Below are positions 1 to 64,000 of a stretch of DNA of 64,000 bases, piece by piece. The notes below the pieces were generated by a model. The model worked only from the letters and a program-made list of their open reading frames with translations, had not been told where the DNA came from and searched no databases. Source of the stretch: Actinomycetota bacterium (GTDB lineage Bacteria; Actinomycetota; Acidimicrobiia; Acidimicrobiales; Acidimicrobilacustridaceae); assembly GCA_016185305.1 (NCBI GenBank), contig JACPNV010000039.1, forward strand, positions 1-64,000, read 5' to 3'. Both the position numbers and the translations under genes were made by a program. The stretch's first letter is position 1, and each line of letters opens with the position of its first letter.

Positions 1-1
1 C

Positions 2-715
2 GACATCCACACCACCACACCGGCCCGACCCGAGATCACCCTCGTGTTCCACGCCGGCCCACCACTCCCACAACACGACACCGACCACCCCACCAACCCC
101 GACAGCGACGAACCCGACCGCGACGAACCCGACCGCGACGCGCCAGAGGCCAGCGAACCGGTCGATGACACGGCCGAGAACGAACCCGACGGCGACGAAC
201 CCGACGGCGAAGAACCCGACGGCGACGAACCCGACGGCGACGAAGCGGACGGCGACGTTGCCGAGACAGGAGCGACCCGTGTCGACGATGAGCCCGGCGG
301 CCGTCATCCCGCCGACACAACGATCGAGACACCGATCGAGACGCCGGCTGAGACGCCGTCCGAGTTCCCGTCCGAGTTCCCGACCGAGTTCCTGACCGAG
401 TCCCCGGCTGCGACAACCATCGAGACGCCGGCGGAGACCGCGGCGCGGATCCGCCGGGGCTTGTTCGGCGCGTTGGGTGTCACCGACGAGCACGGGGTGC
501 GCCTCCAAGACGGCACCAAGCGGATCGTGTTGTGTGACCATGAGCCGGCCGCACCTTCTGGTCCCAACCCCACGGCCGCCGAAGACCCGACCCCGCCCCG
601 CCACCTCGTCCCTGACCTGCTTGCGCGCCTGGCGTGCGCGAACGGTGGGCTGGCGTGTGGTGAAGGGGGCGATGTCGGTCGCGTTGTTGGTGCCGATGTG
701 CAGTTCGATGACTGA
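2..715 (+). CDS. 5'-truncated acidic repeat protein, unrecognised
   Basis: The reading frame is open from the left edge, so the N-terminus lies outside the window; about 237 residues remain. The visible part starts with a segment like a beta-strand (ITLVFHA), passes through a long acidic low-complexity region built from EPDGD pentapeptides and then TETP/SEFP-type repeats, and ends with a more ordered stretch of about 90 residues containing RLQDGTKRIVLCDHE. The order (short strand, acidic insert, Arg/Cys-containing tail) is reminiscent of the middle of actinobacterial DUF222/13E12 HNH-type proteins, but no HNH motif is visible and I cannot assign it. Given the frameshifts in the next three genes, the stop at 713-715 could itself be premature. 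Confidence 0.45.
   Translation, partial: DIHTTTPARPEITLVFHAGPPLPQHDTDHPTNPDSDEPDRDEPDRDAPEASEPVDDTAENEPDGDEPDGEEPDGDEPDGDEADGDVAETGATRVDDEPGGRHPADTTIETPIETPAETPSEFPSEFPTEFLTESPAATTIETPAETAARIRRGLFGALGVTDEHGVRLQDGTKRIVLCDHEPAAPSGPNPTAAEDPTPPRHLVPDLLARLACANGGLACGEGGDVGRVVGADVQFDD
182..256 (+). repeat. Five tandem 15-bp repeats inside the acidic ORF
   Basis: Five consecutive copies of a 15-bp unit (GAACCCGACGGCGAC and close variants) encode EPDGD pentapeptides. Two copies of a variant unit (GAACCCGACCGCGAC) lie just upstream at 110-139. Since the unit is a multiple of three, copy-number change would lengthen or shorten the acidic segment without breaking the frame. Confidence 0.9.
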
Positions 716-758
716 CGGCCAGAAGTGTCAGCGATGGGCAAGCCGTCTCCGAGAGGGC

Positions 759-791
759 GGCGCTTGCCACATCCACAACAAGTTGTCGATA
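759..791. repeat. Short dispersed repeat shared with 46517-46548
   Basis: GGCGCTTGCCACAT-CCACAACAAGTTGTCGAT in the 165-bp non-coding interval after the acidic ORF. The far part contains ACAAC-AA-GTTGT, a small palindrome. The matching copy is 45.7 kb away on the same strand. Confidence 0.45.
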
Positions 792-880
792 CGTTTACCG
801 CATGCGCCAAGGCATGTCCACGGTCGACTGCACCACGCACGATGGGCCTCGAAGCCGGCTGGAAGGGCGGTCCTAGTCTC

Positions 881-1692
881 GTGGATCTGGGGTTGCGTGA
901 CGCGGCAGTCGTTGTCAGCGGTGGCACCAAGGGCATGGCCGCGCCGCGGCCGAACGCTTCGTGGCAGAAGGCGCGCGGGTTGCCGTGCTGGCGCGCGGTC
1001 AGGCCGATCTCGACGAAACCGTGTCGGTGTTGCGCGACCTTGGCGCTCCCGATGCAGTCGGGCTGCGCGCCGACCTCACCGCCGCCGACCAGGTCGTCGC
1101 CGCGTTCGAAGCGCTCGAAGCGCGATGGCATGCGCTGAACGTGCTGGTCAACGCAGCCGGGCCGGTCGATGTCGGCGTTGGTCGCTTCGCCGAGATCGAT
1201 GACGCTGAGTGGTTCGCGACGTTCGACGTCGGAACCCTCTCTGCGGTGCGATGCGTGCGAGCAGCGTTGCCGATGTTGCGTGCGGCCGACTGGGCAAGGA
1301 TCGTGAACGTGTCGGCGCACTCAACCAAGCGACAATCGGCTGACATCGTGGCGTACACGGCGGCCAAGGCGGCGGTCACGAGCCTGTCGAAGAACCTCTC
1401 GCTCTCACTCGCCGCCGACGGGATCCTCGTCAACACCGTCTCGCCCGGGTCGTTCGCATCCGACGGCATGCGGCACTACATCGAACGCCTTCCGGCCGAG
1501 CGCCGTGCGAACCCGGACGACCTGCATGACGTGATGCGCATCATGGCGGAAGACTTCGGCCACCCCGCGCACTTGGGTCGCGCCGCTGACCCATCGGAGA
1601 TCGGCCCGGTGATTGCGTTCATCGCGTCGCGGGCGAACACCTACATGACGGGCGCCAACATCAACGTCGACGGCGGATCGGACTTCACGTGA
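881..1692 (+). pseudogene. Short-chain dehydrogenase/reductase with a 1-nt frameshift
   Basis: This is a classical SDR of about 270 residues. The N-terminal part from GTG 881 reads VDLGLRDAAVVVSGGTKGM, which is the start of the Rossmann glycine motif. Immediately after ATG 935-937 the frame is lost. Moving one frame at 937/938 restores GRAAAERFVAEGARVAVLARG and the rest of the protein, with NAAG, the Tyr-Lys pair (YTAAK) and a C-terminal GGSDFT. A single G missing from a GG run (ATGGCC for expected ATGGGCC) explains the break. Without the upstream part a GTG at 961 gives a 243-residue product lacking the cofactor motif. Its 3' end overlaps the convergent neighbour by 8 nt. It is either a real lesion or a sequencing indel. 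Substrate unknown. Confidence 0.75.
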
Positions 1693-2938
1693 AGGCGAAG
1701 TCGGCTCCGGTGCTGAAGCTCGCCACGACGACGTCGTCGGACTCGCCGGCGGGTTCGGCTGACTGGTCTATCGCGACGCTCCATCGATACCCCGGCGAAT
1801 GATGCTCGTGCGAGCCGCGCGCCACCGAGCAACGAGCCCGAGGGTTGACGGCCTGGATGAGCGCATCGATCGATGCCGTGTTGCCACCGGCGAGAAGCGC
1901 TGCCCACGACAGGCTGTCGGACTCGTGCAACGCGGGGCAGTCCCTCATGGTGACCAGGAGCTGCTGCGTTCCATCGGCAGCGTGATCGAGCGAGACATCG
2001 AGGGCGACGTAGGCGCGAGGCCGAAACGCCGGATGCAGCTCGATCACGCGGGCGATGTCGCCAAGCGCGCCTTCGGTGCGGAGATGCTTGGCGAGCCGCT
2101 TGGCGGTCAGCCCGACGATGCCGTTCATCTGCTTGGCGCCGACCCGGCGCGCCGTCTCCGTGTCGCTTCGACGGGCAACGGCGAGCAGGAACGAATGGGC
2201 CAGCAGGTGCCCCTGCAGCGCGACCTCATCGAGCAACGCGCGCAGGGCACCCGAGGAGAACCGTTCGAGACGAAGCTCGGGTTCGAACGTTCTGGGGTAG
2301 GCGTTCCAGCCATCGGTGGCCACCGCGATCGGCGGTAGCGGGGCTGTCGCCGCCTTGGACGTCGCGAGCGATCGCATGACCTCTGGATCGCAGAGCGGCA
2401 TGGCATCGTCCACGATGTCGACCCGCCAGTGGCAATGCGGATGCCGGTCGGCAGGGGAACGTGGTGGTCGATGGATCGGCCGGACCTGGGCCTTCGGGTT
2501 CGTCGCGACCGCAGTCGCATCGAAGGTCGGGTCCTCGATGTCGTGGCACATCGCCACCACGAACTCTTCACCCATCGGCTCGACATCCATGAGCGCACCA
2601 CAGTGGGCCAGCCAGAACTCGCCATGGTCGTGGTCGGTGACCTCGTACCGGAAGTCCATGAACTGATGCGGCGCGCCGATGTCGAACTGCATTCCCTTGA
2701 AGATGGTGGCGACGTCGTCACCTTCGAACCCGAGCAGGCGCTGCATGCGACGGGTGTAGATCGGGCTCGCCGCCATCCACTCCTCGATGGCGACGTCGCG
2801 CATCGTCTCGAGGCCGAGCTCGGCGATGAGTGCGGGCATGCCGGCACGATCGATGAGGTGGCCGGCGAGCAAGTACTCGCGGCCGAGCGCAGCCAGCTCA
2901 TCGTGCGAGCATCCGTCGTAGCCCAGGTTGCTCGTCAT
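1685..2938 (-). CDS. Conserved protein of unknown function (417 aa)
   Basis: A 417-residue soluble protein without signal peptide or membrane segment. The middle carries GEFWLAHCGALMDVEPMGEEF and a Cys/His/Asp-containing stretch (VVAMCHDIEDPTF), a pattern seen in actinobacterial proteins of unknown function and loosely reminiscent of the L-2-amino-thiazoline-4-carboxylic acid hydrolase-like family. That link is tentative. Start ATG 2938 follows an upstream region with a tandem 18-bp repeat and a TGAAT-ATAC-ATTCA palindrome, suggesting dedicated transcriptional control. No partner gene identifies its role. Confidence 0.6.
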   Translation of the reverse strand: MTSNLGYDGCSHDELAALGREYLLAGHLIDRAGMPALIAELGLETMRDVAIEEWMAASPIYTRRMQRLLGFEGDDVATIFKGMQFDIGAPHQFMDFRYEVTDHDHGEFWLAHCGALMDVEPMGEEFVVAMCHDIEDPTFDATAVATNPKAQVRPIHRPPRSPADRHPHCHWRVDIVDDAMPLCDPEVMRSLATSKAATAPLPPIAVATDGWNAYPRTFEPELRLERFSSGALRALLDEVALQGHLLAHSFLLAVARRSDTETARRVGAKQMNGIVGLTAKRLAKHLRTEGALGDIARVIELHPAFRPRAYVALDVSLDHAADGTQQLLVTMRDCPALHESDSLSWAALLAGGNTASIDALIQAVNPRARCSVARGSHEHHSPGYRWSVAIDQSAEPAGESDDVVVASFSTGADFAFT

Positions 2939-2951
2939 GAAGGCCCTCGTT

Positions 2952-2986
2952 CCGTAGAGACGTCGATACCCGTAGAGACGTCGATC
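2952..2986. repeat. Tandem 18-bp repeat in the upstream region of the 417-aa gene
   Basis: CCGTAGAGACGTCGATAC and CCGTAGAGACGTCGATC follow each other directly, 15-50 bases upstream of the ATG at 2938 (minus strand). The repeated core contains the palindrome GACGTC. It lies in the 5' leader or promoter of the minus-strand gene. Confidence 0.7.
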
Positions 2987-3012
2987 CGAGCTGAGCCGGA
3001 GTCTCAGTGAAC

Positions 3013-3026
3013 TGAATATACATTCA
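3013..3026. promoter_or_regulatory. Palindrome TGAAT-ATAC-ATTCA, putative operator
   Basis: An AT-rich inverted repeat (5-bp arms, 4-bp spacer) in otherwise GC-rich DNA, between the minus-strand gene starting at 2938 and the plus-strand protease gene starting at 3129. Arm length and spacing suit a TetR-type dimer. The bound protein is unknown. Confidence 0.5.
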
Positions 3027-3128
3027 CGCCTGTGAACCGTTCTGAACTCCGGTGTGGCTGGGTAACTACGGCGCCGAGATGTTGCACGGGCGTGTCGGCG
3101 TACACACCCACTGATCGGAGGGGTATCG

Positions 3129-3984
3129 ATGAACGTTCACCGACTCAGACGCGCGCGCCTCTGGGCCGTGCTCGGAGCCTGGGGCTCGTCGTGTCGATGT
3201 TCGTCGCTGGGGTCGAAGCCGCGCCAGCCGTACCGGCGTGGGCTCCCGCCGCGACCGCCGCCGTGCATCCTGGCGTCCAGACCGACACCGCCGGCGGGCA
3301 GTGCACGGCGAACTTCATCTTCTACGACGCCGCCGACGTCTACATCGGCCAGGCTGCGCACTGCTCGGGTACCGGCGGCAACACCGCGACCAACGGCTGC
3401 ACCTCCGGCTCGTTGCCCCTCGGCACGAACGTGACCGTCGAAGGCGCGAGCAAGCCGGGGACGATGGTCTACAACTCGTGGCTCACGATGCAGTCCCTGG
3501 GTGAGACGGATCCAGATGTGTGCCAGTTCAACGACCTGGCGTTGGTGCGGCTCGATCCTGCGGATCGTGACAAGGTCAACCCCAGCATCCCGTACTGGGG
3601 CGGGCCGGTCGGCGTCGCGGCCTCCGGTACGGCTGCCGGTGATCGGGTGTACTCCTACGGCAACTCGAGCTTGCGGTTCGGCATCACGCAGCTGAGCCCA
3701 AAGACCGGCGTCAGCGTCGGCAACGAAGGTGGAGGTTGGTCGCATTCGGTCTACACCGCTTCGCCGGGCATACCCGGCGACTCCGGTAGTGCGTTCCTGA
3801 GCGCAGACGGCAAGGCGCTCGGGGTGCTGTCGACCTGGCATTGGCGCCTCTCGCCGGGTCCACCGGTGTCGGCGATCTCCCTCGTGAGCTGGCCTACCTG
3901 CAAGCAGGCACCCCGTTCACCGGCGTGCAGCTCGCCCTGGGTACCGAGGAGTTCAACCCGAACGGCTTGCCTCTGGGCATCTGA
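3129..3984 (+). pseudogene. Secreted trypsin-like serine protease, frameshifted twice
   Basis: A chymotrypsin-fold protease. The triad is visible in the central frame: His in GQAAHC, Asp in FNDLALVRLDP, Ser in GIPGDSGSAF. The gene begins at ATG 3129 behind a strong GGAGGGG ribosome site, in a frame giving MNVHRLRRARLWAVLGA. A shift near 3178-3180 is needed to continue as LGLVVSMFVAGVEAAPA, which completes a good signal peptide. A second shift near 3834 is needed to read STLALAPLAGSTGVGDLPRELAYLQAG and stop at 3982-3984, a tail that fits this protease type. Both lesions look like loss of one C from CCCTGG. Without them the middle frame runs on to 4174 across the next gene. It is either a dead gene or carries assembly indels. 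Confidence 0.75.
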
Positions 3985-3994
3985 CGTGGCGCGG

Positions 3995-4642
3995 TCAGCG
4001 CAAGTGGCCGGATTCGTTCAGCGACACGATCGTGCGCACACCTGTCGACGATGCCCGTACGCGACTGATGCCCCCGTAGTCGGGCGCGAACCAGAGCAGA
4101 CGATCGAGACCGGCCACGTGGGCCGTGTACGCGTTGATGACGCCGCCGTGGCACACGACCGCGACGACCTGTGATCGGTGCGCGGCGGCGATCGCATCGA
4201 ACGCCTCGACGACGCGGGTCTCGAACGCGCGCTGGTCGACGCCGACGGCGGCAAGGTCGCTCTGGGCCAAGGCGTGCCAGACGGGATCATCCCGAGCCTG
4301 GAGATCTTCCACGTGGACGTAGACCTCGACGTCGCGGTCCCACTCGGCCAGGCCGTCGACGATCGTGAGCGGCAGTCCGAGGGCGTCGACGAGCGGCGCG
4401 GCGGTCTCGCGGGCGCGGCGCAGCGGGCTCGAGTAGATCGCGGTGATCGGCTCTTCCTTCAGCCACGCGGCGATCTTCAGGGCCTCATCGACGCCTCGCG
4501 GCGAGAGCCCAGGATCGGCGGCCCCGGCGGTCGTGGGAAGCGGCGAGGGATTGGCGTGCCCGCCATGTTCGTGGCGGTGGTCGTCGTCGCCGGCGAACGC
4601 AGCTCGGGCCGGGAGGCCATGACGTACGAGCACGAGCTCCAC
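3995..4642 (-). CDS. Histidine phosphatase family protein (phosphoglycerate mutase-like)
   Basis: A 215-residue branch-1/2 histidine phosphatase. The N-terminal LVRHG motif supplies the phospho-accepting His8 and Arg7. SSPLRRARETA is the second Arg signature, AEWDRD carries the acidic proton donor, and CHGG near the C-terminus holds the second His. A His/Asp-rich insert (DDDHRHEHGGH) follows residue 20 and is unusual. The start is GTG 4642. A TAGGGT -10-like hexamer at 4651-4656 lies 8 nt upstream on the same strand, so the message may be leaderless. The substrate cannot be told from sequence. It converges on the protease gene with 10 nt between stops. Confidence 0.85.
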   Translation of the reverse strand: MELVLVRHGLPARAAFAGDDDHRHEHGGHANPSPLPTTAGAADPGLSPRGVDEALKIAAWLKEEPITAIYSSPLRRARETAAPLVDALGLPLTIVDGLAEWDRDVEVYVHVEDLQARDDPVWHALAQSDLAAVGVDQRAFETRVVEAFDAIAAAHRSQVVAVVCHGGVINAYTAHVAGLDRLLWFAPDYGGISRVRASSTGVRTIVSLNESGHLR

Positions 4643-4831
4643 GGGCCGACACCCTAATCGTCGGGATCACGGGCATGACCGTTGGTCCGAAGCGCTGCTT
4701 GCAGACGAGATGACGGAGTCGTCGAATCCGCCACCGTGCGATGGCGTACCCTGGCCCCGAACAGCTAGGGATGATCTTGTTCATCGGACGCCGTCCTGGT
4801 TTGGTGCAACTTTCGAGGGCGGCGTTCGTGT

Positions 4832-4858
4832 CAGCGGCCGGGCTCAGCCCGGCCGCTG
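4832..4858. other. Perfect 12-bp stem, 3-nt loop hairpin
   Basis: CAGCGGCCGGGC and its exact complement flank the loop TCA. No T-run follows on either side, and the hairpin lies between divergent genes (starts at 4642 and 4907), so a classical terminator is unlikely. It could act in the leader of the downstream methyltransferase transcript. The rest of 4643-4906 shows nothing else I can support. Confidence 0.55.
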
Positions 4859-4906
4859 GCGTTCCGTCGAGGAGCCGTCTGCGATGCGCAGGTTGGCGAT
4901 AATGGC

Positions 4907-6113
4907 GTGATGGATGACGCGCCCGAGCCGTCCGCCTTCACGGTCAACGAGAACTCCTCGGTCTACTACGGCAACGACTACTGGAACGATCTCCCCGAGG
5001 TTGTCGCCTGGCTCAACGAGAAGGTGTCGGGCAACCCTCAGGACTACTGGGGCCGGCACCTGGCGGCGACCAGCGGTCGAACGTTCAAGCGAGCGCTGGT
5101 CTTGAACTGCGGCAACGGCAACGGCGGCCGCCCGGCACGGGTTCGCCGCTCGATACGAGCGGCTCGACACCAACATGGCGAAGTTCCCCGACGACGAGTT
5201 CGATCTCGTCGTCAACCACGCGGCCGCGCATCACATCGCCTACATCGATCGGGTCTTCCGTGAGCTCTGCCGTCGCCTCGGCGAAGTCGCGTGGTTCCTG
5301 TCGTGGGACTACGTCGGGCCCCACCGAAACCAGTACGAGTGGGACGCGTGGGACGCGGCGGCGACGTTCAACCGGTCGCTACCGGCGCGAATCCGGCAGG
5401 AGATGGACTACCCGCACCTCCCGACCATGCTTGCCGACGACCCAACCGAGGCGATCCACTCCGAGCTGATCCTGCCGACGATGCGGCGCTACTTCCACCT
5501 TGACGCGCTGGTTCCGCTCGGGGGCGCAATCGCGTATCCGTTGCTCACGCACAACCGCAATGTGTTCGAGGCTTCGCCGGATGACCTCGAGTGCGCCCGG
5601 GTCATCCGGACGATCCTCGCCGCCGACGACGAGTACACCGCGGGTGACGTCACGAAGACCCTCTTCGCCTACGCCGTCGCTCGCCCGAACAAGGATGCGT
5701 TGGAGGATGAGCGTCAACTCGCGACGTGGACCGCGGAGGAGAACGAGCGCGAGGCGCAAGCACAGGCGAACGGGGGCGAGTACTACCCGCAGACCACCTT
5801 GCAAGAGTTGATGCTGTCCCGCGAGGACCACCGGGTGACCGCGCTGCACGCGACCGCACGAGCCGACGATCTGGCCGTGAAGCTCGACGATCTCACGCGC
5901 GCCTATGGCCAGCTGCAGGCGAGGAACTCCGAGTTGCAGGCCCAGTGCGGCTACGTCACCGATGCCTACGACGACGTCCAAGCACGCTACGACAGGATCA
6001 TGTCTATGCCGCCTTACCAGCAGATCCGGTGGTTCGCGCGGTCCGGCCTCGGGCAGACGCTCCGCCGCGACGAGCGCGTCGCCAAGCTGAAGAACAAGCT
6101 CTCGTCATCCTGA
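4907..6113 (+). pseudogene. SAM-dependent methyltransferase with internal deletion and frameshift
   Basis: The N-terminal part (from GTG 4907 or ATG 4910) reads SVYYGNDYWNDLPEVVAWLNE and reaches the SAM-binding strand ALVLNCGNG. From about 5120 that frame is nonsense. The downstream frame resumes as GFAARYERLDTNMAKFPDDEFDLVVNHAAAHH, which is the second half of a class I methyltransferase, and continues to a 100-residue C-terminal coiled-coil-like tail (LDDLTRAYGQLQARNSELQ). The roughly 30 residues that normally link motif I to this segment, including the acidic residue that binds the SAM ribose, are missing, so both a deletion and a frame change separate the halves. A downstream ATG at 5175 would give only the C-terminal part. 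Family members often modify surface glycans. Confidence 0.7.
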
Positions 6114-6308
6114 CGACGCATCCACAAGGCCGCTCATCTGTTGAGGACCCGGGTCCCGGTGCCCAGTGCACCGCTGGACCGCACCCCGGTAGTCACCGCG
6201 CCGACTCTCCAGGCGGCCGGATGGTGCTGGCCGGTGGGTGAGCGACGTCTGCGCGTTGGCGGCCCGCGTAGTCGGGCACGCCGCATTGGCTGTCGCCGAG
6301 GACAGGTC

Positions 6309-6324
6309 GTTACCGTTGGGTAAC
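6309..6324. promoter_or_regulatory. Palindrome GTTACC-GTTG-GGTAAC, likely autoregulatory operator
   Basis: Perfect 6-bp inverted arms with a 4-bp spacer end one base before the ATG of the TetR gene at 6326. Location and architecture are those of a TetR autorepression site overlapping the ribosome-binding or leaderless start region. The rest of 6114-6308 shows no gene. Confidence 0.6.
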
Positions 6325-6325
6325 C

Positions 6326-6931
6326 ATGCCTGGGTCGCGCGCCAACTCCTCTCGACTACCTGCTGCAGAGCGCCGGCGGCAGTTGCTCGACGTGGCGCTT
6401 GAGGCGTTCGGGTCGAAGGGCTACCACCAGACGTCGATGAACGAGGTCGCCGAAGCGGCCGGCGTCACCAAGCCCGTGCTCTACCAACATTTCTCGTCGA
6501 AGCGCGACCTGTTTCTCGAGCTCCTGCGAGAGGTCGGTTCTCGATTGCGAGACGAGGTGTCGAAGGCGACGGTCGAGGCCGACGGCCCACGGCAGCAGGT
6601 CGAGGCGGGCTTCACCGCGTACTTCCGGTGGGTCGCCGACAACCAAGGCGGGTTCGACGTCCTGTTCGCCGGAGAGACGCGCCGTGACAAGGAGTTCGTG
6701 CGCGAGGCGATGAAGGTCGAGACCCAGATCGCCGACGCCATCGCGACGCTCATCGTCGTGCCTGGCCTGTCGGCCGATCGTCAGCGCCTGCTGGCGTACG
6801 GCATCGTCGGCATGGCCGAGACGACCTGCCGGCACTGGCTCGGCGCCGACGTGGAGCTAGAGCCCGACGCGCTTGCCGAACAGGTGGCCGAGCTCGCGTG
6901 GGCCGGTTTGCGCGGCCTCCGACCGGGCTGA
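6326..6931 (+). CDS. TetR/AcrR family transcriptional regulator
   Basis: A 201-residue TetR protein. Residues about 15-60 form the three-helix DNA-binding domain, including the typical AFGSKGYHQTSMNEVAEAAGVTKPVLYQHFSSKRDLF. The remaining alpha-helical part is the ligand and dimer domain, of a type common in actinobacterial lipid or alcohol metabolism. The palindrome abutting its start suggests autorepression. It converges on the alcohol dehydrogenase gene (ends 6931 and 6950), whose promoter has a separate 18-bp palindrome. The two arms differ in sequence, so it is not certain that this protein regulates that gene. Confidence 0.9.
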   Translation: MPGSRANSSRLPAAERRRQLLDVALEAFGSKGYHQTSMNEVAEAAGVTKPVLYQHFSSKRDLFLELLREVGSRLRDEVSKATVEADGPRQQVEAGFTAYFRWVADNQGGFDVLFAGETRRDKEFVREAMKVETQIADAIATLIVVPGLSADRQRLLAYGIVGMAETTCRHWLGADVELEPDALAEQVAELAWAGLRGLRPG

Positions 6932-6949
6932 GTCGCAGCGTCGATCGCG

Positions 6950-8059
6950 TCAGTCGTCGTACACGATGACCGAGCGTGCAACCTGGCCAGTACCCATCGC
7001 CTCGAAGGCGCCGTCGATGCCGTCGAGTCCGATCTCGCGCGAGATCAGCTCGTCGAGCAGGAGCTTGCCCTCCTGGTAGAGGTCGAGCAGCTTGGGGACA
7101 TCGTCGTTCACGTTGGACGAGCCGTACCAGCAGCCCTTCACGGTCTTGCCGAGATAGAGGAACGTGAACGCGGCCGGAAGGTTGAGCATCACATCCATGC
7201 GCGGGACACCGACGAGGACAACTTCGCCGCCCTTCCGGGTCAGCTCGATGGCCTGGTTCATCGTTGGTTCGAGCCCGATGACCTCGAACACGGTGTCGGC
7301 CAGCCGGCCGTCGGCCGCGCCGGTGACGATGGACGCGGCGTTCTCCTGGTCGGCCTTCACGGTGTGGGTCGCGCCGAACTGCGCGGCGAGCTCGAGCTTG
7401 TGCTCGAACACGTCGATGGCGACGATGTTCGTCGCTCCCGCGAGCTTGGCGCCCTGGATCACATTGAGGCCGACGCCACCGCAGCCGATGACCGCAACGG
7501 TGTCGCCCGGTTTGATGGTCGCCGTGTTCAGGGCGGCGCCGACACCGGTGAGCACGCCGCAGCCGATGAGCGCGGCAACCTTCAAGGGCACGTCCTTGGG
7601 AATCTTCACCATCGAGATCTCGGGGACGATCGTCTCGTCACCGAACGTGCCGCACATCGCCATCTCAAACAACGGCGAGCCCTGCGAGGTCAGTCGGGTC
7701 GTGCCGTCGAGCATGCCGCCCATGGCGGTCATGGCCGCCTTCTCGCAGTTGTAGCCCTCACCGCGTTTGCAGAAGTAGCACTCCTGGCAGTTGGGCACGA
7801 AGGAGAGCACGACATGATCGCCGGGCGCGACGGTCGTGACGCCTTCGCCGATCTCGACGACGGTGCCCGCGCCCTCGTGGCCGAGGACGATGGGTGTCGG
7901 CAACGGGACCGTGCCGTTGGCGACCGACAGGTCGCTGTGGCACACACCCGACGCGCCGGTGCGGATGCGCACCTCGCCCGGACCAGGCGGAGCGACCTCG
8001 ACGTCGTCGCGGACTTCGAGCGGCTTGCCGACTTCGGTGAGAACAGCGGCGTTGGACAA
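6950..8059 (-). CDS. Zinc-dependent alcohol dehydrogenase (class III-like MDR)
   Basis: A 369-residue medium-chain dehydrogenase oxidising alcohols or aldehydes with a nicotinamide cofactor. Catalytic zinc ligands are Cys40 (SGVCHSD) and His61-Glu62 (LGHEGAG). Structural zinc ligands are Cys91, 94, 97 and 105. The Rossmann motif is VIGCGGVGLN, followed by AIDVFEHKLELA. Length and insertions match the actinobacterial group containing mycothiol- or NDMA-dependent dehydrogenases. Substrate not determinable. The start appears to be TTG 8059, preceded by GGGGA. An 18-bp perfect palindrome lies about 75 bp upstream and suggests inducible repression. Confidence 0.88.
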   Translation of the reverse strand: MSNAAVLTEVGKPLEVRDDVEVAPPGPGEVRIRTGASGVCHSDLSVANGTVPLPTPIVLGHEGAGTVVEIGEGVTTVAPGDHVVLSFVPNCQECYFCKRGEGYNCEKAAMTAMGGMLDGTTRLTSQGSPLFEMAMCGTFGDETIVPEISMVKIPKDVPLKVAALIGCGVLTGVGAALNTATIKPGDTVAVIGCGGVGLNVIQGAKLAGATNIVAIDVFEHKLELAAQFGATHTVKADQENAASIVTGAADGRLADTVFEVIGLEPTMNQAIELTRKGGEVVLVGVPRMDVMLNLPAAFTFLYLGKTVKGCWYGSSNVNDDVPKLLDLYQEGKLLLDELISREIGLDGIDGAFEAMGTGQVARSVIVYDD

Positions 8060-8134
8060 GGGTCCCCCTCTTCGTTGGCCCTCCGACGAGCGCCGCTGGC
8101 GCTTCGGCCGGCGGACGGCCGCATGGTCGCGCCC

Positions 8135-8152
8135 CTTGACCGATCGGTCAAG
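8135..8152. promoter_or_regulatory. 18-bp perfect palindrome CTTGACCGATCGGTCAAG, putative operator
   Basis: A perfect inverted repeat with 9-bp arms, about 75 bp upstream of the alcohol dehydrogenase start (minus strand). The TGACCGATCGGTCA core is typical of TetR-family operators. A TetR gene lies downstream of the dehydrogenase at 6326-6931 and is a candidate but unproven regulator. Confidence 0.65.
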
Positions 8153-8169
8153 TTGCGCGCTGCCCCGAT

Positions 8170-8218
8170 CTGGGCCGTGGGGCGCGCCGGTTGTGGCGCG
8201 GTGGCTGGCCGGTTCGGG
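8170..8218. repeat. Dispersed GC-rich ~50-bp repeat, copy 1
   Basis: CTGGGCCGTGGGGCGCGCCGG and the following 28 bases match, in order and spacing, elements at 13359-13408 and 38318-38432. All copies lie between genes. This copy is immediately downstream of the small membrane protein gene at 8223-8495. The arms are partly self-complementary, so it can fold into a hairpin. Confidence 0.55.
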
Positions 8219-8222
8219 TCGT

Positions 8223-8495
8223 CTACCGCCAGTCGTCTTCTCGGTCGGCGCGGTCGGCGGCCTTGACCGTGTAGCCGATGACCATTGCCGGCGCGAGGAC
8301 GACGCTCCCGGCGACGAGCGTCCACGTGATCACCACGACCAACGGCGACGGGAAGCCGGTGGCGAGCGCGATGAAGAAGACCACGATCGCAACGCCGAGC
8401 AGTGCGTACCCGACGCGTTGCGCGAGCTTGGCGTAGCGGTCGATGAGCTGGCGGCGGGCCAGCACGGGATCCACGGGTCTTCGCTGCTCGCTCAC
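8223..8495 (-). CDS. Small two-TM membrane protein
   Basis: A 90-residue protein with two hydrophobic spans (about 30-50 and 54-76) and charged termini (RRPVDPVLARRQLIDRYAK; KAADRADREDDWR). Start GTG 8495 overlaps the stop of the upstream glycosyltransferase gene in a GTGA arrangement, which implies translational coupling. A GTG nine bases further upstream (8504) is an alternative. No family recognised. Confidence 0.65.
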   Translation of the reverse strand: MSEQRRPVDPVLARRQLIDRYAKLAQRVGYALLGVAIVVFFIALATGFPSPLVVVITWTLVAGSVVLAPAMVIGYTVKAADRADREDDWR

Positions 8496-9526
8496 GGCAA
8501 CCACCCCGCGGCGTCCAGAAGGCCGTGCAGCCGCTCGTCGAGGATCTCCAGCGAGAAGTGCTCGTGCGCCACCTTCTCATTGGTGTCGAGCATCGATTCG
8601 TCCGGGTCGCGCAACCACGCGACCAACGCATCGGTGCCGGTGTCGTCCGGCTCGAACCACCGGAAGCCCAGGGCGCGCAGTTCCTCCGCAACCGGATAGT
8701 GGCCGACCGACACCGGTCGCCGATGGATCGACGCTTCGATGGGCGGGTTGCCGAACCCCTCCCAGGCCGAAGGGAACAGCACTGCATCCGGTGCGGCATA
8801 GATGTCTGGACCGTGGAGGAGGGGATGACGGATCACGCGGCACGTCGCGCGATCCAAGATGCGGTCGAGCTCCGGTCCGTAGCCGTCTTCGGCGCCGCCC
8901 AACAACCAGTAGGTGGCGCCCGCGCGCTCGCACGCGCCGACGGCGCGCTCGATGTTCTTGCGTGGGATCGCCCGGACGGGATGGGCGAACAGCAGCTCGT
9001 CGGGCGCCACGTCGAGCAGTGCACGAGTGCCCGGGCGATCACCGGTCGCGGGGTCGGTATCGAAGCAGTTGTGGATCGTGACGGCGTCGATGCCGCGGGT
9101 CGCGAGCTCGGCTGCTGTGAGCTTGTTGATCGTGACGTGGCGCCACGCCTTGTCATCGGGAGGGAGCCCGGTGACGTGGGCGAGGTGCGGCCGTTGCCAC
9201 GCGGGATCGTGATGGTGAATGATCGCTGGCCGGTCGCGAAGGACGTCGGCCACCACGTGCGCAGCCGGTAGGTTCAGCGGGATCGTGCACAGGTTCTCGA
9301 CCACGACGAGGTCAGCGTCGCGCAGCGCCTCTTCGATCTCGCTGAAGGGCGGCGGCTCGATCGCGCCAAGGGCGAGGCCGGCGACGGTCCGGTCAACAGG
9401 ACCTTCACCCGCCACCGTCACGACGTCGAAGCCGAACCGCTCCAACGCCGCCGCCCACGAGCCGGCCACGATCGAAACGCCATCGGTCAAGCCGAGCCGG
9501 AACGAGACGATGGCGCACGTGGACAT
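8492..9526 (-). CDS. Glycosyltransferase family 4-like
   Basis: A 344-residue GT-B enzyme. The N-terminal domain starts with CAIVSFRLGLTDGVSIVAGSW, the sugar-acceptor loop common in GT4 members. The C-terminal donor domain has PVRAIPRKNIERAVGACERAG and the EX7E-like segment PSAWEGFGNPPIEASIHRRP. It would transfer a nucleotide-activated sugar. Its gene is divergent from the GH63-like glycosidase with only 20 bp between start codons, which points to joint control and perhaps a shared glycan or glycosylated compatible solute. The downstream two-TM gene is coupled to it by a 4-nt overlap. Confidence 0.85.
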   Translation of the reverse strand: MSTCAIVSFRLGLTDGVSIVAGSWAAALERFGFDVVTVAGEGPVDRTVAGLALGAIEPPPFSEIEEALRDADLVVVENLCTIPLNLPAAHVVADVLRDRPAIIHHHDPAWQRPHLAHVTGLPPDDKAWRHVTINKLTAAELATRGIDAVTIHNCFDTDPATGDRPGTRALLDVAPDELLFAHPVRAIPRKNIERAVGACERAGATYWLLGGAEDGYGPELDRILDRATCRVIRHPLLHGPDIYAAPDAVLFPSAWEGFGNPPIEASIHRRPVSVGHYPVAEELRALGFRWFEPDDTGTDALVAWLRDPDESMLDTNEKVAHEHFSLEILDERLHGLLDAAGWLP

Positions 9527-9546
9527 GGTGGGGGTTCACGGTACCG

Positions 9547-10719
9547 ATGGCTGATCCGGGGACGCCACTGCCTGGGCCGGCCGATCTCGAAGCGGTCGAC
9601 GAGCGCGCGCTGTCGATCATGACCGCGCACTGGCGCGAGCCGGGCTACACGGTTCCGAACCCCGACACCTACCCCGCGCAGTTCCTGTGGGACTCGTGCT
9701 TCCACGCCATCATCTGGGCGCATCTGGGAGAGCCGGAGCGCGCGTGCACCGAGTTGCGGAACCTGTTCGCCCACCAGGCCGATGATGGGTTCGTCGCCCA
9801 CATGACCTACTGGCATGACCCCGATCAGCACGCCGGCTTCTGGGGGCGTCGCTTCACGTCGTGCATCACCCAGCCGCCGATGTACGGCCACGCGCTCGCC
9901 GAACTGCACCGGCGGGGGATCGCGATCGACGACGACTTGCTCGACGCTGCCGAGCGGGGACTGCGGTTTCTGCATGAGCATCGGGGACGAGACGGCGTGG
10001 CCATCGTGCACCCGTGGGAGTCAGGATGCGACGACAGCCCTCGCTGGGACAACTGGTGCGCGGGCGAGTGGACGGCCCTTCGGTGGCGCGACGTGAAGGG
10101 CGAGTTGCTGGACGGCATCGAGCTCGATCCGGAGACGCGATCGCCGATCGGCAGCCGCGTGTTCGAGGTCGACGCGGCGGGCTTCGAAGCGCTGGTCGCG
10201 TTCAACGCCGATGAGCTGTGTGCGCTCGGTGGGTGGATGGCTGATCAGCTCGCCGCGGACGCCGCAGGAGCGCTCGACGATCGTTGGCAGAAGCGCGAGC
10301 GAACGTTTGCCGACCGCGCCCACATCGGAACTGCGTCGAAGGTTCGCACCCTCGAAGCGTTGCTACCCGTGCTGGCGACCAAACGCGAGCGGGTCGTGGC
10401 CGACGTGTTCTCACAACTTCGCGACCCGAACGCCTTCGGTTCGCCTTTCGGTCCGCCGAGCGTGCATCGCCAAGAGTCAGTCTTCGACGCGAGCGCGTAC
10501 TGGCGGGGCCCGACCTGGCCGCAGCTCATCTACCTCTTCTGGGTCGCAGCGCGCCGTCACGGCCGTACTGGCGACGCGGCGTTGCTGCGTGACCGTCTCA
10601 TCCGCGGTGCGATGCAGTCAGGCTTCGCCGAGTACTGGGACCCCGACACTGGTGCCGGTCACGGCGCCCGACCCCAGTCGTGGACTTGCCTCGCCGCGGT
10701 CGTGGCGGGTCAGCCGTGA
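9547..10719 (+). CDS. GH63/(alpha/alpha)6-barrel glycoside hydrolase-like protein
   Basis: A 390-residue (alpha/alpha)6-toroid enzyme. Signatures are QFLWDSCFHAIIWAHLGE near residue 45, HPWESGCDDSPRWDNW near 155 with a candidate acid Asp, and the late YWRGPTWPQLIYLFW and EYWDPDTGAGHGARPQSWT segments. These resemble GH63 glucosylglycerate/mannosylglycerate hydrolases and related trehalase-like enzymes. The specificity is inferred only from motif similarity. ATG 9547 leaves a 20-bp intergenic space to the divergent glycosyltransferase, so the true start could be slightly downstream. The 3' end overlaps the convergent neighbour by 10 nt. Confidence 0.75.
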   Translation: MADPGTPLPGPADLEAVDERALSIMTAHWREPGYTVPNPDTYPAQFLWDSCFHAIIWAHLGEPERACTELRNLFAHQADDGFVAHMTYWHDPDQHAGFWGRRFTSCITQPPMYGHALAELHRRGIAIDDDLLDAAERGLRFLHEHRGRDGVAIVHPWESGCDDSPRWDNWCAGEWTALRWRDVKGELLDGIELDPETRSPIGSRVFEVDAAGFEALVAFNADELCALGGWMADQLAADAAGALDDRWQKRERTFADRAHIGTASKVRTLEALLPVLATKRERVVADVFSQLRDPNAFGSPFGPPSVHRQESVFDASAYWRGPTWPQLIYLFWVAARRHGRTGDAALLRDRLIRGAMQSGFAEYWDPDTGAGHGARPQSWTCLAAVVAGQP

Positions 10720-11561
10720 TGGGCGGGGCGGGGGGAAGCGGCCAACCGGTCACTGGCCGCTGGCTCTTTTGGGGTGTCCCACTCTTCGCCGGTGGGGGCG
10801 GGCGGCTCGTAGGTCGCCCGGCGTTGACCTGACGAGGCGATCGTGCCGTCGTTCTCGGTCTTCGTGAGCCGGACCTCCGCGGTCGGGTCGGTGGTGAGCG
10901 CGATCGTGTTGCGCGGGTCGGGAACGACTTCGAGGATCGACGCGAGGGCGGCTTCGGCACCCTTCGGGAGCACCTTCTGGGGTGGCGGCTCGTCTTGCGC
11001 CGGTTGCGCCGCCTTCGGTGGGTCGTCGTGGTCAGGCTGGCGCCGCAGGTCGATCTCGGCGATCTCGGCCTTCACGTCCGCATCGGCGGGATCGTCGCCC
11101 GGGAGACCGTCGTCGGTCGAGCTGTCGGTTGTGACCGATTCGGTGTCGCTCGTTTTCGCCCCGGCCGACGGCATCGGTTCGGCGCGGTGCTCGGTGCTCG
11201 CGGTCGTCGCGCTCTTGGCCTCGTTCACCGTCACCGGTTCAGGCTCGGCCCGCCGCGCCGGGAGCACCGTCTCCAGCGGTTGGACCCTCTTTGCCGCCGT
11301 CGAGCCCTTCCATGGGATGCCGTCCGATGTTCGCGACGTCACGACAGCCACCGCTGCCGAGGGCACCTCGTTCTCCTCGGTCACCGCTTCGTCGATCAGC
11401 GGCTTCTCGGCCCGGTTCCTCTTCTCTTCGACCGCGGCCTGAACTTCTTCGTACTTCTGCAAGTACCGGCGATCGACCCACGCCACGAGGACAAGAAGGC
11501 CGAAGCCCAGAGCGAGGGCGGCAACACCGTTCACGAGGTTGATCTCCGTCTCGGCAAGCAT
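10710..11561 (-). CDS. Single-TM protein with long disordered acidic tail
   Basis: From ATG 11561 the protein has 283 residues: one membrane segment at about residues 11-30 (NGVAALALGFGLLVLVAWVD), a basic and coiled segment (RRYLQKYEEVQAAVEEKRNRAEK), then about 200 residues rich in Ala, Pro, Thr, Glu and Asp without recognisable domains. An upstream in-frame ATG at 11666 would add 35 residues of Pro/Arg-rich sequence unlikely to precede a membrane anchor. Function unknown. It converges on the GH63-like gene. Confidence 0.6.
   Translation of the reverse strand: MLAETEINLVNGVAALALGFGLLVLVAWVDRRYLQKYEEVQAAVEEKRNRAEKPLIDEAVTEENEVPSAAVAVVTSRTSDGIPWKGSTAAKRVQPLETVLPARRAEPEPVTVNEAKSATTASTEHRAEPMPSAGAKTSDTESVTTDSSTDDGLPGDDPADADVKAEIAEIDLRRQPDHDDPPKAAQPAQDEPPPQKVLPKGAEAALASILEVVPDPRNTIALTTDPTAEVRLTKTENDGTIASSGQRRATYEPPAPTGEEWDTPKEPAASDRLAASPRPAHHG
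10737..10761. terminator. 8-bp stem hairpin followed by GGCTCTTTT
   Basis: AGCGGCCA and TGGCCGCT flank a 9-nt loop and are followed by a short T-run (10767-10770) on the plus strand, 18 nt after the GH63-like stop. It fits a rho-independent terminator for that gene, although it also lies inside the 3' coding end of the convergent gene. Confidence 0.5.
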
Positions 11562-11740
11562 CGGGGAAAAACGGTAGGCGAGGCCCTGTCTCGGCTGGTG
11601 GACCCACCCGTGCGGGCGCGGCGCCGGCACGCGAGGCGAGAGACGGGGGTGCCCGAACTCTTGCACAGCTCACTGCGTCCGGGCACATCTGCAGGTGGTG
11701 GTGGCCGTCCGAGCGTGCGGCTTCGGTCCCCCGCACCGGG

Positions 11741-11753
11741 TAGTTTTCGCCCG
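11741..11753 (+). promoter_or_regulatory. -10 TAGTTT with 7-nt spacer to ATG (leaderless promoter)
   Basis: TAGTTT at 11741-11746 is followed by seven bases and then the ATG of the crotonase gene at 11754. There is no ribosome-binding site. The geometry predicts transcription starting at or next to the start codon. Confidence 0.5.
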
Positions 11754-12557
11754 ATGTCGGAGGCCGCGGCCACGCCGGCCGCCGAGGTGCTCTATGAGTG
11801 CAACGACGGCGGGTTCGCAACCATCACCATCAACCGCCCCGAGCGGCGCAACGCGCTGTCATGGGGCGTGGTCGGCGAGCTGAGGCGCCGCATCGCCGAA
11901 GCCAGAGCCGATCCTGCGGTGCGGGTCGTCATCCTGACCGGCGCGGGCGAGAAGGCGTTCTGCGCGGGTGCCGACCTCGGAGGGATGGCCGCCGGCGCCG
12001 GTTATCTGGATCTCCACGAAGGCCGGGGCGAGCTGGCCGAGTTGTTCCACGAGCTCTGGGCGCTCGGGAAGCCGACGGTGGCGCGCGTGCGCGGGTATGC
12101 GCTCGGCGGGGGGTTCGGGCTGGCACTTGCATGCGATCTCGTGGTGGCGTCGGATGACGCGCAGTTCGGGACGCCCGAGATCAACGTCGGCGTGTGGCCC
12201 TACATCATCACGGTCCCGATGGTGCGCTCGATGGCGCCGAAGAAGGCACTCGAGCTGATGATGACGGGCCGCCGGGTCAACGCCGAGGAAGGCGAGCGCA
12301 TCGGGTTCGTCACGAAGACCGTGCCGGCGAGCCAGCTCGATGCCGAGGTCGTCGCGCTTGCCACGCAGCTCGCGTCGAAGTCCCCCGCGATCATGAAGCT
12401 CGGGCGCGACTCCTTCTACCGGGTTTGGGACGAAGCAGCCGCCGAAGCCCTCCCGTTGCTGCACGCGATGCTCACGCTGACGACCGGCACCGAAGACTCG
12501 AAGGAAGGCATCACCGCGTTCCTCGAGAAGCGCGATCCGAACTGGACCGGTCGATGA
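11754..12557 (+). CDS. Enoyl-CoA hydratase/isomerase family protein (crotonase)
   Basis: A 267-residue crotonase-fold protein acting on acyl-CoA thioesters. Oxyanion-hole motifs are FCAGADLGG and GYALGGGFGLALACDL. Of the two catalytic glutamates of hydratases, the second is kept (TPEINVGVWP), while the first position (GGGxE) is Gly, so true hydration is doubtful and isomerase or another crotonase chemistry is possible. The ATG at 11754 follows a -10-like TAGTTT by 7 nt. The next gene starts within its stop codon (ATGA), so the two crotonases are co-translated. Confidence 0.88.
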   Translation: MSEAAATPAAEVLYECNDGGFATITINRPERRNALSWGVVGELRRRIAEARADPAVRVVILTGAGEKAFCAGADLGGMAAGAGYLDLHEGRGELAELFHELWALGKPTVARVRGYALGGGFGLALACDLVVASDDAQFGTPEINVGVWPYIITVPMVRSMAPKKALELMMTGRRVNAEEGERIGFVTKTVPASQLDAEVVALATQLASKSPAIMKLGRDSFYRVWDEAAAEALPLLHAMLTLTTGTEDSKEGITAFLEKRDPNWTGR

Positions 12558-13291
12558 CCGCAGTGCGCTGCGACGATCGCGGGCCGCTCACCGTCGTCAC
12601 CATCGACCGCCCCGACCGCCGCAACGCCGTCGATCTCAAGACGTTGCTCGCGCTCGAAGCGGCGATCGACGCGGCCCGCGCCGACGCCGACAGGCGCGTG
12701 CTCGTGCTCACCGGCTCGCAAGGTCACTTCTGTGCCGGCGCCGATCTGTCCGGCGTCGAGGACACCACCTTCGTCGACACGTTGGGTCGCGTTCTCAATG
12801 GGTTGCGTACGGCTCGTTTCCCGACGATGGCGGCCATCGAAGGAGCGGCGCTCGGCGCCGGCACCCAACTCGCGGTCGCCTGCGATCTTCGCGTCGCAGC
12901 GAGCGATGCCACCTTCGGCATCCCGGCCGCCAAGCTCGGCCTCATGGTCGACCAGTGGACCATCCGTCGGATGGTCGACGTCCTCGGCCAAGGCCCGGCG
13001 CGATCGATGTTGCTCGCCGCCGACACGATCAGCGGCGAGCGCGCCTTCGAGCTCGGTCTGGTGCAGCGGCTGGGCGGGCTCGATCTCGCTCTGGAGTGGG
13101 CGCACATCATCGCGACGCTCGCGCCGCTCACGATCGAGGGCCACAAGATCGGGCTCAACGAGACCGAGGAGATCCCGCCGACGACGCCGCAGTACCAAGC
13201 CGCGTTCGCGCGAGCGTGGACGAGCAACGATCTGCAAGAGGGGCTGGCGTCGTTCCGCGAGCGCCGGCCGGCGAAGTTCTGCGGCGACTGA
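12554..13291 (+). CDS. Crotonase-fold protein lacking both catalytic glutamates
   Basis: A 245-residue crotonase. FCAGADLSG and GAALGAGTQLAVACDLRVA provide the CoA-binding and oxyanion elements. The two glutamates used by enoyl-CoA hydratase are replaced: Gln in GAGTQ, Ala in IPAAKLG. It therefore probably does not hydrate enoyl-CoAs. It may be a structural partner of the upstream crotonase or catalyse another reaction. It is coupled to that gene by a 4-nt ATGA overlap. Family membership is certain, chemistry is not. Confidence 0.85.
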   Translation: MTAVRCDDRGPLTVVTIDRPDRRNAVDLKTLLALEAAIDAARADADRRVLVLTGSQGHFCAGADLSGVEDTTFVDTLGRVLNGLRTARFPTMAAIEGAALGAGTQLAVACDLRVAASDATFGIPAAKLGLMVDQWTIRRMVDVLGQGPARSMLLAADTISGERAFELGLVQRLGGLDLALEWAHIIATLAPLTIEGHKIGLNETEEIPPTTPQYQAAFARAWTSNDLQEGLASFRERRPAKFCGD

Positions 13292-13358
13292 CCTATGTCG
13301 CTGGAGCCACCGCCGGCACGTCGAGTGCGGTGCGGGCGGACGCAGGTCGATCGGCGGG

Positions 13359-13408
13359 CTGGGCCGTCGGGCGCGTCGTTTCCGGCGCGTTGGTTGGCCC
13401 AGTTGGGA
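13359..13408. repeat. Dispersed GC-rich ~50-bp repeat, copy 2
   Basis: Same element as at 8170 and 38318. Here a 7-bp outer stem (CTGGGCC/GGCCCAG, 13359-13365 and 13396-13402) is intact. It sits between two convergent genes (stops at 13291 and 13427), where it could act as a bidirectional transcription terminator. Confidence 0.6.
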
Positions 13409-13426
13409 GCGATTGACGGGACCGGC

Positions 13427-15004
13427 TCAGAGCCAGCCGCCGATGGCCGCCTGTTCGTGCTCCATCACCGCTCGCACACCCGCGGGCGTGGTCGGGCCGA
13501 GGGTGTAGTTGCCCTCGCCCGACCGCTGGTACGCGATCGTGCGGGCCTTCTCCATGTCGGCCGGGTCGATGCGACACGTCGTGGTGATCGGGTCGACGCC
13601 ATAGAGCCGCGACGAGTTGAGACCGAAGATCTTGGCCTTGATCTTCGGCGTGAGCGCGGGATAGCCGAACTTCTCTTGGAGCTCGCGGCTGATCTCGAAG
13701 GTGCGGAACGCCTGGATCTGATCCTGCGGCGAGCCGTACCAGATCGAGTCGGTGCCCCAGCAGACGTTGTTCTCGCCGAACGCGACGAGCAGCTTGCCGA
13801 TGACGTGCGCGGCCTGGGTCGGCGAGCCCATCAGGAGCCGCCACGTCGAGCCGAGCTCCGCGTAGACGTGCTCGCCCGGGCCGATGCCCGCCTTCTTGAC
13901 CGAGGTGATCAAGCGGTTGACACCCCAGTTGTCGCCCTCGGCGTAGGGGCCTTCGGGCTTGCTGCCTTGCACGTCGAACCCGGAGTGGTAGATCACGAAG
14001 TTGAGATCGCGGTGGCGCGCGGCGGCGGGGCCGACGTCGACCGGATCGGCGAAGGGCGACCCGTTGCCGAACCCCTTGTGGACGCACACCCGGTTCGGTC
14101 CGAGCTCTTTGGCCTTGAGGAGGAAGGCTTCACCGACCTGGGGTGCGCCGGCATCGTGGTCGTCGAGCCACCAACCCGGCCCGCCGGCGTGGGTGTAGGT
14201 CTTCCACGCCATGACGGGCGCGTTCGCTCGCAGCTGCTCCATGTTGGCCTGGAGCCCCTCCACCCCGCCGTTCGATGGGTGGGCCTCGCCCTGCATCAGC
14301 AGCCGCTTGTCGCGGCACGCGGCTTCGGCTGCCACCACCGTCTTCTTCATCACGTCGGGGTTGAGGGGGCCGCCGGCGAAGGGGAGCGCGGACAGCACGA
14401 CCAGGTTGGTGTCGCTCTTCGAGTACACCAGGTCGAGGTACTTCTCCATCGTGAAGCAGTTGCGGGGATCGCCGTTGGCGTCGGCGCAGTTCTGCTGCGG
14501 GAACATCCGGCTCAACCCGAGGTCGGGGATGCTCTGGTTGCCGTCGAGGAAGTGCGTCTGCACGTCCATGATGAACTCGTTGCCGCCGAGCGCGGCGACA
14601 GCCGCGTCGGGGTCGGTCGCCGCTTCGGGCGGGACGTTGTAGGTGCCGCCGGGCGTTGACCCCGTTGAGCCGCTGGGACCGCCGGATGTGGCGCCCGGCC
14701 CCACCGACTGGGCGGCCTCCTTCGAGCACGCGGCCAGCGCGAGGAGGGTGGTGGCCGCGCCCATCGACGTCATCAGGAACTGCCGCCGCGACATGCCGAG
14801 CCGGCGGGCGTGGCGTTCTGCATCGTCGCGCGCTCGCTTGATGGCCTCGCGCACGACCGGTGTCGGTGCCGGCGGGAGGAACTCGCCGTTCGAGCACCGG
14901 TTCAGCTTGATGGGAAGCCCCGGATAGTCGTCGTCGGACCGTCGCGCCAACGCGTCACCCCCTGCTGGATGGCCTTCGTGACCGTCGTCACCGCAGTATT
15001 GCAT
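13427..15004 (-). CDS. Tat-exported amidohydrolase family 2 protein
   Basis: A 525-residue protein. About 68 residues precede a twin-arginine signal (GMSRRQFLMTSMGAATTLLALAACSK), which also has a lipobox-like LAAC, so the mature enzyme may be a surface lipoprotein. The catalytic part has the amidohydrolase-2 layout: FIMDVQTHFLDG early, then GEAHPSNGG, VCVHKGFG, FVIYHSGFD and NVCWGTDSIWYGSP, ending with KAKIFGLNSSRLYG. Its metal ligands differ from the usual HxH (QTH here). Substrate unknown. Start ATG 15004 gives an unusually long N-region for a Tat signal, but this N-region is itself well ordered (PIKLNRCSNGEFLPP). Confidence 0.8.
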   Translation of the reverse strand: MQYCGDDGHEGHPAGGDALARRSDDDYPGLPIKLNRCSNGEFLPPAPTPVVREAIKRARDDAERHARRLGMSRRQFLMTSMGAATTLLALAACSKEAAQSVGPGATSGGPSGSTGSTPGGTYNVPPEAATDPDAAVAALGGNEFIMDVQTHFLDGNQSIPDLGLSRMFPQQNCADANGDPRNCFTMEKYLDLVYSKSDTNLVVLSALPFAGGPLNPDVMKKTVVAAEAACRDKRLLMQGEAHPSNGGVEGLQANMEQLRANAPVMAWKTYTHAGGPGWWLDDHDAGAPQVGEAFLLKAKELGPNRVCVHKGFGNGSPFADPVDVGPAAARHRDLNFVIYHSGFDVQGSKPEGPYAEGDNWGVNRLITSVKKAGIGPGEHVYAELGSTWRLLMGSPTQAAHVIGKLLVAFGENNVCWGTDSIWYGSPQDQIQAFRTFEISRELQEKFGYPALTPKIKAKIFGLNSSRLYGVDPITTTCRIDPADMEKARTIAYQRSGEGNYTLGPTTPAGVRAVMEHEQAAIGGWL

Positions 15005-15150
15005 CGGCTGTGTAGGGTTTTCGTTCGTCGCGGCTGGCGGCCGCGAACTTGGCCTGGACGGTTCGAGCGCCGCGTCGCGAGCGGCGAACGGGTGGTGCTG
15101 TTAGCGTGCGTGCCCGTCCAAGAACCGTTGGAGAGGCAGGAGGATGCGTC

Positions 15151-15678
15151 ATGTCCGTCGTGATCATCGTGCTCGTCGCTGTCGTAGCGATCGTCGTCAT
15201 CGCGGGTCTCGCGCTCAGCCCCCTCCTCAACAAGAAGGGCGATGCTGCGGTCGCGCGAGCGAAAGAGATCGTGGGCGAGTCAAGGGTGAAGGCGATCGAG
15301 CCGAAGGCGGTGGGCATGGGCACCGAACCGTCCGAAGCGGGCGGTCTGCTCGGACTTGGTTGCCTGGTGGCGTCCGACGACAAGGTCGCGTTCGTCACGT
15401 GGCAGCCGATCGACGAGTTCACCATCGATCGGTCCAAGGTGGGCAAGGTCGAGGCCGCGGCGGACGACCCGGCGGCGGTGCAGAAGACCACCATCGAGAT
15501 CACGTACACGGCTGACAACGGCGAGGATGCCATCGCCCGGTGGCGCCTCGGCGGAGACCTCGTCGAGTGGCTGAACGTGCTCGGGTATGACTGGGGCCCC
15601 GAAGGCCCGCCCATGACCGAGTCGCCCGACTCCGGTGCCAGTGGATCGCCGGACGCGCCTGACTCCTCCGACGGCTGA
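15151..15678 (+). CDS. Membrane-anchored protein of unknown function
   Basis: A 175-residue protein with one N-terminal membrane segment (SVVIIVLVAVVAIVVIAGLAL, residues 2-22) followed by a soluble alpha/beta domain and an Asp/Ser/Pro-rich tail. AGGAGG lies 9 nt before ATG 15151. It is followed after 38 nt by another single-TM protein on the same strand, so both may form a small envelope operon. No family assigned. Confidence 0.75.
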   Translation: MSVVIIVLVAVVAIVVIAGLALSPLLNKKGDAAVARAKEIVGESRVKAIEPKAVGMGTEPSEAGGLLGLGCLVASDDKVAFVTWQPIDEFTIDRSKVGKVEAAADDPAAVQKTTIEITYTADNGEDAIARWRLGGDLVEWLNVLGYDWGPEGPPMTESPDSGASGSPDAPDSSDG

Positions 15679-15716
15679 CACTCGCCCTCGGCGGCCCGAT
15701 CGGCGCTCGACGGCCC

Positions 15717-16238
15717 ATGAGCGAAGAACAGAGGCTCCTCGCCGCCGCGGCCGCGATCGTCGGGCTTCTCGCCTTCTGGTTCGGGTGGATGGCCGTCCGC
15801 GCGGTTCGGAACCGCCGCCCGCACGGCAAGGCGGTGACCCGCGCCGCGCAGCAGATCCGCGAGCTCGACGCGACGGTCCGGCCCGACCAGCTCGACCTGA
15901 CCGAGCACGTCGCCTGGCTCGTGGCGTGCGAACCGCGGTGGGAAGGCGTGGCTGATGTCGTCGGGAGGCGGGGCTACCTGGCACTCACGCGCACCCACCT
16001 CATCTTCGTGCCGTACCACCGCGCCGAACCCGTCGTGCTCGATCGCGATCACCTGGTTGGGCCGCGGAGCAAGTACAAGAAGGTGTGGACCAAGGCACGC
16101 GGATCGTTCACCCTCGACTACGCGCCGTCAGAGGCTCAGCCCGAGCCGCACGCCATCTCGTTCAAGGTCCGCCAGCCCTACACCTGGCTCTACAAGTTCG
16201 GGTTCCGCAGCGGCTTGGCGGATGACCCCTTCTCGTGA
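15717..16238 (+). CDS. Single-TM protein with PH/GRAM-like domain
   Basis: A 173-residue protein. Residues about 7-29 form a membrane span, then a positively charged linker (RNRRPHGK) and a domain containing RRGYLALTRTHLIFVPYHRAEPVVLDRDHLVG. The pattern of a conserved strand pair followed by 'v.l..i....' is typical of bacterial PH/GRAM domains. Probably a cytoplasmic domain anchored to the membrane. Role unknown. Confidence 0.65.
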   Translation: MSEEQRLLAAAAAIVGLLAFWFGWMAVRAVRNRRPHGKAVTRAAQQIRELDATVRPDQLDLTEHVAWLVACEPRWEGVADVVGRRGYLALTRTHLIFVPYHRAEPVVLDRDHLVGPRSKYKKVWTKARGSFTLDYAPSEAQPEPHAISFKVRQPYTWLYKFGFRSGLADDPFS

Positions 16239-16252
16239 ACGGTGTGGTCGCT

Positions 16253-17077
16253 TTACCAGCCCCGGAACTCCGGGTCGCGGCGTTCGGCGAAGGCGAGCAT
16301 CCCCTCCTTGGCGTCGCCGGTCGCGCTCACGGCTTCCTGGGCCAGGGCCTCTTCCTCGAATGCGGTCTCGCGGCTCGACTCGAACGACCGGTTCAGCAGG
16401 CGCTTGGTCATGGCGAGTGCACGGGTGGGCGCGGCGGCGAGGCGCTCGGCCAGCGCGGCGGTCTCGTTCGAGAGCTCGGCCACGGGAACGACCTTCATCG
16501 CGATTCCGAGAGCGGCCGCGTTCTCGGCTGAGACGTCGTCGCCGAGCAGCAAGAGCTCTTTGGCTTTGTGCAGCCCGACGATCCTCGGCAGCAGGTAGGC
16601 GCCGCCGGCGTCGGGCATGATGCCGCGGCGCACGAACACCTCGATCAGCCGGGCGTGCTCGGCCATCAACACGAAGTCGCACGCGATGGCGAGCTGTGCG
16701 CCGCCACCGGCAGCGGTGCCGTTGATGGCGCCGACGACCGGCTTCTCGCAGTCGAGCACCGCGCCGATCAGCCGTTGCCAGCCGAGCCGGATGATCCGTG
16801 CTGCATCCCCCTGGGCGCGATCGGGCGCACCTTCGGGCCGCGGGGCGAGCTCGGGCCGGGCGCCGCCGAGCTGCGCACCCGTGCAGAAGTGGCGCTCGCC
16901 CGCGGCGGTGAGGACGACGGCGCGCACGTCGAGGCGCCCAGAGCAGTCGTACAAGAGGTCGCCGATGCCGTCACGCATGGCCGCGCTCATCGCATTGCCG
17001 CGGTCAGGCGCGTTGATGGTGATGGTCGCGATGTCGCCGTCGACCGCGAACAGGATGGGGTCGGAATCGTTGCTCAC
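16253..17077 (-). CDS. Enoyl-CoA hydratase/isomerase family protein
   Basis: A 274-residue crotonase. Motifs are HFCTGAQLGG and GTAAGGGAQLAIACDFVL for the oxyanion hole and VFVRRGIMPDAGGAYLLPRIVG for the substrate loop, the latter resembling isomerase-type crotonases (Asp in PDAGG) rather than hydratases. Start GTG 17077 follows GGGGAG. A class A operator (17121-17134) lies in the divergent interval shared with the SDR/acyl-CoA dehydrogenase operon, suggesting co-regulation in steroid or fatty-acid breakdown. Confidence 0.87.
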   Translation of the reverse strand: MSNDSDPILFAVDGDIATITINAPDRGNAMSAAMRDGIGDLLYDCSGRLDVRAVVLTAAGERHFCTGAQLGGARPELAPRPEGAPDRAQGDAARIIRLGWQRLIGAVLDCEKPVVGAINGTAAGGGAQLAIACDFVLMAEHARLIEVFVRRGIMPDAGGAYLLPRIVGLHKAKELLLLGDDVSAENAAALGIAMKVVPVAELSNETAALAERLAAAPTRALAMTKRLLNRSFESSRETAFEEEALAQEAVSATGDAKEGMLAFAERRDPEFRGW

Positions 17078-17120
17078 GGGCTCTCCCCTGTTGGCAGGAC
17101 GGGCGGACCGTACCGTAGTG

Positions 17121-17134
17121 TGACACGAACGTCA
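17121..17134. promoter_or_regulatory. Class A operator TGACAC-GAA-CGTCA
   Basis: Imperfect palindrome TGACACGAACGTCA followed by GATTT, located between the divergent crotonase (start 17077) and SDR (start 17181). The same 14 bases plus GATTT recur at 36741-36754, and variants are at 35647 and 41174. Confidence 0.7.
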
Positions 17135-17180
17135 GATTTCGTTCGGTGGCCGCGGCTGCGGGACGGCAGGGGGAGGTTCC

Positions 17181-18101
17181 ATGGGTCTGTTCGACCGGAG
17201 GGTGGCGATCGTGACGGGCGCCGGTCGCGGCATCGGGCGAGCGGAAGCCCTGCTGCTCGCGTCCGAAGGCGCTTCGGTCGTGGTCAACGACCTCGGCGGA
17301 GGAGCGGCCGGGGACGGCGCCGACCAGTCCCCGGCCCAGCAGGTCGTGGACGAGATCACCGGCGCCGGAGGGAAGGCGGTGGCGAACTTCGGCAGCGTCT
17401 CGTCGTTCACGGATGCCGAGGCGCTCGTTCAGCAGGCGGTCGATGCCTACGGGCAGCTCGACATCCTCATCAACAACGCGGGCATCTTGCGCGACGCCAT
17501 GAGCTTCTCGATGACCGAGGACGAGTGGGACGCGGTCATCGATGTCCACCTCAAAGGTCATTTCGCCACGACGCACTTCGCCGGCATCCACTGGCGCGCT
17601 CGCTCGAAGGAGAGTGGCGAGCCGGTCAACGGCGCCATCGTGAACACCGCTTCCGAGTCGGGGCTGTACGGCAACGCCGCCCAGGCGAACTACGCGGCGG
17701 CAAAGGCGGGCATCGCGTCGATGACGATCGTGACCGCGCGCGAGCTCGAGCGCTACGGCGTGCGCGTGAACGCCATCGCACCGGTCGCTCGCACGCGGCT
17801 GACCGAAGCGATCGCCGGCGACCACATGAAGCCCAAGGAGAACGACTTCGATCGTTTCGCACCAGAGAACGTCGCTGCCGTCGCGTGCTGGCTCGCCTCC
17901 GACCTCGCCGCCGGCATCAGCGGCCAGGTCGTGAAGGTGCAGGGCGGCGTGATCCAATTGCTTGAAGGCTGGCGGCCGCTCACCGAGGCGACTGCCGACA
18001 AGCCGTGGACCATCGACGGTGTCGAAGGCGTGCGCGACACGTTGCTCGCCGCAGCCGACGGCTCGATCCCCCCGTTCTTCTTTCCCAGCCCGGACTCCTG
18101 A
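17181..18101 (+). CDS. 17-beta-HSD/MFE-2-type short-chain dehydrogenase (ChsB1-like)
   Basis: A 306-residue NAD-dependent 3-hydroxyacyl-CoA dehydrogenase of the multifunctional-enzyme-2 type. The Rossmann motif is TGAGRGIG (residues 12-19), then VVVNDLGG specifying NAD, NNAG (98-101), catalytic Ser at 158 or 160, Tyr171 and Lys175 (YAAAK). The sequence resembles mycobacterial Rv3502c/ChsB1, which oxidises steroid side-chain hydroxyacyl-CoAs. It is followed without gap by two acyl-CoA dehydrogenase subunits, the same neighbourhood as Rv3502c-FadE26-FadE27. This supports a role in one beta-oxidation cycle. The class A operator lies 47 bp upstream. Confidence 0.85.
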   Translation: MGLFDRRVAIVTGAGRGIGRAEALLLASEGASVVVNDLGGGAAGDGADQSPAQQVVDEITGAGGKAVANFGSVSSFTDAEALVQQAVDAYGQLDILINNAGILRDAMSFSMTEDEWDAVIDVHLKGHFATTHFAGIHWRARSKESGEPVNGAIVNTASESGLYGNAAQANYAAAKAGIASMTIVTARELERYGVRVNAIAPVARTRLTEAIAGDHMKPKENDFDRFAPENVAAVACWLASDLAAGISGQVVKVQGGVIQLLEGWRPLTEATADKPWTIDGVEGVRDTLLAAADGSIPPFFFPSPDS

Positions 18102-19268
18102 ATGCAGATCGTCACCAGCCCGGAAGACGAGGCGTTCCTCAACGAGCTGCGAGCGTTCCTCGACGCGAACTGCCCGCCCGAAGCGAAGCCGAACCGCGAC
18201 TTCCTCGGCGAGGAAGACGCGGGCATCCCCCAGTGGGCCCGAGAATGGCAAGCAACGCTCTTCGACAACGGGTGGATGGTGCCGTCGTTCTCGCCCGAGC
18301 TCGGTGGGCGCAACGCGACGCCGTCGCAGACCTTCGTCTACCTGGAGGAGCTGGCGAGACAGCGAGTTGTCCGCTCGGTGCACTTCGGCGGCTATGCCAT
18401 CGTCGGGCCGAGCCTGCTCGAGTTCGGCAACGACGAGCAGAAGGCGATGGCTCCCGGCGCCATCCGGGGCGACACCGTGTGGTGCGTCGGCATGAGCGAG
18501 CCCGATGCCGGGTCCGACCTCGCGGCCCTCAAGACCCGGGCCGTCGACGACGGCGACTCGTTCATCGTGACCGGGCAGAAGGTGTGGACGTCGTACGCGC
18601 CGGTTGCCGACAAGTGCTTCTGCTACGTCCGCACCGATCCCGACGCACCGAAGCACAAGGGCATCAGCGTCCTCATCGTCGACCTCGACTCGCCGGGCAT
18701 CGACATCCGCCCGCTGGTGCAGATCACCGGCTCCGCCGAGTTCGCCGAGGTGTTCTTCGACGACGTGGTCGTCCCCAAGGCGAACCTGGTCGGCGATCTC
18801 AACGACGGTTGGCGCATCACCATGGGCTCACTTGCCCACGAGCGGGGCGGGTTGTGGGTCGAGGGCGTGGTGGGCGCGCAGCGGGCGCTCGAAGGTTTGT
18901 GTGATCTGGTGAAGCGCAACGGCCTTGGCGGCGACCCGGCCGTCCGCCGGCGGCTCGGAGGATTGTACGAGCGGGTGGAGTCGCTCCGGGCGCTCGGCTA
19001 CAAGGGCCTCTCGTCGTTCGCACAAGGCAGCTCAGCGCCCGAGCACTCGTACATGAAGCTGGCCACGAGCGAGCTGCGGCAGGAACTGTCCGAATACGGG
19101 ATGGATCTGCAGGGCGCCTTCGGCGCGGCGGTCGCCGACCAGGCCAGCGACGAAGGCCGGTGGTGGCGGGGATTCTTCGTCTCCATCGCCGCCTCGATCG
19201 GCGGGGGCACGTCCGAGATCCAGCGCAACGTCGTGGCCACCCGGGTGCTCGGGCTCCCGCGATCATGA
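18102..19268 (+). CDS. Acyl-CoA dehydrogenase, subunit 1 of a tandem pair
   Basis: A 388-residue flavoprotein of the acyl-CoA dehydrogenase fold. It has WCVGMSEPDAGSDLAALKT and VWTSYAPVADKCF (FAD/substrate loop) and the C-terminal FAD-binding end SIGGGTSEIQRNVVATRVLGLPR. Steroid-type dehydrogenases are built from two different subunits encoded in tandem, one supplying the FAD-adenine site and the other the catalytic acid. This looks like the former. The start codon follows directly on the SDR stop, and its own stop overlaps the next ATG (ATGA). Confidence 0.9.
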   Translation: MQIVTSPEDEAFLNELRAFLDANCPPEAKPNRDFLGEEDAGIPQWAREWQATLFDNGWMVPSFSPELGGRNATPSQTFVYLEELARQRVVRSVHFGGYAIVGPSLLEFGNDEQKAMAPGAIRGDTVWCVGMSEPDAGSDLAALKTRAVDDGDSFIVTGQKVWTSYAPVADKCFCYVRTDPDAPKHKGISVLIVDLDSPGIDIRPLVQITGSAEFAEVFFDDVVVPKANLVGDLNDGWRITMGSLAHERGGLWVEGVVGAQRALEGLCDLVKRNGLGGDPAVRRRLGGLYERVESLRALGYKGLSSFAQGSSAPEHSYMKLATSELRQELSEYGMDLQGAFGAAVADQASDEGRWWRGFFVSIAASIGGGTSEIQRNVVATRVLGLPRS

Positions 19269-20278
19269 CCGCCGACTTCAGGCTGAGCGAGGAGCAGGAC
19301 CTCCTTCGCGAAACGGCGCGCTCGGTGCTCGCGCGCGAATGCCCGCCTGCGCTGGTGCGCGCGCACATCGACGATCCGGCGGTCGTCGAGTCCTTGTGGG
19401 AGAAGCATCTGCACGAGTGGGCTGCCCTCGGCGACGGGCCACTCGTCGATCTCTGCATCTTCGCCGAAGAGCTCGGTGCAGCGGTCGTGCCCGGTCCATG
19501 CTTCGCGACCGCGGCGCTGGGGCTGCCACTGTTGCGCGCCGTGGCGGACGAGCGTGCGGACGCTGTTGCCGAAGGCGAGCTGGTCGCGACGGCTGCCGTT
19601 GCCGGCCGCGACGGCACGTGGGAGCTCAACGACGATGGCGTGCGGACCTTCGTGCTCGAGGCCGACCGCGCCGACCTGGTAGCGATCGTGCTGCCGGGTC
19701 CGGCGCTCGCGGTGGTGGACGCCGCCTCACGAACAGCGCGTGAGATCAAGACCCTCGACACGACGCGCCGTGTCTTCGAGATCGACATCACCGCCGAAGA
19801 TCGCGCCGTGGCGAAGGCCGTCGACGCGGCCGCGCTTGCGTCGGTGCTGCGGCGCGCAACGGTCGCGCTGGCTGCCGAGCTGGTCGGCACGACCCGATGG
19901 CTCCTCGAGCACACCATCGAGTACGCGAAGGCGAGAGAGCAGTTCGGGAAGCCCATCGGCTCGTTCCAGGGGTTGCAGTGGAAGATCGTCGACATGGCGC
20001 TCGACGCCGAGCGGGCGACGGCCGCCGCGTACTACGCGGCCATGGCGATCGACGCGGGTGAACCAGATGCCTTGCGGGCCGCTCACGTCGCCAAAGCAAC
20101 CGCGGGTGTTGCGGCTCGGCACTGTGCGAAGAGCGGGATGCAGGTCTACGGCGGCATCGGGTACACGTGGGAGAACGACCTGCACCTCTACCTGCGCCGC
20201 GCCTTCGCGAGCGACTACCTGCTGGGCTCGTCGACCTATCACCACGACCGATTGGCCCAACTGCTGCTCGACGCCTGA
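19265..20278 (+). CDS. Acyl-CoA dehydrogenase, subunit 2 of a tandem pair
   Basis: A 337-residue dehydrogenase subunit. The middle domain is shortened and lacks a normal SEPxxGSD loop. The C-terminal part has REQFGKPIGSFQGLQWKIVDM and VYGGIGYTWENDLHLYLRRA, where the Glu of TWE occupies the catalytic-base position. It complements the upstream subunit and the pair probably forms an alpha2-beta2 enzyme like mycobacterial ChsE complexes. Translation is coupled through a 4-nt overlap. Substrate is inferred to be a steroid side-chain or ring-derived CoA ester. Confidence 0.88.
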   Translation: MTADFRLSEEQDLLRETARSVLARECPPALVRAHIDDPAVVESLWEKHLHEWAALGDGPLVDLCIFAEELGAAVVPGPCFATAALGLPLLRAVADERADAVAEGELVATAAVAGRDGTWELNDDGVRTFVLEADRADLVAIVLPGPALAVVDAASRTAREIKTLDTTRRVFEIDITAEDRAVAKAVDAAALASVLRRATVALAAELVGTTRWLLEHTIEYAKAREQFGKPIGSFQGLQWKIVDMALDAERATAAAYYAAMAIDAGEPDALRAAHVAKATAGVAARHCAKSGMQVYGGIGYTWENDLHLYLRRAFASDYLLGSSTYHHDRLAQLLLDA

Positions 20279-20320
20279 CGGCGACCCGGCGGCCCGACTG
20301 GCAAGGTCACCGCGAGACCT

Positions 20321-20334
20321 GAACCGAACGGTTC
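20321..20334. promoter_or_regulatory. Inverted repeat GAACCG-AA-CGGTTC
   Basis: 6-bp perfect arms with a 2-bp spacer, ending 4 bases before ATG 20339 and 31 bases before the alternative ATG 20366 of the lipoprotein gene. Possible operator or short hairpin. No regulator suggested. Confidence 0.4.
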
Positions 20335-20338
20335 GCAT

Positions 20339-21088
20339 ATGCGCGGTCTGTCAACGTCGGCCGTGATGTCCCGGCGGACGTTTCCTCTCATGCTCGGCGT
20401 CCTGGTTCTCGTGGGACTCGTGACCGCCTGCCTTCCCGCTGTCACGCCGGTCGCCGTGGACGATGTGTGCGGGCGGGGCGGCATCACGTCAGGCTGGCAA
20501 CCGTCGCTGGTTGGCACGCCCGCCCGAGACGTCGTGCTCGTCGGTGACAGCCTCACCTTCGGCCTCGCCGACTACGGCCAGCTCGGCCGGCTGACCGGAA
20601 CCAACGGCAGCAACCTCCTCCTCGCGGATGGCCGCATCGGCTGCACGGCCGGCCAGCGCGCCAGCGCGGTGCAGTGGTACGCCGAGCGTCGGCCCGACGT
20701 GCTCGCCGTCGAGCTCGGCACCAACGACGTTCGGGATGCGTCGGCGCTCGCGGCGCAGGGCGATGTCGTCGCGGCCTTGCTCACGATCCTCGACGCGCAG
20801 GGTCAGATCCGCGAGCTGGTGCGCGATGCTCGCACCAGGGGGGTGAGCTGCGTCGTGCTGGTCGGCGTCAACGAGCAGGCAGCCGGTGCGTTCGATCTCG
20901 CGCGGTACGGCCCCGCGCTCAACCACACCATGAGCGAGCAGAGCCGGGCTGAGGGCGTGCGCTACGCGGACTGGAGCGCGGCGTCGCGGACGCAACCCGA
21001 GTGGTTCGTGGACGATGGCGTGCACCTCACGCCCGCGGGCTCGGCGGCCTTTGCCTCGCTGATCGGTGATGCCATCGGTCGTTGCTGA
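20339..21088 (+). CDS. SGNH/GDSL hydrolase-like lipoprotein
   Basis: A 249-residue protein. A signal sequence with lipobox VTAC (LGVLVLVGLVTAC) indicates a surface lipoprotein. The start may be ATG 20339 or ATG 20366, the latter giving a more compact signal peptide. The hydrolase part shows the SGNH blocks: VLVGDSLTFGLADYG (nucleophile Ser), ELGTNDVRD (Asn) and DDGVHLTPAG (Asp and His). Probable esterase or lipase. Substrate unknown. Downstream is a GGGGC-GCA-GCCCC hairpin at 21134. Confidence 0.85.
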   Translation: MRGLSTSAVMSRRTFPLMLGVLVLVGLVTACLPAVTPVAVDDVCGRGGITSGWQPSLVGTPARDVVLVGDSLTFGLADYGQLGRLTGTNGSNLLLADGRIGCTAGQRASAVQWYAERRPDVLAVELGTNDVRDASALAAQGDVVAALLTILDAQGQIRELVRDARTRGVSCVVLVGVNEQAAGAFDLARYGPALNHTMSEQSRAEGVRYADWSAASRTQPEWFVDDGVHLTPAGSAAFASLIGDAIGRC

Positions 21089-21133
21089 GATGAGGCGTTG
21101 CGACAGAGCTCGGAGCGCTCGCGGAGCGTGCGT

Positions 21134-21146
21134 GGGGCGCAGCCCC
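21134..21146. terminator. GGGGC-GCA-GCCCC hairpin between convergent genes
   Basis: A 5-bp stem between the lipoprotein gene (stop 21088) and the TetR gene (stop 21154). A related hairpin with similar flanks (in inverse orientation) is at 46432-46446, so this is a dispersed repeat that may serve as a bidirectional terminator here. Confidence 0.45.
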
Positions 21147-21153
21147 CAGGCAA

Positions 21154-21927
21154 CTACGCCTTCTTCTTCGGTGAGCGCTTCGTCGCTTGCTTCGTCGCTC
21201 GTCTGGCTGGCTTTGCGGCCGCCGGCTGCTCGGCCGGCATGGTGCCCGTGGTCATGATCGCGTCCACGAGCACGGCGATGAGACCGATGGTGCGGAAGAG
21301 CGAGTCTTCACGATCGGTGTCGGGGTCGAGGTCGGTCAGCAGCTCGATGCCGAAGAACAGCGACGAGACCGCGAAAGCGAGGTCTTCGACCGGGAACGCG
21401 TCTTCGAACGCGCTGCCCTCGAGCACGTTGCGTATCGCCTGCTCGACAAGGTCGGTCCACGGCTTGAACGACCGGTAGAGGCGAGGGCCGAGGGCAGGCT
21501 CGCCGACGGCGCCGGCCAGCATCTGCACCAGGACGGTGATGTTCCCGGTCTCGGCGTCTTCCTTGTGGAGCTCGGCGCCGACGCGAGCGAGCTGGGGAAA
21601 GGTCGTGACGCCGGCCAGTCGCTCCTCGTAGAGGTCGATGCGTCGCTCGCCCATCTTCGCCAGCGCGGCGACCATGACGTCGTTGATCGAGCCGAAGTGG
21701 TAGTAGATCAACGCCTGGTTGAAGGCGCCGGTGCGGGCAATCGCCCGAGCGCTGGCGCCGACGATGCCCTCGGTCTTCAACGTCTCGATGGTCGCGTCGA
21801 TGATGCGGGCGCGTGTCTCTTCTGATGCTTGGGCAGTCGCCGGCTGGCGGCCGCGAGCGCGGGCCACGATGGAGGGACCTCGACTTCGGTTGGGGGTGTG
21901 GGTCGATTGGGGTGCGGGGAGCGTCAT
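21154..21927 (-). CDS. TetR family transcriptional regulator with Lys-rich tail
   Basis: A 257-residue regulator. The HTH is at about 38-82: RARIIDATIETLKTEGIVGASARAIARTGAFNQALIYYHFGSINDV. The ligand domain follows. The C-terminus is a basic Ala/Lys tail (KPARRATKQATKRSPKKKA), uncommon in TetR proteins and possibly a non-specific DNA-binding extension. It is the last of three minus-strand genes with short spacing (DUF393 protein, three-TM protein). An inverted repeat TATTGAAC-N17-GTTCAATA upstream of the first gene could be its operator. Confidence 0.87.
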   Translation of the reverse strand: MTLPAPQSTHTPNRSRGPSIVARARGRQPATAQASEETRARIIDATIETLKTEGIVGASARAIARTGAFNQALIYYHFGSINDVMVAALAKMGERRIDLYEERLAGVTTFPQLARVGAELHKEDAETGNITVLVQMLAGAVGEPALGPRLYRSFKPWTDLVEQAIRNVLEGSAFEDAFPVEDLAFAVSSLFFGIELLTDLDPDTDREDSLFRTIGLIAVLVDAIMTTGTMPAEQPAAAKPARRATKQATKRSPKKKA

Positions 21928-21931
21928 CGTT

Positions 21932-22570
21932 CTACTTCTCTTTTCCTAGCGGCGTAGACGCGTGGGACGGGTCGTCAGGTTGGGCGTGCGTGCCAGTGCG
22001 GTTGCAGTACGTGCATGCCGGCGAGCCGACCATGGCGCCGATGCGCCTGCGCTGGGCCGAGATCAGGTGGAAGAAGCGTTCGGCCATCGGCGCGAACGCC
22101 GGCTCGCTCAGGCGGAAGGCCCATCGCCGGTAGCGCCGTGTCGACCAGATGGCGACGAGGAACGCGGCGGGGCCGATCCAGGTGTTGCCCGCTTCGTCGA
22201 CGACCACGAGCTCCCTTCCGAGCCACGGCAGTTCGCCGTAGCGGCGCTTCGCCTCGCTCGAGCCGGCTGCGAGAAGCTCGATCTGCACGTGGCTCGGTTG
22301 CGTTGCCAGCCATTCACGGGCCCGCCGGCACAGCTCGCACGTCTCGTCGTAGACGACGGTCAGCGTGCGGGGTGCCCGCCGGCGCCGCACCGGCCGCGCT
22401 GATGGTGCGCGGCCGGGACGGCGCCGGGGACGGGGGGCGGTCGGGTCGTCGGGCCCAGAGCGGGAGGCCCGGCCGGCGGCGGAGCGGGCCTCGTCGATCG
22501 CTGCGATCGCGGTCGTGAGCGGGTGTGTCGGGTGGTAGTCGACGGAACCGTCTCGTGTGGACGTCACCAT
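21932..22570 (-). CDS. DUF393 (DCC1-like) thiol-disulfide oxidoreductase family protein
   Basis: A 212-residue protein from ATG 22570, chosen because GGAG stands 4 bases upstream. An upstream ATG at 22603 would lie inside the preceding gene. After an Arg/Pro-rich 60-residue N-terminus comes TLTVVYDETCELCRRAREWL, the DxxCxxC signature of DUF393/DCC proteins. A second Cys pair (CTYC) is near the C-terminus. Probably a redox or membrane-associated protein. Biological role unknown. Confidence 0.8.
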   Translation of the reverse strand: MVTSTRDGSVDYHPTHPLTTAIAAIDEARSAAGRASRSGPDDPTAPRPRRRPGRAPSARPVRRRRAPRTLTVVYDETCELCRRAREWLATQPSHVQIELLAAGSSEAKRRYGELPWLGRELVVVDEAGNTWIGPAAFLVAIWSTRRYRRWAFRLSEPAFAPMAERFFHLISAQRRRIGAMVGSPACTYCNRTGTHAQPDDPSHASTPLGKEK

Positions 22571-22581
22571 CTGCTCCGCAG

Positions 22582-23130
22582 TCAACGACCGGCCGGTGCC
22601 CACGGATCGGGAGGCGGCGGTGGCAGCGTGGCGTCGATGAACCGAGCCCGTGGTTGGCGACCGGCGGCGACAGGCTCGTTGCCGTAGCGGTCATTGCTCT
22701 CGTCGTCGTGGGCGTGGCCGGCGGGGTCGGGTCGGTCCGGCGGGGGGAGCAGCACCTGGGGCGGTACCGGCGGCGGCAGGTCGTCGAGTCGGACGTGGCG
22801 GCGGATCTTCGCGAAGACCGCCATGTTGACGAAGTGCAAGATGCCCAGCGACACGAGCAGCAAGCCGAGCCGGTTCACGAGGAACGCGATGAGGTTCTCA
22901 CTCGGGTTGATCGACTCGGCCCGCAGGATCAAGAACGCGTACCCCAGGTTCAGCATGAAGAACCCGATGGTGAGCAGCCGGTTGACTGCTGCGCCGATGT
23001 CGGGGTCGTCGCTGAACACATCGCGGAGGAAGATGCGGCCGTTTCGGTTCAGCACGACGGCGAGCCAGGCCGTCAGCCCGATGCTCGTCGCCAGGTACAC
23101 CCCGTAGAACAGGTTGAGGTTGTTGTTCAT
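22582..23130 (-). CDS. Three-TM membrane protein with Pro-rich tail
   Basis: A 182-residue protein with three hydrophobic spans (about 8-27, 50-70, 82-105), then a soluble tail rich in Pro and Asp. GAGGAG lies 3 nt before ATG 23130. First gene of a probable operon with the DUF393 protein and the TetR regulator. Function not recognised. Confidence 0.75.
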   Translation of the reverse strand: MNNNLNLFYGVYLATSIGLTAWLAVVLNRNGRIFLRDVFSDDPDIGAAVNRLLTIGFFMLNLGYAFLILRAESINPSENLIAFLVNRLGLLLVSLGILHFVNMAVFAKIRRHVRLDDLPPPVPPQVLLPPPDRPDPAGHAHDDESNDRYGNEPVAAGRQPRARFIDATLPPPPPDPWAPAGR

Positions 23131-23174
23131 GGTCTCCTCGTTCCTCGACTCGCCGTGCGCTCGTTGAGCGTAGG

Positions 23175-23207
23175 TATTGAACTAACGATTTAATCAACTG
23201 TTCAATA
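23175..23207. promoter_or_regulatory. Inverted repeat TATTGAAC-N17-GTTCAATA, putative operator
   Basis: Perfect 8-bp arms in a strikingly AT-rich 33-bp stretch, 45 bp upstream of the three-TM gene start at 23130. It is a candidate binding site for the TetR protein encoded at the end of the same operon. Confidence 0.55.
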
Positions 23208-23305
23208 CATACGGCCGAATGTCGGGGTTGTCAACCACCTGGTGGAGATGCCACCCATCTCGTTCCGCGGGACCGAGCGTTCTGAGACGAACGGCCGCGG
23301 AACCG

Positions 23306-23437
23306 CTACACCAGCGGGCGCCCGTACGAGTCGCGGACCGAGCCGCAGAGGATCAAGACGAAGTCGATGAGCGCCCACACGGCGCCCGCTTTGGAATTCG
23401 GTGGCGCGCACCCGGGTACGACCGGGAGAGCGACCAT
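23306..23437 (-). pseudogene. Remnant of a TM2-domain membrane protein
   Basis: A 43-codon frame ends in KAGAVWALIDFVLILCGSVRDSYGRPLV, which matches the last membrane helix and terminal 'D..G.PL' motif of TM2-domain proteins. The first helix and the GxxGxHrFY motif are absent upstream, where only GMVALPVVPGCAPPN is found, so this looks like a 5'-deleted relic. A short expressed peptide cannot be excluded. The rest of 23208-23467 contains nothing I can assign. Confidence 0.4.
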
Positions 23438-23467
23438 GCCCGGCGGGGGGATCGGAGCTGTGCTCGG

Positions 23468-24334
23468 TCAGGCGCGAAGGTCGAGGCCGAAGCGCTCGTG
23501 GAACGCCGCGTACCACTCCTCGGTCGAGAGGGCGCCGAGCGCGACCAACTCTTCGTCGGTCATGGCGTGGCGGCCGGCGATGAGCGCGTGCGCGTCGTCG
23601 GCGACGGGGTAGCGGAGCTTGGGTTCGTCGGTGACGATCGCCTGGCTGATGGTCTTGGCGACCAGCTCGGGGCCGGGGGCGTCGATCAACGTCTTGGCGA
23701 AGTAGCCGACCGAACGTTCGTAGTGCATCGGGTAGAAGGTCTCGGCTGGACCGGCGTCGCCCTTGGCGAAGATCGGCGTGCGGATCGTTCCTGGCTCGAT
23801 GAGCGAGACGCGGATGCCGTAGGCCGCGACCTCCTGGGCGAGGACCTCGGTCAATCCTTCGAGCGCGAACTTGGACGCGGTGTACGCACCCATCGTCACC
23901 TGCGCGAACCGCCCCGCGGCCGACGAGACGTTGACGATGTGCCCGGTCGCGCGCTCGCGCATGGACGGCAAGACCGCCTTGATGCAGCGGACCGCGCCGA
24001 GGAAGTTGGCGTCGAGGTGCTGCTCGAACATCTCGAGCGGCGCATCCTCGATCGCTCGGCTCTGCGCGATCCCTGCGTTGTTCACGAGGATGTCGACGGG
24101 GCCCGACTGCTTGCGGACCTGCCTGAACGCGAGTTCGATCACGTGATCGTTGGTGACATCGATTCGCAAGAGGTTGACGCTGTCGACGCCGGCTTCGATG
24201 CACGCGTCGCGCAACGAGCCGGCCTTGTCGAGGTCGCGCATCGCTCCGTAGACCTCATGGCCGTCTTGTGCGAGCCGGATGGTCGTGGCGAGCCCGATGC
24301 CGGAGTTGGCTCCGGTGACGACAGCGATTCCCAT
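23468..24334 (-). CDS. Short-chain dehydrogenase/reductase
   Basis: A 288-residue classical SDR. TGANSGIG at residues 7-14 with AMRDLDKAG (Arg after the second strand, suggesting NADP), NNAG at about 89-92, catalytic Ser in NVSSAAG, YTASK for Tyr/Lys. The C-terminal extension after PGTIRTPIF is about 90 residues, as in retinol-dehydrogenase-like SDRs acting on lipids. No operon partner. It is divergent from the cyclase/BTAD regulator. Confidence 0.85.
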   Translation of the reverse strand: MGIAVVTGANSGIGLATTIRLAQDGHEVYGAMRDLDKAGSLRDACIEAGVDSVNLLRIDVTNDHVIELAFRQVRKQSGPVDILVNNAGIAQSRAIEDAPLEMFEQHLDANFLGAVRCIKAVLPSMRERATGHIVNVSSAAGRFAQVTMGAYTASKFALEGLTEVLAQEVAAYGIRVSLIEPGTIRTPIFAKGDAGPAETFYPMHYERSVGYFAKTLIDAPGPELVAKTISQAIVTDEPKLRYPVADDAHALIAGRHAMTDEELVALGALSTEEWYAAFHERFGLDLRA

Positions 24335-24396
24335 GCGAGAAGCCTCGCGCGCTTCGCGAACACGGGTGGCGGCGCCTTCCTAAGATGCGAACGGGT

Positions 24397-27300
24397 ATGG
24401 CCGAGCTCGCCGGAACTGCGATCGTCCTCTTCACTGATCTGGTGGGCTCGACCGAGCTGCGCGTGCGGCTCGGTGAGGAGGCCGCTGATGAGTTGCGCGG
24501 CGAGCACGACCGCATCCTGGGCGGGGTGGTCGAGGAACACGGCGGCACGGTGGTGAAGGGAACGGGTGACGGGATCATGGCCGTCTTCGGCTCGGCGTCG
24601 GGCGCGGTGGCGGCCGCAACGGCCGTGCAGCAAGCCATCGCCGGCTACAACGACTCGGCAGCAGCGGTCCTGCCCCTTCACATCCGGGTGGGGTTGAGCG
24701 CCGGTGATGTCTCCCGGGACCGCGACGACTACTTCGGTACGCCGGTCATCGAGGCCGCCCGTCTCTGCGCCGCGGCCGCGCCGGACCAGGTGCTGGCGGC
24801 CGACCTCGTCCGTGTCTTGACCCGCAGCCGCGGCGGCCATCGGTTCGGGCCCGCAGTTCCCGTGCGATTGAAGGGGCTGCCCGCGCCGGTGGACGCTTGC
24901 GAGGTGCTGTGGCACCCGGACGGCGAGCCGGCCCTCCTGACCGAGGGCGCTTCTCCGCCTGGTCTGCGGGTCCGCGTCCTCGGCCCGTTCGAGATCGACG
25001 GTGTCGATGCCGCCAAGCTCGCGAGCCGCAAGGGCCGGCAGCTCCTTCGGTTGCTCGCCCTCGGGCGCGGGTTGCCCGTGAGCGTCGACCGCATCGTCGA
25101 CGCACTGTGGGCCGACGCGGTGCCCGCGAAGCCCAACGATCAGGTGTCGGTGTTGGTGAGCCGCCTTCGGAGCGCGCTGGGTGCTGACACCATCGTTCGC
25201 ACGGATGCCGGTTACGCGCTCCAGATCGCGTGGCTCGACCTGATCGAGCTCGAGACGCTGGCGAGCGACGCCGAGCAACGCCTGCTGGCGGGCAGCCCGG
25301 CATCTTCTCGGGCCGCAGCCGATGCAGCCCTTCGCCTTGCCCGCGGGCCGCTGCTCGCGGACGAACCCGACGCACCGTGGGCCGAGGAGGATCGCTTCGC
25401 CGTGCAGCGGCTCGTCGGGCGGGTGACGGCGGTAGCCGCAGAAGCCGAGCTCGATGGTGGTGAGCCGGCCACGGCGGCTTCGCTCGCCGAGCGCGCGCTC
25501 GAGCTCGATCGGTACGACGAGGTCGCGCTCCGCTTGCTGATGCGCGCCCACGACCGGGCTGGCCGTCCCGCGTCCGCGCTGGCCGCGTACGCGAAGGTGC
25601 GCGAGCGGTTGCGCGACGACCTCGGCGCCAGTCCCTCGGCTGAGACCGAGGCCATCCATGCCGCGCTGCTGGCCGAGCCCGAGCCCGTGCCGCCCCCGGT
25701 CGCCGCGCCGGATGACATCCCGACGCTCGAGCACGCACCGCTCGCCGGACGGGCGGCGGCGCTGGGCGCGCTCGACCAAGCACTCGAAGATGCACTCACC
25801 GGGGGTGTTCGGTTCGTCGTCATCGAGGGCGAGTCCGGCATCGGGAAGTCAACGGTGCTCGATGTGTGGGCGGCGGCAGCCCTCGATGCCGGCGTCCTGG
25901 TGCTCAGGGGAGTCTGCGACGAGGTGAGCCGCCAACTGCCGTTGCAGGCCGTGCTCGACGGGCTCGACGCTGCACTGGCCGCTCTCGAACCGGAGGTGGC
26001 AGACGATCTTCTCGCGCCGGACGCCGATGTCTTGGCCCCGCTGCTCGGCCGCGGCCGGCCGGCGCCGGACGCCACCGCTGCCGTCGCGATCGCTGCCCTG
26101 GGCGGCAGCGGCTCCGCCCAAGCGGTGCTCTTCGCCGCGCTCGTCGGCCTCGTCGACCGGTTGGCGTCTGCCGCCGGCGCGGTGCTCGTGATCGACGATC
26201 TCCACTTCGCGGGGGAGTCGACCGTCGAGTGGTTGCGGTTCCTGCAGCGTCGCAGCCATGGTCACCTCCTCGTCGTCGTTGCGACACGACCGGAGGGGAA
26301 GCCCGTGCTCCATGCCGACGAGGTGATCGCGCTCGGGCCGCTCGACCTGCGAGCGGCGGTGGAGCTGGTGGGCGACGAAGCCCGCGCCGCCAAGCTGCTC
26401 GAGCGCAGCGGGGGCCATCCGCTCCTCCTGGTCGAGCTGGCGCACGCCCACGACACGGGCCTGCCCGCGTCGATTCGTGAAGCAGCCGGCGACCGGCTCC
26501 GCCAGATGGGCGATGCGGCGGTGACGATGCAGATCGCCGCGGTGCTCGGCAACGAGATCGACCTCGACCTGCTGGCCGACGTCTCGCGGCGGTCGCCCAT
26601 CGACGTTCTCGACGACATCGAGCGAGGCGTGGCCCATCGATTCCTCGACGAGTCGGGCGCCTCCCTCGTGTTCCGCCACGCGCTCGTGCGCGACGCCATC
26701 GAAGCGCAGATGAGCACGGCCCGGCGTTCGCTGCTCCATCGCGAGGCAGCGAGCGCGCTTTCGCGCCGGCACGGCGCGGATCCCCTCGAAGTGGCGCGGC
26801 ACGCTCGGCTGGGTGGCGAGTACGAGCTCGCCGCGGTCAGCCTCGGCGCGGCGGCCGCCCGGGCGACGAGCCGGCATGACCGCGCCGAGGCGATGGAGCT
26901 GTTGAACGAGGCGATCGGACTGCACGATCTGCCCGCACTCCGGTTGCAGCGCGGTCTCGAGCTCGTCGCGGCCGGCGACTATCTGGCGTGCATCGATGAT
27001 GCGACTGCGGCCCGAGATGGTGGCGCGGGCGCTCGCGCCTTCGAGCTCCTCGGCTGGGCGCTGTACTACACCCGCCGCTTCGACGAAGCGAGGGTCGCCG
27101 CGGACCAAGGCGCCCTGCTCGCCGACGATGCCGCGCTCGAGGCCAGTTGCCTCGTGCTGGCGGGCCGCGTGCTCCAAGCAGAAGGCGATCTCCGAGCTGC
27201 GGATGCCCGCATGACCCGAGCGGAGGCACTCGTCGACGCTGTACGGGTCCCGGTGGTGCCGGTCTGGATCGGCTCGTTGCGCACCCAACAGAGCAGGCAC

Positions 27301-28116
27301 GTCGAAGCGGTCGCGCTGGAAGAGCTCGCCCTCGCCCAACCGAGGACCATCGACCACCCGTTCGCCGTCGTCCACGCCGGATTCGCGCTCGCGCATTCGC
27401 TGGCCCAGCTCGGCCGGCCCGACGCCGCGCTCCACGCTCTCGACCAAGCCGAGCTCGAGATCGAGCGACGGAACGTCGATCGTTTCGTCGGCCGGACCGA
27501 GAACTGGCGTGGATGGATCATCCGCTATCTCGGCGCGTTCGAGGAGGCGGACGAGCGCAACATCCGGGCATATGAGACGGCCATCGAAGGCGACCTCCCC
27601 GAACCGATGGCCCATGCCCTGCTCGATCGGGCCGACGGCGCGTTGCTCGCCGGTGACGTCGATCGGGCCGCCGAGTTGTTGGCTCACGCCGCTCCGTATG
27701 ACCGGATGCACCACGTGATGCGCTGGCGGCACGAGATGCGCGGGCAGCTCCTGACCGCGCGCCTCGAGCTGGCGACGCATGACTGGGACGCCGCCGCCGA
27801 GCACGCGGCGGTGGCCGCGTCGGACGGCGGGGAGCGAGGCGTGGCGCGCTATGAGGTCTTGGGTTCGTTGGCGGGTGTCCTGGCGAGAGCGGGCCGCGGC
27901 GACCCCGTCGATCCCGACGCGGTCGACGGGTGGCTGGCCCGCCTCCCGGAGGTCGCGGGGTCCGAAGCGTGGTGGTGGATGGCTTGGCTCGCCCGTGCGC
28001 TTGGTTCACCCGCGCTCCGGCTGCGGGCGGAATCAGCAGCCGCCGCGCTGGCCGAGAAGGCCGGCGACCACCGCGCGCAGCTCGAGCACTTCGCGGCCGT
28101 TACGTTCGCCGAATGA
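24397..28116 (+). CDS. Cyclase-wHTH-BTAD-ATPase-TPR multidomain regulator
   Basis: A 1,239-residue protein. Residues 1-165 form a class III nucleotide cyclase domain (LFTDLVGST with Asp14; GTGDG with Asp58). The VNxAARL motif reads VIEAARLC, so the catalytic Asn is replaced and cyclase activity is doubtful. Residues about 189-265 are an OmpR-type winged helix (VLGPFEIDG, SVDRIVDALW) followed by the bacterial transcriptional activator domain to about 415. An AAA/STAND NTPase follows with Walker A G478-T486 (GESGIGKST) and Walker B 596-601 (VLVIDD), then TPR-like helices to the C-terminus. ATG 24397 is preferred over 24385 because TAAGAT (24380-24385) looks like a -10 element. It probably senses a signal and activates transcription. 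Its target is unknown. Confidence 0.85.
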   Translation: MAELAGTAIVLFTDLVGSTELRVRLGEEAADELRGEHDRILGGVVEEHGGTVVKGTGDGIMAVFGSASGAVAAATAVQQAIAGYNDSAAAVLPLHIRVGLSAGDVSRDRDDYFGTPVIEAARLCAAAAPDQVLAADLVRVLTRSRGGHRFGPAVPVRLKGLPAPVDACEVLWHPDGEPALLTEGASPPGLRVRVLGPFEIDGVDAAKLASRKGRQLLRLLALGRGLPVSVDRIVDALWADAVPAKPNDQVSVLVSRLRSALGADTIVRTDAGYALQIAWLDLIELETLASDAEQRLLAGSPASSRAAADAALRLARGPLLADEPDAPWAEEDRFAVQRLVGRVTAVAAEAELDGGEPATAASLAERALELDRYDEVALRLLMRAHDRAGRPASALAAYAKVRERLRDDLGASPSAETEAIHAALLAEPEPVPPPVAAPDDIPTLEHAPLAGRAAALGALDQALEDALTGGVRFVVIEGESGIGKSTVLDVWAAAALDAGVLVLRGVCDEVSRQLPLQAVLDGLDAALAALEPEVADDLLAPDADVLAPLLGRGRPAPDATAAVAIAALGGSGSAQAVLFAALVGLVDRLASAAGAVLVIDDLHFAGESTVEWLRFLQRRSHGHLLVVVATRPEGKPVLHADEVIALGPLDLRAAVELVGDEARAAKLLERSGGHPLLLVELAHAHDTGLPASIREAAGDRLRQMGDAAVTMQIAAVLGNEIDLDLLADVSRRSPIDVLDDIERGVAHRFLDESGASLVFRHALVRDAIEAQMSTARRSLLHREAASALSRRHGADPLEVARHARLGGEYELAAVSLGAAAARATSRHDRAEAMELLNEAIGLHDLPALRLQRGLELVAAGDYLACIDDATAARDGGAGARAFELLGWALYYTRRFDEARVAADQGALLADDAALEASCLVLAGRVLQAEGDLRAADARMTRAEALVDAVRVPVVPVWIGSLRTQQSRHVEAVALEELALAQPRTIDHPFAVVHAGFALAHSLAQLGRPDAALHALDQAELEIERRNVDRFVGRTENWRGWIIRYLGAFEEADERNIRAYETAIEGDLPEPMAHALLDRADGALLAGDVDRAAELLAHAAPYDRMHHVMRWRHEMRGQLLTARLELATHDWDAAAEHAAVAASDGGERGVARYEVLGSLAGVLARAGRGDPVDPDAVDGWLARLPEVAGSEAWWWMAWLARALGSPALRLRAESAAAALAEKAGDHRAQLEHFAAVTFAE

Positions 28117-28921
28117 CCGCGGCCAGCACCACGATCTTGGGCAGCACCGGCGGTAGGCCGACGAGCTCGTGCTCGACCTGGTCCCGAAGCTCTTCGCGCT
28201 CGCCCGTCGAAAGGCTGGCGACGAAGGGTGCGAGGTGGGCCATACCGAGGCGATACGACGCCATCGCTTCGGGGGTGTCCACGCCGGCGTCGACGGTCGT
28301 CTCGACGACGGCCGGGTCCTCGATCTCCGCCTCTCTCGCAACCCTTCGCATCGCCTCGACGCTACCCAGGAGGTGATCGACCCGACCCTTCATCTCGCGG
28401 TACCAAGGGGGCACCTCGAAGCCGTGGCGCGCGGCGACGCGGTCGACGATGGCTTTGGCCGGATGGTCTGCTTGCGGGCCGAACGTCGAAGCGAGCAGCA
28501 CGCCGCCGGGCTCGACGACGCGCGACAGCTCGTGTAGCCCGAGCGCCGGCTCGATCAGGTGGTTGAGGCAGAACCCGGCGGCGGCGCCGCCGAGTGCGCC
28601 GGTGCGAAACGGGAGCCGGGTGACGTCGCCGTTCGCTGCGGGCACCGCGGGCACCCCGGGCACCCGGTTGGCTCGGAGCATGCCGATCGCGAAGTCGACT
28701 TGCACAGGTTGTGCACCGCGCGAACGCAACGCGGCGGTGACCGCCCCGGAGCCGGCGCCGACGTCCAACACCGCGCGTCCGTCGACGGGAACGGGACTGC
28801 GGTCGAGCATCTCCTCCGCGAGCCGGCCGTAGAGCCGAACGGGTCCTTCGCCCCAACTCGACCCGGTCGCGTTGTAGGCCTCCCGGAGCTCGTTCATGTG
28901 CTCGTTCATGTGCTCGCTCAT
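28100..28921 (-). CDS. SAM-dependent methyltransferase
   Basis: A 273-residue class I methyltransferase. VLDVGAGSGAVTAAL is motif I, followed by VQVDFAIGMLRANRV, NGDVTRLPFRTGALGGAAAGFCLNHL (motif IV region) and LSRVVEPGGVLLASTF. Starts at 28921, 28909 and 28897 are possible because the N-terminus is a repeat, MSEHMNEHMNEL, encoded by a 12-bp direct repeat. The gene follows the phosphotransferase by 11 nt in a minus-strand operon. The 3' end overlaps the convergent cyclase gene by 17 nt. Substrate unknown. Confidence 0.82.
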   Translation of the reverse strand: MSEHMNEHMNELREAYNATGSSWGEGPVRLYGRLAEEMLDRSPVPVDGRAVLDVGAGSGAVTAALRSRGAQPVQVDFAIGMLRANRVPGVPAVPAANGDVTRLPFRTGALGGAAAGFCLNHLIEPALGLHELSRVVEPGGVLLASTFGPQADHPAKAIVDRVAARHGFEVPPWYREMKGRVDHLLGSVEAMRRVAREAEIEDPAVVETTVDAGVDTPEAMASYRLGMAHLAPFVASLSTGEREELRDQVEHELVGLPPVLPKIVVLAAVIRRT

Positions 28922-28932
28922 GTGTTGGACCC

Positions 28933-29976
28933 TCACGCCAGGTTCCTCGCCGCGTCGAGCGCCCGCTCTTCCCACCAGGTGTACTCGCTGTCGCGGCTGG
29001 ACAACGTCTTGCTCCACCCCTGTTGCAGGAAGCACCCGAGGAGGCAGAGCGCTAGTTGGTGGTCCCACCACTCGCCGGTGGCGATGCCGTGGCGCTCGAG
29101 TGCCGCTCGGTACGCGTCGATGGTGTCGTCCTTGGACTGGGGTATGCGTCGGCAGTTCACGCCGATGTACCACGCGAGGTCGGCGAGGGCCGGGCCTTCG
29201 CCCTGGAACGCCCAGTCGACGAGGATCGTGCGGCCGTCCGGGTGGTTGCCGAGGTTGCCGAGCTTCCAATCCGAGTGGACGAACGTGTGGGGTGCCTGGT
29301 CGGCGGCGAGGAGGAACGCGCTCGGATCGGCGAAGATGTCGCGGGTCAGGCGGTAGGCCGCCGGGCTGTAGGCCGCCATGTTCGCGTAGCCCTGGGCGAC
29401 GAGGGGGGGAACGGTCGCCGCGCTCTGCAACTGTTCCTCGATCTCCGCGAGGTGGTCGTTGAAGAGCAGCCACCGGTTGCCCGCGCTGGTGAAACCGATG
29501 GTGTCGCGCCATCCCCAGAAGTGTGCGTGGAAGGCGGCCATGTTCTCCATGAAGAGCAGGTGGTCGTCGACGTCGATGGGCGCGTCCTCGTCGGGGATGA
29601 AGTGCTCGCTCTCGTCCCGCATCAACAGGGCACCACCCCAGCCGTTGCGGCCGAGGCCGCTGGCCACGTTGACGACGGTGTGATCGAGACACGGCGGCAA
29701 GGCATCGAACATGCCGGACGTCCACATCAGCACGGGCCGGCAGCTCACATCGCCGGTGGCGCGCATGACCCAGTCGTCGTCGCAGTGCAAGTACTTCACG
29801 ATGAAGTGCTCACCGTCGATCACGACCCGTTCGAACGTGGCGGTCGACAGCGATTCCGAGCCCTTCACCGGTTCGCGGTGGGTGACCCCGGCGAGCAGCT
29901 CGTCGATCGAGCCGACCGTCGGTCGGCCGGTCAACGGGGTTGGGTCGGCGGGGCGCGGCGTGAGCGTTGGTTCCAT
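28933..29976 (-). CDS. Aminoglycoside phosphotransferase/ecdysteroid kinase-like protein
   Basis: A 347-residue kinase-fold protein. The catalytic loop is HSDWKLGNLGNHPDG (HxDxxxxN), and the metal-binding Asp is in ILVDWAFQGEGP. FIVKYLHCDDDW carries the probable ATP-binding Lys. The group includes actinobacterial APH-like kinases of unknown small-molecule substrates, so antibiotic resistance should not be assumed. Start ATG 29976. It lies in an operon between a SnoaL-like protein and a methyltransferase. Confidence 0.82.
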   Translation of the reverse strand: MEPTLTPRPADPTPLTGRPTVGSIDELLAGVTHREPVKGSESLSTATFERVVIDGEHFIVKYLHCDDDWVMRATGDVSCRPVLMWTSGMFDALPPCLDHTVVNVASGLGRNGWGGALLMRDESEHFIPDEDAPIDVDDHLLFMENMAAFHAHFWGWRDTIGFTSAGNRWLLFNDHLAEIEEQLQSAATVPPLVAQGYANMAAYSPAAYRLTRDIFADPSAFLLAADQAPHTFVHSDWKLGNLGNHPDGRTILVDWAFQGEGPALADLAWYIGVNCRRIPQSKDDTIDAYRAALERHGIATGEWWDHQLALCLLGCFLQQGWSKTLSSRDSEYTWWEERALDAARNLA

Positions 29977-30008
29977 GACGGTTCCCCCGGTGGAGCGCAT
30001 CGGTGCGC

Positions 30009-30482
30009 TCACCGGTCCGCTGCCATGTTGGCAGCTCCGATCTCGGCGAGCAGGGGAGCGGGCCAGCGGCCGCCGCACCAGAGCGCGATGGCGGCGATGC
30101 GGCCGGCGTCGAGGTCGATCGTCAACGACTGGTGGGCGGCGTGCGGCACGCCGTGCTCGGTCCACTCGATCGAGAGGTGCACGACCTCGCCCGTCGGTGT
30201 GGGGAGGCGGCGCAGCTCGTCGAAGCGTGCCGGCGCCTCGAAGGTGAACCAGGCGGTGAGCTGTCCCGCGATGCGCTGCGACCCGTGGGTCGGGAAGCGC
30301 CAATGCGGCACTGTCGCGTCCATCGTCGCGGTGTGGGTGAACAGCGCGGCCGACACGCCGGTTCCCCCGACGAGCTCGTCGAGGAGGCTGGTGACGACAT
30401 CGGTCGTGGCCGGCTCGGTCCCGCCGTTCCCCGTGATGGTCGTGCTGGTCGTGCTGGGATCGGTGCTCGTGGTGTTCGTCAT
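30009..30482 (-). CDS. SnoaL/NTF2-like fold protein
   Basis: A 157-residue protein from ATG 30482. After a Thr/Ser-rich N-terminus of about 30 residues it has an NTF2-like layout: VTSLLDELVGG, then ATMDATVPHWRFPTHGSQRIAGQLTAWF, and strands ending in HQSLTIDLDAGRIAAIALWCGGRW. Such proteins are small isomerases, cyclases or binding proteins. First gene of the SnoaL-phosphotransferase-methyltransferase operon, divergent from another methyltransferase at 30621. Confidence 0.75.
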   Translation of the reverse strand: MTNTTSTDPSTTSTTITGNGGTEPATTDVVTSLLDELVGGTGVSAALFTHTATMDATVPHWRFPTHGSQRIAGQLTAWFTFEAPARFDELRRLPTPTGEVVHLSIEWTEHGVPHAAHQSLTIDLDAGRIAAIALWCGGRWPAPLLAEIGAANMAADR

Positions 30483-30504
30483 GGCCCCACGATCACGGAC
30501 CGGC

Positions 30505-30526
30505 TTTGCAGCCGGTTTGCAGCCGG
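30505..30526. repeat. Tandem 11-bp repeat TTTGCAGCCGG in a divergent promoter
   Basis: Two perfect copies side by side in the 138-bp interval between the SnoaL-like gene (start 30482) and the methyltransferase (start 30621). Spacing of one helical turn would place two protein monomers on the same DNA face. Regulatory function is inferred. Confidence 0.45.
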
Positions 30527-30620
30527 TGACCCCGTGGTTCGATCGCCTGCAAGCCGATCGCAAACCCCGTCGAGGAAGGTGGCGGCTGTCCAGGTCCACC
30601 AACCCGAAACGGAGAACATC

Positions 30621-31724
30621 ATGGCTTCTGATCAGGGCACTTCCACCGCACCGGCGTCACCGGAGGCGCCGTTCGAGGATCGGCTCAACGACTTCCTCGG
30701 CCGGTTCGTCGGCGATCTCGGCGCCGCCGTCCACGCATCACTCGTCGTGCTCGGCGACAAGCTCGGCCTCTACAAGGCACTCGCCGAGGGCCCGGCCACG
30801 TCGGTCGAGCTCGCCGAGCGCACTGGTTGCGCGGAGCGGTACGTCCGCGAGTGGCTGGCCGCCCAAGCGGCGTCCGGCTACGCGCACTACGACAGCGCGA
30901 CCGAGCGGTACTCGATGGACGACGTGCAGATCTTCGCGCTGGCCGACGAGACCAGCCCCGCGTTCATCCCCGGCGGCTTCTACGTCGCGACTTCGGTGGC
31001 GAAGGACCTCGAGAAGCTGGAGTCGGCCTTCCAGACCGGTGGCGGGGTCGGGTGGCACGAGCATGACCACCATCTCTTCCACGGCACGGAGCGGTTCTTC
31101 CGGCCGGGGTACAAGGCCAACCTCGTGCCGGCGTGGATCCCCGCGCTCGAAGGTGTCGACGGCAAGCTGCGCGCCGGCGCCGTCGTGGCTGATGTCGGTT
31201 GCGGCCACGGTGCCTCGACGATCATCCTCGCCGAGGAGTACCCGAGCTCGCGGTTCGTCGGGTACGACTACCACCCGGCGTCGATCGAGGCGGCTCGCAA
31301 GGCCGCGGCGGACGCGGGCGTGTCGGATCGTGTGAGCTTCGAGGTCGCCACGGCCAAGGACTACCCGACGGTCGACGGCGGCTACGACCTCGTCGCGTTC
31401 TTCGACTGCTTGCACGACATGGGCGATCCGGTGGGCGCGGCCACGCACGTGCGCAAGACGCTGAAGCCCGATGGCACGTGGCTGCTCGTCGAGCCGTACA
31501 GCGGGGATCGAGTCGAGGACAACATCAACCCCGTCGGGCGGGTGTTCTACTCGGCGTCCACCGCCATCTGCACGGCCCATTCGCTGTCGCAAGAAGTCGG
31601 GCTCGCACTCGGCGCCCAAGCAGGTGAGGCGAGGCTCCGTCAGGTCGCCCTCGACGGCGGCTTCGGTTCCTTCCGCCGCGCCACCGAGACCCCGTTCAAC
31701 CTGGTGCTCGAAGCGAGGCCCTGA
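30621..31724 (+). CDS. Methyltransferase with N-terminal winged-helix domain
   Basis: A 367-residue protein. Residues about 35-90 resemble the dimerisation/winged-helix part of O-methyltransferases (DKLGLYKALAEGPATSVELAERTGCAERYVREWL). The catalytic part has VVADVGCGHGASTIILAEEY (motif I), VGYDYHPASIEAARKAA and DLVAFFDCLHDMGDPVGAA. GGAG stands 6 nt before ATG 30621. It ends with GGFGSFRRATETPFNLVLEARP. Substrate unknown, probably a small metabolite. Confidence 0.85.
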   Translation: MASDQGTSTAPASPEAPFEDRLNDFLGRFVGDLGAAVHASLVVLGDKLGLYKALAEGPATSVELAERTGCAERYVREWLAAQAASGYAHYDSATERYSMDDVQIFALADETSPAFIPGGFYVATSVAKDLEKLESAFQTGGGVGWHEHDHHLFHGTERFFRPGYKANLVPAWIPALEGVDGKLRAGAVVADVGCGHGASTIILAEEYPSSRFVGYDYHPASIEAARKAAADAGVSDRVSFEVATAKDYPTVDGGYDLVAFFDCLHDMGDPVGAATHVRKTLKPDGTWLLVEPYSGDRVEDNINPVGRVFYSASTAICTAHSLSQEVGLALGAQAGEARLRQVALDGGFGSFRRATETPFNLVLEARP

Positions 31725-31811
31725 TCGCATGGGGGACCCGCCCTGAACTGGTGGCGGATCTCGCCCGTACCGGACGGTTTCCGCCACCAGAACGGTTTGA
31801 GTGGTCGGGAA

Positions 31812-32258
31812 TCAACGTCGACGCCATTGGGGGAGGGCCAGCAGGTCTTCCCCCTCGGCGCGCTCGACGGGCGCGAACACGACCTCGACCGGCTCGCCGA
31901 CCTCGATGGTGTGCGGGTCGACGCTGTTCAACGGCGCGCCCGCCTCGGTCACGAGGTTGCCGACCATGCGCAGCGTCGGGTCTTCATCCAGCGCGACGAC
32001 GATCACGCCGTAGGGTGCCTGCTCGGCATAGGCCGGCAACAACGGCGGATGGGGGACGGCGAACGACCACACCGTGCCCCGGCCCGACAGGAGCTCCCAC
32101 TCCGCGTCGAACGATCGGCACGACGGGCACATCGGTCGTGGTGGCATCCGGCGCCGGCCGCACGACGCGCACCGCTGCACACGGAGCTCGCCCGCGGCGC
32201 AGTACGCCCAGAACGCACGGGAGTCGTCATCGGGGGCCGGCAAGAGCATCGGCATCAT
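31812..32258 (-). CDS. DUF35/OB-fold zinc-ribbon protein, partner of the Ltp2-like enzyme
   Basis: A 148-residue protein. An N-terminal helix is followed by a zinc ribbon (CASCGRRRMPPRPMCPSC) and an OB fold (GRGTVWSFAVPH...PYGVIVVALDE). DUF35 proteins form complexes with thiolase-like enzymes and are needed for the retro-aldol cleavage in steroid side-chain degradation. The ATG shares one base with the upstream gene's stop (TGATG), so synthesis is coupled to the Ltp2-like enzyme. Confidence 0.85.
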   Translation of the reverse strand: MMPMLLPAPDDDSRAFWAYCAAGELRVQRCASCGRRRMPPRPMCPSCRSFDAEWELLSGRGTVWSFAVPHPPLLPAYAEQAPYGVIVVALDEDPTLRMVGNLVTEAGAPLNSVDPHTIEVGEPVEVVFAPVERAEGEDLLALPQWRRR

Positions 32259-33424
32259 CAGTTCCTCAAGAGCAGCGCGCTCGTCGGCACGCCCTCGCCG
32301 CTCGTCACCAGGCACGTCTCGGCTCCCTCCACCTGCGAGCACGACTGCCCGCGCATCTGGTTGACGCCTTCGACGATCAGGTTGAAGCCGTGCACATACG
32401 CCTCGGACAGGCCGCCGCCGCTGGTGTTGACGGGCAGCCGGCCCTCGAGCCCCAGCGTGTTGCCGTCGGTGAACCCGGCGCCCTCGCCGCGGTCGCAGAA
32501 CCCGTAGCCTTCGAGCGACAGGATGACCAGCGGTGAGAACGCGTCGTAGAGCTGGGCGACGTCGATGTCGTGGGCGCCGAAGTCGGCGTGGCGCCACAGC
32601 AGTTCGGCGCACGCGTACGACGGCCCCACGAGCGGGTCGTCGTTGAAGTAGTTGGTCATCGTCTGGTGCTGCGCGGGAATCGACTGGGCGAACGAATGGA
32701 TGTACACCGGTTGCTGCCGGCAGTCGTCGGCCCGATCGCGTCGCACGATGACGACCGCGCCCGCGCCATCGGACTCGAGGCAGTTGTCGAAGAGGCAGAG
32801 CGGTTCGGAGATCCAGCGCGCGCCCATGTACTGGTCGCGCGTCAGCTCTTTCGCGTGCATCATCGCCCCGGGGTTGCGGTTGGCGTGCGAGCGAACCGCC
32901 GTTGCCACGTTGCACAGGTGCTCGCGCGTTGCACCGAACTCGTGCATGTACCGCCGGGTGAGGACGGCTATCTCGTCGACCGGCCGCAGCAACCCGAACG
33001 GGCGCGACCATTGCTGGTTCCCGTGCACCTGATCGCGCACCCCGGCCCAGGGACGTGATGCCGCGGCCCCTCGCTTGCGTGACCGCCACGCGACCGCGAC
33101 GTTGCACTGGCCGGCCGCGACGGCCATCGCCGCGTTCCCCACGACGCCACAACCGGCGCCGCCGCCGTAGCCCACCTGGCTGAACCACGTGACCGCGTCC
33201 ATCCCGAGGTTGCGGGCGATCTCGATCTCCTCGGTGCCTTCCATCGTGTACGAGCTGAGCCCGTCCACCTCCGACGGATCGATGCCGGCGTCTTCCAGCG
33301 CGATCAGGATGGCTTCCAGCGCGAGCACCTTCTCCGGCTGCTCGAGGTGCTTGGCGAACGCCGTCTGGCCGACGCCGACGATCGCAGTGCGATCCTTGAT
33401 CGGCAGCGCGTCATCGTCGTGCAC
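32258..33424 (-). CDS. ltp2: Ltp2-like aldolase (thiolase superfamily)
   Basis: A 388-residue thiolase-fold protein that aligns well, from memory, with mycobacterial Ltp2 (Rv3540c): AIVGVGQTAFAKH, EVDGLSSYTMEGTEEIEIAR, FSQVGYGGGAGCGVVGNAAMAV, ARRYMHEFGATREHL, YDAFSPLVILSLEGYGFC and LPVNTSGGGLSEAYVHG. Ltp2 with its DUF35 partner cleaves the C17 side chain by retro-aldol reaction using conserved tyrosines rather than the thiolase cysteine set. The second gene of an operon: the synthetase ends 11 nt upstream and the DUF35 gene overlaps its stop. Assignment as the Ltp2 orthologue rather than a paralogue is not certain. Confidence 0.8.
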   Translation of the reverse strand: MHDDDALPIKDRTAIVGVGQTAFAKHLEQPEKVLALEAILIALEDAGIDPSEVDGLSSYTMEGTEEIEIARNLGMDAVTWFSQVGYGGGAGCGVVGNAAMAVAAGQCNVAVAWRSRKRGAAASRPWAGVRDQVHGNQQWSRPFGLLRPVDEIAVLTRRYMHEFGATREHLCNVATAVRSHANRNPGAMMHAKELTRDQYMGARWISEPLCLFDNCLESDGAGAVVIVRRDRADDCRQQPVYIHSFAQSIPAQHQTMTNYFNDDPLVGPSYACAELLWRHADFGAHDIDVAQLYDAFSPLVILSLEGYGFCDRGEGAGFTDGNTLGLEGRLPVNTSGGGLSEAYVHGFNLIVEGVNQMRGQSCSQVEGAETCLVTSGEGVPTSALLLRN

Positions 33425-33434
33425 GGGTTGATTG

Positions 33435-35630
33435 CTAGCGCAGCACGACGAGCGCGTCGAGCGCGACCGCGCCCTTGCCCTTCGGGCGCACGACGAGGGG
33501 GTTGATGTCGAGCTCCGCGATGGCGTCGGCGTTGTCGAGGGCGAGCCGTTGCACCTTCAGGATCGTGTCGACCAGCGCCTTCACGTCGGCGGGCTCGTGG
33601 CCGCGTGTCCCCTCGAGCAGCGCGAACCCCTGCACCTCGCGCACCATGCGCTCGGCTTCGGCGCGGTCGAACGGCGGCACCCGGAACGCCACGTCGCCGA
33701 GCACTTCGACGAACACGCCGCCCAGCCCGAACATCACGATCGGGCCGAACAGATCGTCGGTCGACACGCCGACCACGCACTCGACCCCGCCAGAGATCTG
33801 CTCGCAGACGAGCACGCCTTCTACGCGGGCACGCCGGTCGGCCTTCTCGGCCGCCGCGAGCAGCTCGTTGTACGACCGCCGGACCTCGGTTGCGGTGTTC
33901 ACACCGACTCGCACCAAGCCGGCGTCGCTCTTGTGCAGCAGATCGGGCGACGCGACCTTCAACACGACGGGATAGCCGAGGGCACCGGCCGCCTTTGCCG
34001 CCTCGGTCGCCGAGGTGGCCAGCACGTCGTTCGTCGTGCGGATGCCGTAGGCCCGCAGCAGCTCCTTCGACGAGTGCTCGCTCAACGCCTTCGGCGACTC
34101 GCCCTCGTCGTTCGCGAGCAGCGGCTGCACCTTGCGCCGCGCCGGCGACGCCTTCGTGGGCATGGTGGCGAACGGTGACGAGTACCGCGCCTGGAAGTCC
34201 CAGTAGTCCACGTAGGCCTTGGCCGCCTGCACGCAGTTGTGGAAGGTGCGGAAGGTGACGAGCTTGCGTGACGTCAACAAGATGTCGGTGTAGGCAGGGT
34301 CAGCGGTGTCGGGCGATCCCCAGATCACGAAGATCGGCTTGTCGGTCGTCTCCGCCACCGCGGCGAGGTCGGTGGCCAGCGGCCGGCTCATCGACGCCAG
34401 TGCGCCCGTGATCGGGCAGATGATGATGTCGACATCGGGGTCGGCGACGAGCCGATCGAGGATCTTCCTCCCTCGCTCGTCGGTGCACGGCGGCCCGCCG
34501 TTGTCGACGGGGTTCGACACCCGGAGGTAGGGCGGGATCCATTGGTGGAGTGCCTCTTGGGTCTTGGCCGACAGCTCGGGCAGGTGCAGTCCCGCGGCCG
34601 CACACAGGTCGGCCATGTGCGCGCCGGTGCCGCCCGAGATCGCGTAGATGCAGAACCTCGGGGGCATGGCCGCGCTCTTCGGTGCCGCGCTCTTCGGTGG
34701 CTTGGTGCGGGCGAACGTGGCGGCGACATCGGTGAGCTCGTCGAGCCCGTCGACGCGCGTGATGCCGTACTGGCCGAACACCGCGTCGACCACCTTGTCG
34801 GACCCGGTGAGGTGGCCGGTGTGCGACTTGGCCATCGACTCGCCCTCGGCGGTGCGGCCGACCTTCACCATGACGATGGGTGTCTTGGCTTGCGCGGCCC
34901 GGTCGGCCGCCAGCATCAGCGACCGGCCGTCCTTGAAGCCCTCGATGTAGGCGGCGACGGCGCCGGTGCCGTCGAGGCTGGCGAAGTAGGCGGCGAAGTC
35001 GGCGAACTCCAGGTCGGCCTCGTTGCCGGTCGGTGCCCAGTGCGAGAGGCGTACGCCGAAGCCCTGGGCCTGGAACACCGGCCGACCCTGATGTCCCGAC
35101 TGGGTGATGAGCGCGATCGCCTTGCCGTCGATGTCGTCGCGGAACGTCTCGAACGCGTTGAGGTTGGTGTTCGGGCCGAGGAGGTGCGTCTCGCCGGTCG
35201 CGATGAGCTTCTCGAGCCGGTCCTGCAACGCTTCACCCTCGGCCCCGACCTCTGCGAATCCAGCCGAGAAGATCACCGCGTACCTCGGCTTGCGCTCGAC
35301 CACCGTCTCGAACATCCCGACCGCGTCACCGACGAGGATCACGGCGAGGTCGAGCTCGCCGTCGATGTCGAGGATCGAGTCCGCGCACCGAACCCCGTCG
35401 ACCTCGTCGTAGTTCGGGTGGACCGGGATGACGGCGGCGCCGGCGCGGTCGCCCCAGGCCTTGATCTTGCGCCACATGTTGGTGTTCGGCTTGCGTTCGG
35501 AGGCTGACGCGCCGATGACGGCGACGGTGCGGGGGTGGAAGAAGCGGTCGAGTTCGAGGTGTCGGAGCTGCAGCGGGCGCCCGGTGCAGTCGAGGCGGCT
35601 GCTGTCGAGGCGTTCGGTGGGAGTCGGCAT
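33435..35630 (-). CDS. ADP-forming-type acyl-CoA synthetase (CoA-binding + ATP-grasp)
   Basis: A 731-residue fused enzyme. The N-terminal CoA-binding domain (FFHPRTVAVIGASASERKPNTN) is followed by two succinyl-CoA-ligase-like domains with the phosphohistidine loop KSHTGHLTGSDKVVDAVF. The C-terminal ATP-grasp domain includes SSKELLRAYGIRTTNDVLATS, GYPVVLKVASPDLLHKSDAG and GVECVVGVSTDDLFGP. It forms acyl-CoA from acid, CoA and ATP with ADP release. First gene of an operon with Ltp2-like and DUF35 genes, so it may activate a steroid-derived acid. A TAGACT -10 lies 7 nt before ATG 35630 (leaderless) with a class A operator directly upstream. Confidence 0.87.
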   Translation of the reverse strand: MPTPTERLDSSRLDCTGRPLQLRHLELDRFFHPRTVAVIGASASERKPNTNMWRKIKAWGDRAGAAVIPVHPNYDEVDGVRCADSILDIDGELDLAVILVGDAVGMFETVVERKPRYAVIFSAGFAEVGAEGEALQDRLEKLIATGETHLLGPNTNLNAFETFRDDIDGKAIALITQSGHQGRPVFQAQGFGVRLSHWAPTGNEADLEFADFAAYFASLDGTGAVAAYIEGFKDGRSLMLAADRAAQAKTPIVMVKVGRTAEGESMAKSHTGHLTGSDKVVDAVFGQYGITRVDGLDELTDVAATFARTKPPKSAAPKSAAMPPRFCIYAISGGTGAHMADLCAAAGLHLPELSAKTQEALHQWIPPYLRVSNPVDNGGPPCTDERGRKILDRLVADPDVDIIICPITGALASMSRPLATDLAAVAETTDKPIFVIWGSPDTADPAYTDILLTSRKLVTFRTFHNCVQAAKAYVDYWDFQARYSSPFATMPTKASPARRKVQPLLANDEGESPKALSEHSSKELLRAYGIRTTNDVLATSATEAAKAAGALGYPVVLKVASPDLLHKSDAGLVRVGVNTATEVRRSYNELLAAAEKADRRARVEGVLVCEQISGGVECVVGVSTDDLFGPIVMFGLGGVFVEVLGDVAFRVPPFDRAEAERMVREVQGFALLEGTRGHEPADVKALVDTILKVQRLALDNADAIAELDINPLVVRPKGKGAVALDALVVLR

Positions 35631-35637
35631 CGGCCGG

Positions 35638-35643
35638 AGTCTA
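35638..35643 (-). promoter_or_regulatory. -10 TAGACT, 7-nt spacer to ATG 35630 (leaderless promoter)
   Basis: Read on the minus strand, TAGACT is followed by CCGGCCG and the ATG of the synthetase. The class A operator starts 4 bases upstream of this hexamer, where a bound repressor would block RNA polymerase. Confidence 0.55.
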
Positions 35644-35646
35644 ACC

Positions 35647-35660
35647 TGACACAGGCGTCA
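35647..35660. promoter_or_regulatory. Class A operator TGACAC-AGG-CGTCA
   Basis: TGACACAGGCGTCA preceded by AGTCTAACC. The 15-bp block AGTCTAACCTGACAC is repeated exactly at 41165-41179. It lies between the synthetase operon (start 35630, minus) and the zinc-ribbon protein (start 35724, plus). Confidence 0.7.
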
Positions 35661-35723
35661 GCTTTCCCGGTGGGCCAGACTGTGTCCCTCGACCCAACGG
35701 TGCCGACGAGAACGAGGTGATGG

Positions 35724-36695
35724 ATGGCTGGTGTCGTGTGCCCCAAGTGCGGAGCCGAGGTGCAACCCGACTGGGACTGGTGCCGCGCGTGCGGGTTCGA
35801 TCCCGAGGGCAGGCGCACAGAGGACGCGGCGCCGGCCGATGCACCGTTCGCCGCGCCTGGCAGTGATGCTGGAGCTGCACCGACGGCGCCCGGCCCGGCG
35901 CCGGCCGGCACCCTGGGCGCCCCGCCCGGCTACGGACCGCCACCCGGCTACGGACCGCCACCCGGCTACGGACCGCCACCCGGCTACGGACCGCCACCCG
36001 GCTATGGCGTGCCGCCGGGCTACGCGGCGCCGCCGGGCTACGGCCCGCCACCCGGCTATGGCGTACCGGGGCCGCCACCGTCCAACACCGGCAAGGTCGT
36101 CGGCATCGTCGTCGCCGTCGTCTTGCTGCTGGCGTGCCTGCCGGGCACCGCGATCCTCGCCGTCACCTTCCTTGGCACGCAGGCCAGCTCGAAGTTCAGC
36201 TCGGTCGGCTCCGCCATCACCGACGACGGCGTAGGTCTGCCCACCACGACGACGTGGCAGAAGACGACGTCGAGCGACGGCGCGGTCTCGTTCCAGATGC
36301 CCGGCACGCCGAGGAAGACGACGCGCCAGCAACAGGTGCAGACCGGCGTGTCCATCGACGTGACGGTGTACGAGCTCGCCAGCAGCTCGACCACTTACTT
36401 CGTGGGGTCCTACGAGCTGCCGCCAGGCGTGGCGTTGCCGGGTGACCCCGGGCCCGTGCTCGAGCTCGAGCTCCAATCGGTGGTGGGCAGCATGGGTGGG
36501 ACCGCCGGCCGGATGGATCCATCGCCATTTCGCGGCAACCCGACTCGCCAGCTCGACTTCACCCTCGGCTCGCAGCGGGGCAGGTGCCTGGCTTTCGTCA
36601 CGAACGGCGGCCGCGTCACCGACGCGTGCTATGTCGCCCGCTCCTTCGACGAGGGCACCTACAAGCGATTCGTCGACAGCCTCAACGTCACCTGA
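35724..36695 (+). CDS. Zinc-ribbon, Pro/Gly/Tyr-repeat, single-TM protein
   Basis: A 323-residue protein. An N-terminal zinc ribbon (CPKCGAEVQPDWDWCRACG) is followed by a linker with repeated GPPPGY hexapeptides (residues about 67-113), a membrane span (VVGIVVAVVLLLACLPGTAILAV, about 128-150) and an extracytoplasmic domain of about 160 residues with two Cys late (RCLAF, DACYV) that could form a disulfide. The architecture resembles actinobacterial envelope proteins sensing or binding at the membrane. The 18-bp DNA repeat behind GPPPGY can vary in copy number. Function unknown. Confidence 0.8.
   Translation: MAGVVCPKCGAEVQPDWDWCRACGFDPEGRRTEDAAPADAPFAAPGSDAGAAPTAPGPAPAGTLGAPPGYGPPPGYGPPPGYGPPPGYGPPPGYGVPPGYAAPPGYGPPPGYGVPGPPPSNTGKVVGIVVAVVLLLACLPGTAILAVTFLGTQASSKFSSVGSAITDDGVGLPTTTTWQKTTSSDGAVSFQMPGTPRKTTRQQQVQTGVSIDVTVYELASSSTTYFVGSYELPPGVALPGDPGPVLELELQSVVGSMGGTAGRMDPSPFRGNPTRQLDFTLGSQRGRCLAFVTNGGRVTDACYVARSFDEGTYKRFVDSLNVT
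35927..36000 (+). repeat. In-frame 18-bp repeats encoding GPPPGY
   Basis: Four near-identical copies of GGACCGCCACCCGGCTAC follow one another, with degenerate copies continuing to about 36060. They encode the flexible Pro/Gly/Tyr linker between zinc ribbon and membrane span. Confidence 0.8.
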
Positions 36696-36740
36696 AGCCG
36701 GGCGTGCCGAGTCGTCCGTCCGTCGGCCGGCGGCCTAACC

Positions 36741-36754
36741 TGACACGAACGTCA
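36741..36754. promoter_or_regulatory. Class A operator TGACAC-GAA-CGTCA
   Basis: CTAACC precedes and GATTT follows the 14-bp core, which is identical to the site at 17121-17134. It lies 20 bp before the thiolase start GTG 36774 and covers the presumed transcription start. Confidence 0.7.
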
Positions 36755-36773
36755 GATTTGAGAGGAGCCCGCC

Positions 36774-38003
36774 GTGGCCGTCCGAGACGCCGTCATCGTC
36801 GACACCCTGCGCACCCCGATCGGTCGCCGCAACGGCCAGCTCGCTACGTGGCACCCCACCGATCTGCTCGCCCATGCGCTCGGTGCTCTGGTCGAGCGCA
36901 CGGGCGTCGACCCCGAGCGCATCGACGACGTCATCGGCGGTTGCATCACCCAAACCGGCGAGCAGGGGTGCAACGTGACGCGCAACGCGTGGGTGGCCGG
37001 CGGTTTGCCGCAGTCGGTTTCGGCCACGACGGTCGACCGGCAGTGCGGGTCGTCCCAGCAAGCCGTCCACTTCGCGGCCCAAGGCGTCCTCAGCGGTTGT
37101 TATGACCTCGCCATCGCGTGTGGCGTCGAGTCGATGACCCGCGCCCCTATGGCATCCAACGCCATGAGCAAACCGGTGACGATCGGGAAGGGCGACGGCA
37201 CCTTCGAGATCGGCGGCACCGGCCCGTTCTCTCCCGGCTTCCTCGACGCGTGCAACGGCCAACTCATGACGCAGTTCGAGGTCGCGCAGATCCTCGCCGA
37301 CAAGCACGGGATCGATCGCGAGGCCATGGACGAGTTCTCGGCCCGCAGCCACCAGCGGGCGCACGCCAGCAGCACGAGCGGGCACTTCGCCAAGGAGATC
37401 GTGGCCGTGCCGCTGAAGCGGGCCGACGGCACCGAGACCGGCGAGCTGATGACGGCCGACGAAGGCATCCGGCCCGACACCACGATCGAGCGCCTTGCGC
37501 AACTGTCGAGCGCGGCGTCGTGGGACCCGACCCTCGCGCCCGCCATCACCGCCGGCAACTCGTCGCAGGTGAGCGACGGGGCGGCGGCCATGCTCGTCGC
37601 CGACGCCGGCGTCGCCGAGAAGCTGGGTCTTCCTGTCCGGGCCCGTATCAAGCACATGGTGGTCGGCGCGGACGACGCGGTCCTCGTGCTCAGCGCGCCC
37701 AACCCGGTCACGCGCAAGCTCCTCGCCCGCACCGGGCTGAAGATCGACGACTTCGATGCGATGGAGTGCAACGAGGCGTTCGCCGCCGTCGCGCTCATCT
37801 GGGCGCAGGAGTTCGAGCCCGATCCTGAGCGCTACAACCCGCGCGGCGGGGCGATCGCCATCGGTCATCCCCTCGGCGCGAGTGGCGTCCGCATCATGAC
37901 GACACTGCTCAACCACCTCGAAGCCACTGGGGGGAGGCTTGGCTTCCAGACCATGTGCGAGGGCGGCGGCCAAGCGAACGCCACCGTCATCGAGGTAGTT
38001 TGA
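36774..38003 (+). CDS. Acetyl-CoA acyltransferase (thiolase, FadA5/FadA6-like)
   Basis: A 409-residue degradative thiolase cleaving 3-ketoacyl-CoA with CoA. Nucleophile Cys91 (TTVDRQCGSSQQA), His365 (IAIGHPLGASG) and Cys395 (TMCEGGGQAN) are all present. The covering loop and ending resemble mycobacterial steroid thiolases FadA5 and FadA6. I cannot decide between them. Start GTG 36774 has AGGAG 8 nt upstream. The class A operator just upstream puts it in the same regulon as the synthetase operon. A zinc-ribbon/TM protein gene follows after 4 nt. Confidence 0.9.
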   Translation: MAVRDAVIVDTLRTPIGRRNGQLATWHPTDLLAHALGALVERTGVDPERIDDVIGGCITQTGEQGCNVTRNAWVAGGLPQSVSATTVDRQCGSSQQAVHFAAQGVLSGCYDLAIACGVESMTRAPMASNAMSKPVTIGKGDGTFEIGGTGPFSPGFLDACNGQLMTQFEVAQILADKHGIDREAMDEFSARSHQRAHASSTSGHFAKEIVAVPLKRADGTETGELMTADEGIRPDTTIERLAQLSSAASWDPTLAPAITAGNSSQVSDGAAAMLVADAGVAEKLGLPVRARIKHMVVGADDAVLVLSAPNPVTRKLLARTGLKIDDFDAMECNEAFAAVALIWAQEFEPDPERYNPRGGAIAIGHPLGASGVRIMTTLLNHLEATGGRLGFQTMCEGGGQANATVIEVV

Positions 38004-38007
38004 GCGG

Positions 38008-38301
38008 GTGCTGGTCTGCCCACGCTGCCGAGGATTGGTCGAGCCAGGGTCGCCCCTGTGCCCGACCTGTGCCTATGACCCGCACACCGGCGACACCGCG
38101 CTCAACCCGCCCCGGACCGAGACGGGAGACGCCGAGCCGAGCACCTTGTCGGTGGTCGTCTCCGGGCTGAGCATGCTGCTCGCCATCGGCCTGGTGGTGT
38201 TCGCGGCGGTCTACGCGTTCAACTCCATCGTCGTCGAGCGGCCAGCGACGACGCGGACCTTCGCGACCGAGAGCAACGGCTCGCCGACCACCACCCGCTG
38301 A
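38008..38301 (+). CDS. Small zinc-ribbon, single-TM protein
   Basis: A 97-residue protein with an N-terminal zinc ribbon (CPRCRGLVEPGSPLCPTC), a short linker, a membrane span (VVVSGLSMLLAIGLVVFAAVYAF) and a Thr/Ser-rich tail. Start GTG 38008 lies 4 nt after the thiolase stop, so it is co-transcribed with it. Its architecture is a reduced version of the protein at 35724-36695. Function unknown. Confidence 0.7.
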   Translation: MLVCPRCRGLVEPGSPLCPTCAYDPHTGDTALNPPRTETGDAEPSTLSVVVSGLSMLLAIGLVVFAAVYAFNSIVVERPATTRTFATESNGSPTTTR

Positions 38302-38317
38302 CGGCCGACCAGACCAA

Positions 38318-38432
38318 CTGGGCCGGCGGGCGCGCCGGAACCGGCGCGTTGGGCGGCCCGGTTGGGGGGGTGCGGCGCAACTGGGCCGGCGGGCGCGCCG
38401 GAACCGGCGCGTTGGGCGGCCCGGTTGGGGGG
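38318..38432. repeat. Two tandem copies of the dispersed GC-rich repeat
   Basis: Two near-identical units 63 bp apart (38315-38370 and 38378-38432) contain CTGGGCCGGCGGGCGCGCC and the perfect inverted core CGCGCCGG-AA-CCGGCGCG. They lie between convergent genes (stops at 38301 and 38448). Homologous single copies are at 8170 and 13359. Confidence 0.75.
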
Positions 38433-38447
38433 TGCGGTCGGGTGGGT

Positions 38448-39680
38448 TCAGTTGCGGGGCAGGTTGATCGCTCGGTCGGCGATGATGTTCTTCTGCACCT
38501 CGGTCGTGCCCGCCCCGATCGACGTGTAGCGCTGGAAGACATAGAGCCGGTTCCACGCGCCGCCGTCCACCGCGTCGGGGCCGCCTTTGGCGAGCATGCC
38601 GAGCGGGCCGAGGAGGTCGACCGCCAGCTCAGCCAGCGTCTGGGCGAGGTGGCTCCACTGCAGCTTGGCGATCTGCACCTCGGGCCACTTCTTCTGGTTC
38701 TTGAGGATCTTCGAGAGCGCTCGGTAGTTGAGGAGCTTCGTGTACTCGATCTCGGTGTGGGCGCGAGCGATGCGCTCGCGGATCTCGGGATCGTCGAGCG
38801 CGGCGGGGTTGACCGCCTTGGCGAGATTGATCATGGCGTCGAGGTCGGAACGCATGCCGATGGCGAGCGACGCCGTGCCGACGCGCTCGTTCTCTAGCGT
38901 GCCCATGGCGACCTTCCAGCCCTCGCCCTCGCCACCGAGCCGGTAGCTCACCGGCACCCGGGCACCGTCGAAGAACACCTCGCAGAACATCTCCTCGCCG
39001 GCGATGTCTCGTATCGGCCGGATCTCGACGCCGGGCACCTCGAGATCGACGATCAGCGCCGTGATTCCGTCGTGCTTGCGTTTCTCGGCGATCGCATCGG
39101 CGTCGGTGCGGACGAGGAACAGGCCCCACTTGGCGATGTGCGCGGACGAGATGAACGTCTTTTGCCCGTCGAGCACGTAGTCGTCGCCGTCGCGGATGGC
39201 AACCGTGCGAAGGTTGGCGAGGTCGCTCCCCGCTTGGGGCTCGGTGAAGCCCTGGCACCAGTGATCGACGGCGTCGAGGATGTTGGGTACCCAACGGTTC
39301 TTCTGCTCGTCGGTGCCCCAACGGATGATCATCGGGCCGATCTGCCACAGGCCGTTGGCGTTGAAGATGCCCGGCGTGCGGTAGCGCGCCATGGTCTCGG
39401 CGTAAATGACCGACTGGGTGACCGTCGCGGCGCGGCCGCCCCACTCGACGGGCCAGTTGTACGCCGCCCACCGGCCCTCGTTGAGCTTGCGCTGCCAGGC
39501 TCGGCGGCGCTCCATCGAACCCATGATGCCGCCGCTGCCCGCCCCGGCGATGTCGTCTCCATCTTCCGCGTCGGGGTCGCTGGTGGCCCACTCGGCCAGG
39601 AACTTCGGGAGGTTCTCGTCGAGCCATGCCGTCAGCTCGTCGCGGAACGTTTCGTCCTCGACCGAGTACGAGAAGTCCAT
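38448..39680 (-). CDS. Acyl-CoA dehydrogenase
   Basis: A 410-residue acyl-CoA dehydrogenase with FTEPQAGSDLANLRT and QKTFISSAHIAKWGLFLVRT (FAD and substrate loops) and C-terminal YTSIGAGTTEVQKNIIADRAINLPR (FAD adenine binding). The insert GDDIAGAGSGGIMGS near residue 45 is a Gly/Asp-rich loop. Start ATG 39680 is preferred: -10 TAGTCT ends 7 nt upstream, giving a leaderless transcript. It may form a heteromer with the subunit at 41303-42403, from which a low-GC insert now separates it. That pairing is inferred. Confidence 0.88.
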   Translation of the reverse strand: MDFSYSVEDETFRDELTAWLDENLPKFLAEWATSDPDAEDGDDIAGAGSGGIMGSMERRRAWQRKLNEGRWAAYNWPVEWGGRAATVTQSVIYAETMARYRTPGIFNANGLWQIGPMIIRWGTDEQKNRWVPNILDAVDHWCQGFTEPQAGSDLANLRTVAIRDGDDYVLDGQKTFISSAHIAKWGLFLVRTDADAIAEKRKHDGITALIVDLEVPGVEIRPIRDIAGEEMFCEVFFDGARVPVSYRLGGEGEGWKVAMGTLENERVGTASLAIGMRSDLDAMINLAKAVNPAALDDPEIRERIARAHTEIEYTKLLNYRALSKILKNQKKWPEVQIAKLQWSHLAQTLAELAVDLLGPLGMLAKGGPDAVDGGAWNRLYVFQRYTSIGAGTTEVQKNIIADRAINLPRN

Positions 39681-39687
39681 GCGGGTG

Positions 39688-39693
39688 AGACTA
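39688..39693 (-). promoter_or_regulatory. -10 TAGTCT, 7-nt spacer to ATG 39680 (leaderless promoter)
   Basis: On the minus strand TAGTCT is followed by seven bases and the start codon. Unlike the equivalent promoter at 35638 no operator half-site lies directly upstream, which is where the low-GC insert begins. Confidence 0.45.
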
Positions 39694-39774
39694 CCTCGCC
39701 CCACCGGTCGATGTTGAAGCCGGTGCCACTCGCAAGACGCGGGATTCATTCACATCTCGAGTACCCAGTCAGTG

Positions 39775-40464
39775 TCAATTGGTGTCTATACCGTCCAGAT
39801 CATCACCGATTGATGCAAGATCCGCGGTCAAACCGGCGGACGATTCCGCCCATCGAGGCTGGCCAGGCTTCGAGTTGGCCAGCTCTGCTGATCCTGAGGG
39901 CGCAGGTGGGTTCACCGGGCTGTCAAGGTAGAGCGTGACTTGATAATCCTTGGACGATCGCGCGTACGTGCGCGTCGAGTTGCCGCCCGTCACGAACTGA
40001 CCCGCAGGCGTTTGGTTCATCTGCGTCGGAAAGAAGGTGCCGACAGACAGCCGAGCCGTGATCCCGCGCTCGGTCGTCAGGCCAACCTCGACATACCAGT
40101 CTCTGCCGTCAGATTGATCAATCGCAGATGTGATGGTGTAGTTCGGCAGCAGCCTCTTGGCGGCGACCGCTAGCGCATCAGTTCGAGCCGATCTGGCTCG
40201 TGTCGCGAGCTTTGGCATCTCGGGACGCGGTGGTAGCCCGAGATTCTCTTGTGACCCATCGACAGGGACGACCGACATCGAGGGGACGGGTGGAGCAGTG
40301 CTCGGGCTAGCGCTAGCCGAGGGCGCTGGCTGGGTGGGCGTGACTGGCCGTGACGCCTGCTCGACGGCACTGGACCGGCTGCGACCAGCAACGAGGAGCA
40401 CACTCGCAGCCAGGATGGCCATGACTCCAAATCCGACAATCCATACAACTCGACTGTGGTGCAT
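39775..40464 (-). CDS. Membrane-anchored secreted protein of unknown function
   Basis: A 229-residue protein with an N-terminal membrane or signal segment (VVWIVGFGVMAILAASVLLVAG), a Pro/Ser/Thr-rich linker of about 40 residues and a C-terminal domain of about 130 residues (ALAVAAKRLLPNYTITSAI...GRDWYVEVGLTTERG). AGGGG lies 8 nt before ATG 40464. Base composition is clearly lower in GC than its neighbours and codon choice is relaxed, which together with the next gene marks an inserted segment. No family assigned. Confidence 0.7.
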   Translation of the reverse strand: MHHSRVVWIVGFGVMAILAASVLLVAGRSRSSAVEQASRPVTPTQPAPSASASPSTAPPVPSMSVVPVDGSQENLGLPPRPEMPKLATRARSARTDALAVAAKRLLPNYTITSAIDQSDGRDWYVEVGLTTERGITARLSVGTFFPTQMNQTPAGQFVTGGNSTRTYARSSKDYQVTLYLDSPVNPPAPSGSAELANSKPGQPRWAESSAGLTADLASIGDDLDGIDTN

Positions 40465-40476
40465 TTCTAAACCCCT

Positions 40477-41034
40477 TTAACAGCTTGCAACGTAGGTAGC
40501 GAGCCAATTCATACAGCGACCTGACGGATCGATCACGCCCCATGGCTGAGAGACGTATCCAACCTGGCCAAGGTAGCCGATGTATGACGCCGTGCCAAGA
40601 ACTACGTAATACTGGCAATAGGGGCCAAAGTACCCGTTCGGGAAACACCCTCCACTGTGTTGATTGATCTGGAACTGAATCTTTCCCCACGTATCGGCCC
40701 CGACTGTCCCATCAACGAACAGACCATTCCAAAACTGGAACTGGCCGACCGCATTCTTTGTGTTGGGGCCGAAGATCTTGTCCCAAGTACCTGGGTTGTA
40801 GCTATTGAGGATGAGGAAAGCCTGGACACCGCTAGTCAACTCTGAACTCGCGCTTGTCCAGGTACCAACCCAGCACAAATTTCCCCATGAGGTCCCGATG
40901 GCGTAAAGACCTGTCGCGATCGTGTCGCAGCCAGCGGGATTGCCAGCCGGGAAGGCGTAGGCAGGTGACGCCGTTGGCACCAGAAGCAACGTTGCCGTCG
41001 CCGCGGCAGCGATGAACCTGCGTGTACGCTTCAT
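40477..41034 (-). CDS. Secreted protein with peptidoglycan-binding-like domain
   Basis: A 185-residue protein. Residues 1-27 are a signal peptide (RFIAAAATATLLLVPTASPAYA). The middle part reads VQAFLILNSYNPG...FGPNTKNAVGQFQFWNGLFVDGTVGADTWGKIQ, the pattern of PG_binding_1 domains (GxxT..AV..FQ...GL..DG..G..TW). The C-terminal half is rich in Tyr, Gly and Cys, with several likely disulfides. Low GC content like its downstream neighbour, with which it forms an operon (12 nt apart). Possibly a cell-wall-associated or exported effector. Role not established. Confidence 0.75.
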   Translation of the reverse strand: MKRTRRFIAAAATATLLLVPTASPAYAFPAGNPAGCDTIATGLYAIGTSWGNLCWVGTWTSASSELTSGVQAFLILNSYNPGTWDKIFGPNTKNAVGQFQFWNGLFVDGTVGADTWGKIQFQINQHSGGCFPNGYFGPYCQYYVVLGTASYIGYLGQVGYVSQPWGVIDPSGRCMNWLATYVASC

Positions 41035-41082
41035 GATGCCGGAACGTTATCAGGAGTGGATGGGGACGTCAATACTCCCTTG

Positions 41083-41107
41083 TTGACGCATGTTCGATGC
41101 GTGTCAA
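41083..41107. other. Inverted repeat TTGACGCAT / ATGCGTGTCAA
   Basis: Arms with a 2-nt bulge and 5-nt loop, in the non-coding strip between the low-GC genes (start 41034) and the class A operator at 41174. It could be a hairpin or an operator. It is near the right border of the low-GC segment. Confidence 0.4.
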
Positions 41108-41173
41108 ACCGCTATACCCCGCTTGGTGAACGACCCCGCGCCGCGTCTCGCAAAGCGTCCGACCAGTCTAACC

Positions 41174-41187
41174 TGACACCGACGTCA
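41174..41187. promoter_or_regulatory. Class A operator TGACAC-CGA-CGTCA
   Basis: Preceded by AGTCTAACC, giving a 15-bp block identical to that at 35638-35652. It is about 115 bp upstream of the acyl-CoA dehydrogenase start at 41303. The minus-strand TAGACT embedded in this block has no gene start downstream of it. Confidence 0.7.
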
Positions 41188-41302
41188 GTTATCTCGACAC
41201 ACGAAGGCGCCGGACGCACGGCCGCCGTGAGGCACGAGCTTGCGAGCGAGGCCCTGCGCGGCGGACAAGAGCGAGACGGCGGGGCCTGGCCCGGGTGCGC
41301 AA

Positions 41303-42403
41303 GTGGAGTTCACGTTCAGCGACGAGCAGGAGCAGTTGCGGGCCGCGGTGCGCGACTTCCTCGACCGCGAGGCGCCGCCGGCCTACGTCCGCAGCATGCT
41401 CGACGATTCCGGCGGCATCACCAGCGCGATGTGGGCCAAGGTCGTCGAGCTCGGGTGGACCGGCATGCTCGTGCCGGTCGAGCACGGCGGGCTCGGCATG
41501 GGCCTGGTCGATCTGCTCCCCGTGCAGGAAGAGATGGGGCGCACGACGTTCGCCGGCCCGTTCTTCTCGTCGGCGGTGCTCGCCACGTTGGCCGCGTCGC
41601 GGCTCGGCTTGCACGACCGGTTGCGGGCGCTGGCGACCGGCGCCACCCGCGGCGCGGTCGCACTGGACGAAGCGGGCCACGGCGACGTGGTCGATCGGGT
41701 GCGGACGCGAGCTAGCCGCAAGACGGGACGGTGGCTCCTCCATGGCGAGAAGCCGGTCGTGCTCGATGGGCACACGGCTGACTGGGTGCTCGTCGTGGCG
41801 CGCACGCAAGCGGGCATCGGAACGTTTGCGATCGAGGCGCCGGGCAAGCGCGGGCTGGCCGAGCCCGTGCCGACGTGGGACCCGACGCGCAAGGTGGCGC
41901 GCCTCGTCCTCGACGGTGTCGACGCCGAGCCGGTCGGCTCCGACGAGGACCAGACCGCGGCGTGGCGCCGGGTCGTCGACGACGCCTGCATCGCCCTGTG
42001 TGCCGAGCTGATCGGCACGATGGAGGCCGCCAACGGGCTCGCCGTCGAGTACGCCAAGTCGCGCGTGCAGTTCGATCGTCCCATCGCCACGTTCCAGGTC
42101 ATCAAGCACAAGGCCGCCGACATGCTCCACCGCCAAGAGCTGGCACGGGTCGGCACGCACTACGCGGCCTGGGCATCCGACACCGACGACTCCGCCCGTG
42201 AGCAGGCCGCGGCGATGGCGAAGGCGTTCGTCGCCGAGGCCGCCAACTACGTCACCAGCGAGTGCATCCAGATCCACGGCGGTGTCGGCTTCACGTGGGA
42301 CTGCGACGCGCACCTCCTCTACAAGCGGGCCAAGCAGAACGACCTGCTTCTTGGCTACCACGGCATCCACCGCGAGCGCGTTGCCGACCTCGTCCTCGGC
42401 TGA
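41303..42403 (+). CDS. Acyl-CoA dehydrogenase (Asp at catalytic-base position)
   Basis: A 366-residue dehydrogenase subunit from GTG 41303 (VEFTFSDEQEQLRAAVRDFLD). The SEPxxGSD loop is missing (DEAGHGDVVDRV in its place). The C-terminal domain has AVEYAKSRVQFDRPIATFQVIKHKAADM and IHGGVGFTWDCDAHLLYKRA, in which Asp stands where the partner-type subunits have Glu. It is the same subunit type as 19265-20278 and needs a partner for FAD binding. The acyl-CoA dehydrogenase at 38448-39680 is a candidate. Alternative start 41240 adds 21 low-quality residues. Confidence 0.87.
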   Translation: MEFTFSDEQEQLRAAVRDFLDREAPPAYVRSMLDDSGGITSAMWAKVVELGWTGMLVPVEHGGLGMGLVDLLPVQEEMGRTTFAGPFFSSAVLATLAASRLGLHDRLRALATGATRGAVALDEAGHGDVVDRVRTRASRKTGRWLLHGEKPVVLDGHTADWVLVVARTQAGIGTFAIEAPGKRGLAEPVPTWDPTRKVARLVLDGVDAEPVGSDEDQTAAWRRVVDDACIALCAELIGTMEAANGLAVEYAKSRVQFDRPIATFQVIKHKAADMLHRQELARVGTHYAAWASDTDDSAREQAAAMAKAFVAEAANYVTSECIQIHGGVGFTWDCDAHLLYKRAKQNDLLLGYHGIHRERVADLVLG

Positions 42404-42418
42404 AGGCGAGGTTCTCGG

Positions 42419-44635
42419 TCAGCGCTCGGGGACGGAGACGATCCAGCGGGGGGCGTCAGCGCCGAGACGGGCCTCGAGCTCGTCGGCGGGAAGCGGTCGG
42501 CTGAACAAGAAGCCTTGGCCCCGCGTGCAGCCGAGTCCGGCGATGGCGTCGGCTTGTCCGACCGACTCGATGCCCTCCGCCGTGACGGTGAGGTCGAGCG
42601 CGGCGGCAAGGGTGATGCTCGCCTCGACGATCGCATGGTCGTGGGCGTTGTCGAGCATCCCGTGGACGAAGCCCTTGTCGACCTTGATGTGGCTGATCGG
42701 GAGCCAGCGCAACGCGTCGAGCGACGAGTAGCCGGTGCCGAAGTCATCGATCGCAATGGCCAGGCCATGGTCGCGCAGGTCGGCGAGCGAGGAGACGGTC
42801 GCGTCGCGGTCGAGATGGATGGTGCTCTCGGTGAGCTCGATGCCAAGAGGAACCTCGTTCGTGCCCGCCTGCGCGCTCTTGATGACGGCGACGGTGTCTG
42901 GCCGGGCAAGATGCACGGCAGAGACGTTGACCCACAACGTCAGCGGGGCCGGCCGCCGCTCGTTCCAGCGGGCCACGCGGCGCAGAGCAGTCGCAAGGAC
43001 CCAGCGGTCGATCTCGACGACGATCCCGGCGTCCTCGGCGACGTCGATGAACTCACTCGGGAAGAGGAGCCCTCGCGCCGGGTGCTGCCATCGCGCTAGC
43101 GCTTCGATGGCGACGACCTCACCGGTCGCGAGGTCGACGATCGGTTGGTAATGGACGTCGAGCTCGCTCCGTTCGAGGGCAATGCCGAGGTCGCGTTCGG
43201 TCCCCCGCCGGAGGTGATGGACCTCTCGAAGGTGGTCGTCGAAGAAGACGCTGCGGTTCCGGCCCGACGCCTTGGCCCGGTAGAGGGCGGCATCGGCATC
43301 GCGGATGAGTTGTTCGGGATCGTCCCGCCCGAGCGTGCCGATCGCGATCCCGACGCTCGCCGTCGTGACCAGCGAGACGAGGCCGTGCTCGATCGGGTCG
43401 GCCACGAGCGCCCGCACCCGTTCTGCAAGCTTGAAGGCGGTGCCGGGGATGGCAACGTCGGGAAGCGCGACGACGAACTCGTCACCGCCGATGCGGGCCA
43501 CGGTGGCGATGCCCGATTCGGGTGTGGCGAGCCGCTCCGCGACCGCGCAGAGCACGCGGTCACCGAGGTCGTGACCGTGGGTGTCGTTCACGACCTTGAA
43601 CCGATCGAGGTCGACGAACAGCACGGCGATCGAGCGCGGGATGTCGTCGCCCAGCGCGGCAACCTGTTCCACGAACGCCCGGCGGTTCAGCAGACCGGTC
43701 AGGGGATCATGCAGCGCCTGGAACTGCAGCCGATCGACGTAATCGGTCCGCTCGATGGCGAGGCCCGCGAGCCGCGCGCCGAGCACGTACAGCGCCCACT
43801 GCTCGATGCGGGGCTCGCCCGGGTCGAAACGCAGGAAATCGACGGTGCCGATCATCGTGCCGTCGCCGGTCGAGGAGAGGATCGGGACCGTCCAGCACGA
43901 GCGGTACCGGTGTCGTTCGAGGACGGGACGCAGGTCTTCCCACAGCGGGTCGCCGAGCATCTCGGGCGAGACGACCTCCGAAGCGCGCTGGACCGCCTCG
44001 CCCATGGTGAGATGACCCCGCGTCGCGGGCGTGCCGTCGATGGCGTGGGCGAGGTCGGCGGGGACGTTCGGTGCGGACGCGACGTGGACCTCGCCGTCGC
44101 GGATGAGCGTGATGATGCAGTCGCCGCCGTCGCCGTGCCGTTCGACGAGGCGGGCGATGTCGTCCAGCGTCTCGCTGAGGGCCGGGTTGCGGACGAGCCG
44201 TTCGAGGACGGCGTACTCGTCGTTGGCCAGCGCTTGGGCGCGCTGCTCCTCGTCGATGTCGCGGATCTCGAGGACCATGCACTCGTACTCGGGATCGTCG
44301 AGCAGGTTGACGCCCGTCACGACCATCTGGCGGGGGGTGCCGTCGCCGCGCACGATCCGGTAGACCGCCGGCCCGCGCCGCCCGCTGTAGGTCTCGAGGC
44401 CGACAAACGAGTCGAGTACGCGGTCGGCATCGTCGGGATGCACGAACGAGAAGGGTTCCTTGCCCCGCCAGTCGTCGAGCGCGACGCCGAGCATGCCCGC
44501 GAGCCGATCGTTGCCCCAGAGGATGCGGATGTCGGCATCGAAGGCGACGACGCCGTGGTCGAGCGCGCCCCAGCGCGCTTCGTAGCGACGCTCTCGTTCA
44601 GCGATGGCGCGGTCCTTCTCGACCTCTTCCCGCAC
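42419..44635 (-). CDS. PAS-GAF-GGDEF-EAL cyclic-di-GMP enzyme
   Basis: A 738-residue cytoplasmic protein. A PAS domain occupies about 20-135 (VVAFDADIRILWGNDRLAGMLG), a GAF domain about 150-305, GGDEF about 310-470 with intact GGDEF at 383-387, and EAL about 485-735 with E511-A-L, DDFGTGYSSL and KVDKGF. Both diguanylate cyclase and phosphodiesterase signatures are complete, so it could make or destroy c-di-GMP depending on the sensory input. GTG 44635 is preceded at 7 nt by TACCCT on the same strand (leaderless). No membrane segment. Confidence 0.92.
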   Translation of the reverse strand: MREEVEKDRAIAERERRYEARWGALDHGVVAFDADIRILWGNDRLAGMLGVALDDWRGKEPFSFVHPDDADRVLDSFVGLETYSGRRGPAVYRIVRGDGTPRQMVVTGVNLLDDPEYECMVLEIRDIDEEQRAQALANDEYAVLERLVRNPALSETLDDIARLVERHGDGGDCIITLIRDGEVHVASAPNVPADLAHAIDGTPATRGHLTMGEAVQRASEVVSPEMLGDPLWEDLRPVLERHRYRSCWTVPILSSTGDGTMIGTVDFLRFDPGEPRIEQWALYVLGARLAGLAIERTDYVDRLQFQALHDPLTGLLNRRAFVEQVAALGDDIPRSIAVLFVDLDRFKVVNDTHGHDLGDRVLCAVAERLATPESGIATVARIGGDEFVVALPDVAIPGTAFKLAERVRALVADPIEHGLVSLVTTASVGIAIGTLGRDDPEQLIRDADAALYRAKASGRNRSVFFDDHLREVHHLRRGTERDLGIALERSELDVHYQPIVDLATGEVVAIEALARWQHPARGLLFPSEFIDVAEDAGIVVEIDRWVLATALRRVARWNERRPAPLTLWVNVSAVHLARPDTVAVIKSAQAGTNEVPLGIELTESTIHLDRDATVSSLADLRDHGLAIAIDDFGTGYSSLDALRWLPISHIKVDKGFVHGMLDNAHDHAIVEASITLAAALDLTVTAEGIESVGQADAIAGLGCTRGQGFLFSRPLPADELEARLGADAPRWIVSVPER

Positions 44636-44642
44636 GGCCCCA

Positions 44643-44648
44643 AGGGTA
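44643..44648 (-). promoter_or_regulatory. -10 TACCCT, 7-nt spacer to GTG 44635 (leaderless promoter)
   Basis: On the minus strand TACCCT is followed by TGGGGCC and GTG. It matches the geometry of other leaderless starts in this window. Confidence 0.45.
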
Positions 44649-44684
44649 CGGGCTGGCAGTGGCGTGCGCTCGGGTCGGGTCCGA

Positions 44685-45935
44685 TCAGACGATGCCGGTG
44701 GCGATGTGGTCCTCCAGCTCGCTGCCGGTCAAACCGACCAGCCCGCACCAGATGTCTTCGTTGTGCTCGCCCAACTGGGGTGCGCTCGACGGTTCGATGG
44801 TCTCCTCGCCGGTGAACCGCGGGAAGGGCGCCTGCTGGCGCACGGGACCGATGGTCGAGTCGTCGATGGTGATGAGGTCGTGGCGAGCGATCATGTGCTC
44901 GTCGGCTGCGATGTCGGCCGCGGTGTACGCGGTCGCGACGGGGACGTCATGCTCGACGCACGCCGCCTCGATCTCGGCGGCGCTCAGGGTGCGCGTCCAC
45001 GCCGCGACGAGGTCGTTGATCTCGTCCGAGCGCTGGGCTCGATCGGCGAGGCGGCCGAAGCGCGGGTCGCTGGCAAGGTCGGGCCGGTCCATCGCGGCGC
45101 ACAGCCGCCGGAAGTTGGTGTCAGAGCCGGCGACGATGCACACGAACCGGCCGTCGGCGCTGGGGTAGTTGTCGAGGGGCGCCGAGTTGGCGAGCCGGTT
45201 CCCTTCCCGCCCGCGGACGAGGCCGAGCTTGTCGTAGGCGGCGATGGTCCATTCGAGGACGCGCAGCACCGAACCGTAGAGGCATGCATCGATGACTGCG
45301 CCCCGCCCTGCGCGTTCGTCGCGGCCCGCGTCGCGCCGGTAGAGCGCGGCTGTGGCGGCCTGGGCGGCGAACACGCCGGTGAGGTAGTCGCTTATCGTCA
45401 CGCCGACGCGCACGGGGGGTCGGTCGGGGTAGCCGGTGAGATGGAGGAGACCGCCGTAGCCGATGCCGAGCCGGTCGAGGCCGGGGCGGCTGGACTTCGG
45501 GCCGTCCTGGCCGAACACCGAGATGCGCACCATCACGATCCGCGGGTCGAGATCGTGCGGTCCGATGTTCCACTTCTCCATGGTGCCGGGCCGGAAGTTC
45601 TCGCAGATCACATCGGCATGCTCGCCGAGCCGGCGGAACAGCTCTTGCCCGGCCGGCTGGCGGAGGTCGCAGGTGACGCTCTTGCGCCCCCGCCCCTCGA
45701 CTGCCCAGAACAGCGAGTAACCGGGATCGTCGGGCCCGTGGTTCTCGCCGGTGCCAGCCGTGCCCGACCCGTCGCGCCGCACGAACGGCCCGATGGCGCG
45801 CATGAAGTCGCCCGCCCCCGGCTGCTCGACCTTGATGACCTCCGCCCCCTGCTCGCCGAGCAGGCCGGCGCAGAACGGGGCGGAGATGCGCGTGCCGGCA
45901 TCGATGACCCGGACGCCGGTCAACGGTCCACTCAT
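44685..45935 (-). CDS. CaiB/BaiF family (class III) CoA transferase
   Basis: A 416-residue family III CoA transferase moving CoA between carboxylic acids. The N-terminal GVRVIDAGTRISAPFCAGLLGEQGAEVIKVEQPGAGD is characteristic, RPGLDRLGIGYGGL contains the catalytic Asp, and RGRKSVTCDLRQPAGQ is the CoA-binding region. Family members act in bile acid, carnitine and steroid degradation. Start ATG 45935. It is followed by the c-di-GMP enzyme gene on the same strand after 49 nt. The preceding zinc-ribbon gene ends 12 nt upstream and may be in the same operon. Confidence 0.9.
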   Translation of the reverse strand: MSGPLTGVRVIDAGTRISAPFCAGLLGEQGAEVIKVEQPGAGDFMRAIGPFVRRDGSGTAGTGENHGPDDPGYSLFWAVEGRGRKSVTCDLRQPAGQELFRRLGEHADVICENFRPGTMEKWNIGPHDLDPRIVMVRISVFGQDGPKSSRPGLDRLGIGYGGLLHLTGYPDRPPVRVGVTISDYLTGVFAAQAATAALYRRDAGRDERAGRGAVIDACLYGSVLRVLEWTIAAYDKLGLVRGREGNRLANSAPLDNYPSADGRFVCIVAGSDTNFRRLCAAMDRPDLASDPRFGRLADRAQRSDEINDLVAAWTRTLSAAEIEAACVEHDVPVATAYTAADIAADEHMIARHDLITIDDSTIGPVRQQAPFPRFTGEETIEPSSAPQLGEHNEDIWCGLVGLTGSELEDHIATGIV

Positions 45936-45947
45936 GCGGTCATTTGA

Positions 45948-46298
45948 TCACGAGCTCCGCGGGGTGGCTCGGGCGCGAGCCGCGAGCACCTTCACGACGT
46001 CGCCGCTTCCACCGGCGCGCAGCTCGGGGCCGGCGAAGAGCAAGCCCTTCGCCCCGCAGTTCGGGCAGCCGAGGGGGAACACGTGACCTTCGCCCGCCGC
46101 GCTCTCGTACCGGATCATGCCGCCGATGAGGACGCCGTTGGCCGGGTGGTACTTGTCGCATTCGAGGCAGCAGATCTCGTCGTACTCGATGCAGAAGCCC
46201 ATCGAGGTGTAGCCGGCGTCTTCGAGCTCGAGCACCGAGTTGGTGAAGCTGAAGCGGGAATCGACGGCGTGCGGTCCAGCAGTGTGGGTGGGGGACAT
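45948..46298 (-). CDS. Zinc-ribbon-like protein of unknown function
   Basis: A 116-residue protein from ATG 46298 with AGG upstream. Two Cys pairs, CCLEC and CPNC, are separated by about 37 residues and probably bind one zinc ion. EYDEICCLECDKYHPANGVLIGGMIRYES and FPLGCPNCGAKGLLF are the recognisable stretches. It ends 12 nt before the CoA transferase start, so it could be a small accessory protein of that operon. No family named. Confidence 0.65.
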   Translation of the reverse strand: MSPTHTAGPHAVDSRFSFTNSVLELEDAGYTSMGFCIEYDEICCLECDKYHPANGVLIGGMIRYESAAGEGHVFPLGCPNCGAKGLLFAGPELRAGGSGDVVKVLAARARATPRSS

Positions 46299-46431
46299 GG
46301 GAGCAACCTTTCGTGTCGCTCGCTGCCACGCTCGCGCGACGAGCGGCAGCGCCTCGGCACTCCACCCGCTGCGGCCCGACAGGATATCGGCCGCGGTTGC
46401 ACCGATGGCGGACCCAGGCTCCAGTTGCCCG

Positions 46432-46446
46432 GGGGGCTGCGCCCCC
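46432..46446. repeat. GGGGGC-TGC-GCCCCC hairpin, inverse copy of the element at 21134
   Basis: The hairpin and about 40 flanking bases match, on the opposite strand, the sequence at 21107-21153 (GGAGCGCTC..., then GCAACT on the far side). It lies between divergent genes, so here it is not a terminator. The interval 46299-46621 otherwise holds only a second short repeat (46517-46548), the operator at 46587 and the promoter at 46610. Confidence 0.45.
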
Positions 46447-46516
46447 ACGCGCTCTCCGCTGACGCTCCGAGCGCTCCCCATCGCCGGCGGGCTCCCTGGC
46501 GGTCGCGCCGCCGGCC

Positions 46517-46548
46517 GGCGCTTGCCGCATAGCCAACAACTTGTCGAT
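46517..46548. repeat. Short dispersed repeat shared with 759-791
   Basis: GGCGCTTGCCGCAT and CAACAACTTGTCGAT in the same order as GGCGCTTGCCACAT and CAACAAGTTGTCGAT at 759-791, with only a few differences and a 2-3 nt indel. Both are non-coding and upstream of dehydrogenase genes. Possibly remnants of a mobile element. Confidence 0.45.
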
Positions 46549-46586
46549 CTGTGGCCGCAAGCGCCTAAGCAGGCGGCGTGTAGATC

Positions 46587-46599
46587 TGACGGGGCGTCA
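46587..46599. promoter_or_regulatory. Class B operator ATCTGACG-GGG-CGTCAGGT
   Basis: Core TGACGGGGCGTCA with flanks extending the palindrome to 8-bp arms (one mismatch). It lies 23 bp before ATG 46622 of fadE30 and ends 10 bp before the -10 hexamer, a repressing position. Confidence 0.75.
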
Positions 46600-46609
46600 G
46601 GTCCCGTCG

Positions 46610-46615
46610 TACACT
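46610..46615 (+). promoter_or_regulatory. -10 TACACT, 6-nt spacer to ATG 46622 (leaderless promoter)
   Basis: TACACT followed by six bases and the fadE30 start codon. No ribosome site is present. The class B operator covers the -25 to -35 region. Confidence 0.55.
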
Positions 46616-46621
46616 GACCCG

Positions 46622-47830
46622 ATGGACCTGCGGTTCACGGCCGAGGAGGAGGCGTTTCGGGACGAGGCGCGCACCTATCTCGAAGCCTTGCTCGGCGGGG
46701 AGTTCGCCGACGTCCGCGGGCGGGGCGGGCCGGGTGACGAGCACGCGTGCTTCGAGGAGCGCCTCGCGTGGGAGCGCCGCTTGGGCGCGGACGGGTGGTC
46801 GTGCGTCGGCTGGCCGGCCGAGCACGGCGGGCGCGAGCTGCCGATCCATCTTCAAGTGATCTGGTACGAGGAGTACGCGCGAGCCGGAGGTCCGGGCCGG
46901 CTGGGCCACATCGGCGAGGGCCTGATCGGCCCGACGCTCATCCACTTCGGTTCACCCGGCCAGCAGCGGAGGTTCCTGCCCAAGATCCGCCTCGGCGACG
47001 AGCTGTGGTGTCAGGGCTACAGCGAACCGAACGCGGGAAGCGATCTGGCGAACGTCCAGACCCGAGCCGAGCTCGACGGCGACCAGTTTGTGATCAACGG
47101 CCAGAAGGTGTGGACCTCCGGGGCGCAGACCAGCGACTGGTGCTTTCTGCTCGCACGGACTGACCGTGCGGCCCGCAAGCACCACGGCATCTCGTTCCTC
47201 CTCCTCGGCATGGATGCCCCCGGCATCGAGATCCATCCGATCGTGCAGCTCACCGGCACGTCGGAGTTCAACGAGGTCTTCCTCTCCGACGCTCGCACGC
47301 CCGCAGATCTCGTCGTCGGCGGCGTGAACAACGGCTGGAGGGTGGCGATGGGCCTGCTCTCCTTCGAGCGGGGCGCGTCGACGCTTGCCCAACAGTTCGC
47401 GTTCGAGCGGGAGCTGCGTGCCATCGTCGACACCGCGCGAGCGAACGGCCTCGCGGCCGATCCGGCGTGGCGCCAGCGGTTGGCAGACCTGCACGGCCGG
47501 CTCGAGATCATGCGGTGGAACACGCTCCGCATGTTGACCAACGCCGGCAATCCCGAGCTGTCGCGCGAGGCATACGTCGGCAAGCTCTACTGGGCCCGGC
47601 TGCATCGCGATCTCGGCGAGGCGTTCGTCGACGTGCTCGGTGTGGACGGACTGCTGTGCCAGCAGGGCGTGAAGGAGGAGGGCTCGATCATCGACGATTA
47701 CGCACTCACTCCGGCGCAACGGCTGTTCTTGTTCACACGGTCGGACACGATCTACGGCGGCTCCAACCAGATCCAGCGCAACATCATCGGTGAGCGGGCG
47801 CTGGGTCTGCCGCCCGAACCCAAGCTCTGA
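46622..47830 (+). CDS. fadE30: Acyl-CoA dehydrogenase FadE30 (HIP/ring C-D catabolism)
   Basis: A 402-residue acyl-CoA dehydrogenase that matches mycobacterial FadE30 (Rv3560c) along its length: EFRDEARTYLE, GGPGDEHACFEERLAWERRL, WCQGYSEPNAGSDLANVQT, VWTSGAQTSDWCFLLART, IVQLTGTSEFNEVF and the ending DTIYGGSNQIQRNIIGERALGLP. In mycobacteria it desaturates 5-hydroxy-HIP-CoA, the bicyclic product left from rings C and D. It is followed after 28 nt by ipdF, the same pair as Rv3560c-Rv3559c. Its leaderless promoter carries a class B operator. Confidence 0.9.
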   Translation: MDLRFTAEEEAFRDEARTYLEALLGGEFADVRGRGGPGDEHACFEERLAWERRLGADGWSCVGWPAEHGGRELPIHLQVIWYEEYARAGGPGRLGHIGEGLIGPTLIHFGSPGQQRRFLPKIRLGDELWCQGYSEPNAGSDLANVQTRAELDGDQFVINGQKVWTSGAQTSDWCFLLARTDRAARKHHGISFLLLGMDAPGIEIHPIVQLTGTSEFNEVFLSDARTPADLVVGGVNNGWRVAMGLLSFERGASTLAQQFAFERELRAIVDTARANGLAADPAWRQRLADLHGRLEIMRWNTLRMLTNAGNPELSREAYVGKLYWARLHRDLGEAFVDVLGVDGLLCQQGVKEEGSIIDDYALTPAQRLFLFTRSDTIYGGSNQIQRNIIGERALGLPPEPKL

Positions 47831-47858
47831 CTGAACAGGCCGACGGAAAGGCTGCGCC

Positions 47859-48641
47859 ATGCCCGCTCCGACCCCCGGTTACGTGCCGGGCCACCAACTT
47901 CTCGAAGGCAAGACCGTCGTCGTGACCGCGGCGGCAGGAACCGGCATCGGCTTCGCGGTGGCGCGCCGTTGCGCCGAAGAAGGCGCCAGGGTGCTGATCT
48001 CTGACATCCACGAGCGCCGCCTGGCCGAGGCCGTCGATCGGCTCGCGGAGCTCACCGGTTGGACGGCGCCATCGGTGCTGTGCAACGTGACATCCGAGGA
48101 GGATGTGCAGCGGCTCTTCGATCGCGCGATCACCGATCTCGGTCATGTCGACGTCGTCATGAACAACGCCGGCCTCGGCGGCACCGCCAAGCTCGTCGAC
48201 ATGACCGACGAGCAATGGTTCTCGGTCCTCGAGGTCACGCTCACGGGAACCATGCGCACCACCCGTGCCGCGCTGCGCCACATGACCGAGCGCGGCACCG
48301 GCGTGATCGTCAACAACGCTTCAGTTGTGGGTTGGCGTGCGCAGGACGGCCAGTGCCACTACGCCGCCGCCAAAGCCGGGGTGATGGCGCTCACGCGATG
48401 TGCGGCGATCGAGGCCGCCTCCTCGGGCGTGCGCATCAACGCCGTGGCGCCGAGTCTGGCCATGCACCCGTTCCTGGCCAAGGTCACCACCGAAGAGCTC
48501 CTCGATGAGCTCACCGCCCGTGAGGCGTTCGGCCGGGCAGCAGAACCGTGGGAGGTCGCCAACGTCATGGTCTTCCTGGCGAGCGACTACTCGTCCTACA
48601 TGACGGGCGAGGTCGTGTCCGTGAGCTCTCAGCACCCGTGA
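47859..48641 (+). CDS. ipdF: IpdF, 5-hydroxy-steroid-acid-CoA dehydrogenase
   Basis: A 260-residue SDR closely matching IpdF (Rv3559c): GHQLLEGKTVVVTAAAGTGIG (cofactor motif at 23-31), ISDIHERRLAE, NNAGLGG, VIVNNASVVGWRAQ with Ser155, HYAAAKAGVMALTRC with Tyr168 and Lys172, and the family-typical end FLASDYSSYMTGEVVSVSSQHP. It oxidises the ring hydroxyl of HIP-derived CoA thioesters. AAGG stands upstream of ATG 47859. Co-transcribed with fadE30. Confidence 0.9.
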   Translation: MPAPTPGYVPGHQLLEGKTVVVTAAAGTGIGFAVARRCAEEGARVLISDIHERRLAEAVDRLAELTGWTAPSVLCNVTSEEDVQRLFDRAITDLGHVDVVMNNAGLGGTAKLVDMTDEQWFSVLEVTLTGTMRTTRAALRHMTERGTGVIVNNASVVGWRAQDGQCHYAAAKAGVMALTRCAAIEAASSGVRINAVAPSLAMHPFLAKVTTEELLDELTAREAFGRAAEPWEVANVMVFLASDYSSYMTGEVVSVSSQHP

Positions 48642-48731
48642 CTTTCCGCCGGCGATGATCCGCCGGCGCCCACCGGAGCGCGTCACTGCTTCAAGCCGTA
48701 TTCTTGGCCTTCACATGGAAGGGCGTCGTTG

Positions 48732-49385
48732 GTGATCACCGTCGACCAGGCACTCGATCGGCTCATCGAGTCGTGCCCCTCCTTCCTCGGCGCGACCGAT
48801 CTCTACGAGTACATGCAGTGGTCCGAGGAAGAGGACACGCCCGACCCGTTCGTCCGCGTCGCGACCTTCGCCCAACACGTCGTGAGGTTGGCCGAAGCCG
48901 GCGATGCCGACGATCTGCCCACCGTCTTCACGACACTCGATCAGCTCATCGAAGAGGGCGATCCCGACACCGTCGAGTTGGTTCGGCTCGGCTTCGTCGA
49001 GAGCTTGCAGAACATCTGCTCGCATGAGGACGTGAAGGTCACCGCGAACGACATCCTTCCGTTGCTCGGGCCGGCGGCCACAGACGTGTGGATCGAGCTC
49101 GAAGCGCTGTGGGCCGCCGCGTCGCAGTCGTTGCACGATGTCCCCCGAGCGTCCGAAGGCGACTACCTCGGCGTCGACGATCCCAACCTGAAGCTCTACC
49201 TCCGCATCGGCAAGCGGCGCCTGCCAAACGGCTCGCTGGTCAGCGCCACCGACATCCTTCGCTACGAGACGGCCGTCGCCGATGCCACCTGGCGCTCGCC
49301 GGAAGCACGCCGGCGCGTCAACGTCACGTCGCTCGTCGTCGGCCTGGCCCTGGCGCTCGCCCTGGCGATAGCGATCTTCCGGTAG
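48732..49385 (+). CDS. Tail-anchored protein of unknown function
   Basis: A 217-residue mostly helical acidic protein (DQALDRLIESCPSFLGATDLYEYMQW...FAQHVVRLAEAGDADDLPTVFTTLDQLIEEG) ending in one C-terminal membrane helix (LVVGLALALALAIAIF) and a single Arg, so it should be anchored by its tail with the bulk in the cytoplasm. Start GTG 48732 (or TTG 48729). No ATG is available in frame nearby. Its stop lies 2 nt from the stop of a convergent lipoprotein gene. No family assigned with confidence. Confidence 0.7.
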   Translation: MITVDQALDRLIESCPSFLGATDLYEYMQWSEEEDTPDPFVRVATFAQHVVRLAEAGDADDLPTVFTTLDQLIEEGDPDTVELVRLGFVESLQNICSHEDVKVTANDILPLLGPAATDVWIELEALWAAASQSLHDVPRASEGDYLGVDDPNLKLYLRIGKRRLPNGSLVSATDILRYETAVADATWRSPEARRRVNVTSLVVGLALALALAIAIFR

Positions 49386-49387
49386 CG

Positions 49388-50812
49388 CTACGGCACGACC
49401 GTCGCCGACCAGGTCGTGCGGTCAGTCGGTGCATAGGGGCCATCGGTCGTGTACCGGACCTTCCACCACGTTGCGCCTCCATAGGCCGCTGCGATGTCGC
49501 CGGGAAGCTCGACGGTGATGCGCACGATCCGGTCGTTGTACTTCGAGCAGCTTCCTCCGAAGTTCCCAGGTTGGGGGTTGCCGGGTTGGCAGTTGGTGCC
49601 GTTGCCCCAGAGGTCGATCGCGTTGGACAGCGTGCCGACATACGCGACAGAGACCGTCCCGCTGGTGGCTGGACCGCGGCCGCCGAGCGGCGGCACGTCT
49701 GAGCACGCGTCGATGCTCTCCGTCGGGCTCCAGCACGGAGCCTCCCAGGTGAACGGGACCGGGAATCCGGCGGGGTCCAGAACCTGCAGAGCGCGAGCGC
49801 CTTCGCCGGGGTCCCAAAGCTCGATCTGCAACTGCTCACCGCTGTTCGACGTGTCGGTCATCGCGACGTTGAACGCGGCTTGCGCTGCCACCCTTCCGCT
49901 CGGGTTGTTTGCGAAGAGGCCGAGGTAGTCGTAGCCGAACACGACCGGACAAGACGCGCTGAACAAGACGACGTCAGTCGGGTCGGCCGAGCACGCCGAT
50001 CCTGCCGTGTCCCACGTGAACCCCGTGCCGTTGGTGACGCGAATTGCGAAGGAGTTCATGCCGTCGCGGTCTGCTGAGGTTCCGCTCGTCTGCACCTGCA
50101 CGAAGTAGGTGCTGCCCGGCGGACCATCGATGGATGCGAAGTTGAACCAGCCGTTGCACGTCGCGCTCGTGATAGGGCCGGCGACGATGCTGCCATCGCC
50201 TGGTTCGGGACCGTCGTCTCGCCGCAATGTGAACGATGTGGTGAACGTGCCGCCGCCATTGTCCTTTGTGCTGCCCGAGGTGCAGTACCCCGGGTCGAAG
50301 ATCTGCACGCCGAAAGGCCCTGTTCCTTCGGACGGGAGCCGGATGCCGTAGAAGTAGCCGTCGGGCCGGTACTCCGGGTTGGTCACCGTGTTGGCGCCGA
50401 CGCATGCCGACCACGTTCCTCCGCCGTTGCCGGCCGTCGAGCTGAAGTTCGCATCGGAGATGGTGCTGATGCGGTCGCCGTTCTCTTTCGATGCGCACGG
50501 ACCGCTGACCGACAGCCAGTAGTTGTCGACGTAGTAGCCGGAACGCATGATCTGGTTGCCGGTGCCGAGGAAGTTGCGCGCCCCACCGAGCAGGGTCTGG
50601 GGCGCCAGTTCGGGCGGAGGCGGCGGAGCAGTTGTGGTCGTTGTCGACGGCGATGTGGTGGTCGTGGTGTCGAGCGAGGTCTCAGTCGAGGTTGTCGTTG
50701 TTGTGTCTGGCGGTGGCGGCGGGGGAGGAGGAACCGTACAAGCCGCGACCACGACGGCTCCGGCCACCAAGACCAGCACGAGGGTGTTCCGCCGCCGCTT
50801 CTGATACACCAC
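49388..50812 (-). CDS. Large surface lipoprotein with Pro/Thr stalk
   Basis: A 474-residue protein from GTG 50812, with GAGG just upstream. The basic start and hydrophobic segment (KRRRNTLVLVLVAGAVVVAAC) end in a lipobox Cys. A Pro and Thr homopolymeric stalk (eight Pro, then TTTTT blocks) follows, and a domain of about 400 residues rich in Gly, Ser, Thr, Asn and Trp with many Cys (SCPVVFGYDYLGLFANNPSG, WEAPCWSPTESIDACSD) that looks like a beta-rich extracellular module. Probably cell-surface exposed. Function unknown. Confidence 0.75.
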   Translation of the reverse strand: MVYQKRRRNTLVLVLVAGAVVVAACTVPPPPPPPPDTTTTTSTETSLDTTTTTSPSTTTTTAPPPPPELAPQTLLGGARNFLGTGNQIMRSGYYVDNYWLSVSGPCASKENGDRISTISDANFSSTAGNGGGTWSACVGANTVTNPEYRPDGYFYGIRLPSEGTGPFGVQIFDPGYCTSGSTKDNGGGTFTTSFTLRRDDGPEPGDGSIVAGPITSATCNGWFNFASIDGPPGSTYFVQVQTSGTSADRDGMNSFAIRVTNGTGFTWDTAGSACSADPTDVVLFSASCPVVFGYDYLGLFANNPSGRVAAQAAFNVAMTDTSNSGEQLQIELWDPGEGARALQVLDPAGFPVPFTWEAPCWSPTESIDACSDVPPLGGRGPATSGTVSVAYVGTLSNAIDLWGNGTNCQPGNPQPGNFGGSCSKYNDRIVRITVELPGDIAAAYGGATWWKVRYTTDGPYAPTDRTTWSATVVP

Positions 50813-50852
50813 CGACCTCTTGGAACCAGGTGACGGCAGGCTAGCAAAGCTT

Positions 50853-51224
50853 TCACCTACCGGCGTCTGGCGGCCGCCTTCTCGACAGGTACCGCCCCGC
50901 CATCCGGCCGCCCACCCGGATCGCGGCCTGAGCAGTCGTGGGCTTGTGTTCGGGATCGGCAGCGTTGGCATCAGACTGGGCTCGCCCCTGCCAGTAGCCG
51001 CGGATCGTGCCGATCGGGATCGACACGAGTGCGCACACCAACAACCAGAGGACGAAGAAGTACGTGATCACCAACAACTTGTAGAACGGGTTGATGGCCT
51101 TGGGCCACAGCCACGGGAGCATCGCCGCGTAGGCGAGCGCGGCGACGACGAAGCAGAAGATGAACGAGGGGTCGCGCCAGAGCGGTCGTAGGAACCACTG
51201 CCGCTTCCTGGTCTGGTGCGCCAC
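50853..51224 (-). CDS. Two-TM membrane protein
   Basis: A 123-residue protein from GTG 51224, chosen because TACATT (51231-51236) lies 6 nt upstream as a leaderless -10. Two spans are visible (IFCFVVAALAYAAMLPWLW and LLVITYFFVLWLLVCALVSIPIG) with a basic N-terminus (TRKRQWFLRPLWRDPS) and a basic C-terminal tail (RVGGRMAGRYLSRRR). It lies between the lipoprotein and flotillin genes on the same strand. Function unknown. Confidence 0.7.
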   Translation of the reverse strand: MAHQTRKRQWFLRPLWRDPSFIFCFVVAALAYAAMLPWLWPKAINPFYKLLVITYFFVLWLLVCALVSIPIGTIRGYWQGRAQSDANAADPEHKPTTAQAAIRVGGRMAGRYLSRRRPPDAGR

Positions 51225-51306
51225 CGCAGCAATGTAACGCCCGAGGCGGCGCTCGGAGCGCCGCCTCGGTGAGGAAGTGAGAGGTGCCGGCTGTCGCGTC
51301 AGCGGT

Positions 51307-52821
51307 TCACGAGCCCCCGGTGAGCTCGTCGCGGGCTTCGTCGTCGGCTTTGCTCGCACCTTTGGTGCTGTGCCCGCTGGTGTTGTGCCCGTTGGTGCCG
51401 TTGGCCCCGGCCAGAAGGGTGCGGGCCATCTGCAGACCGGCCACACCTTGGCTCAGGGCCTGGGCGAGCGTGTCGCTCAGGCCCTGGGCACCGTTGAGGA
51501 CGATCATCTGATCGATGTCGCCGAACGGCTTCGCAGCCGCCTCGACGATGGAGGGCCAGTTCTCGGCCAGTTGCTGGCCGATGACCGCGTCCTGGTTCTC
51601 GGCGAGGGCGTCGGCCCGAGCTTTGATCGCTTCGGCCTCGGCCATGCCCTTCGCTCGCACGGCCTCGCCTTCGGCCTTGCCCTTCGCTTCGGTCGCGTAC
51701 GCCTCGGCCTGGCCCACCTGCTTGGTCGCTTCGGCGTTGGCGTGCGCTTCGAGTTGGACCCGCTCGGCTTCGGCCGCGGCTTGCAGCCGCACCTGGTCGG
51801 CGTTGGCGGACGCCTCCACCTTCACCTTGTGGGCATGGGCCTCGGCGTTGAGCTGGACCTCTTGGCGTTCAGCTTCGGCGTTGGCGATCTTGGCGTCACG
51901 ATCGCCTCGGGCCAGCGTGACCATCTCGTACGCCTTGGCGTCGGCCGGCTTGCGCACCGCGGCTTGCAGGCGCTGCTCTTCACGCTGCGCCTCGAGCTCG
52001 GCCACCTTGGTCTGCTCGACCACGACCTCCTGGATCGCCTGCGCCTCGGACTTCGGTCCCGCCTGGCGGGCCTTGGCCGCCGCCTCGTTGATCTCGGCGG
52101 AGTAGGCCGCCTGCTGCACCTGGCTGTCGCGGCGGGCGTTGGCCTTGCGGGCGTCGGCCTCTTGCTCACGCTTGGTCGCGGCCTCGTCGGCTTCAGCTTG
52201 CGCGATCCGAGCCTGCGACTCGACGGCCGCGGCATGGGGCCGGCCGAGGTTGGTGATGTAGCCGGTGGGGTCGTCGATCTCCTGGATCTGCAACGAGTCG
52301 ACGATCAGTCCGAGCTTCTCCATCTCGGTGCCCGACGACGCTCGGGTGAGCTCGGTGAGCTTCTCGCGGTCACGGATCATCTCCTCGACCGTCATGTTGC
52401 CGACGATGGCGCGGAGGTGACCGGAGAACACGTTGTGCACCCGCTGGTTCATGTCGGCCTGCTGGTCGAGGAAGCGGCGGGCAGCGTTGGCGATCGACGC
52501 GGTGTCGTCGCCGACCTTGTAGATGACGACCCCCCGGATGCCGAGCGGGATGCCCTGGTGCGTCACGCACTCGATGGCCAGGTCGGCCTCTCGAAGGTCG
52601 AGCGACAGCCGCCGCACCACCTGGAACGCCGGGATCACCAGCGCCCCGCCGCCGGTGATGATGCGGAAGTTCATGCCCTCGACCGCGTGGCCGCCGTGAG
52701 CGCCGAGCCCGCTGATGACCATGGCCTCGTTCGGCTCGGCGACACGCCAGAGGACCTTCAAGAGGATGACGAATACGACGATGATGGTGAGACCGATTCC
52801 GGCCCAGATCCAAGTGTCCAT
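51307..52821 (-). CDS. Flotillin/SPFH-domain membrane scaffold protein
   Basis: A 504-residue flotillin. An N-terminal membrane anchor (WIWAGIGLTIIVVFVILLKVL) is followed by the SPFH/band 7 domain (about 30-200; VIPAFQVVRRLSLDLREADLAIECVTHQGIPLGIRGVVIYKVG) and a long Ala/Glu coiled-coil region with EA-type repeats (about 200-430), then a C-terminal oligomerisation part and a Gly/Asn/Thr tail. GGAAGGAA precedes ATG 52821. It organises membrane microdomains. The NfeD-like gene immediately upstream is its usual partner. Confidence 0.92.
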   Translation of the reverse strand: MDTWIWAGIGLTIIVVFVILLKVLWRVAEPNEAMVISGLGAHGGHAVEGMNFRIITGGGALVIPAFQVVRRLSLDLREADLAIECVTHQGIPLGIRGVVIYKVGDDTASIANAARRFLDQQADMNQRVHNVFSGHLRAIVGNMTVEEMIRDREKLTELTRASSGTEMEKLGLIVDSLQIQEIDDPTGYITNLGRPHAAAVESQARIAQAEADEAATKREQEADARKANARRDSQVQQAAYSAEINEAAAKARQAGPKSEAQAIQEVVVEQTKVAELEAQREEQRLQAAVRKPADAKAYEMVTLARGDRDAKIANAEAERQEVQLNAEAHAHKVKVEASANADQVRLQAAAEAERVQLEAHANAEATKQVGQAEAYATEAKGKAEGEAVRAKGMAEAEAIKARADALAENQDAVIGQQLAENWPSIVEAAAKPFGDIDQMIVLNGAQGLSDTLAQALSQGVAGLQMARTLLAGANGTNGHNTSGHSTKGASKADDEARDELTGGS

Positions 52822-52836
52822 TGCGGTTCCTTCCCG

Positions 52837-53046
52837 CTACATACGGGTGACGACGACAGTGCGAGGGGGGTGGTACTCGACGACGACGATGCGCTCGCCG
52901 GTCGGGATCTCTTCGCCGTTGTCGGCGGCGTAGGCATGGAAGTGCTCGGTGCCGCCCCGCACGGGGACCATCACCTCGCCGATGGCACCCGGGCGGATGC
53001 GCCCGGAGACCCTTCCCATCTTCCCGATCATCCTGTCGTCAGGCAT
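52837..53046 (-). CDS. Soluble NfeD-like OB-fold partner of flotillin
   Basis: A 69-residue protein: MIGKMGRVSGRIRPGAIGEVMVPVRGGTEHFHAYAADNGEEIPTGERIVVVEYHPPRTVVV. This is the OB-fold typical of NfeD C-terminal domains, here without protease or membrane parts. ATG 53046 is preferred because AGGAG lies 5 nt upstream. An ATG at 53076 has no such site. It is followed after 15 nt by the flotillin gene. Confidence 0.8.
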   Translation of the reverse strand: MPDDRMIGKMGRVSGRIRPGAIGEVMVPVRGGTEHFHAYAADNGEEIPTGERIVVVEYHPPRTVVVTRM

Positions 53047-53194
53047 CCACGCTCCTGAGGCCGTTGTTCGTGTCATGATCCCACGAAATGCGGCTCGGGG
53101 AGCTTGTCACCTGACCAAAAGCGCTCTGCGCCCTTTTCGCATCACTTGCGCGGTCGGTCGGCGAACTTGGCGCGATCTTGACGTTGCACCGCGA

Positions 53195-54388
53195 TCAACG
53201 CGAGACGATCACGCTCGAGCCGTGGCCGAAGAGGCCTTGGTTGACCGTGATGCCCGCCGTCGCGCCATCGACCTGCCGGCCGTCAGCTTGACCGCGCAGC
53301 TGCCACGTGAGCTCGCAGACCTGTGCGATGGCCTGCGCGGGTATCGCCTCGCCGAAGGAGGCCAGCCCGCCGCTCGGGTTGACCGGGACGCGGCCGCCGA
53401 CCGCCGTGTCGCCGTCGCGGATGAGCCGCTCGGCCTCGCCTTCTTTGCAGAGTCCGAGGTTCTCGTACCAATCGAGCTCGAGCGCGGTCGACAGGTCGTA
53501 CACCTCGGCCAGATCGATGTCGTCGGGGCCGATGCCGGCCTCCTCGTAGGCCGCGAAGCCGATGGCATCGCGAAATGCTCGCTCGGGCGGCGCCACGACG
53601 GCTGCGGAGTCGGTCGAGAAGTTCGGCATCTCGATGATCGTCTGCGGATAGGTCGGTGTCACCGTCGAGATGGCTGCGATGCGTACGGGCTTGGCGTCGC
53701 GCTTGCGCGCGTACTCCATCGACGACAGCACGAGCGCGGCGCCACCGTCGGATGTCGCGCAGATGTCGAGCAGCCGCAACGGGTCGGCGACCGTCGGGGA
53801 GGCCATCACGTCTTCGATGGAGACCGCTTTGCGGTAGCGGGCGTTCGGGTTGGCCAGACCGTGCTTGGCGTTCTTCACCTTGACGAGCGCGAAGTCTTCG
53901 CCGGTCGCGCCGTAGAGCTCCATGCGCCGGCGCGCGTACAGGGCGAAGTAGGTCGGGTTGGTCGCGCCGAGGAGTCGGAACCGCAGCCAGTCAGGGTCGT
54001 CGGGGCGGTCACCACCGACGGGTGTGAAGAACCCCTTCGGCGTGGTGTCGGCGCCGACAACCAGCGCGACGTCGCAGAGCCCGGCGAGGATCTGCGCTCG
54101 CGCGATGTTCAAGGCTTGCGCGCCGGATGCGCACGCCGCATAACAGGACGCGACGCGGTTGCCTTTCCAGCCGAGCGCCTGGCTGAACGTGGCACCCGCG
54201 ATGAAGCCGGGGTAGCCGTTTCGGATCGTGTCGGCGCCGGCGACGTACTGGATGTCGTCCCACGAGAGGCCGGCGTCACGAAGCGCGGCCCGGGCGGCCT
54301 CGATGCCGTACTCGACGAAGCTGCGTCCCCACTTGCCCCACGGGTGCATACCCACACCCAACACGGCGATCTGTTTGTCGTTGTTCAC
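53195..54388 (-). CDS. Thiolase-like lipid-transfer/acyltransferase (Ltp3/Ltp4-like)
   Basis: A 397-residue SCPx-type thiolase-like protein: IAVLGVGMHPWGKWGRSFVEYGIEAAR, SCYAACASGAQALNIARAQI (Cys at the thiolase nucleophile position), ICATSDGGAALVL, IDLAEVYDLSTALELDWYENLGLC and PVNPSGGLASFGEAIPAQAIAQV. It resembles mycobacterial Ltp3/Ltp4 of the cholesterol cluster. GTG 54388 overlaps the stop of the DUF35 gene (GTGA), so the two are co-translated and probably form a complex. Class B operator upstream of the pair. Confidence 0.82.
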   Translation of the reverse strand: MNNDKQIAVLGVGMHPWGKWGRSFVEYGIEAARAALRDAGLSWDDIQYVAGADTIRNGYPGFIAGATFSQALGWKGNRVASCYAACASGAQALNIARAQILAGLCDVALVVGADTTPKGFFTPVGGDRPDDPDWLRFRLLGATNPTYFALYARRRMELYGATGEDFALVKVKNAKHGLANPNARYRKAVSIEDVMASPTVADPLRLLDICATSDGGAALVLSSMEYARKRDAKPVRIAAISTVTPTYPQTIIEMPNFSTDSAAVVAPPERAFRDAIGFAAYEEAGIGPDDIDLAEVYDLSTALELDWYENLGLCKEGEAERLIRDGDTAVGGRVPVNPSGGLASFGEAIPAQAIAQVCELTWQLRGQADGRQVDGATAGITVNQGLFGHGSSVIVSR

Positions 54389-54837
54389 GCTGGCGCTCCC
54401 GTCTCGACGAGTCGCCACTTCCAGACGAGGTATTCGTGCTCGTCGTCCTCGAAGAGCGTGTCGACGACGAGCTCGACGTCCATGCCCGCCTTCAGGTCGT
54501 CGACCGAGGTGCCGGGCACCATCTGGCCCAGCACGACGAGTTGCTCGTCGGCCAACTCGACCGCGGCGATCGCGAACGGTTCGAACGGGTCGCTCGTCGG
54601 CACGAACGGAGGAGGCGGTTGGTAGCAGTTGTTTGTGAAGCTCCACACGCGGCCACGGCGGCTCAGCGCGACATCGTCGAACTCCCGGCCGTCGCACGCG
54701 GGGTTCTTGCAGAAGTAGCTCTCGCGCGGGAACGCGTACGTGCCGCAACTTCGGCAGCGGGTGCCGAGCAGAGCGGGCTCGTCGCCCTCGGTCGTGAACC
54801 AACCCTCGACTGCGGGTACTCGGGTCTTGGCCGGCAC
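54385..54837 (-). CDS. DUF35/OB-fold zinc-ribbon protein, partner of the Ltp3-like enzyme
   Basis: A 150-residue DUF35 protein. The zinc ribbon is CRSCGTYAFPRESYFCKNPAC and the OB part is GRVWSFTNNCYQPPPPF...PFAIAAVELADEQLVVLGQM. Start GTG 54837 has a strong AGGAGG 5 nt upstream. The longer in-frame version from ATG 54912 would read through the ribosome site and is rejected. Partner of the thiolase-like gene that starts within its stop. The class B operator is 79 bp upstream. Confidence 0.87.
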   Translation of the reverse strand: MPAKTRVPAVEGWFTTEGDEPALLGTRCRSCGTYAFPRESYFCKNPACDGREFDDVALSRRGRVWSFTNNCYQPPPPFVPTSDPFEPFAIAAVELADEQLVVLGQMVPGTSVDDLKAGMDVELVVDTLFEDDEHEYLVWKWRLVETGAPA

Positions 54838-54915
54838 GGTGCCTCCTGATCGGGTCGTCGCGGCGCGTCGTGTGTTCGGATCGGCGCCGCCACGGTACCG
54901 CAGCACCACCAAATC

Positions 54916-54928
54916 TGACGAGTCGTCA
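54916..54928. promoter_or_regulatory. Class B operator ATCTGACG-AGT-CGTCAGCT
   Basis: Core TGACGAGTCGTCA with arms of 8 bp apart from one mismatch. It lies upstream of the DUF35/Ltp3-like operon (start 54837) and just after the stop of the TPR gene (54943). Confidence 0.75.
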
Positions 54929-54942
54929 GCTTCGGCGGTTGC

Positions 54943-55989
54943 TCAAGGAGCTTCGCAGGCGCGGTGGAGTCGGGCCTCGGAATCTCGGAGCTCGCGGGCG
55001 TGCCCGAGGAAGCGGAACTCGTCGCGGGCCCGCTCGAACAAGGGGATGGCGCTGGTGGTCATGCCGCGGGCCTCGGCGATCTTGGCCAGCTCGAGGGTGG
55101 TCTGTGCCTCGGCGGGGCGGCACGCGAGCCGCCCGAACGTGAGGCCTGCTTCGGTGCAAAGCGGCTCGGCGACTCCCTCCGCGCCCTGGGCGCGCCAGAG
55201 CGCGCAGATGCCGAGGTCGACGCACGCGCGCAGATAGGTGCTGCGCGCTCGATCCACCGCGGCGGTGCCGACGAGGAGGAAACGCTCGCCGTCGGCGACG
55301 TTGCCCGTGTCGAGGCAGAGGCGGCTGAGGGTCAGCGCGAGGGCGGCGGTGCTCTGGGACGACCACGCGCCCATCGCGCCGGCCGCCGGCTGGGAGAGCC
55401 GCTCGAGCGTTCGGTGGGCCAGCGCGATTCCCTCGAGCATCCGTCCCTGCATGGCGAGCACGACCGAGCGGTCGGCCTCGAGGGTGGCAACGTGGAACTC
55501 GCTGTGGATGCGATCGGTCACCGACGACGCCGCGTTCAGGAGATGGTGCGCGCCTTCGTAGTCGCCCCGGATGGTGTTGAGCTCTGACCGGCCGCGAATC
55601 GCAGCGAGACGCGTCAGGTCCGGCTTGTCCGGCGCCTCGAGCGTCGTGAGCAAGGTCCAGGCGTCGCCGTAGCGTCCGAGCAACATCTCGACCTCGACGA
55701 GCCGAAGTGAGAACCAATCGGCACCACCGAGCTCTCGGAGGTGAGATCCTTCGTCGATCCTGTAGCGCTCCAGCCCGTACTCGAGATAGCGGCACGCGGT
55801 GGAATAGGCGTCGAGCTCCGCGTACGCGGCGCCGATCATGAGCGAGGTCGCCGGCACGAAGGCTCGGAGTCGCGGGTCGCGATCGAGCGTGGCGGCCAGC
55901 GCGTCGCCTTCTGCGACGATCGTGGGGAAGCGCCCGTTCCGGTACGCGTCACGGAACTGCCGGTAGATCTCGGGCTGGCGCGGCTCCAC
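54943..55989 (-). CDS. TPR-like helical repeat protein
   Basis: A 348-residue all-helical protein with repeated pairs such as AYAELDAYSTACRYLEYGLERY, MLLGRYGDAWTLLTTLEAPDKP and TIRGDYEGAHHLLNAASSV. This is the tetratricopeptide-like architecture of the C-terminal part of regulators such as MalT/BTAD proteins, but without any DNA-binding or ATPase domain. It probably mediates protein contacts. Start GTG 55989. Upstream TAGACA may be its -10. Confidence 0.7.
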   Translation of the reverse strand: MEPRQPEIYRQFRDAYRNGRFPTIVAEGDALAATLDRDPRLRAFVPATSLMIGAAYAELDAYSTACRYLEYGLERYRIDEGSHLRELGGADWFSLRLVEVEMLLGRYGDAWTLLTTLEAPDKPDLTRLAAIRGRSELNTIRGDYEGAHHLLNAASSVTDRIHSEFHVATLEADRSVVLAMQGRMLEGIALAHRTLERLSQPAAGAMGAWSSQSTAALALTLSRLCLDTGNVADGERFLLVGTAAVDRARSTYLRACVDLGICALWRAQGAEGVAEPLCTEAGLTFGRLACRPAEAQTTLELAKIAEARGMTTSAIPLFERARDEFRFLGHARELRDSEARLHRACEAP

Positions 55990-56035
55990 CCCTCTTGTCT
56001 ACCGGTCTCGGGCTGCTGTCGCTCAGCGGGTCGGA

Positions 56036-57232
56036 TCAGTCGGGGAGCATCGGCATCGTCCAGCCGGGGTCGCGACCCAACAACACGGCACGGGTGACCG
56101 CGGACGAGCCGAAACGGGCGCGCACGGCGTCGAGCGTCTCGTCGAGCGATGTCGCGCTCTGGCGGTCGAACGGCAACGCGAGCTGGATCGCGCGGTCATC
56201 GCCGAGGTTGGCGACGGAGATGCCGAGCAGCGTGAGGCCCCGCTCGCGGATGAGCGGTTGCGTCTCGGCGAGCAGTTGCCGGCATTGGCTGAGGATCGTG
56301 GGCGTGTGCGCGGTCGGCCGGTCGAACGTGTGCGAGCGAGTGGCCCGGGAGAAGTCGTCGAACCGCAGACGGAGTGTGATCGTGCGGCCGACGCGGTGCG
56401 CCCTGCGCATGCGGCCGGTTACGCGATCGACGAGTGACACGAGCACCGCGTCGACGTCGTCGGGGGTTCGGCTTCGCCACCCGAGCGCGCACTGTGAACC
56501 GATCGATCGCCGTCGCCGCCCCACCTGCACCGGACGGGGATCGCGGTTGTGAGCCAGCGCGTGGAGGTGCCGGCCCGACCCCTGGCCGAGCATCGCGACC
56601 AACGCTTCCTCGGAGATCATCGCGACCTCGCGCACGGACGTTATGCCGCGGTCGTGGAGCTTGGCTGCGGTCACCTTGCCGACGCCCCAGAGGCGCTCGA
56701 CGGGCAGCGGGTGCAGGAACTCGCGCTCTCCGTAGGGCGGTACGACGAGCAGGCCGTCGGGTTTGGCGACTCCGCTGGCGACCTTGGCGAGGAACTTCGT
56801 GCGAGCGACCCCAACGGTGATCGGGAGCCCCACCCGTTCGTACACGGCTTGCCGCAACCGCGCGGCGATCTCGGTCGGTGTGCCCGCGATGCGGCGCAGC
56901 CCGCCGACCTCGAGGAACGCCTCGTCGATCGACAGCGCCTCGACCAACGGGGTCGTTTCAGCGAAGACATCGAACACTGCCTTGCTCGCCTCGCTGTAGG
57001 CGCCCATGCGCGGGCGGACGACGATCGCGCTCGGGCACAACCGTCGTGCCTGGCCGCCGCCCATCGCCGTGCGGACGCCGAACGCCTTGGCCTCGTAGCT
57101 CGCCGCGAGCACGACACCCGCACCGACGATCACGGGCCTTCCGAGCAACTCGGGGTGGTCGCGCTGCTCGACCGACGCGTAGAACGAGTCGAGGTCCGCA
57201 TGGAGGATCGTGGCTTCGCCGCGCACGAACAT
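56036..57232 (-). CDS. dinB: DNA polymerase IV (Y-family, DinB)
   Basis: A 398-residue Y-family polymerase for translesion synthesis. Catalytic acids are Asp13 (ILHADLDSFYASVE), Asp103 and Glu104 (EALSIDEAFLEV). SYEAKAFGVRTAM is the finger motif, and a helix-hairpin-helix WGVGKVTAAKLHDRGI precedes the little-finger domain. The C-terminal end lacks an obvious beta-clamp QxxL/F motif, except the internal QLALPF near residue 350. ATG 57232 lies inside a Cheo-type SOS box (57226-57239). A second ATG at 57244 would add four residues. Confidence 0.92.
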   Translation of the reverse strand: MFVRGEATILHADLDSFYASVEQRDHPELLGRPVIVGAGVVLAASYEAKAFGVRTAMGGGQARRLCPSAIVVRPRMGAYSEASKAVFDVFAETTPLVEALSIDEAFLEVGGLRRIAGTPTEIAARLRQAVYERVGLPITVGVARTKFLAKVASGVAKPDGLLVVPPYGEREFLHPLPVERLWGVGKVTAAKLHDRGITSVREVAMISEEALVAMLGQGSGRHLHALAHNRDPRPVQVGRRRRSIGSQCALGWRSRTPDDVDAVLVSLVDRVTGRMRRAHRVGRTITLRLRFDDFSRATRSHTFDRPTAHTPTILSQCRQLLAETQPLIRERGLTLLGISVANLGDDRAIQLALPFDRQSATSLDETLDAVRARFGSSAVTRAVLLGRDPGWTMPMLPD

Positions 57233-57239
57233 ATGTTTG
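57226..57239. promoter_or_regulatory. Putative LexA/SOS box CGAAC-ATAT-GTTTG overlapping the dinB start
   Basis: It matches the actinobacterial LexA motif CGAACNNNNGTTCG with one mismatch. It overlaps the start codon ATG 57232, so LexA bound here would block a leaderless or short-leader transcript. Confidence 0.6.
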
Positions 57240-57293
57240 CACATGGGTCGCCTGCATGCCGCCCCCAACCGTGGACTCAGCCGTGGGCAACCG

Positions 57294-58079
57294 CTACTGG
57301 AGACCGGAGGCCGCGAGGAAAGGGGGAATCTCGCCGCCGCCGTGGACGGCGAGGTTGGCGCCGGTGATGTGGCGGGCCAGCGGGGACGCGAGGAACAGGC
57401 ACGCATCGCCGATGTCGCCGGGCATCGCGAGCCGGCCGAGCGGGATCGTCGCCGCGACGCGAGCCAGTCCCTCGTCATCGCCGTAGTGCAGGCCCGACTG
57501 CTCGGTGAGGATGTAGCCGCCCGACACGCAGTTGACCCGAACCTTCGGAGCCCACTCGATGGCGAGCGATTGGCTGAGGTTGAGCAGTCCGGCCTTGGCG
57601 GCGCCGTACGCGGCCGACCAGGGACTGGGACGCATCCCACTGAGGCTGCCGATGTTGATGATCGAGCCGCCGCCGTCCTGGTCCTGCATGACCTTGTTCG
57701 CCAGTTGCGACAGGTTCAACGGCGCGAGCAGGTTCAGGCGGATGATCGCTTCGGAGAACCGCGGTGACGCGCTCGCCGCCTCGGTCGAAGGTGATCCGCC
57801 CGCGTTGTTCACCACGACATCGAGCTGTCCCGACTCGGCGGTCGCGAACAACACCAGGGCCTCGAGTTGGTCGACCTCGCGAACGTCGCACGGGTGGAAG
57901 CGGGCCTTGCGGCCGTCGCGCTCGACCGGTGCCTCCGGCTCGTTTCGAGCGGTCACCACGACCTTGGCGCCCGCGTCGAGGAAGCGCTCGGCGATGCCGC
58001 GGCCGACGCCCTTGGTTCCCCCGGTGATGAGCACCGTCCGTCCCGAGAGATCGAGTGCCGATTCGAGCGGTGTGGGCAT
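57294..58079 (-). CDS. SDR of the HIP/ring C-D gene set (Rv3549c-like)
   Basis: A 261-residue SDR: LSGRTVLITGGTKGVGRGIAERF, VVVNNAGGSP, IINIGSLSGMRPSP (Ser), YGAAKAG (Tyr/Lys) and VHGGGEIPPFLAA at the end. It resembles mycobacterial Rv3549c, which is divergent from echA20 in the KstR2 regulon. The same divergent arrangement is found here, with a class B operator in the 102-bp interval. AGG lies 9 nt before ATG 58079. Specific substrate unknown. Confidence 0.85.
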   Translation of the reverse strand: MPTPLESALDLSGRTVLITGGTKGVGRGIAERFLDAGAKVVVTARNEPEAPVERDGRKARFHPCDVREVDQLEALVLFATAESGQLDVVVNNAGGSPSTEAASASPRFSEAIIRLNLLAPLNLSQLANKVMQDQDGGGSIINIGSLSGMRPSPWSAAYGAAKAGLLNLSQSLAIEWAPKVRVNCVSGGYILTEQSGLHYGDDEGLARVAATIPLGRLAMPGDIGDACLFLASPLARHITGANLAVHGGGEIPPFLAASGLQ

Positions 58080-58130
58080 GGACAGCGAACCTCCGAGTGG
58101 GTGTGCTCCGAACGTCTGCCATACAGTATC

Positions 58131-58143
58131 TGACGCCCCATCA
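58131..58143. promoter_or_regulatory. Class B operator ATCTGACG-CCC-CATCAGAT
   Basis: Core TGACGCCCCATCA with 8-bp arms (one mismatch), in the interval between the divergent SDR (start 58079) and echA20 (start 58182). This is the position of the KstR2 site in mycobacteria. No KstR2-type CAAG-N2-CTTG sequence is visible here. Confidence 0.75.
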
Positions 58144-58181
58144 GATCGATGCGCCCCTCAGGGGCGGGAGACCAGGGAGTC

Positions 58182-58928
58182 ATGGGAATCACCCAAGCCA
58201 TCGACGCCAATGGCGTGGCCGAGGTCGTGATGGACCGCCCGCCGGTCAACGCGCTGACCGTCGCCGGCTGGTTCGAGCTGGCCGACACCATCCAGTCGCT
58301 CGGCGAGAGGCCCGAGGTGCGAGCGGTCGTCCTGCGGGCCGAGGGGCGGGGTTTCAACGCTGGCGTCGACATCAAGGAGATGCAGGCACCCGAGGGATTC
58401 GATGCGCTCATCGGCGCGAATCGGGGATGCTTCGCGGCGTTCGCGGCCGTGTACGAGTGCGCCGTGCCGGTGATCGCCGCCGTGCACGGCTATTGCCTCG
58501 GCGGGGGGATCGGCCTGGTCGGCAACAGCGACATCATCGTCGCGTCGGAAGATGCGACGTTCGGGTTGCCGGAGGTCGATCGAGGTGCTCTTGGCGCGGC
58601 AACCCATCTCGCGAGGCTCGTGCCCCAGCACAAGATGCGGGCGATGGTCTACACCGCGGCAACCGCGACGGCACACGAGCTGCTGCGTTTCGGCTCGGTG
58701 CTCAAAGTCGTGCCGTGCGACGAGTTGCGCGCCGCCGCGTTCGAGGTGGCACAGTCGATCGCCGCCAAGAGTCCGACGGTCATGCGCGCTGCGAAGGAGT
58801 CGCTCAACGGCATCGATCTGTGGGATGTGAAGCGCAGCTATCGCTACGAGCAGGGCTTCACCTTCGAGCTCAACCTGTCCGGTGTCTCTGACGAGGCCCG
58901 CGACGCGTTCGTGAACAACGACGACTGA
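58182..58928 (+). CDS. echA20: EchA20, steroid ring D hydrolase (crotonase family)
   Basis: A 248-residue crotonase. It matches EchA20 (Rv3550) over long stretches: AVVLRAEGRGFNAGVDIKEMQ, GANRGCFAAFAAVYECAVPVIAAVHGYCLGGGIGLVGN, VASEDATFGLPEV and YRYEQGFTFELNLSGVSDEARDAF. EchA20 opens ring D of the HIP-derived CoA ester. GGGAG precedes ATG 58182. First gene of the echA20-ipdA-ipdB-ipdC operon. Confidence 0.92.
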   Translation: MGITQAIDANGVAEVVMDRPPVNALTVAGWFELADTIQSLGERPEVRAVVLRAEGRGFNAGVDIKEMQAPEGFDALIGANRGCFAAFAAVYECAVPVIAAVHGYCLGGGIGLVGNSDIIVASEDATFGLPEVDRGALGAATHLARLVPQHKMRAMVYTAATATAHELLRFGSVLKVVPCDELRAAAFEVAQSIAAKSPTVMRAAKESLNGIDLWDVKRSYRYEQGFTFELNLSGVSDEARDAFVNNDD

Positions 58929-58947
58929 CACGACTGACTGGAGCGCG

Positions 58948-59853
58948 ATGGCCCGGGTGCCTGACAAGCGGACAACCGAAGACGACGTCGTCGCCGAGCT
59001 GCGCGACGGGATGACGATCGGGATCGGCGGGTGGGGCTCACGCCGCAAGCCGATGTCGCTGGTGCGCGCCATGTTGCGGTCGTCGGTGAAAGACCTCACG
59101 ATCGTGAGCTACGGCGGCCCTGATGTCGGGCTGCTCTGCGCGGCGGGACACGTGCGCAAGGTCGTCTCCGGGTTTGTGTCGCTCGACTCGATCCCGCTCG
59201 ACGCCCACTTCCGGGTTGCGCGCCAGGCAGGCGCCATCGAGGCGCACGAGCTCGACGAGGGCATGTTCCTCCTCGGCCTGCAGGCGGCGGCATGGCGGGT
59301 GCCGTTCCTGCCAACACGGGCTGGGCTCGGCTCCGATATCCCGCGGCTCATGCCGAACATCAAGACGGTGCAGTCGCCCTATCCCGGTCCTGACGGCGGC
59401 CCGGGTGAAGAGCTCGTCGCCGTGCCCGCGCTCGACCTCGATGTCTCGCTCATCCACATGAACCGGGCCGATCGGGGCGGGAACGGGCAGTTCCTCGGCT
59501 CCGATCCCTTCATGGACGACTGGTTCGCGCTCGCCGCGACCAAGACCTACCTGAGCTGCGAGCAGATCGTCCCGACCGAGGACTTCCCCAAGTACGGCTC
59601 GTTCCACACCCAGCGCATCTCGCGGCTGCACGTCGACGGGGTGATCGAGGCGCCGCGCGGCGCCCACTTCACCGAGTGCCTGCCGGACTACGGCCGCGAC
59701 GAGAAGTTCCAGCGTGACTACTCGCTCGCGGCGGCAACACCCGAAGCGTGGGAGGAGTTCAAGCAGCGGTGGCTCGAGCACGAGAGCGAGAAGGGCTACC
59801 AGCACGCCCTTCAAGACCGGGCCGCCGACACCGAGAGCGAGGCCGGACGATGA
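58948..59853 (+). CDS. ipdA: IpdA, alpha subunit of the ring C hydrolase
   Basis: A 301-residue protein of the family I CoA-transferase fold, matching IpdA (Rv3551): MTIGIGGWGSRRKPMSLVRAMLRS, LTIVSYGGPDVGLLC, HELDEGMFLLGLQAAAWRVPFLPTRAGLGSD and IEAPRGAHFTECLPDYGRDE. With IpdB it forms a heteromeric hydrolase that opens ring C of COCHEA-CoA, the last ring of the steroid nucleus. ATG 58948 follows GGAG. The ipdB start overlaps its stop (ATGA). Confidence 0.92.
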   Translation: MARVPDKRTTEDDVVAELRDGMTIGIGGWGSRRKPMSLVRAMLRSSVKDLTIVSYGGPDVGLLCAAGHVRKVVSGFVSLDSIPLDAHFRVARQAGAIEAHELDEGMFLLGLQAAAWRVPFLPTRAGLGSDIPRLMPNIKTVQSPYPGPDGGPGEELVAVPALDLDVSLIHMNRADRGGNGQFLGSDPFMDDWFALAATKTYLSCEQIVPTEDFPKYGSFHTQRISRLHVDGVIEAPRGAHFTECLPDYGRDEKFQRDYSLAAATPEAWEEFKQRWLEHESEKGYQHALQDRAADTESEAGR

Positions 59854-60662
59854 CCGTGGCCGATGCCGCAGGTGCGGGCGCTGTCACGCGCGCCGAGTTC
59901 TGCGTGGTCGCGATGGCCGAGTGCTTCCGCGGTGACGGCGAGATGTTGTGCAACCCGATCGGCACGATCTCGATGATCGGTGGCCGGCTCGCCCGCGAGA
60001 CGTTCGAACCCGACCTCGTGATGACCGACGGGTTCGCCACCTTCACCCAGTCGACGCTGCCTCCGGGCACCAACCCGTACTCTTCGCGAGACGGCCGACT
60101 TCACCTCGACGAGGTGGTCGAGGCCTGGAACCCGTACTCGCAGATGTTCACCACGCTCTGGAACGGCAAGCGCCATGTCGTGATGGGCGGCTCCCAGATC
60201 GACAAGTACGGCAACCAGAACTTCGCCTGCATCGGTGACTACAACAAGCCCAAGGCCCAGTTGCTCGGGTTCCGTGGCGCGCCGGGCAACACCATCAACC
60301 ACGTGACGAGCTACTGGATCCCGAACCACAGCCCGAAGGTGTTCGTGGAGAAGGTCGATGTCGTGTGCGGCGTCGGGTACGACCGAGCCCGCGAGCTCGG
60401 CCCTGTTGCCAGCCGCTTCCACGAGATCCGCCGGGTCGTGTCCAACCTCGGCACGTTCGATTTCGACACGCCCGACAACCGCATGCGCGTGCGCACGACC
60501 CATCCCGGTGTGAGTCTCGACGAGATCGTCGAGGCCACCGGCTTCGAGCTGGCCATCCCCGACGACGTTCCCGACAGCCGGCTGCCGACCGCTGAGGAGC
60601 TGCATCTCATCCGCGAGGTGATCGACCCTGACAACCTTCGCTCGACCGAGGTGAAGGGCTGA
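59850..60662 (+). CDS. ipdB: IpdB, beta subunit of the ring C hydrolase
   Basis: A 270-residue CoA-transferase-fold subunit matching IpdB (Rv3552): EFCVVAMAECFRGDGEM, MIGGRLARETFEPDLVMTDG, RHVVMGGSQIDKYGNQN, GFRGAPGNTINHVTSYWI, FVEKVDVVCGVGYDRA and VSNLGTFDF, ending ELHLIREVIDPDNLRSTEVKG. It works only with IpdA, and the 4-nt ATGA overlap couples their synthesis. Confidence 0.92.
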   Translation: MTVADAAGAGAVTRAEFCVVAMAECFRGDGEMLCNPIGTISMIGGRLARETFEPDLVMTDGFATFTQSTLPPGTNPYSSRDGRLHLDEVVEAWNPYSQMFTTLWNGKRHVVMGGSQIDKYGNQNFACIGDYNKPKAQLLGFRGAPGNTINHVTSYWIPNHSPKVFVEKVDVVCGVGYDRARELGPVASRFHEIRRVVSNLGTFDFDTPDNRMRVRTTHPGVSLDEIVEATGFELAIPDDVPDSRLPTAEELHLIREVIDPDNLRSTEVKG

Positions 60663-60668
60663 CCGATC

Positions 60669-61745
60669 GTGACGATGACCCCCTCCGCGCTGCGCACCCG
60701 GTTCTGCGATCTCGTCGGTGTCGAGCACCCGATCGTCCAGACCGGCATGGGTTGGGTGTCGGGCGCGCGCCTCACGTCGGCGACCGCAAACGCCGGCGGG
60801 CTTGGCATCCTCGCCTCGGCGACGATGACCTTCGACGAGCTGGACGCCGCCATCGCCGAGGTGAGGCGGCGGGCGCCGGGCAAGCCGTTCGGCGTCAACC
60901 TCCGGGCCGACCAGCCCGACGTCAACGAGCGCATCGCCCTCCTCGTGCGCCAACAGGTCACCGTGGCGTCGTTCGCGCAGGCGCCGAGCCGGGAGACGAT
61001 CGCCCGACTGAAGGACCAGGGCGTCGTGTGCATACCCACCATCGGCGCCCGCCGTCACGCCGAGAAGGTCGCGGCCTGGGGGGTCGACGCCGTCATCGCG
61101 CAGGGTGCCGAGGGCGGTGGGCACACCGGATCGGTTCCCACGTCGCTGCTGCTGCCCCAGGTCGTCGACACGGTCGACATCCCGGTGATCGGGGCGGGTG
61201 GGTTCCACGACGGTCGCGGCCTCGTCGCGGCGCTGGCATGGGGAGCCGATGCCATCGCCATGGGCACGCGCTTCCTTCTCACGAGCGACTCGACCGTGCC
61301 CGACGTGATCAAGCAGATCTACCTGAGCAAGACCGTCAACGACACGGTCGTCTCGACCGCCATCGACGGCTACCCGCAGCGCGTGATCCGCACCGAGGTG
61401 GTCGACGAGATCGAGAAGGCTTCAGCCCTCACGCGCTTCCCGAAGGCGTTGAAGAACGCGCTGGAGTTCCGCAAGCTCACCAACACGTCCTATCGCTCGC
61501 TCGTGAAGGAAGGATTGGCGATGAAGCGCAACCAGGAGCTGACGTGGAGCCAGCTCGCGATGGCTGCCAACGCGCCGGTGCTGATCAAGGCTTCCATGGT
61601 CGACGGCCAGCCCGAGGTGGGCATCCTGCCGACCGGCCAAGGCCTGGGCGTCATCGACGACTTGCCGTCGGTCTCCGAGCTGATCCGCCGGATCCTCGAC
61701 GAAGCCGAGCGCTCGCTCAAGCGTCTCGGCGCTACCGGTTCGTGA
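60669..61745 (+). CDS. ipdC: IpdC, FMN-dependent nitronate-monooxygenase-fold enzyme
   Basis: A 358-residue TIM-barrel flavoprotein matching IpdC (Rv3553): FCDLVGVEHPIVQTGMGWVSGARLTSATANAGGLGILASATMT, FGVNLRADQPDVNE, AVIAQGAEGGGHTGSVPTSLLLPQVV and AMGTRFLLTSDSTVPD. It takes part in ring C/D CoA-ester conversion after IpdF. Start GTG 60669 or ATG 60675, 6-12 nt after ipdB. Its 3' end overlaps the convergent membrane-protein gene by 14 nt. Confidence 0.9.
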   Translation: MTMTPSALRTRFCDLVGVEHPIVQTGMGWVSGARLTSATANAGGLGILASATMTFDELDAAIAEVRRRAPGKPFGVNLRADQPDVNERIALLVRQQVTVASFAQAPSRETIARLKDQGVVCIPTIGARRHAEKVAAWGVDAVIAQGAEGGGHTGSVPTSLLLPQVVDTVDIPVIGAGGFHDGRGLVAALAWGADAIAMGTRFLLTSDSTVPDVIKQIYLSKTVNDTVVSTAIDGYPQRVIRTEVVDEIEKASALTRFPKALKNALEFRKLTNTSYRSLVKEGLAMKRNQELTWSQLAMAANAPVLIKASMVDGQPEVGILPTGQGLGVIDDLPSVSELIRRILDEAERSLKRLGATGS

Positions 61746-63366
61746 CCCAGACGATCGTGTCGCCTTCCTGCGCGGCCGGTTCGATCGATGCGAGCTGCGG
61801 GACTGTCGGCGCGTCGGGGGCGATGCGATGGATGCTCACGACCTGTTGCTCATCGCCCCGCGGGGCTCGATAGGTGAACCGGTCGTCGCGCACCCGAACG
61901 TCGAAACCCTGGCGTTCGAGTTGCAGCACCACCGCGGGCAGGGTCCAGAGAGCCTCGACACCGCCGGTCGGAGCAGGCGTGTCGACGACGACGGGCTTGG
62001 ACTTGTCGAGTTTGGGGGCGACCTTCGCGGTGAGTGCTTGGATGGTCGCGCTCTTGTCCGAGTCGTGCGGTGGTGTGGTGGCCCCCGCCCACAGGTTGGC
62101 GGCGCTCACGATGACGAGCAGGCCTGCGACCAGAGCGCCGGCCGCATGCCGGCCGGTCGGGGCGAGACGGTCGCGGATCGCTCGCCAACCGATCCATGCG
62201 ACGGCCAGCCAGGTGAGCAGCCCGACCGCGGGGCTCCAACGGACGACATAGGGGAACAGCCCTTCGGATACGCGGCTGACCGCGACCACCGAACCGAACA
62301 ACATCGACAGTGCCAACGCGGCGATTCGCACGCCTGACCAGTCTTTGCGCGACGCCGCGAGCCCGAGCGCTCCGAGCAGCAGCACACCGCCGATCGGCAC
62401 CGGCGGGCTCGAGTAGTCCACCAATCCCAGCCAGCCCGCCTGCAGCTCGCCGAACAGCCACGCTGGTCTCACGCCCAGCTCGAACTGGGTGAAGCTCACG
62501 CCCTCGCGGAGGCCGAGCTGGGGCGTGGCCCCCCGGAAGAACGAGAAGAGCGCTTGCAGGTTTCCGGGGCGCCGGGTCGCCTGATCGATGAGTGGCGGTA
62601 GCCAGAGCGCCGTGAGGATGCCGACGCTCCACAGCAAGGGTTGCCGCAAGCGATGGTCCGGATGGGCTGCGTCTGTCGTGCGGCTGAGGATGACGCGACT
62701 GAGGAGTGCGACGGCGAGCGGTATGACGATGAACGGCGCGAAGCCGACGTGTGTCTGCACGCTGAACGTGCCCGCGATCGCGAGTATCGGGAGAACGCCG
62801 TCGTCTCCGTCTGCGAGGCACCAAGAGCCGAAGAGGAACACGAGCAGCGGATAGAGCGCGAGAGACGGGTTCCACGGGTCGGCCCACAGCTCGGGTCCGA
62901 GCGTGCGCGTCATCAGCGCGACGGACAGAAGCGAGAGGAGCAGGAGCTGGCGACCGCCGCGCCGCTGGGCGAGCCACGCGATGGTGACGACGCACGCGCC
63001 GTTGATGAGTGCGGCTCCGGCGTAGAGCCCGCCGGAGCTTCCTCCACTCAGCCAGTAGGGGATGGCGAGGAGGTAGAAGAGCATCGGGCCCGGATGGCGC
63101 CAACCGAAGCGGGAGTACACGCCGAGGAGCACGGCGTGCCTTCCGACGTCGCGGGTTCCCAACTCGATCAACGCGATGTCCGCGAACGGCGCGAAGTCGC
63201 GGTACTTGGTGACCATCATGAGTGCACCGACGACGAACGGGAGCGTCGTGATGGCGGTGGCGATGACGCCAAACCACCGATCGACAACCGCGGCGAGACC
63301 TCTCGGCCGCGGCCCGGTCGATCCGGCGCCAGCGTCGTCGGTCAAGGCGTCGATCTGAGTGGTCAC
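61732..63366 (-). CDS. Multi-TM GT-C-like membrane protein
   Basis: A 544-residue protein with about ten membrane spans and a final soluble domain (AKVAPKLDKSKPVVVDTPAPTGGVEALWTLPAVV). The first external loop (FAPFADIALIELGTRDVGRHAVLLGVYSRFGWRHPGPMLFYLL) carries the acidic residue and aromatic pattern seen in GT-C glycosyltransferases that use lipid-linked sugars. That class is inferred from topology and loop pattern. Start GTG 63366, with TAGCTT 9 nt upstream. Likely envelope polysaccharide or glycolipid assembly. Confidence 0.7.
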   Translation of the reverse strand: MTTQIDALTDDAGAGSTGPRPRGLAAVVDRWFGVIATAITTLPFVVGALMMVTKYRDFAPFADIALIELGTRDVGRHAVLLGVYSRFGWRHPGPMLFYLLAIPYWLSGGSSGGLYAGAALINGACVVTIAWLAQRRGGRQLLLLSLLSVALMTRTLGPELWADPWNPSLALYPLLVFLFGSWCLADGDDGVLPILAIAGTFSVQTHVGFAPFIVIPLAVALLSRVILSRTTDAAHPDHRLRQPLLWSVGILTALWLPPLIDQATRRPGNLQALFSFFRGATPQLGLREGVSFTQFELGVRPAWLFGELQAGWLGLVDYSSPPVPIGGVLLLGALGLAASRKDWSGVRIAALALSMLFGSVVAVSRVSEGLFPYVVRWSPAVGLLTWLAVAWIGWRAIRDRLAPTGRHAAGALVAGLLVIVSAANLWAGATTPPHDSDKSATIQALTAKVAPKLDKSKPVVVDTPAPTGGVEALWTLPAVVLQLERQGFDVRVRDDRFTYRAPRGDEQQVVSIHRIAPDAPTVPQLASIEPAAQEGDTIVWVTNR

Positions 63367-63407
63367 GCATGACCGAAGCTAGTGCCAGTTGGGCGAGCCG
63401 ACGGGCG

Positions 63408-64000
63408 TCAGACGATGTCGAGCCCGAGCATGCGGATCGCGTTGCCGCGGCAGATCTTGTAGACGGCGTCGTCGGGGAGCCCCGCGAACATCGCTTCGGC
63501 GATCTCTTTGGTGTCGGGCCACGTCGAGTCGCTGTGCGGGTAGTCGGTCTCGAAGGTGACGTTGTCGACGCCGACGGCATCGAGCGACTCGATGCCGTGC
63601 CTGTCGCGGAAAAAGCAGCCGAACACGTGCTTGAAGTAGTAGGTCGACGGTGGCTCGGGGATGCGCATGCCCTGGGCCCATGCCCCGTGCTGGCGCCACA
63701 CGTCGTCAGCGCGCTCGAGCACGTACGGGATCCATCCGATCTGGCCCTCGCTGTAGGCGAGTTTGAGGTTCGGGAACCGGATGAGCACCCCGGAGAACAA
63801 GAAGTCGCTCATCGAGGCCATCGCGTTGTTGAAGCTCAGCGTCGCTTGCACTGCTGCCGGCGCATCAGGTGACGTGGCTGGCATCTTCGACGACGAGCCG
63901 ATGTGCATGCACACCACGGTGCCGGTCTCGTTGCACACGGAGAAGAACGGGTCCCAATGATCGGTGTGGATGGACGGAAGGCCGAGGTGGTGCGGGATCT
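63408..64000 (-). CDS. Amidohydrolase family 2 protein, 5' part beyond the window
   Basis: The C-terminal 197 residues of an amidohydrolase. The frame continues past the right edge, where it begins HHLGLPSIHTDHWDPFFSVCNETGTVVCMHIGSS. FSGVLIRFPNLKLAYSEGQIGWIPYVLERADDVW and VTFETDYPHSDSTWPDTK are the typical C-terminal blocks, the last with the metal-binding Asp. Such decarboxylase-like amidohydrolases often lie in aromatic or steroid gene sets. Substrate unknown. Incomplete because of the window boundary. Confidence 0.85.
   Translation of the reverse strand, partial: IPHHLGLPSIHTDHWDPFFSVCNETGTVVCMHIGSSSKMPATSPDAPAAVQATLSFNNAMASMSDFLFSGVLIRFPNLKLAYSEGQIGWIPYVLERADDVWRQHGAWAQGMRIPEPPSTYYFKHVFGCFFRDRHGIESLDAVGVDNVTFETDYPHSDSTWPDTKEIAEAMFAGLPDDAVYKICRGNAIRMLGLDIV

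What the first reader, a model, noticed from the sequence alone, without database searches (positions are those of the whole stretch)
33435..35630. ADP-forming-type acyl-CoA synthetase at the head of an Ltp2-DUF35 operon
Steroid acids are normally activated by AMP-forming FadD enzymes. Here a fused ATP-grasp synthetase with an intact phosphohistidine loop leads the operon that encodes the side-chain aldolase pair, under a class A operator. It may activate a steroid acid or recover the short acid released by the aldolase.
Basis: inference. Interest (0 to 1): 0.55.

Follow-up and report, generated by a model that had tools for sequence, protein, structure and literature searches.

The report
ADP-forming ligase beside Ltp2-sister aldolase
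An uncultured actinobacterium carries a gene cluster in which an energy-saving, ADP-forming enzyme appears to load a steroid-derived acid onto coenzyme A for a neighbouring carbon-carbon cutting enzyme, a job that known steroid degraders give to an unrelated AMP-forming enzyme; the substrate has not been tested.

Summary
Confirmed, with corrections. 33435-35630 (minus strand, 731 aa) is a fused ADP-forming acyl-CoA synthetase (ACD) with both catalytic histidines, heading ACD > Ltp2-like > DUF35. A 21-bp element recurs without mismatch at three promoters of the cluster. The steroid setting is real: IpdA-type CoA transferase in the window, KshA in the genome, steroid-type acyl-CoA dehydrogenases next door. 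The Ltp2-like gene follows the ACD in 27 of the 80 loci fetched, 27 of 36 in the Acidimicrobiia clade. Corrections: (1) the aldolase gene is a sister clade of Ltp2 (43% to TcLtp2, against 66-74% for true Ltp2 of relatives; YDAF, not YDHF). (2) The commonest partner of the ACD is a PaaG-like crotonase (57 of 80 loci), in the window at 16253-17077 beside the same operator core. (3) The aldolase releases a CoA thioester, so 'recovery of the short acid' is unlikely. New clue: beside true ltp2 in relatives lies an AMP-forming CasI-like ligase (3 of 5 regions read); the ACD takes that slot. A steroid side-chain acid is the likeliest substrate (about 0.5). New variant of a known kind.

The parts
33435..35630 (-). 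Fused alpha-beta ADP-forming acyl-CoA synthetase (ACD), 731 aa, head gene
32258..33424 (-). Ltp2-sister aldolase candidate, 388 aa, GTG start; Tyr293 (YDAF) and Tyr343 kept, thiolase nucleophile position is Gly
31812..32258 (-). Stand-alone DUF35 (zf-ChsH2 + OB), 148 aa, C-x2-C-x10-C-x2-C zinc ribbon; probable partner of the aldolase
35641..35661 (+). Operator-like element CTAACCTGACACAGGCGTCAG upstream of the ACD
36735..36755 (+). Same element upstream of the FadA5-like thiolase
41168..41188 (+). Same element upstream of the acyl-CoA dehydrogenase at 41240
17120..17135 (+). Operator core GTGACACGAACGTCAG between crotonase (-) and SDR (+)
16253..17077 (-). PaaG-like crotonase; its orthologue lies directly downstream of the ACD in 57 of 80 loci
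17181..18101 (+). SDR of the PRK07791 subfamily (over cut-off); the link to Hsd4A is recalled
18102..19268 (+). Acyl-CoA dehydrogenase, best PDB match Tcur3483
19160..20278 (+). Partner acyl-CoA dehydrogenase subunit (ORF limits; true start probably further in)
36774..38003 (+). Thiolase, FadA5-like (best PDB FadA5, near tie with 1ulq)
38448..39749 (-). Acyl-CoA dehydrogenase, best PDB matches 4x28_A and Tcur3483
41240..42403 (+). Acyl-CoA dehydrogenase, probable partner subunit (Tcur3481 is the fourth-best PDB hit, not the best)
44685..45935 (-). Family III CoA-transferase, in the conserved block of several relatives
58149..61745 (+). EchA20-IpdA-IpdB-IpdC-like operon, marker of steroid C/D-ring degradation (names partly recalled)

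Best explanation
The ACD is an ADP-forming acid:CoA ligase that activates a steroid-derived carboxylic acid, most likely a C17 side-chain acid, and feeds a beta-oxidation and retro-aldol branch encoded around it. Proposed course: ATP phosphorylates His566 and then His270 (inferred from the ACD family), an acyl phosphate forms and CoA displaces the phosphate. The paired acyl-CoA dehydrogenases introduce a double bond; the PaaG-like crotonase isomerises or hydrates, perhaps with a MaoC hydratase that lies beside the same operator elsewhere in the genome; the Ltp2-sister aldolase with its DUF35 partner cuts the C-C bond and leaves a ketone or aldehyde plus a short acyl-CoA. Shown: gene content, intact residues, shared operator, conservation, steroid setting. 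Inferred: substrate, direction of reaction, order of steps. The ACD sits where relatives with true Ltp2 keep a CasI-like AMP-forming ligase, so it looks like a non-orthologous replacement that costs one phosphoanhydride bond instead of two.
For: Domains and residues; 84 of 84 orthologues keep His270, Glu230, His566 and Asp708 and share QSGHQGRP, while 7 of 8 more distant ACDs read QSG[AG]xG. Conservation: Ltp2-like gene (>=60%) within 4 kb downstream in 27 of 80 loci, crotonase in 57 of 80, both in 18 of 80; in the Acidimicrobiia clade of the ACD tree 27 of 36. Aldolase: best PDB match TcLtp2 6ok1, E 9.6e-88, both catalytic Tyr positions kept, thiolase nucleophile position Gly; NCBIfam PRK07855 over cut-off, 512 vs 469 bits. 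Operator: three perfect sites; 16 matches in the genome (one palindrome counted on both strands) vs 2 for the reversed pattern; CTGAC-N6-GTCAG upstream of the ACD in 14 of 29 loci with the Ltp2-like gene, 1 of 55 others, background 0.98%. Steroid setting: IpdA-type gene in the window, 7.4e-99 to 6con; all 11 relatives with the ACD at E<1e-150 have IpdA, against 46 of 61 overall; KshA_C in 8 of 10 ACD genomes; Ipd genes within the 10-kb flanks of the ACD in 4 of 80 loci, all Streptomycetaceae. Ligase slot: CasI-like AMP ligase beside true ltp2 or its chsH2-like gene in G007, G058 and G040, 3 of 5 regions read; CasI-like hit of 587 bits or more in 10 of 14 genomes with true Ltp2 but 1 of 7 with only the sister, Fisher p 0.024.
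Against: The genome has 27 AMP-binding hits, 26 over cut-off; of 10 tested, 4 pass PRK07798 and one is closest to CasI at 658 bits, cut-off 900, so AMP-forming ligases may do the job. The aldolase is not Ltp2 and may act on something else. 53 of 80 ACD loci lack the Ltp2-like gene downstream, all Streptomyces and Actinomadura loci among them. The IpdA association is weak (p 0.03, related genomes). Exclusion between the two aldolase clades is not significant (1 shared genome, p 0.22). The 587-bit line was drawn after the scores were seen, and G000 itself is the exception. No assay exists.
Confidence: 0.5

Rival explanations
1. The ACD activates a non-steroid acid, for example a hydroxycinnamate: a bacterial feruloyl-CoA synthetase is also a fused ACD and works with a crotonase-type hydratase/aldolase.
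For: PMC6388921 (passages) describes such an enzyme, FCS1, with the same three Pfam domains. The ACD-crotonase pair is the most widespread feature here, 57 of 80 loci.
Against: The crotonase is PaaG-like; the p-hydroxycinnamoyl-CoA hydratase/lyase model is not among its 25 best families. The neighbours are steroid-type dehydrogenases, a FadA5-like thiolase and, in four loci, Ipd genes. A separate aldolase would not be needed.
Confidence: 0.2
2. The ACD activates an acid of ring degradation (HIP or a later one) rather than a side-chain acid, as a stand-in for FadD3.
For: Ipd genes lie within 10 kb of the ACD in 4 Streptomycetaceae loci without the Ltp2-like gene; the 41240 and 19160 dehydrogenases resemble IpdE2 below cut-off.
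Against: FadD3-model proteins pass the cut-off in 7 of 10 ACD genomes. No aldolase step is known to me in that branch (recalled).
Confidence: 0.17
3. The ACD runs backwards on acetyl- or propionyl-CoA made by the branch, to form ATP, or re-activates a short acid.
For: ACDs are reversible (recalled) and the closest solved relatives act on C3-C4 acids.
Against: Orthologues share an invariant QSGHQGRP where 7 of 8 distant ACDs have small residues. The aldolase family yields a CoA thioester, not a free acid (PMC12329534, passages). Co-occurrence with fermentation genes was not looked for.
Confidence: 0.1

Closest known systems
Ltp2-ChsH2(DUF35) steroid side-chain aldolase (TcLtp2, PDB 6ok1)
   Same: Thiolase fold, DUF35 partner with C4 zinc ribbon, both catalytic Tyr positions kept, no thiolase nucleophile
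   Different: 43% identity to TcLtp2 (true Ltp2 of relatives 66-74%); YDAF not YDHF; DUF35 not fused to MaoC; no MaoC gene adjacent
CasI steroid-22-oyl-CoA synthetase (AMP-forming)
   Same: Takes the same place beside the aldolase in three related genomes
   Different: Unrelated fold and chemistry: AMP-forming adenylating enzyme against ATP-grasp ACD; the relatives' CasI-like proteins stay below the model's cut-off
ADP-forming 4-hydroxybutyrate-CoA ligase (PDB 8wzu) and archaeal ACDs
   Same: Same domain set, phosphohistidines and Glu kept
   Different: NCBIfam equivalog cut-offs not reached (380 of 1300 bits); clade motif QSGHQGRP; other neighbours
Bacterial feruloyl-CoA synthetase FCS1 (fused ACD; PMC6388921, passages)
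   Same: Same Pfam domains; used together with a crotonase-type hydratase/aldolase
   Different: Crotonase here is PaaG-like; setting is steroid-type. The two sequences were not compared directly

Membership tests
ADP-forming acyl-CoA synthetase (ACD) superfamily | CoA-binding, Succ_CoA_lig and ATP-grasp_5 domains | tested here: met
   all three over cut-off
ADP-forming acyl-CoA synthetase (ACD) superfamily | Phosphohistidine and partner catalytic residues | tested here: met
   84 of 84 orthologues; residue roles recalled from archaeal ACD work
ADP-forming acyl-CoA synthetase (ACD) superfamily | ADP-forming CoA ligation | not testable with these tools
   needs an assay
Known acetate, 3-hydroxypropionate and 4-hydroxybutyrate ligase equivalogs | NCBIfam equivalog cut-off | tested here: not met
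   382 of 1200, 339 of 1300, 380 of 1300 bits
Ltp2 steroid aldolase | NCBIfam PRK07855 subfamily cut-off | tested here: met
   512 vs 469 bits; whether TcLtp2 itself passes this model was not run
Ltp2 steroid aldolase | YDHF motif with Tyr344 | tested here: not met
   YDAF in all 32 ACD-linked copies with a readable motif (one partial, two genomes fetched twice); the Tyr344 equivalent is kept
Ltp2 steroid aldolase | Lies within the clade of true Ltp2 | tested here: not met
   separate clade with support 100; 43% vs 66-74% to TcLtp2
Ltp2 steroid aldolase | Operon with ChsH1 and a MaoC-DUF35 fusion (ChsH2) | tested here: not met
   stand-alone DUF35, no MaoC adjacent; note that G059, with true Ltp2, also has a separate DUF35
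Ltp2 steroid aldolase | Retro-aldol cleavage of a steroid acyl-CoA | not testable with these tools
   needs an assay
SCP2-type thiolase | Nucleophilic Cys | tested here: not met
   Gly aligned to the Cys of 6esq, read by eye from the alignment
9,10-seco steroid degrader (organism) | IpdAB and KshA | tested here: met
   KstD and Hsa genes not tested
Feruloyl-CoA synthetase with hydratase/lyase | Hydroxycinnamoyl-CoA hydratase/lyase partner | tested here: not met
   model not among the 25 best for the crotonase; activity itself not testable

The most novel reading that the evidence does not exclude
Acidimicrobiia have an alternative steroid side-chain module: an ADP-forming ligase, a PaaG-like crotonase, steroid-type heteromeric dehydrogenases and a sister aldolase of Ltp2 with a free-standing DUF35, under one shared operator. 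It would replace the CasI/ChsH/Ltp2 set or handle a different side chain, at half the ATP cost per acid.
Probability: 0.35. Interest if true: 0.7.

Novelty: new variant of a known kind. Interest (0 to 1): 0.52.

Why it matters
Steroid acids are normally activated by AMP-forming FadD/Cas ligases. An ADP-forming ligase in that slot would be the first such route I could find (searches returned no paper describing one; the library holds open-licence papers only). It would change the energy balance of sterol and bile-acid breakdown in Acidimicrobiia, most of which are known here only as metagenome-assembled genomes, and it defines an unassayed sister family of Ltp2 with a dedicated ligase that can be tested directly and might serve steroid biocatalysis.

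Tried and rejected
Short-acid recovery: rejected as the main reading because the aldolase product is a thioester. FadD3 replacement: weakened, FadD3-model proteins coexist in 7 of 10 ACD genomes. Feruloyl-CoA synthetase: weakened by the crotonase type and the neighbours, not excluded. Alpha-methylacyl-CoA racemase for 44685-45935: rejected, best matches are family III CoA-transferases. Mutual exclusion of the two aldolase clades: looked striking, but is not significant. Crotonase as hydratase: in 57 copies none has a Glu in the segment where I recall the hydratase Glu144 to lie, and 33 of 57 fit PD.GG under a strict pattern; no alignment to a real hydratase was made, so hydratase or isomerase stays open. 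KstR and KstR2 motifs (recalled): no exact KstR site and no convincing KstR2 site in the window. The regulator that binds the element was not identified; a TetR near the ACD in Streptomyces and Actinomadura has no relative in the other held loci. Plasmid records hold only relatives under 60% identity (165 records, best listed row 35%). Structure prediction was not run, because sequence matches already settled the folds. Holert 2018 (PMC5790920: abstract seen) had no passage for the terms Acidimicrobi, Ltp2, side chain degradation or CoA ligase.

Full report
OBSERVATION. The ORF at 33435-35630 is on the minus strand, 731 aa. It holds CoA_binding_2, Succ_CoA_lig and ATP-grasp_5 domains, and its best solved relative is an ADP-forming 4-hydroxybutyrate-CoA ligase, E 6.3e-90. 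It reaches no NCBIfam equivalog cut-off for acetate, 3-hydroxypropionate or 4-hydroxybutyrate ligases, so the substrate cannot be read from the family. GC by codon position (0.68, 0.47, 0.93) is that of a real gene in this genome. His270, Glu230, His566 and Asp708 are kept in 84 of 84 orthologues at 53% identity or more (one genome is in twice); the same 84 share QSGHQGRP, whereas of the 8 more distant ACDs one reads QSGHNGRP and seven read QSG[AG]xG. The roles of these residues are recalled from work on archaeal ACDs.

OPERON. Ten bases downstream lies a 388-aa thiolase-fold gene and, overlapping its end, a DUF35 protein. The first matches TcLtp2 (6ok1_A, E 9.6e-88) and the second the ChsH2 DUF35 of the same complex (6ok1_B, E 1.1e-15). 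In TcLtp2 the catalytic residues are Tyr294 of YDHF and Tyr344, with His296 in the oxyanion hole, whose replacement cost 14-fold (PMC12329534, passages). The window protein keeps both tyrosines but reads YDAF; the thiolase nucleophile of 6esq aligns to Gly (read by eye), so it is not a thiolase.

NOT LTP2 PROPER. All 32 ACD-linked copies (60% or more) with a readable motif read YDAF; one of them is partial, two genomes were fetched twice, and one further copy was too short to read. In the 40-60% band 13 read YDHF, one YDCF and four YDAF; below 40% there are 4 YENF copies and 19 YDAF copies without the second Tyr. With rows under 300 residues left out, the tree puts 32 ACD-linked rows (window included) in one clade with support 100 next to a clade that holds TcLtp2 and 13 YDHF rows, with the four YENF rows inside that second clade (quick method, long branches flagged). 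Identity to TcLtp2 is 66-74% for the 13 YDHF copies and 43% for the window protein. For scale, Ltp2 of Comamonas and Thermomonospora share 64% (PMC12502768, passages). In G007, G039, G041 and G059 MaoC-type hits lie about 0.9-2.1 kb from true ltp2; in the six genomes with only the sister gene that were searched (G000, G002, G006, G008, G009, G044) none lies within 6 kb of it.

CONSERVATION. The Ltp2-like gene follows on the same strand within 4 kb in 27 of 80, the crotonase within 1.5 kb in 57 of 80, both in 18 of 80. In the Acidimicrobiia clade of the ACD tree 27 of 36 have the Ltp2-like gene; four of the other nine (L057, L074, L082, L084) run out of contig within about 1 kb. In several loci the block also holds the FadA5-like thiolase, both acyl-CoA dehydrogenase subunits and the CoA-transferase. 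In the window the crotonase is not in the operon; its orthologue at 16253-17077 lies beside the operator core at 17120. Among 61 relatives (G000 included), 14 hit the ACD at E<=1e-60, 11 of them at E<1e-150.

OPERATOR. CTAACCTGACACNNNCGTCAG occurs without mismatch before the ACD, the FadA5-like thiolase and the 41240 dehydrogenase; 0.03 expected at up to 3 mismatches. The short core CTGAC-N6-GTCAG with one mismatch allowed is no better than chance in the window (4 found, 3.04 expected), so the claim rests on the longer form. In the genome TGACRNNNNCGTCAG gives 16 matches (one palindrome counted on both strands) against 2 for the reversed control; one lies between a MaoC gene and an SDR 55% identical to the window's 17181 SDR. 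Upstream of the ACD the core occurs in 14 of 29 loci with the Ltp2-like gene and 1 of 55 without; background 0.98%.

STEROID SETTING. The CoA transferase at 58948 matches 6con_A at 7.4e-99, the next family at 6.1e-25; that 6con is IpdAB is recalled. KshA_C is found in G000 and in 8 of 10 ACD genomes; of 8 genomes without IpdA one has a moderate hit (3.8e-19) and two have weak ones. The dehydrogenases 38448 and 18102 match 4x28_A and Tcur3483 well above all else; that 4x28 is ChsE4-ChsE5 is recalled, while PMC11153573 (passages) says such heterotetramers oxidise the cholesterol side chain. For 41240 the Tcur3481 subunit is only the fourth-best hit, and the FadA5 match is a near tie with another thiolase. 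All 11 ACD genomes (E<1e-150) have IpdA, 46 of 61 do overall; p 0.03 without correction for kinship.

LIGASE SLOT. A CasI model (steroid-22-oyl-CoA synthetase) passes its cut-off in 0 of 22 genomes, but strong hits lie beside true ltp2: the next gene in G007, the facing neighbour in G058, divergent from the chsH2-like gene in G040; not adjacent in G039 and G059. Hits of 587 bits or more occur in 10 of 14 genomes with true Ltp2 and in 1 of 7 with only the sister (G000 itself), p 0.024; G056 has both aldolases and is counted with the 14, G005 has neither and is not counted; the line was drawn after the scores were seen. This suggests, without proving it, that the ACD replaces an AMP-forming ligase. 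Against it stand 27 AMP-binding hits in the genome, 4 of 10 tested passing PRK07798 (its link to FadD19 is recalled).

VERDICT. A genuine ACD in a conserved steroid-type cluster, paired with an unassayed sister of Ltp2. The mechanism up to the CoA ester follows from family knowledge; the substrate is inference. New variant of a known kind.

Noticed in passing
window 53195-54802 (-): A second thiolase/DUF35 pair; the thiolase is NCBIfam PRK06059 lipid-transfer protein at 728 bits, cut-off 424.
   Followed up: partly
window 24385-28116 (+): 1243-aa regulator joining a cyclase-like N-terminus, a BTAD domain and an AAA_16 ATPase.
   Followed up: no
window 38300-38450: About 60 bases of GC-rich sequence in two near-identical head-to-tail copies between a small zinc-ribbon ORF and the dehydrogenase at 38448 (seen).
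   Followed up: no
G000:C79 3349 and 17829 (loci L148, L238): A full palindrome AACCTGAC-N6-GTCAGGTT and a second site beside a MaoC gene, an SDR like that at 17181 and, about 3 kb on, an AMP-forming ligase: probably the same regulon.
   Followed up: partly
L092, L095, L107, L123: Streptomycetaceae with Ipd-like genes and the ACD-crotonase pair in one cluster; L095 and L123 also hold a thiolase of another type.
   Followed up: partly
many relatives of genus g12 and others: IpdA matches run a few residues past a TGA stop in many genomes; probably the alignment reading on past the true end.
   Followed up: no
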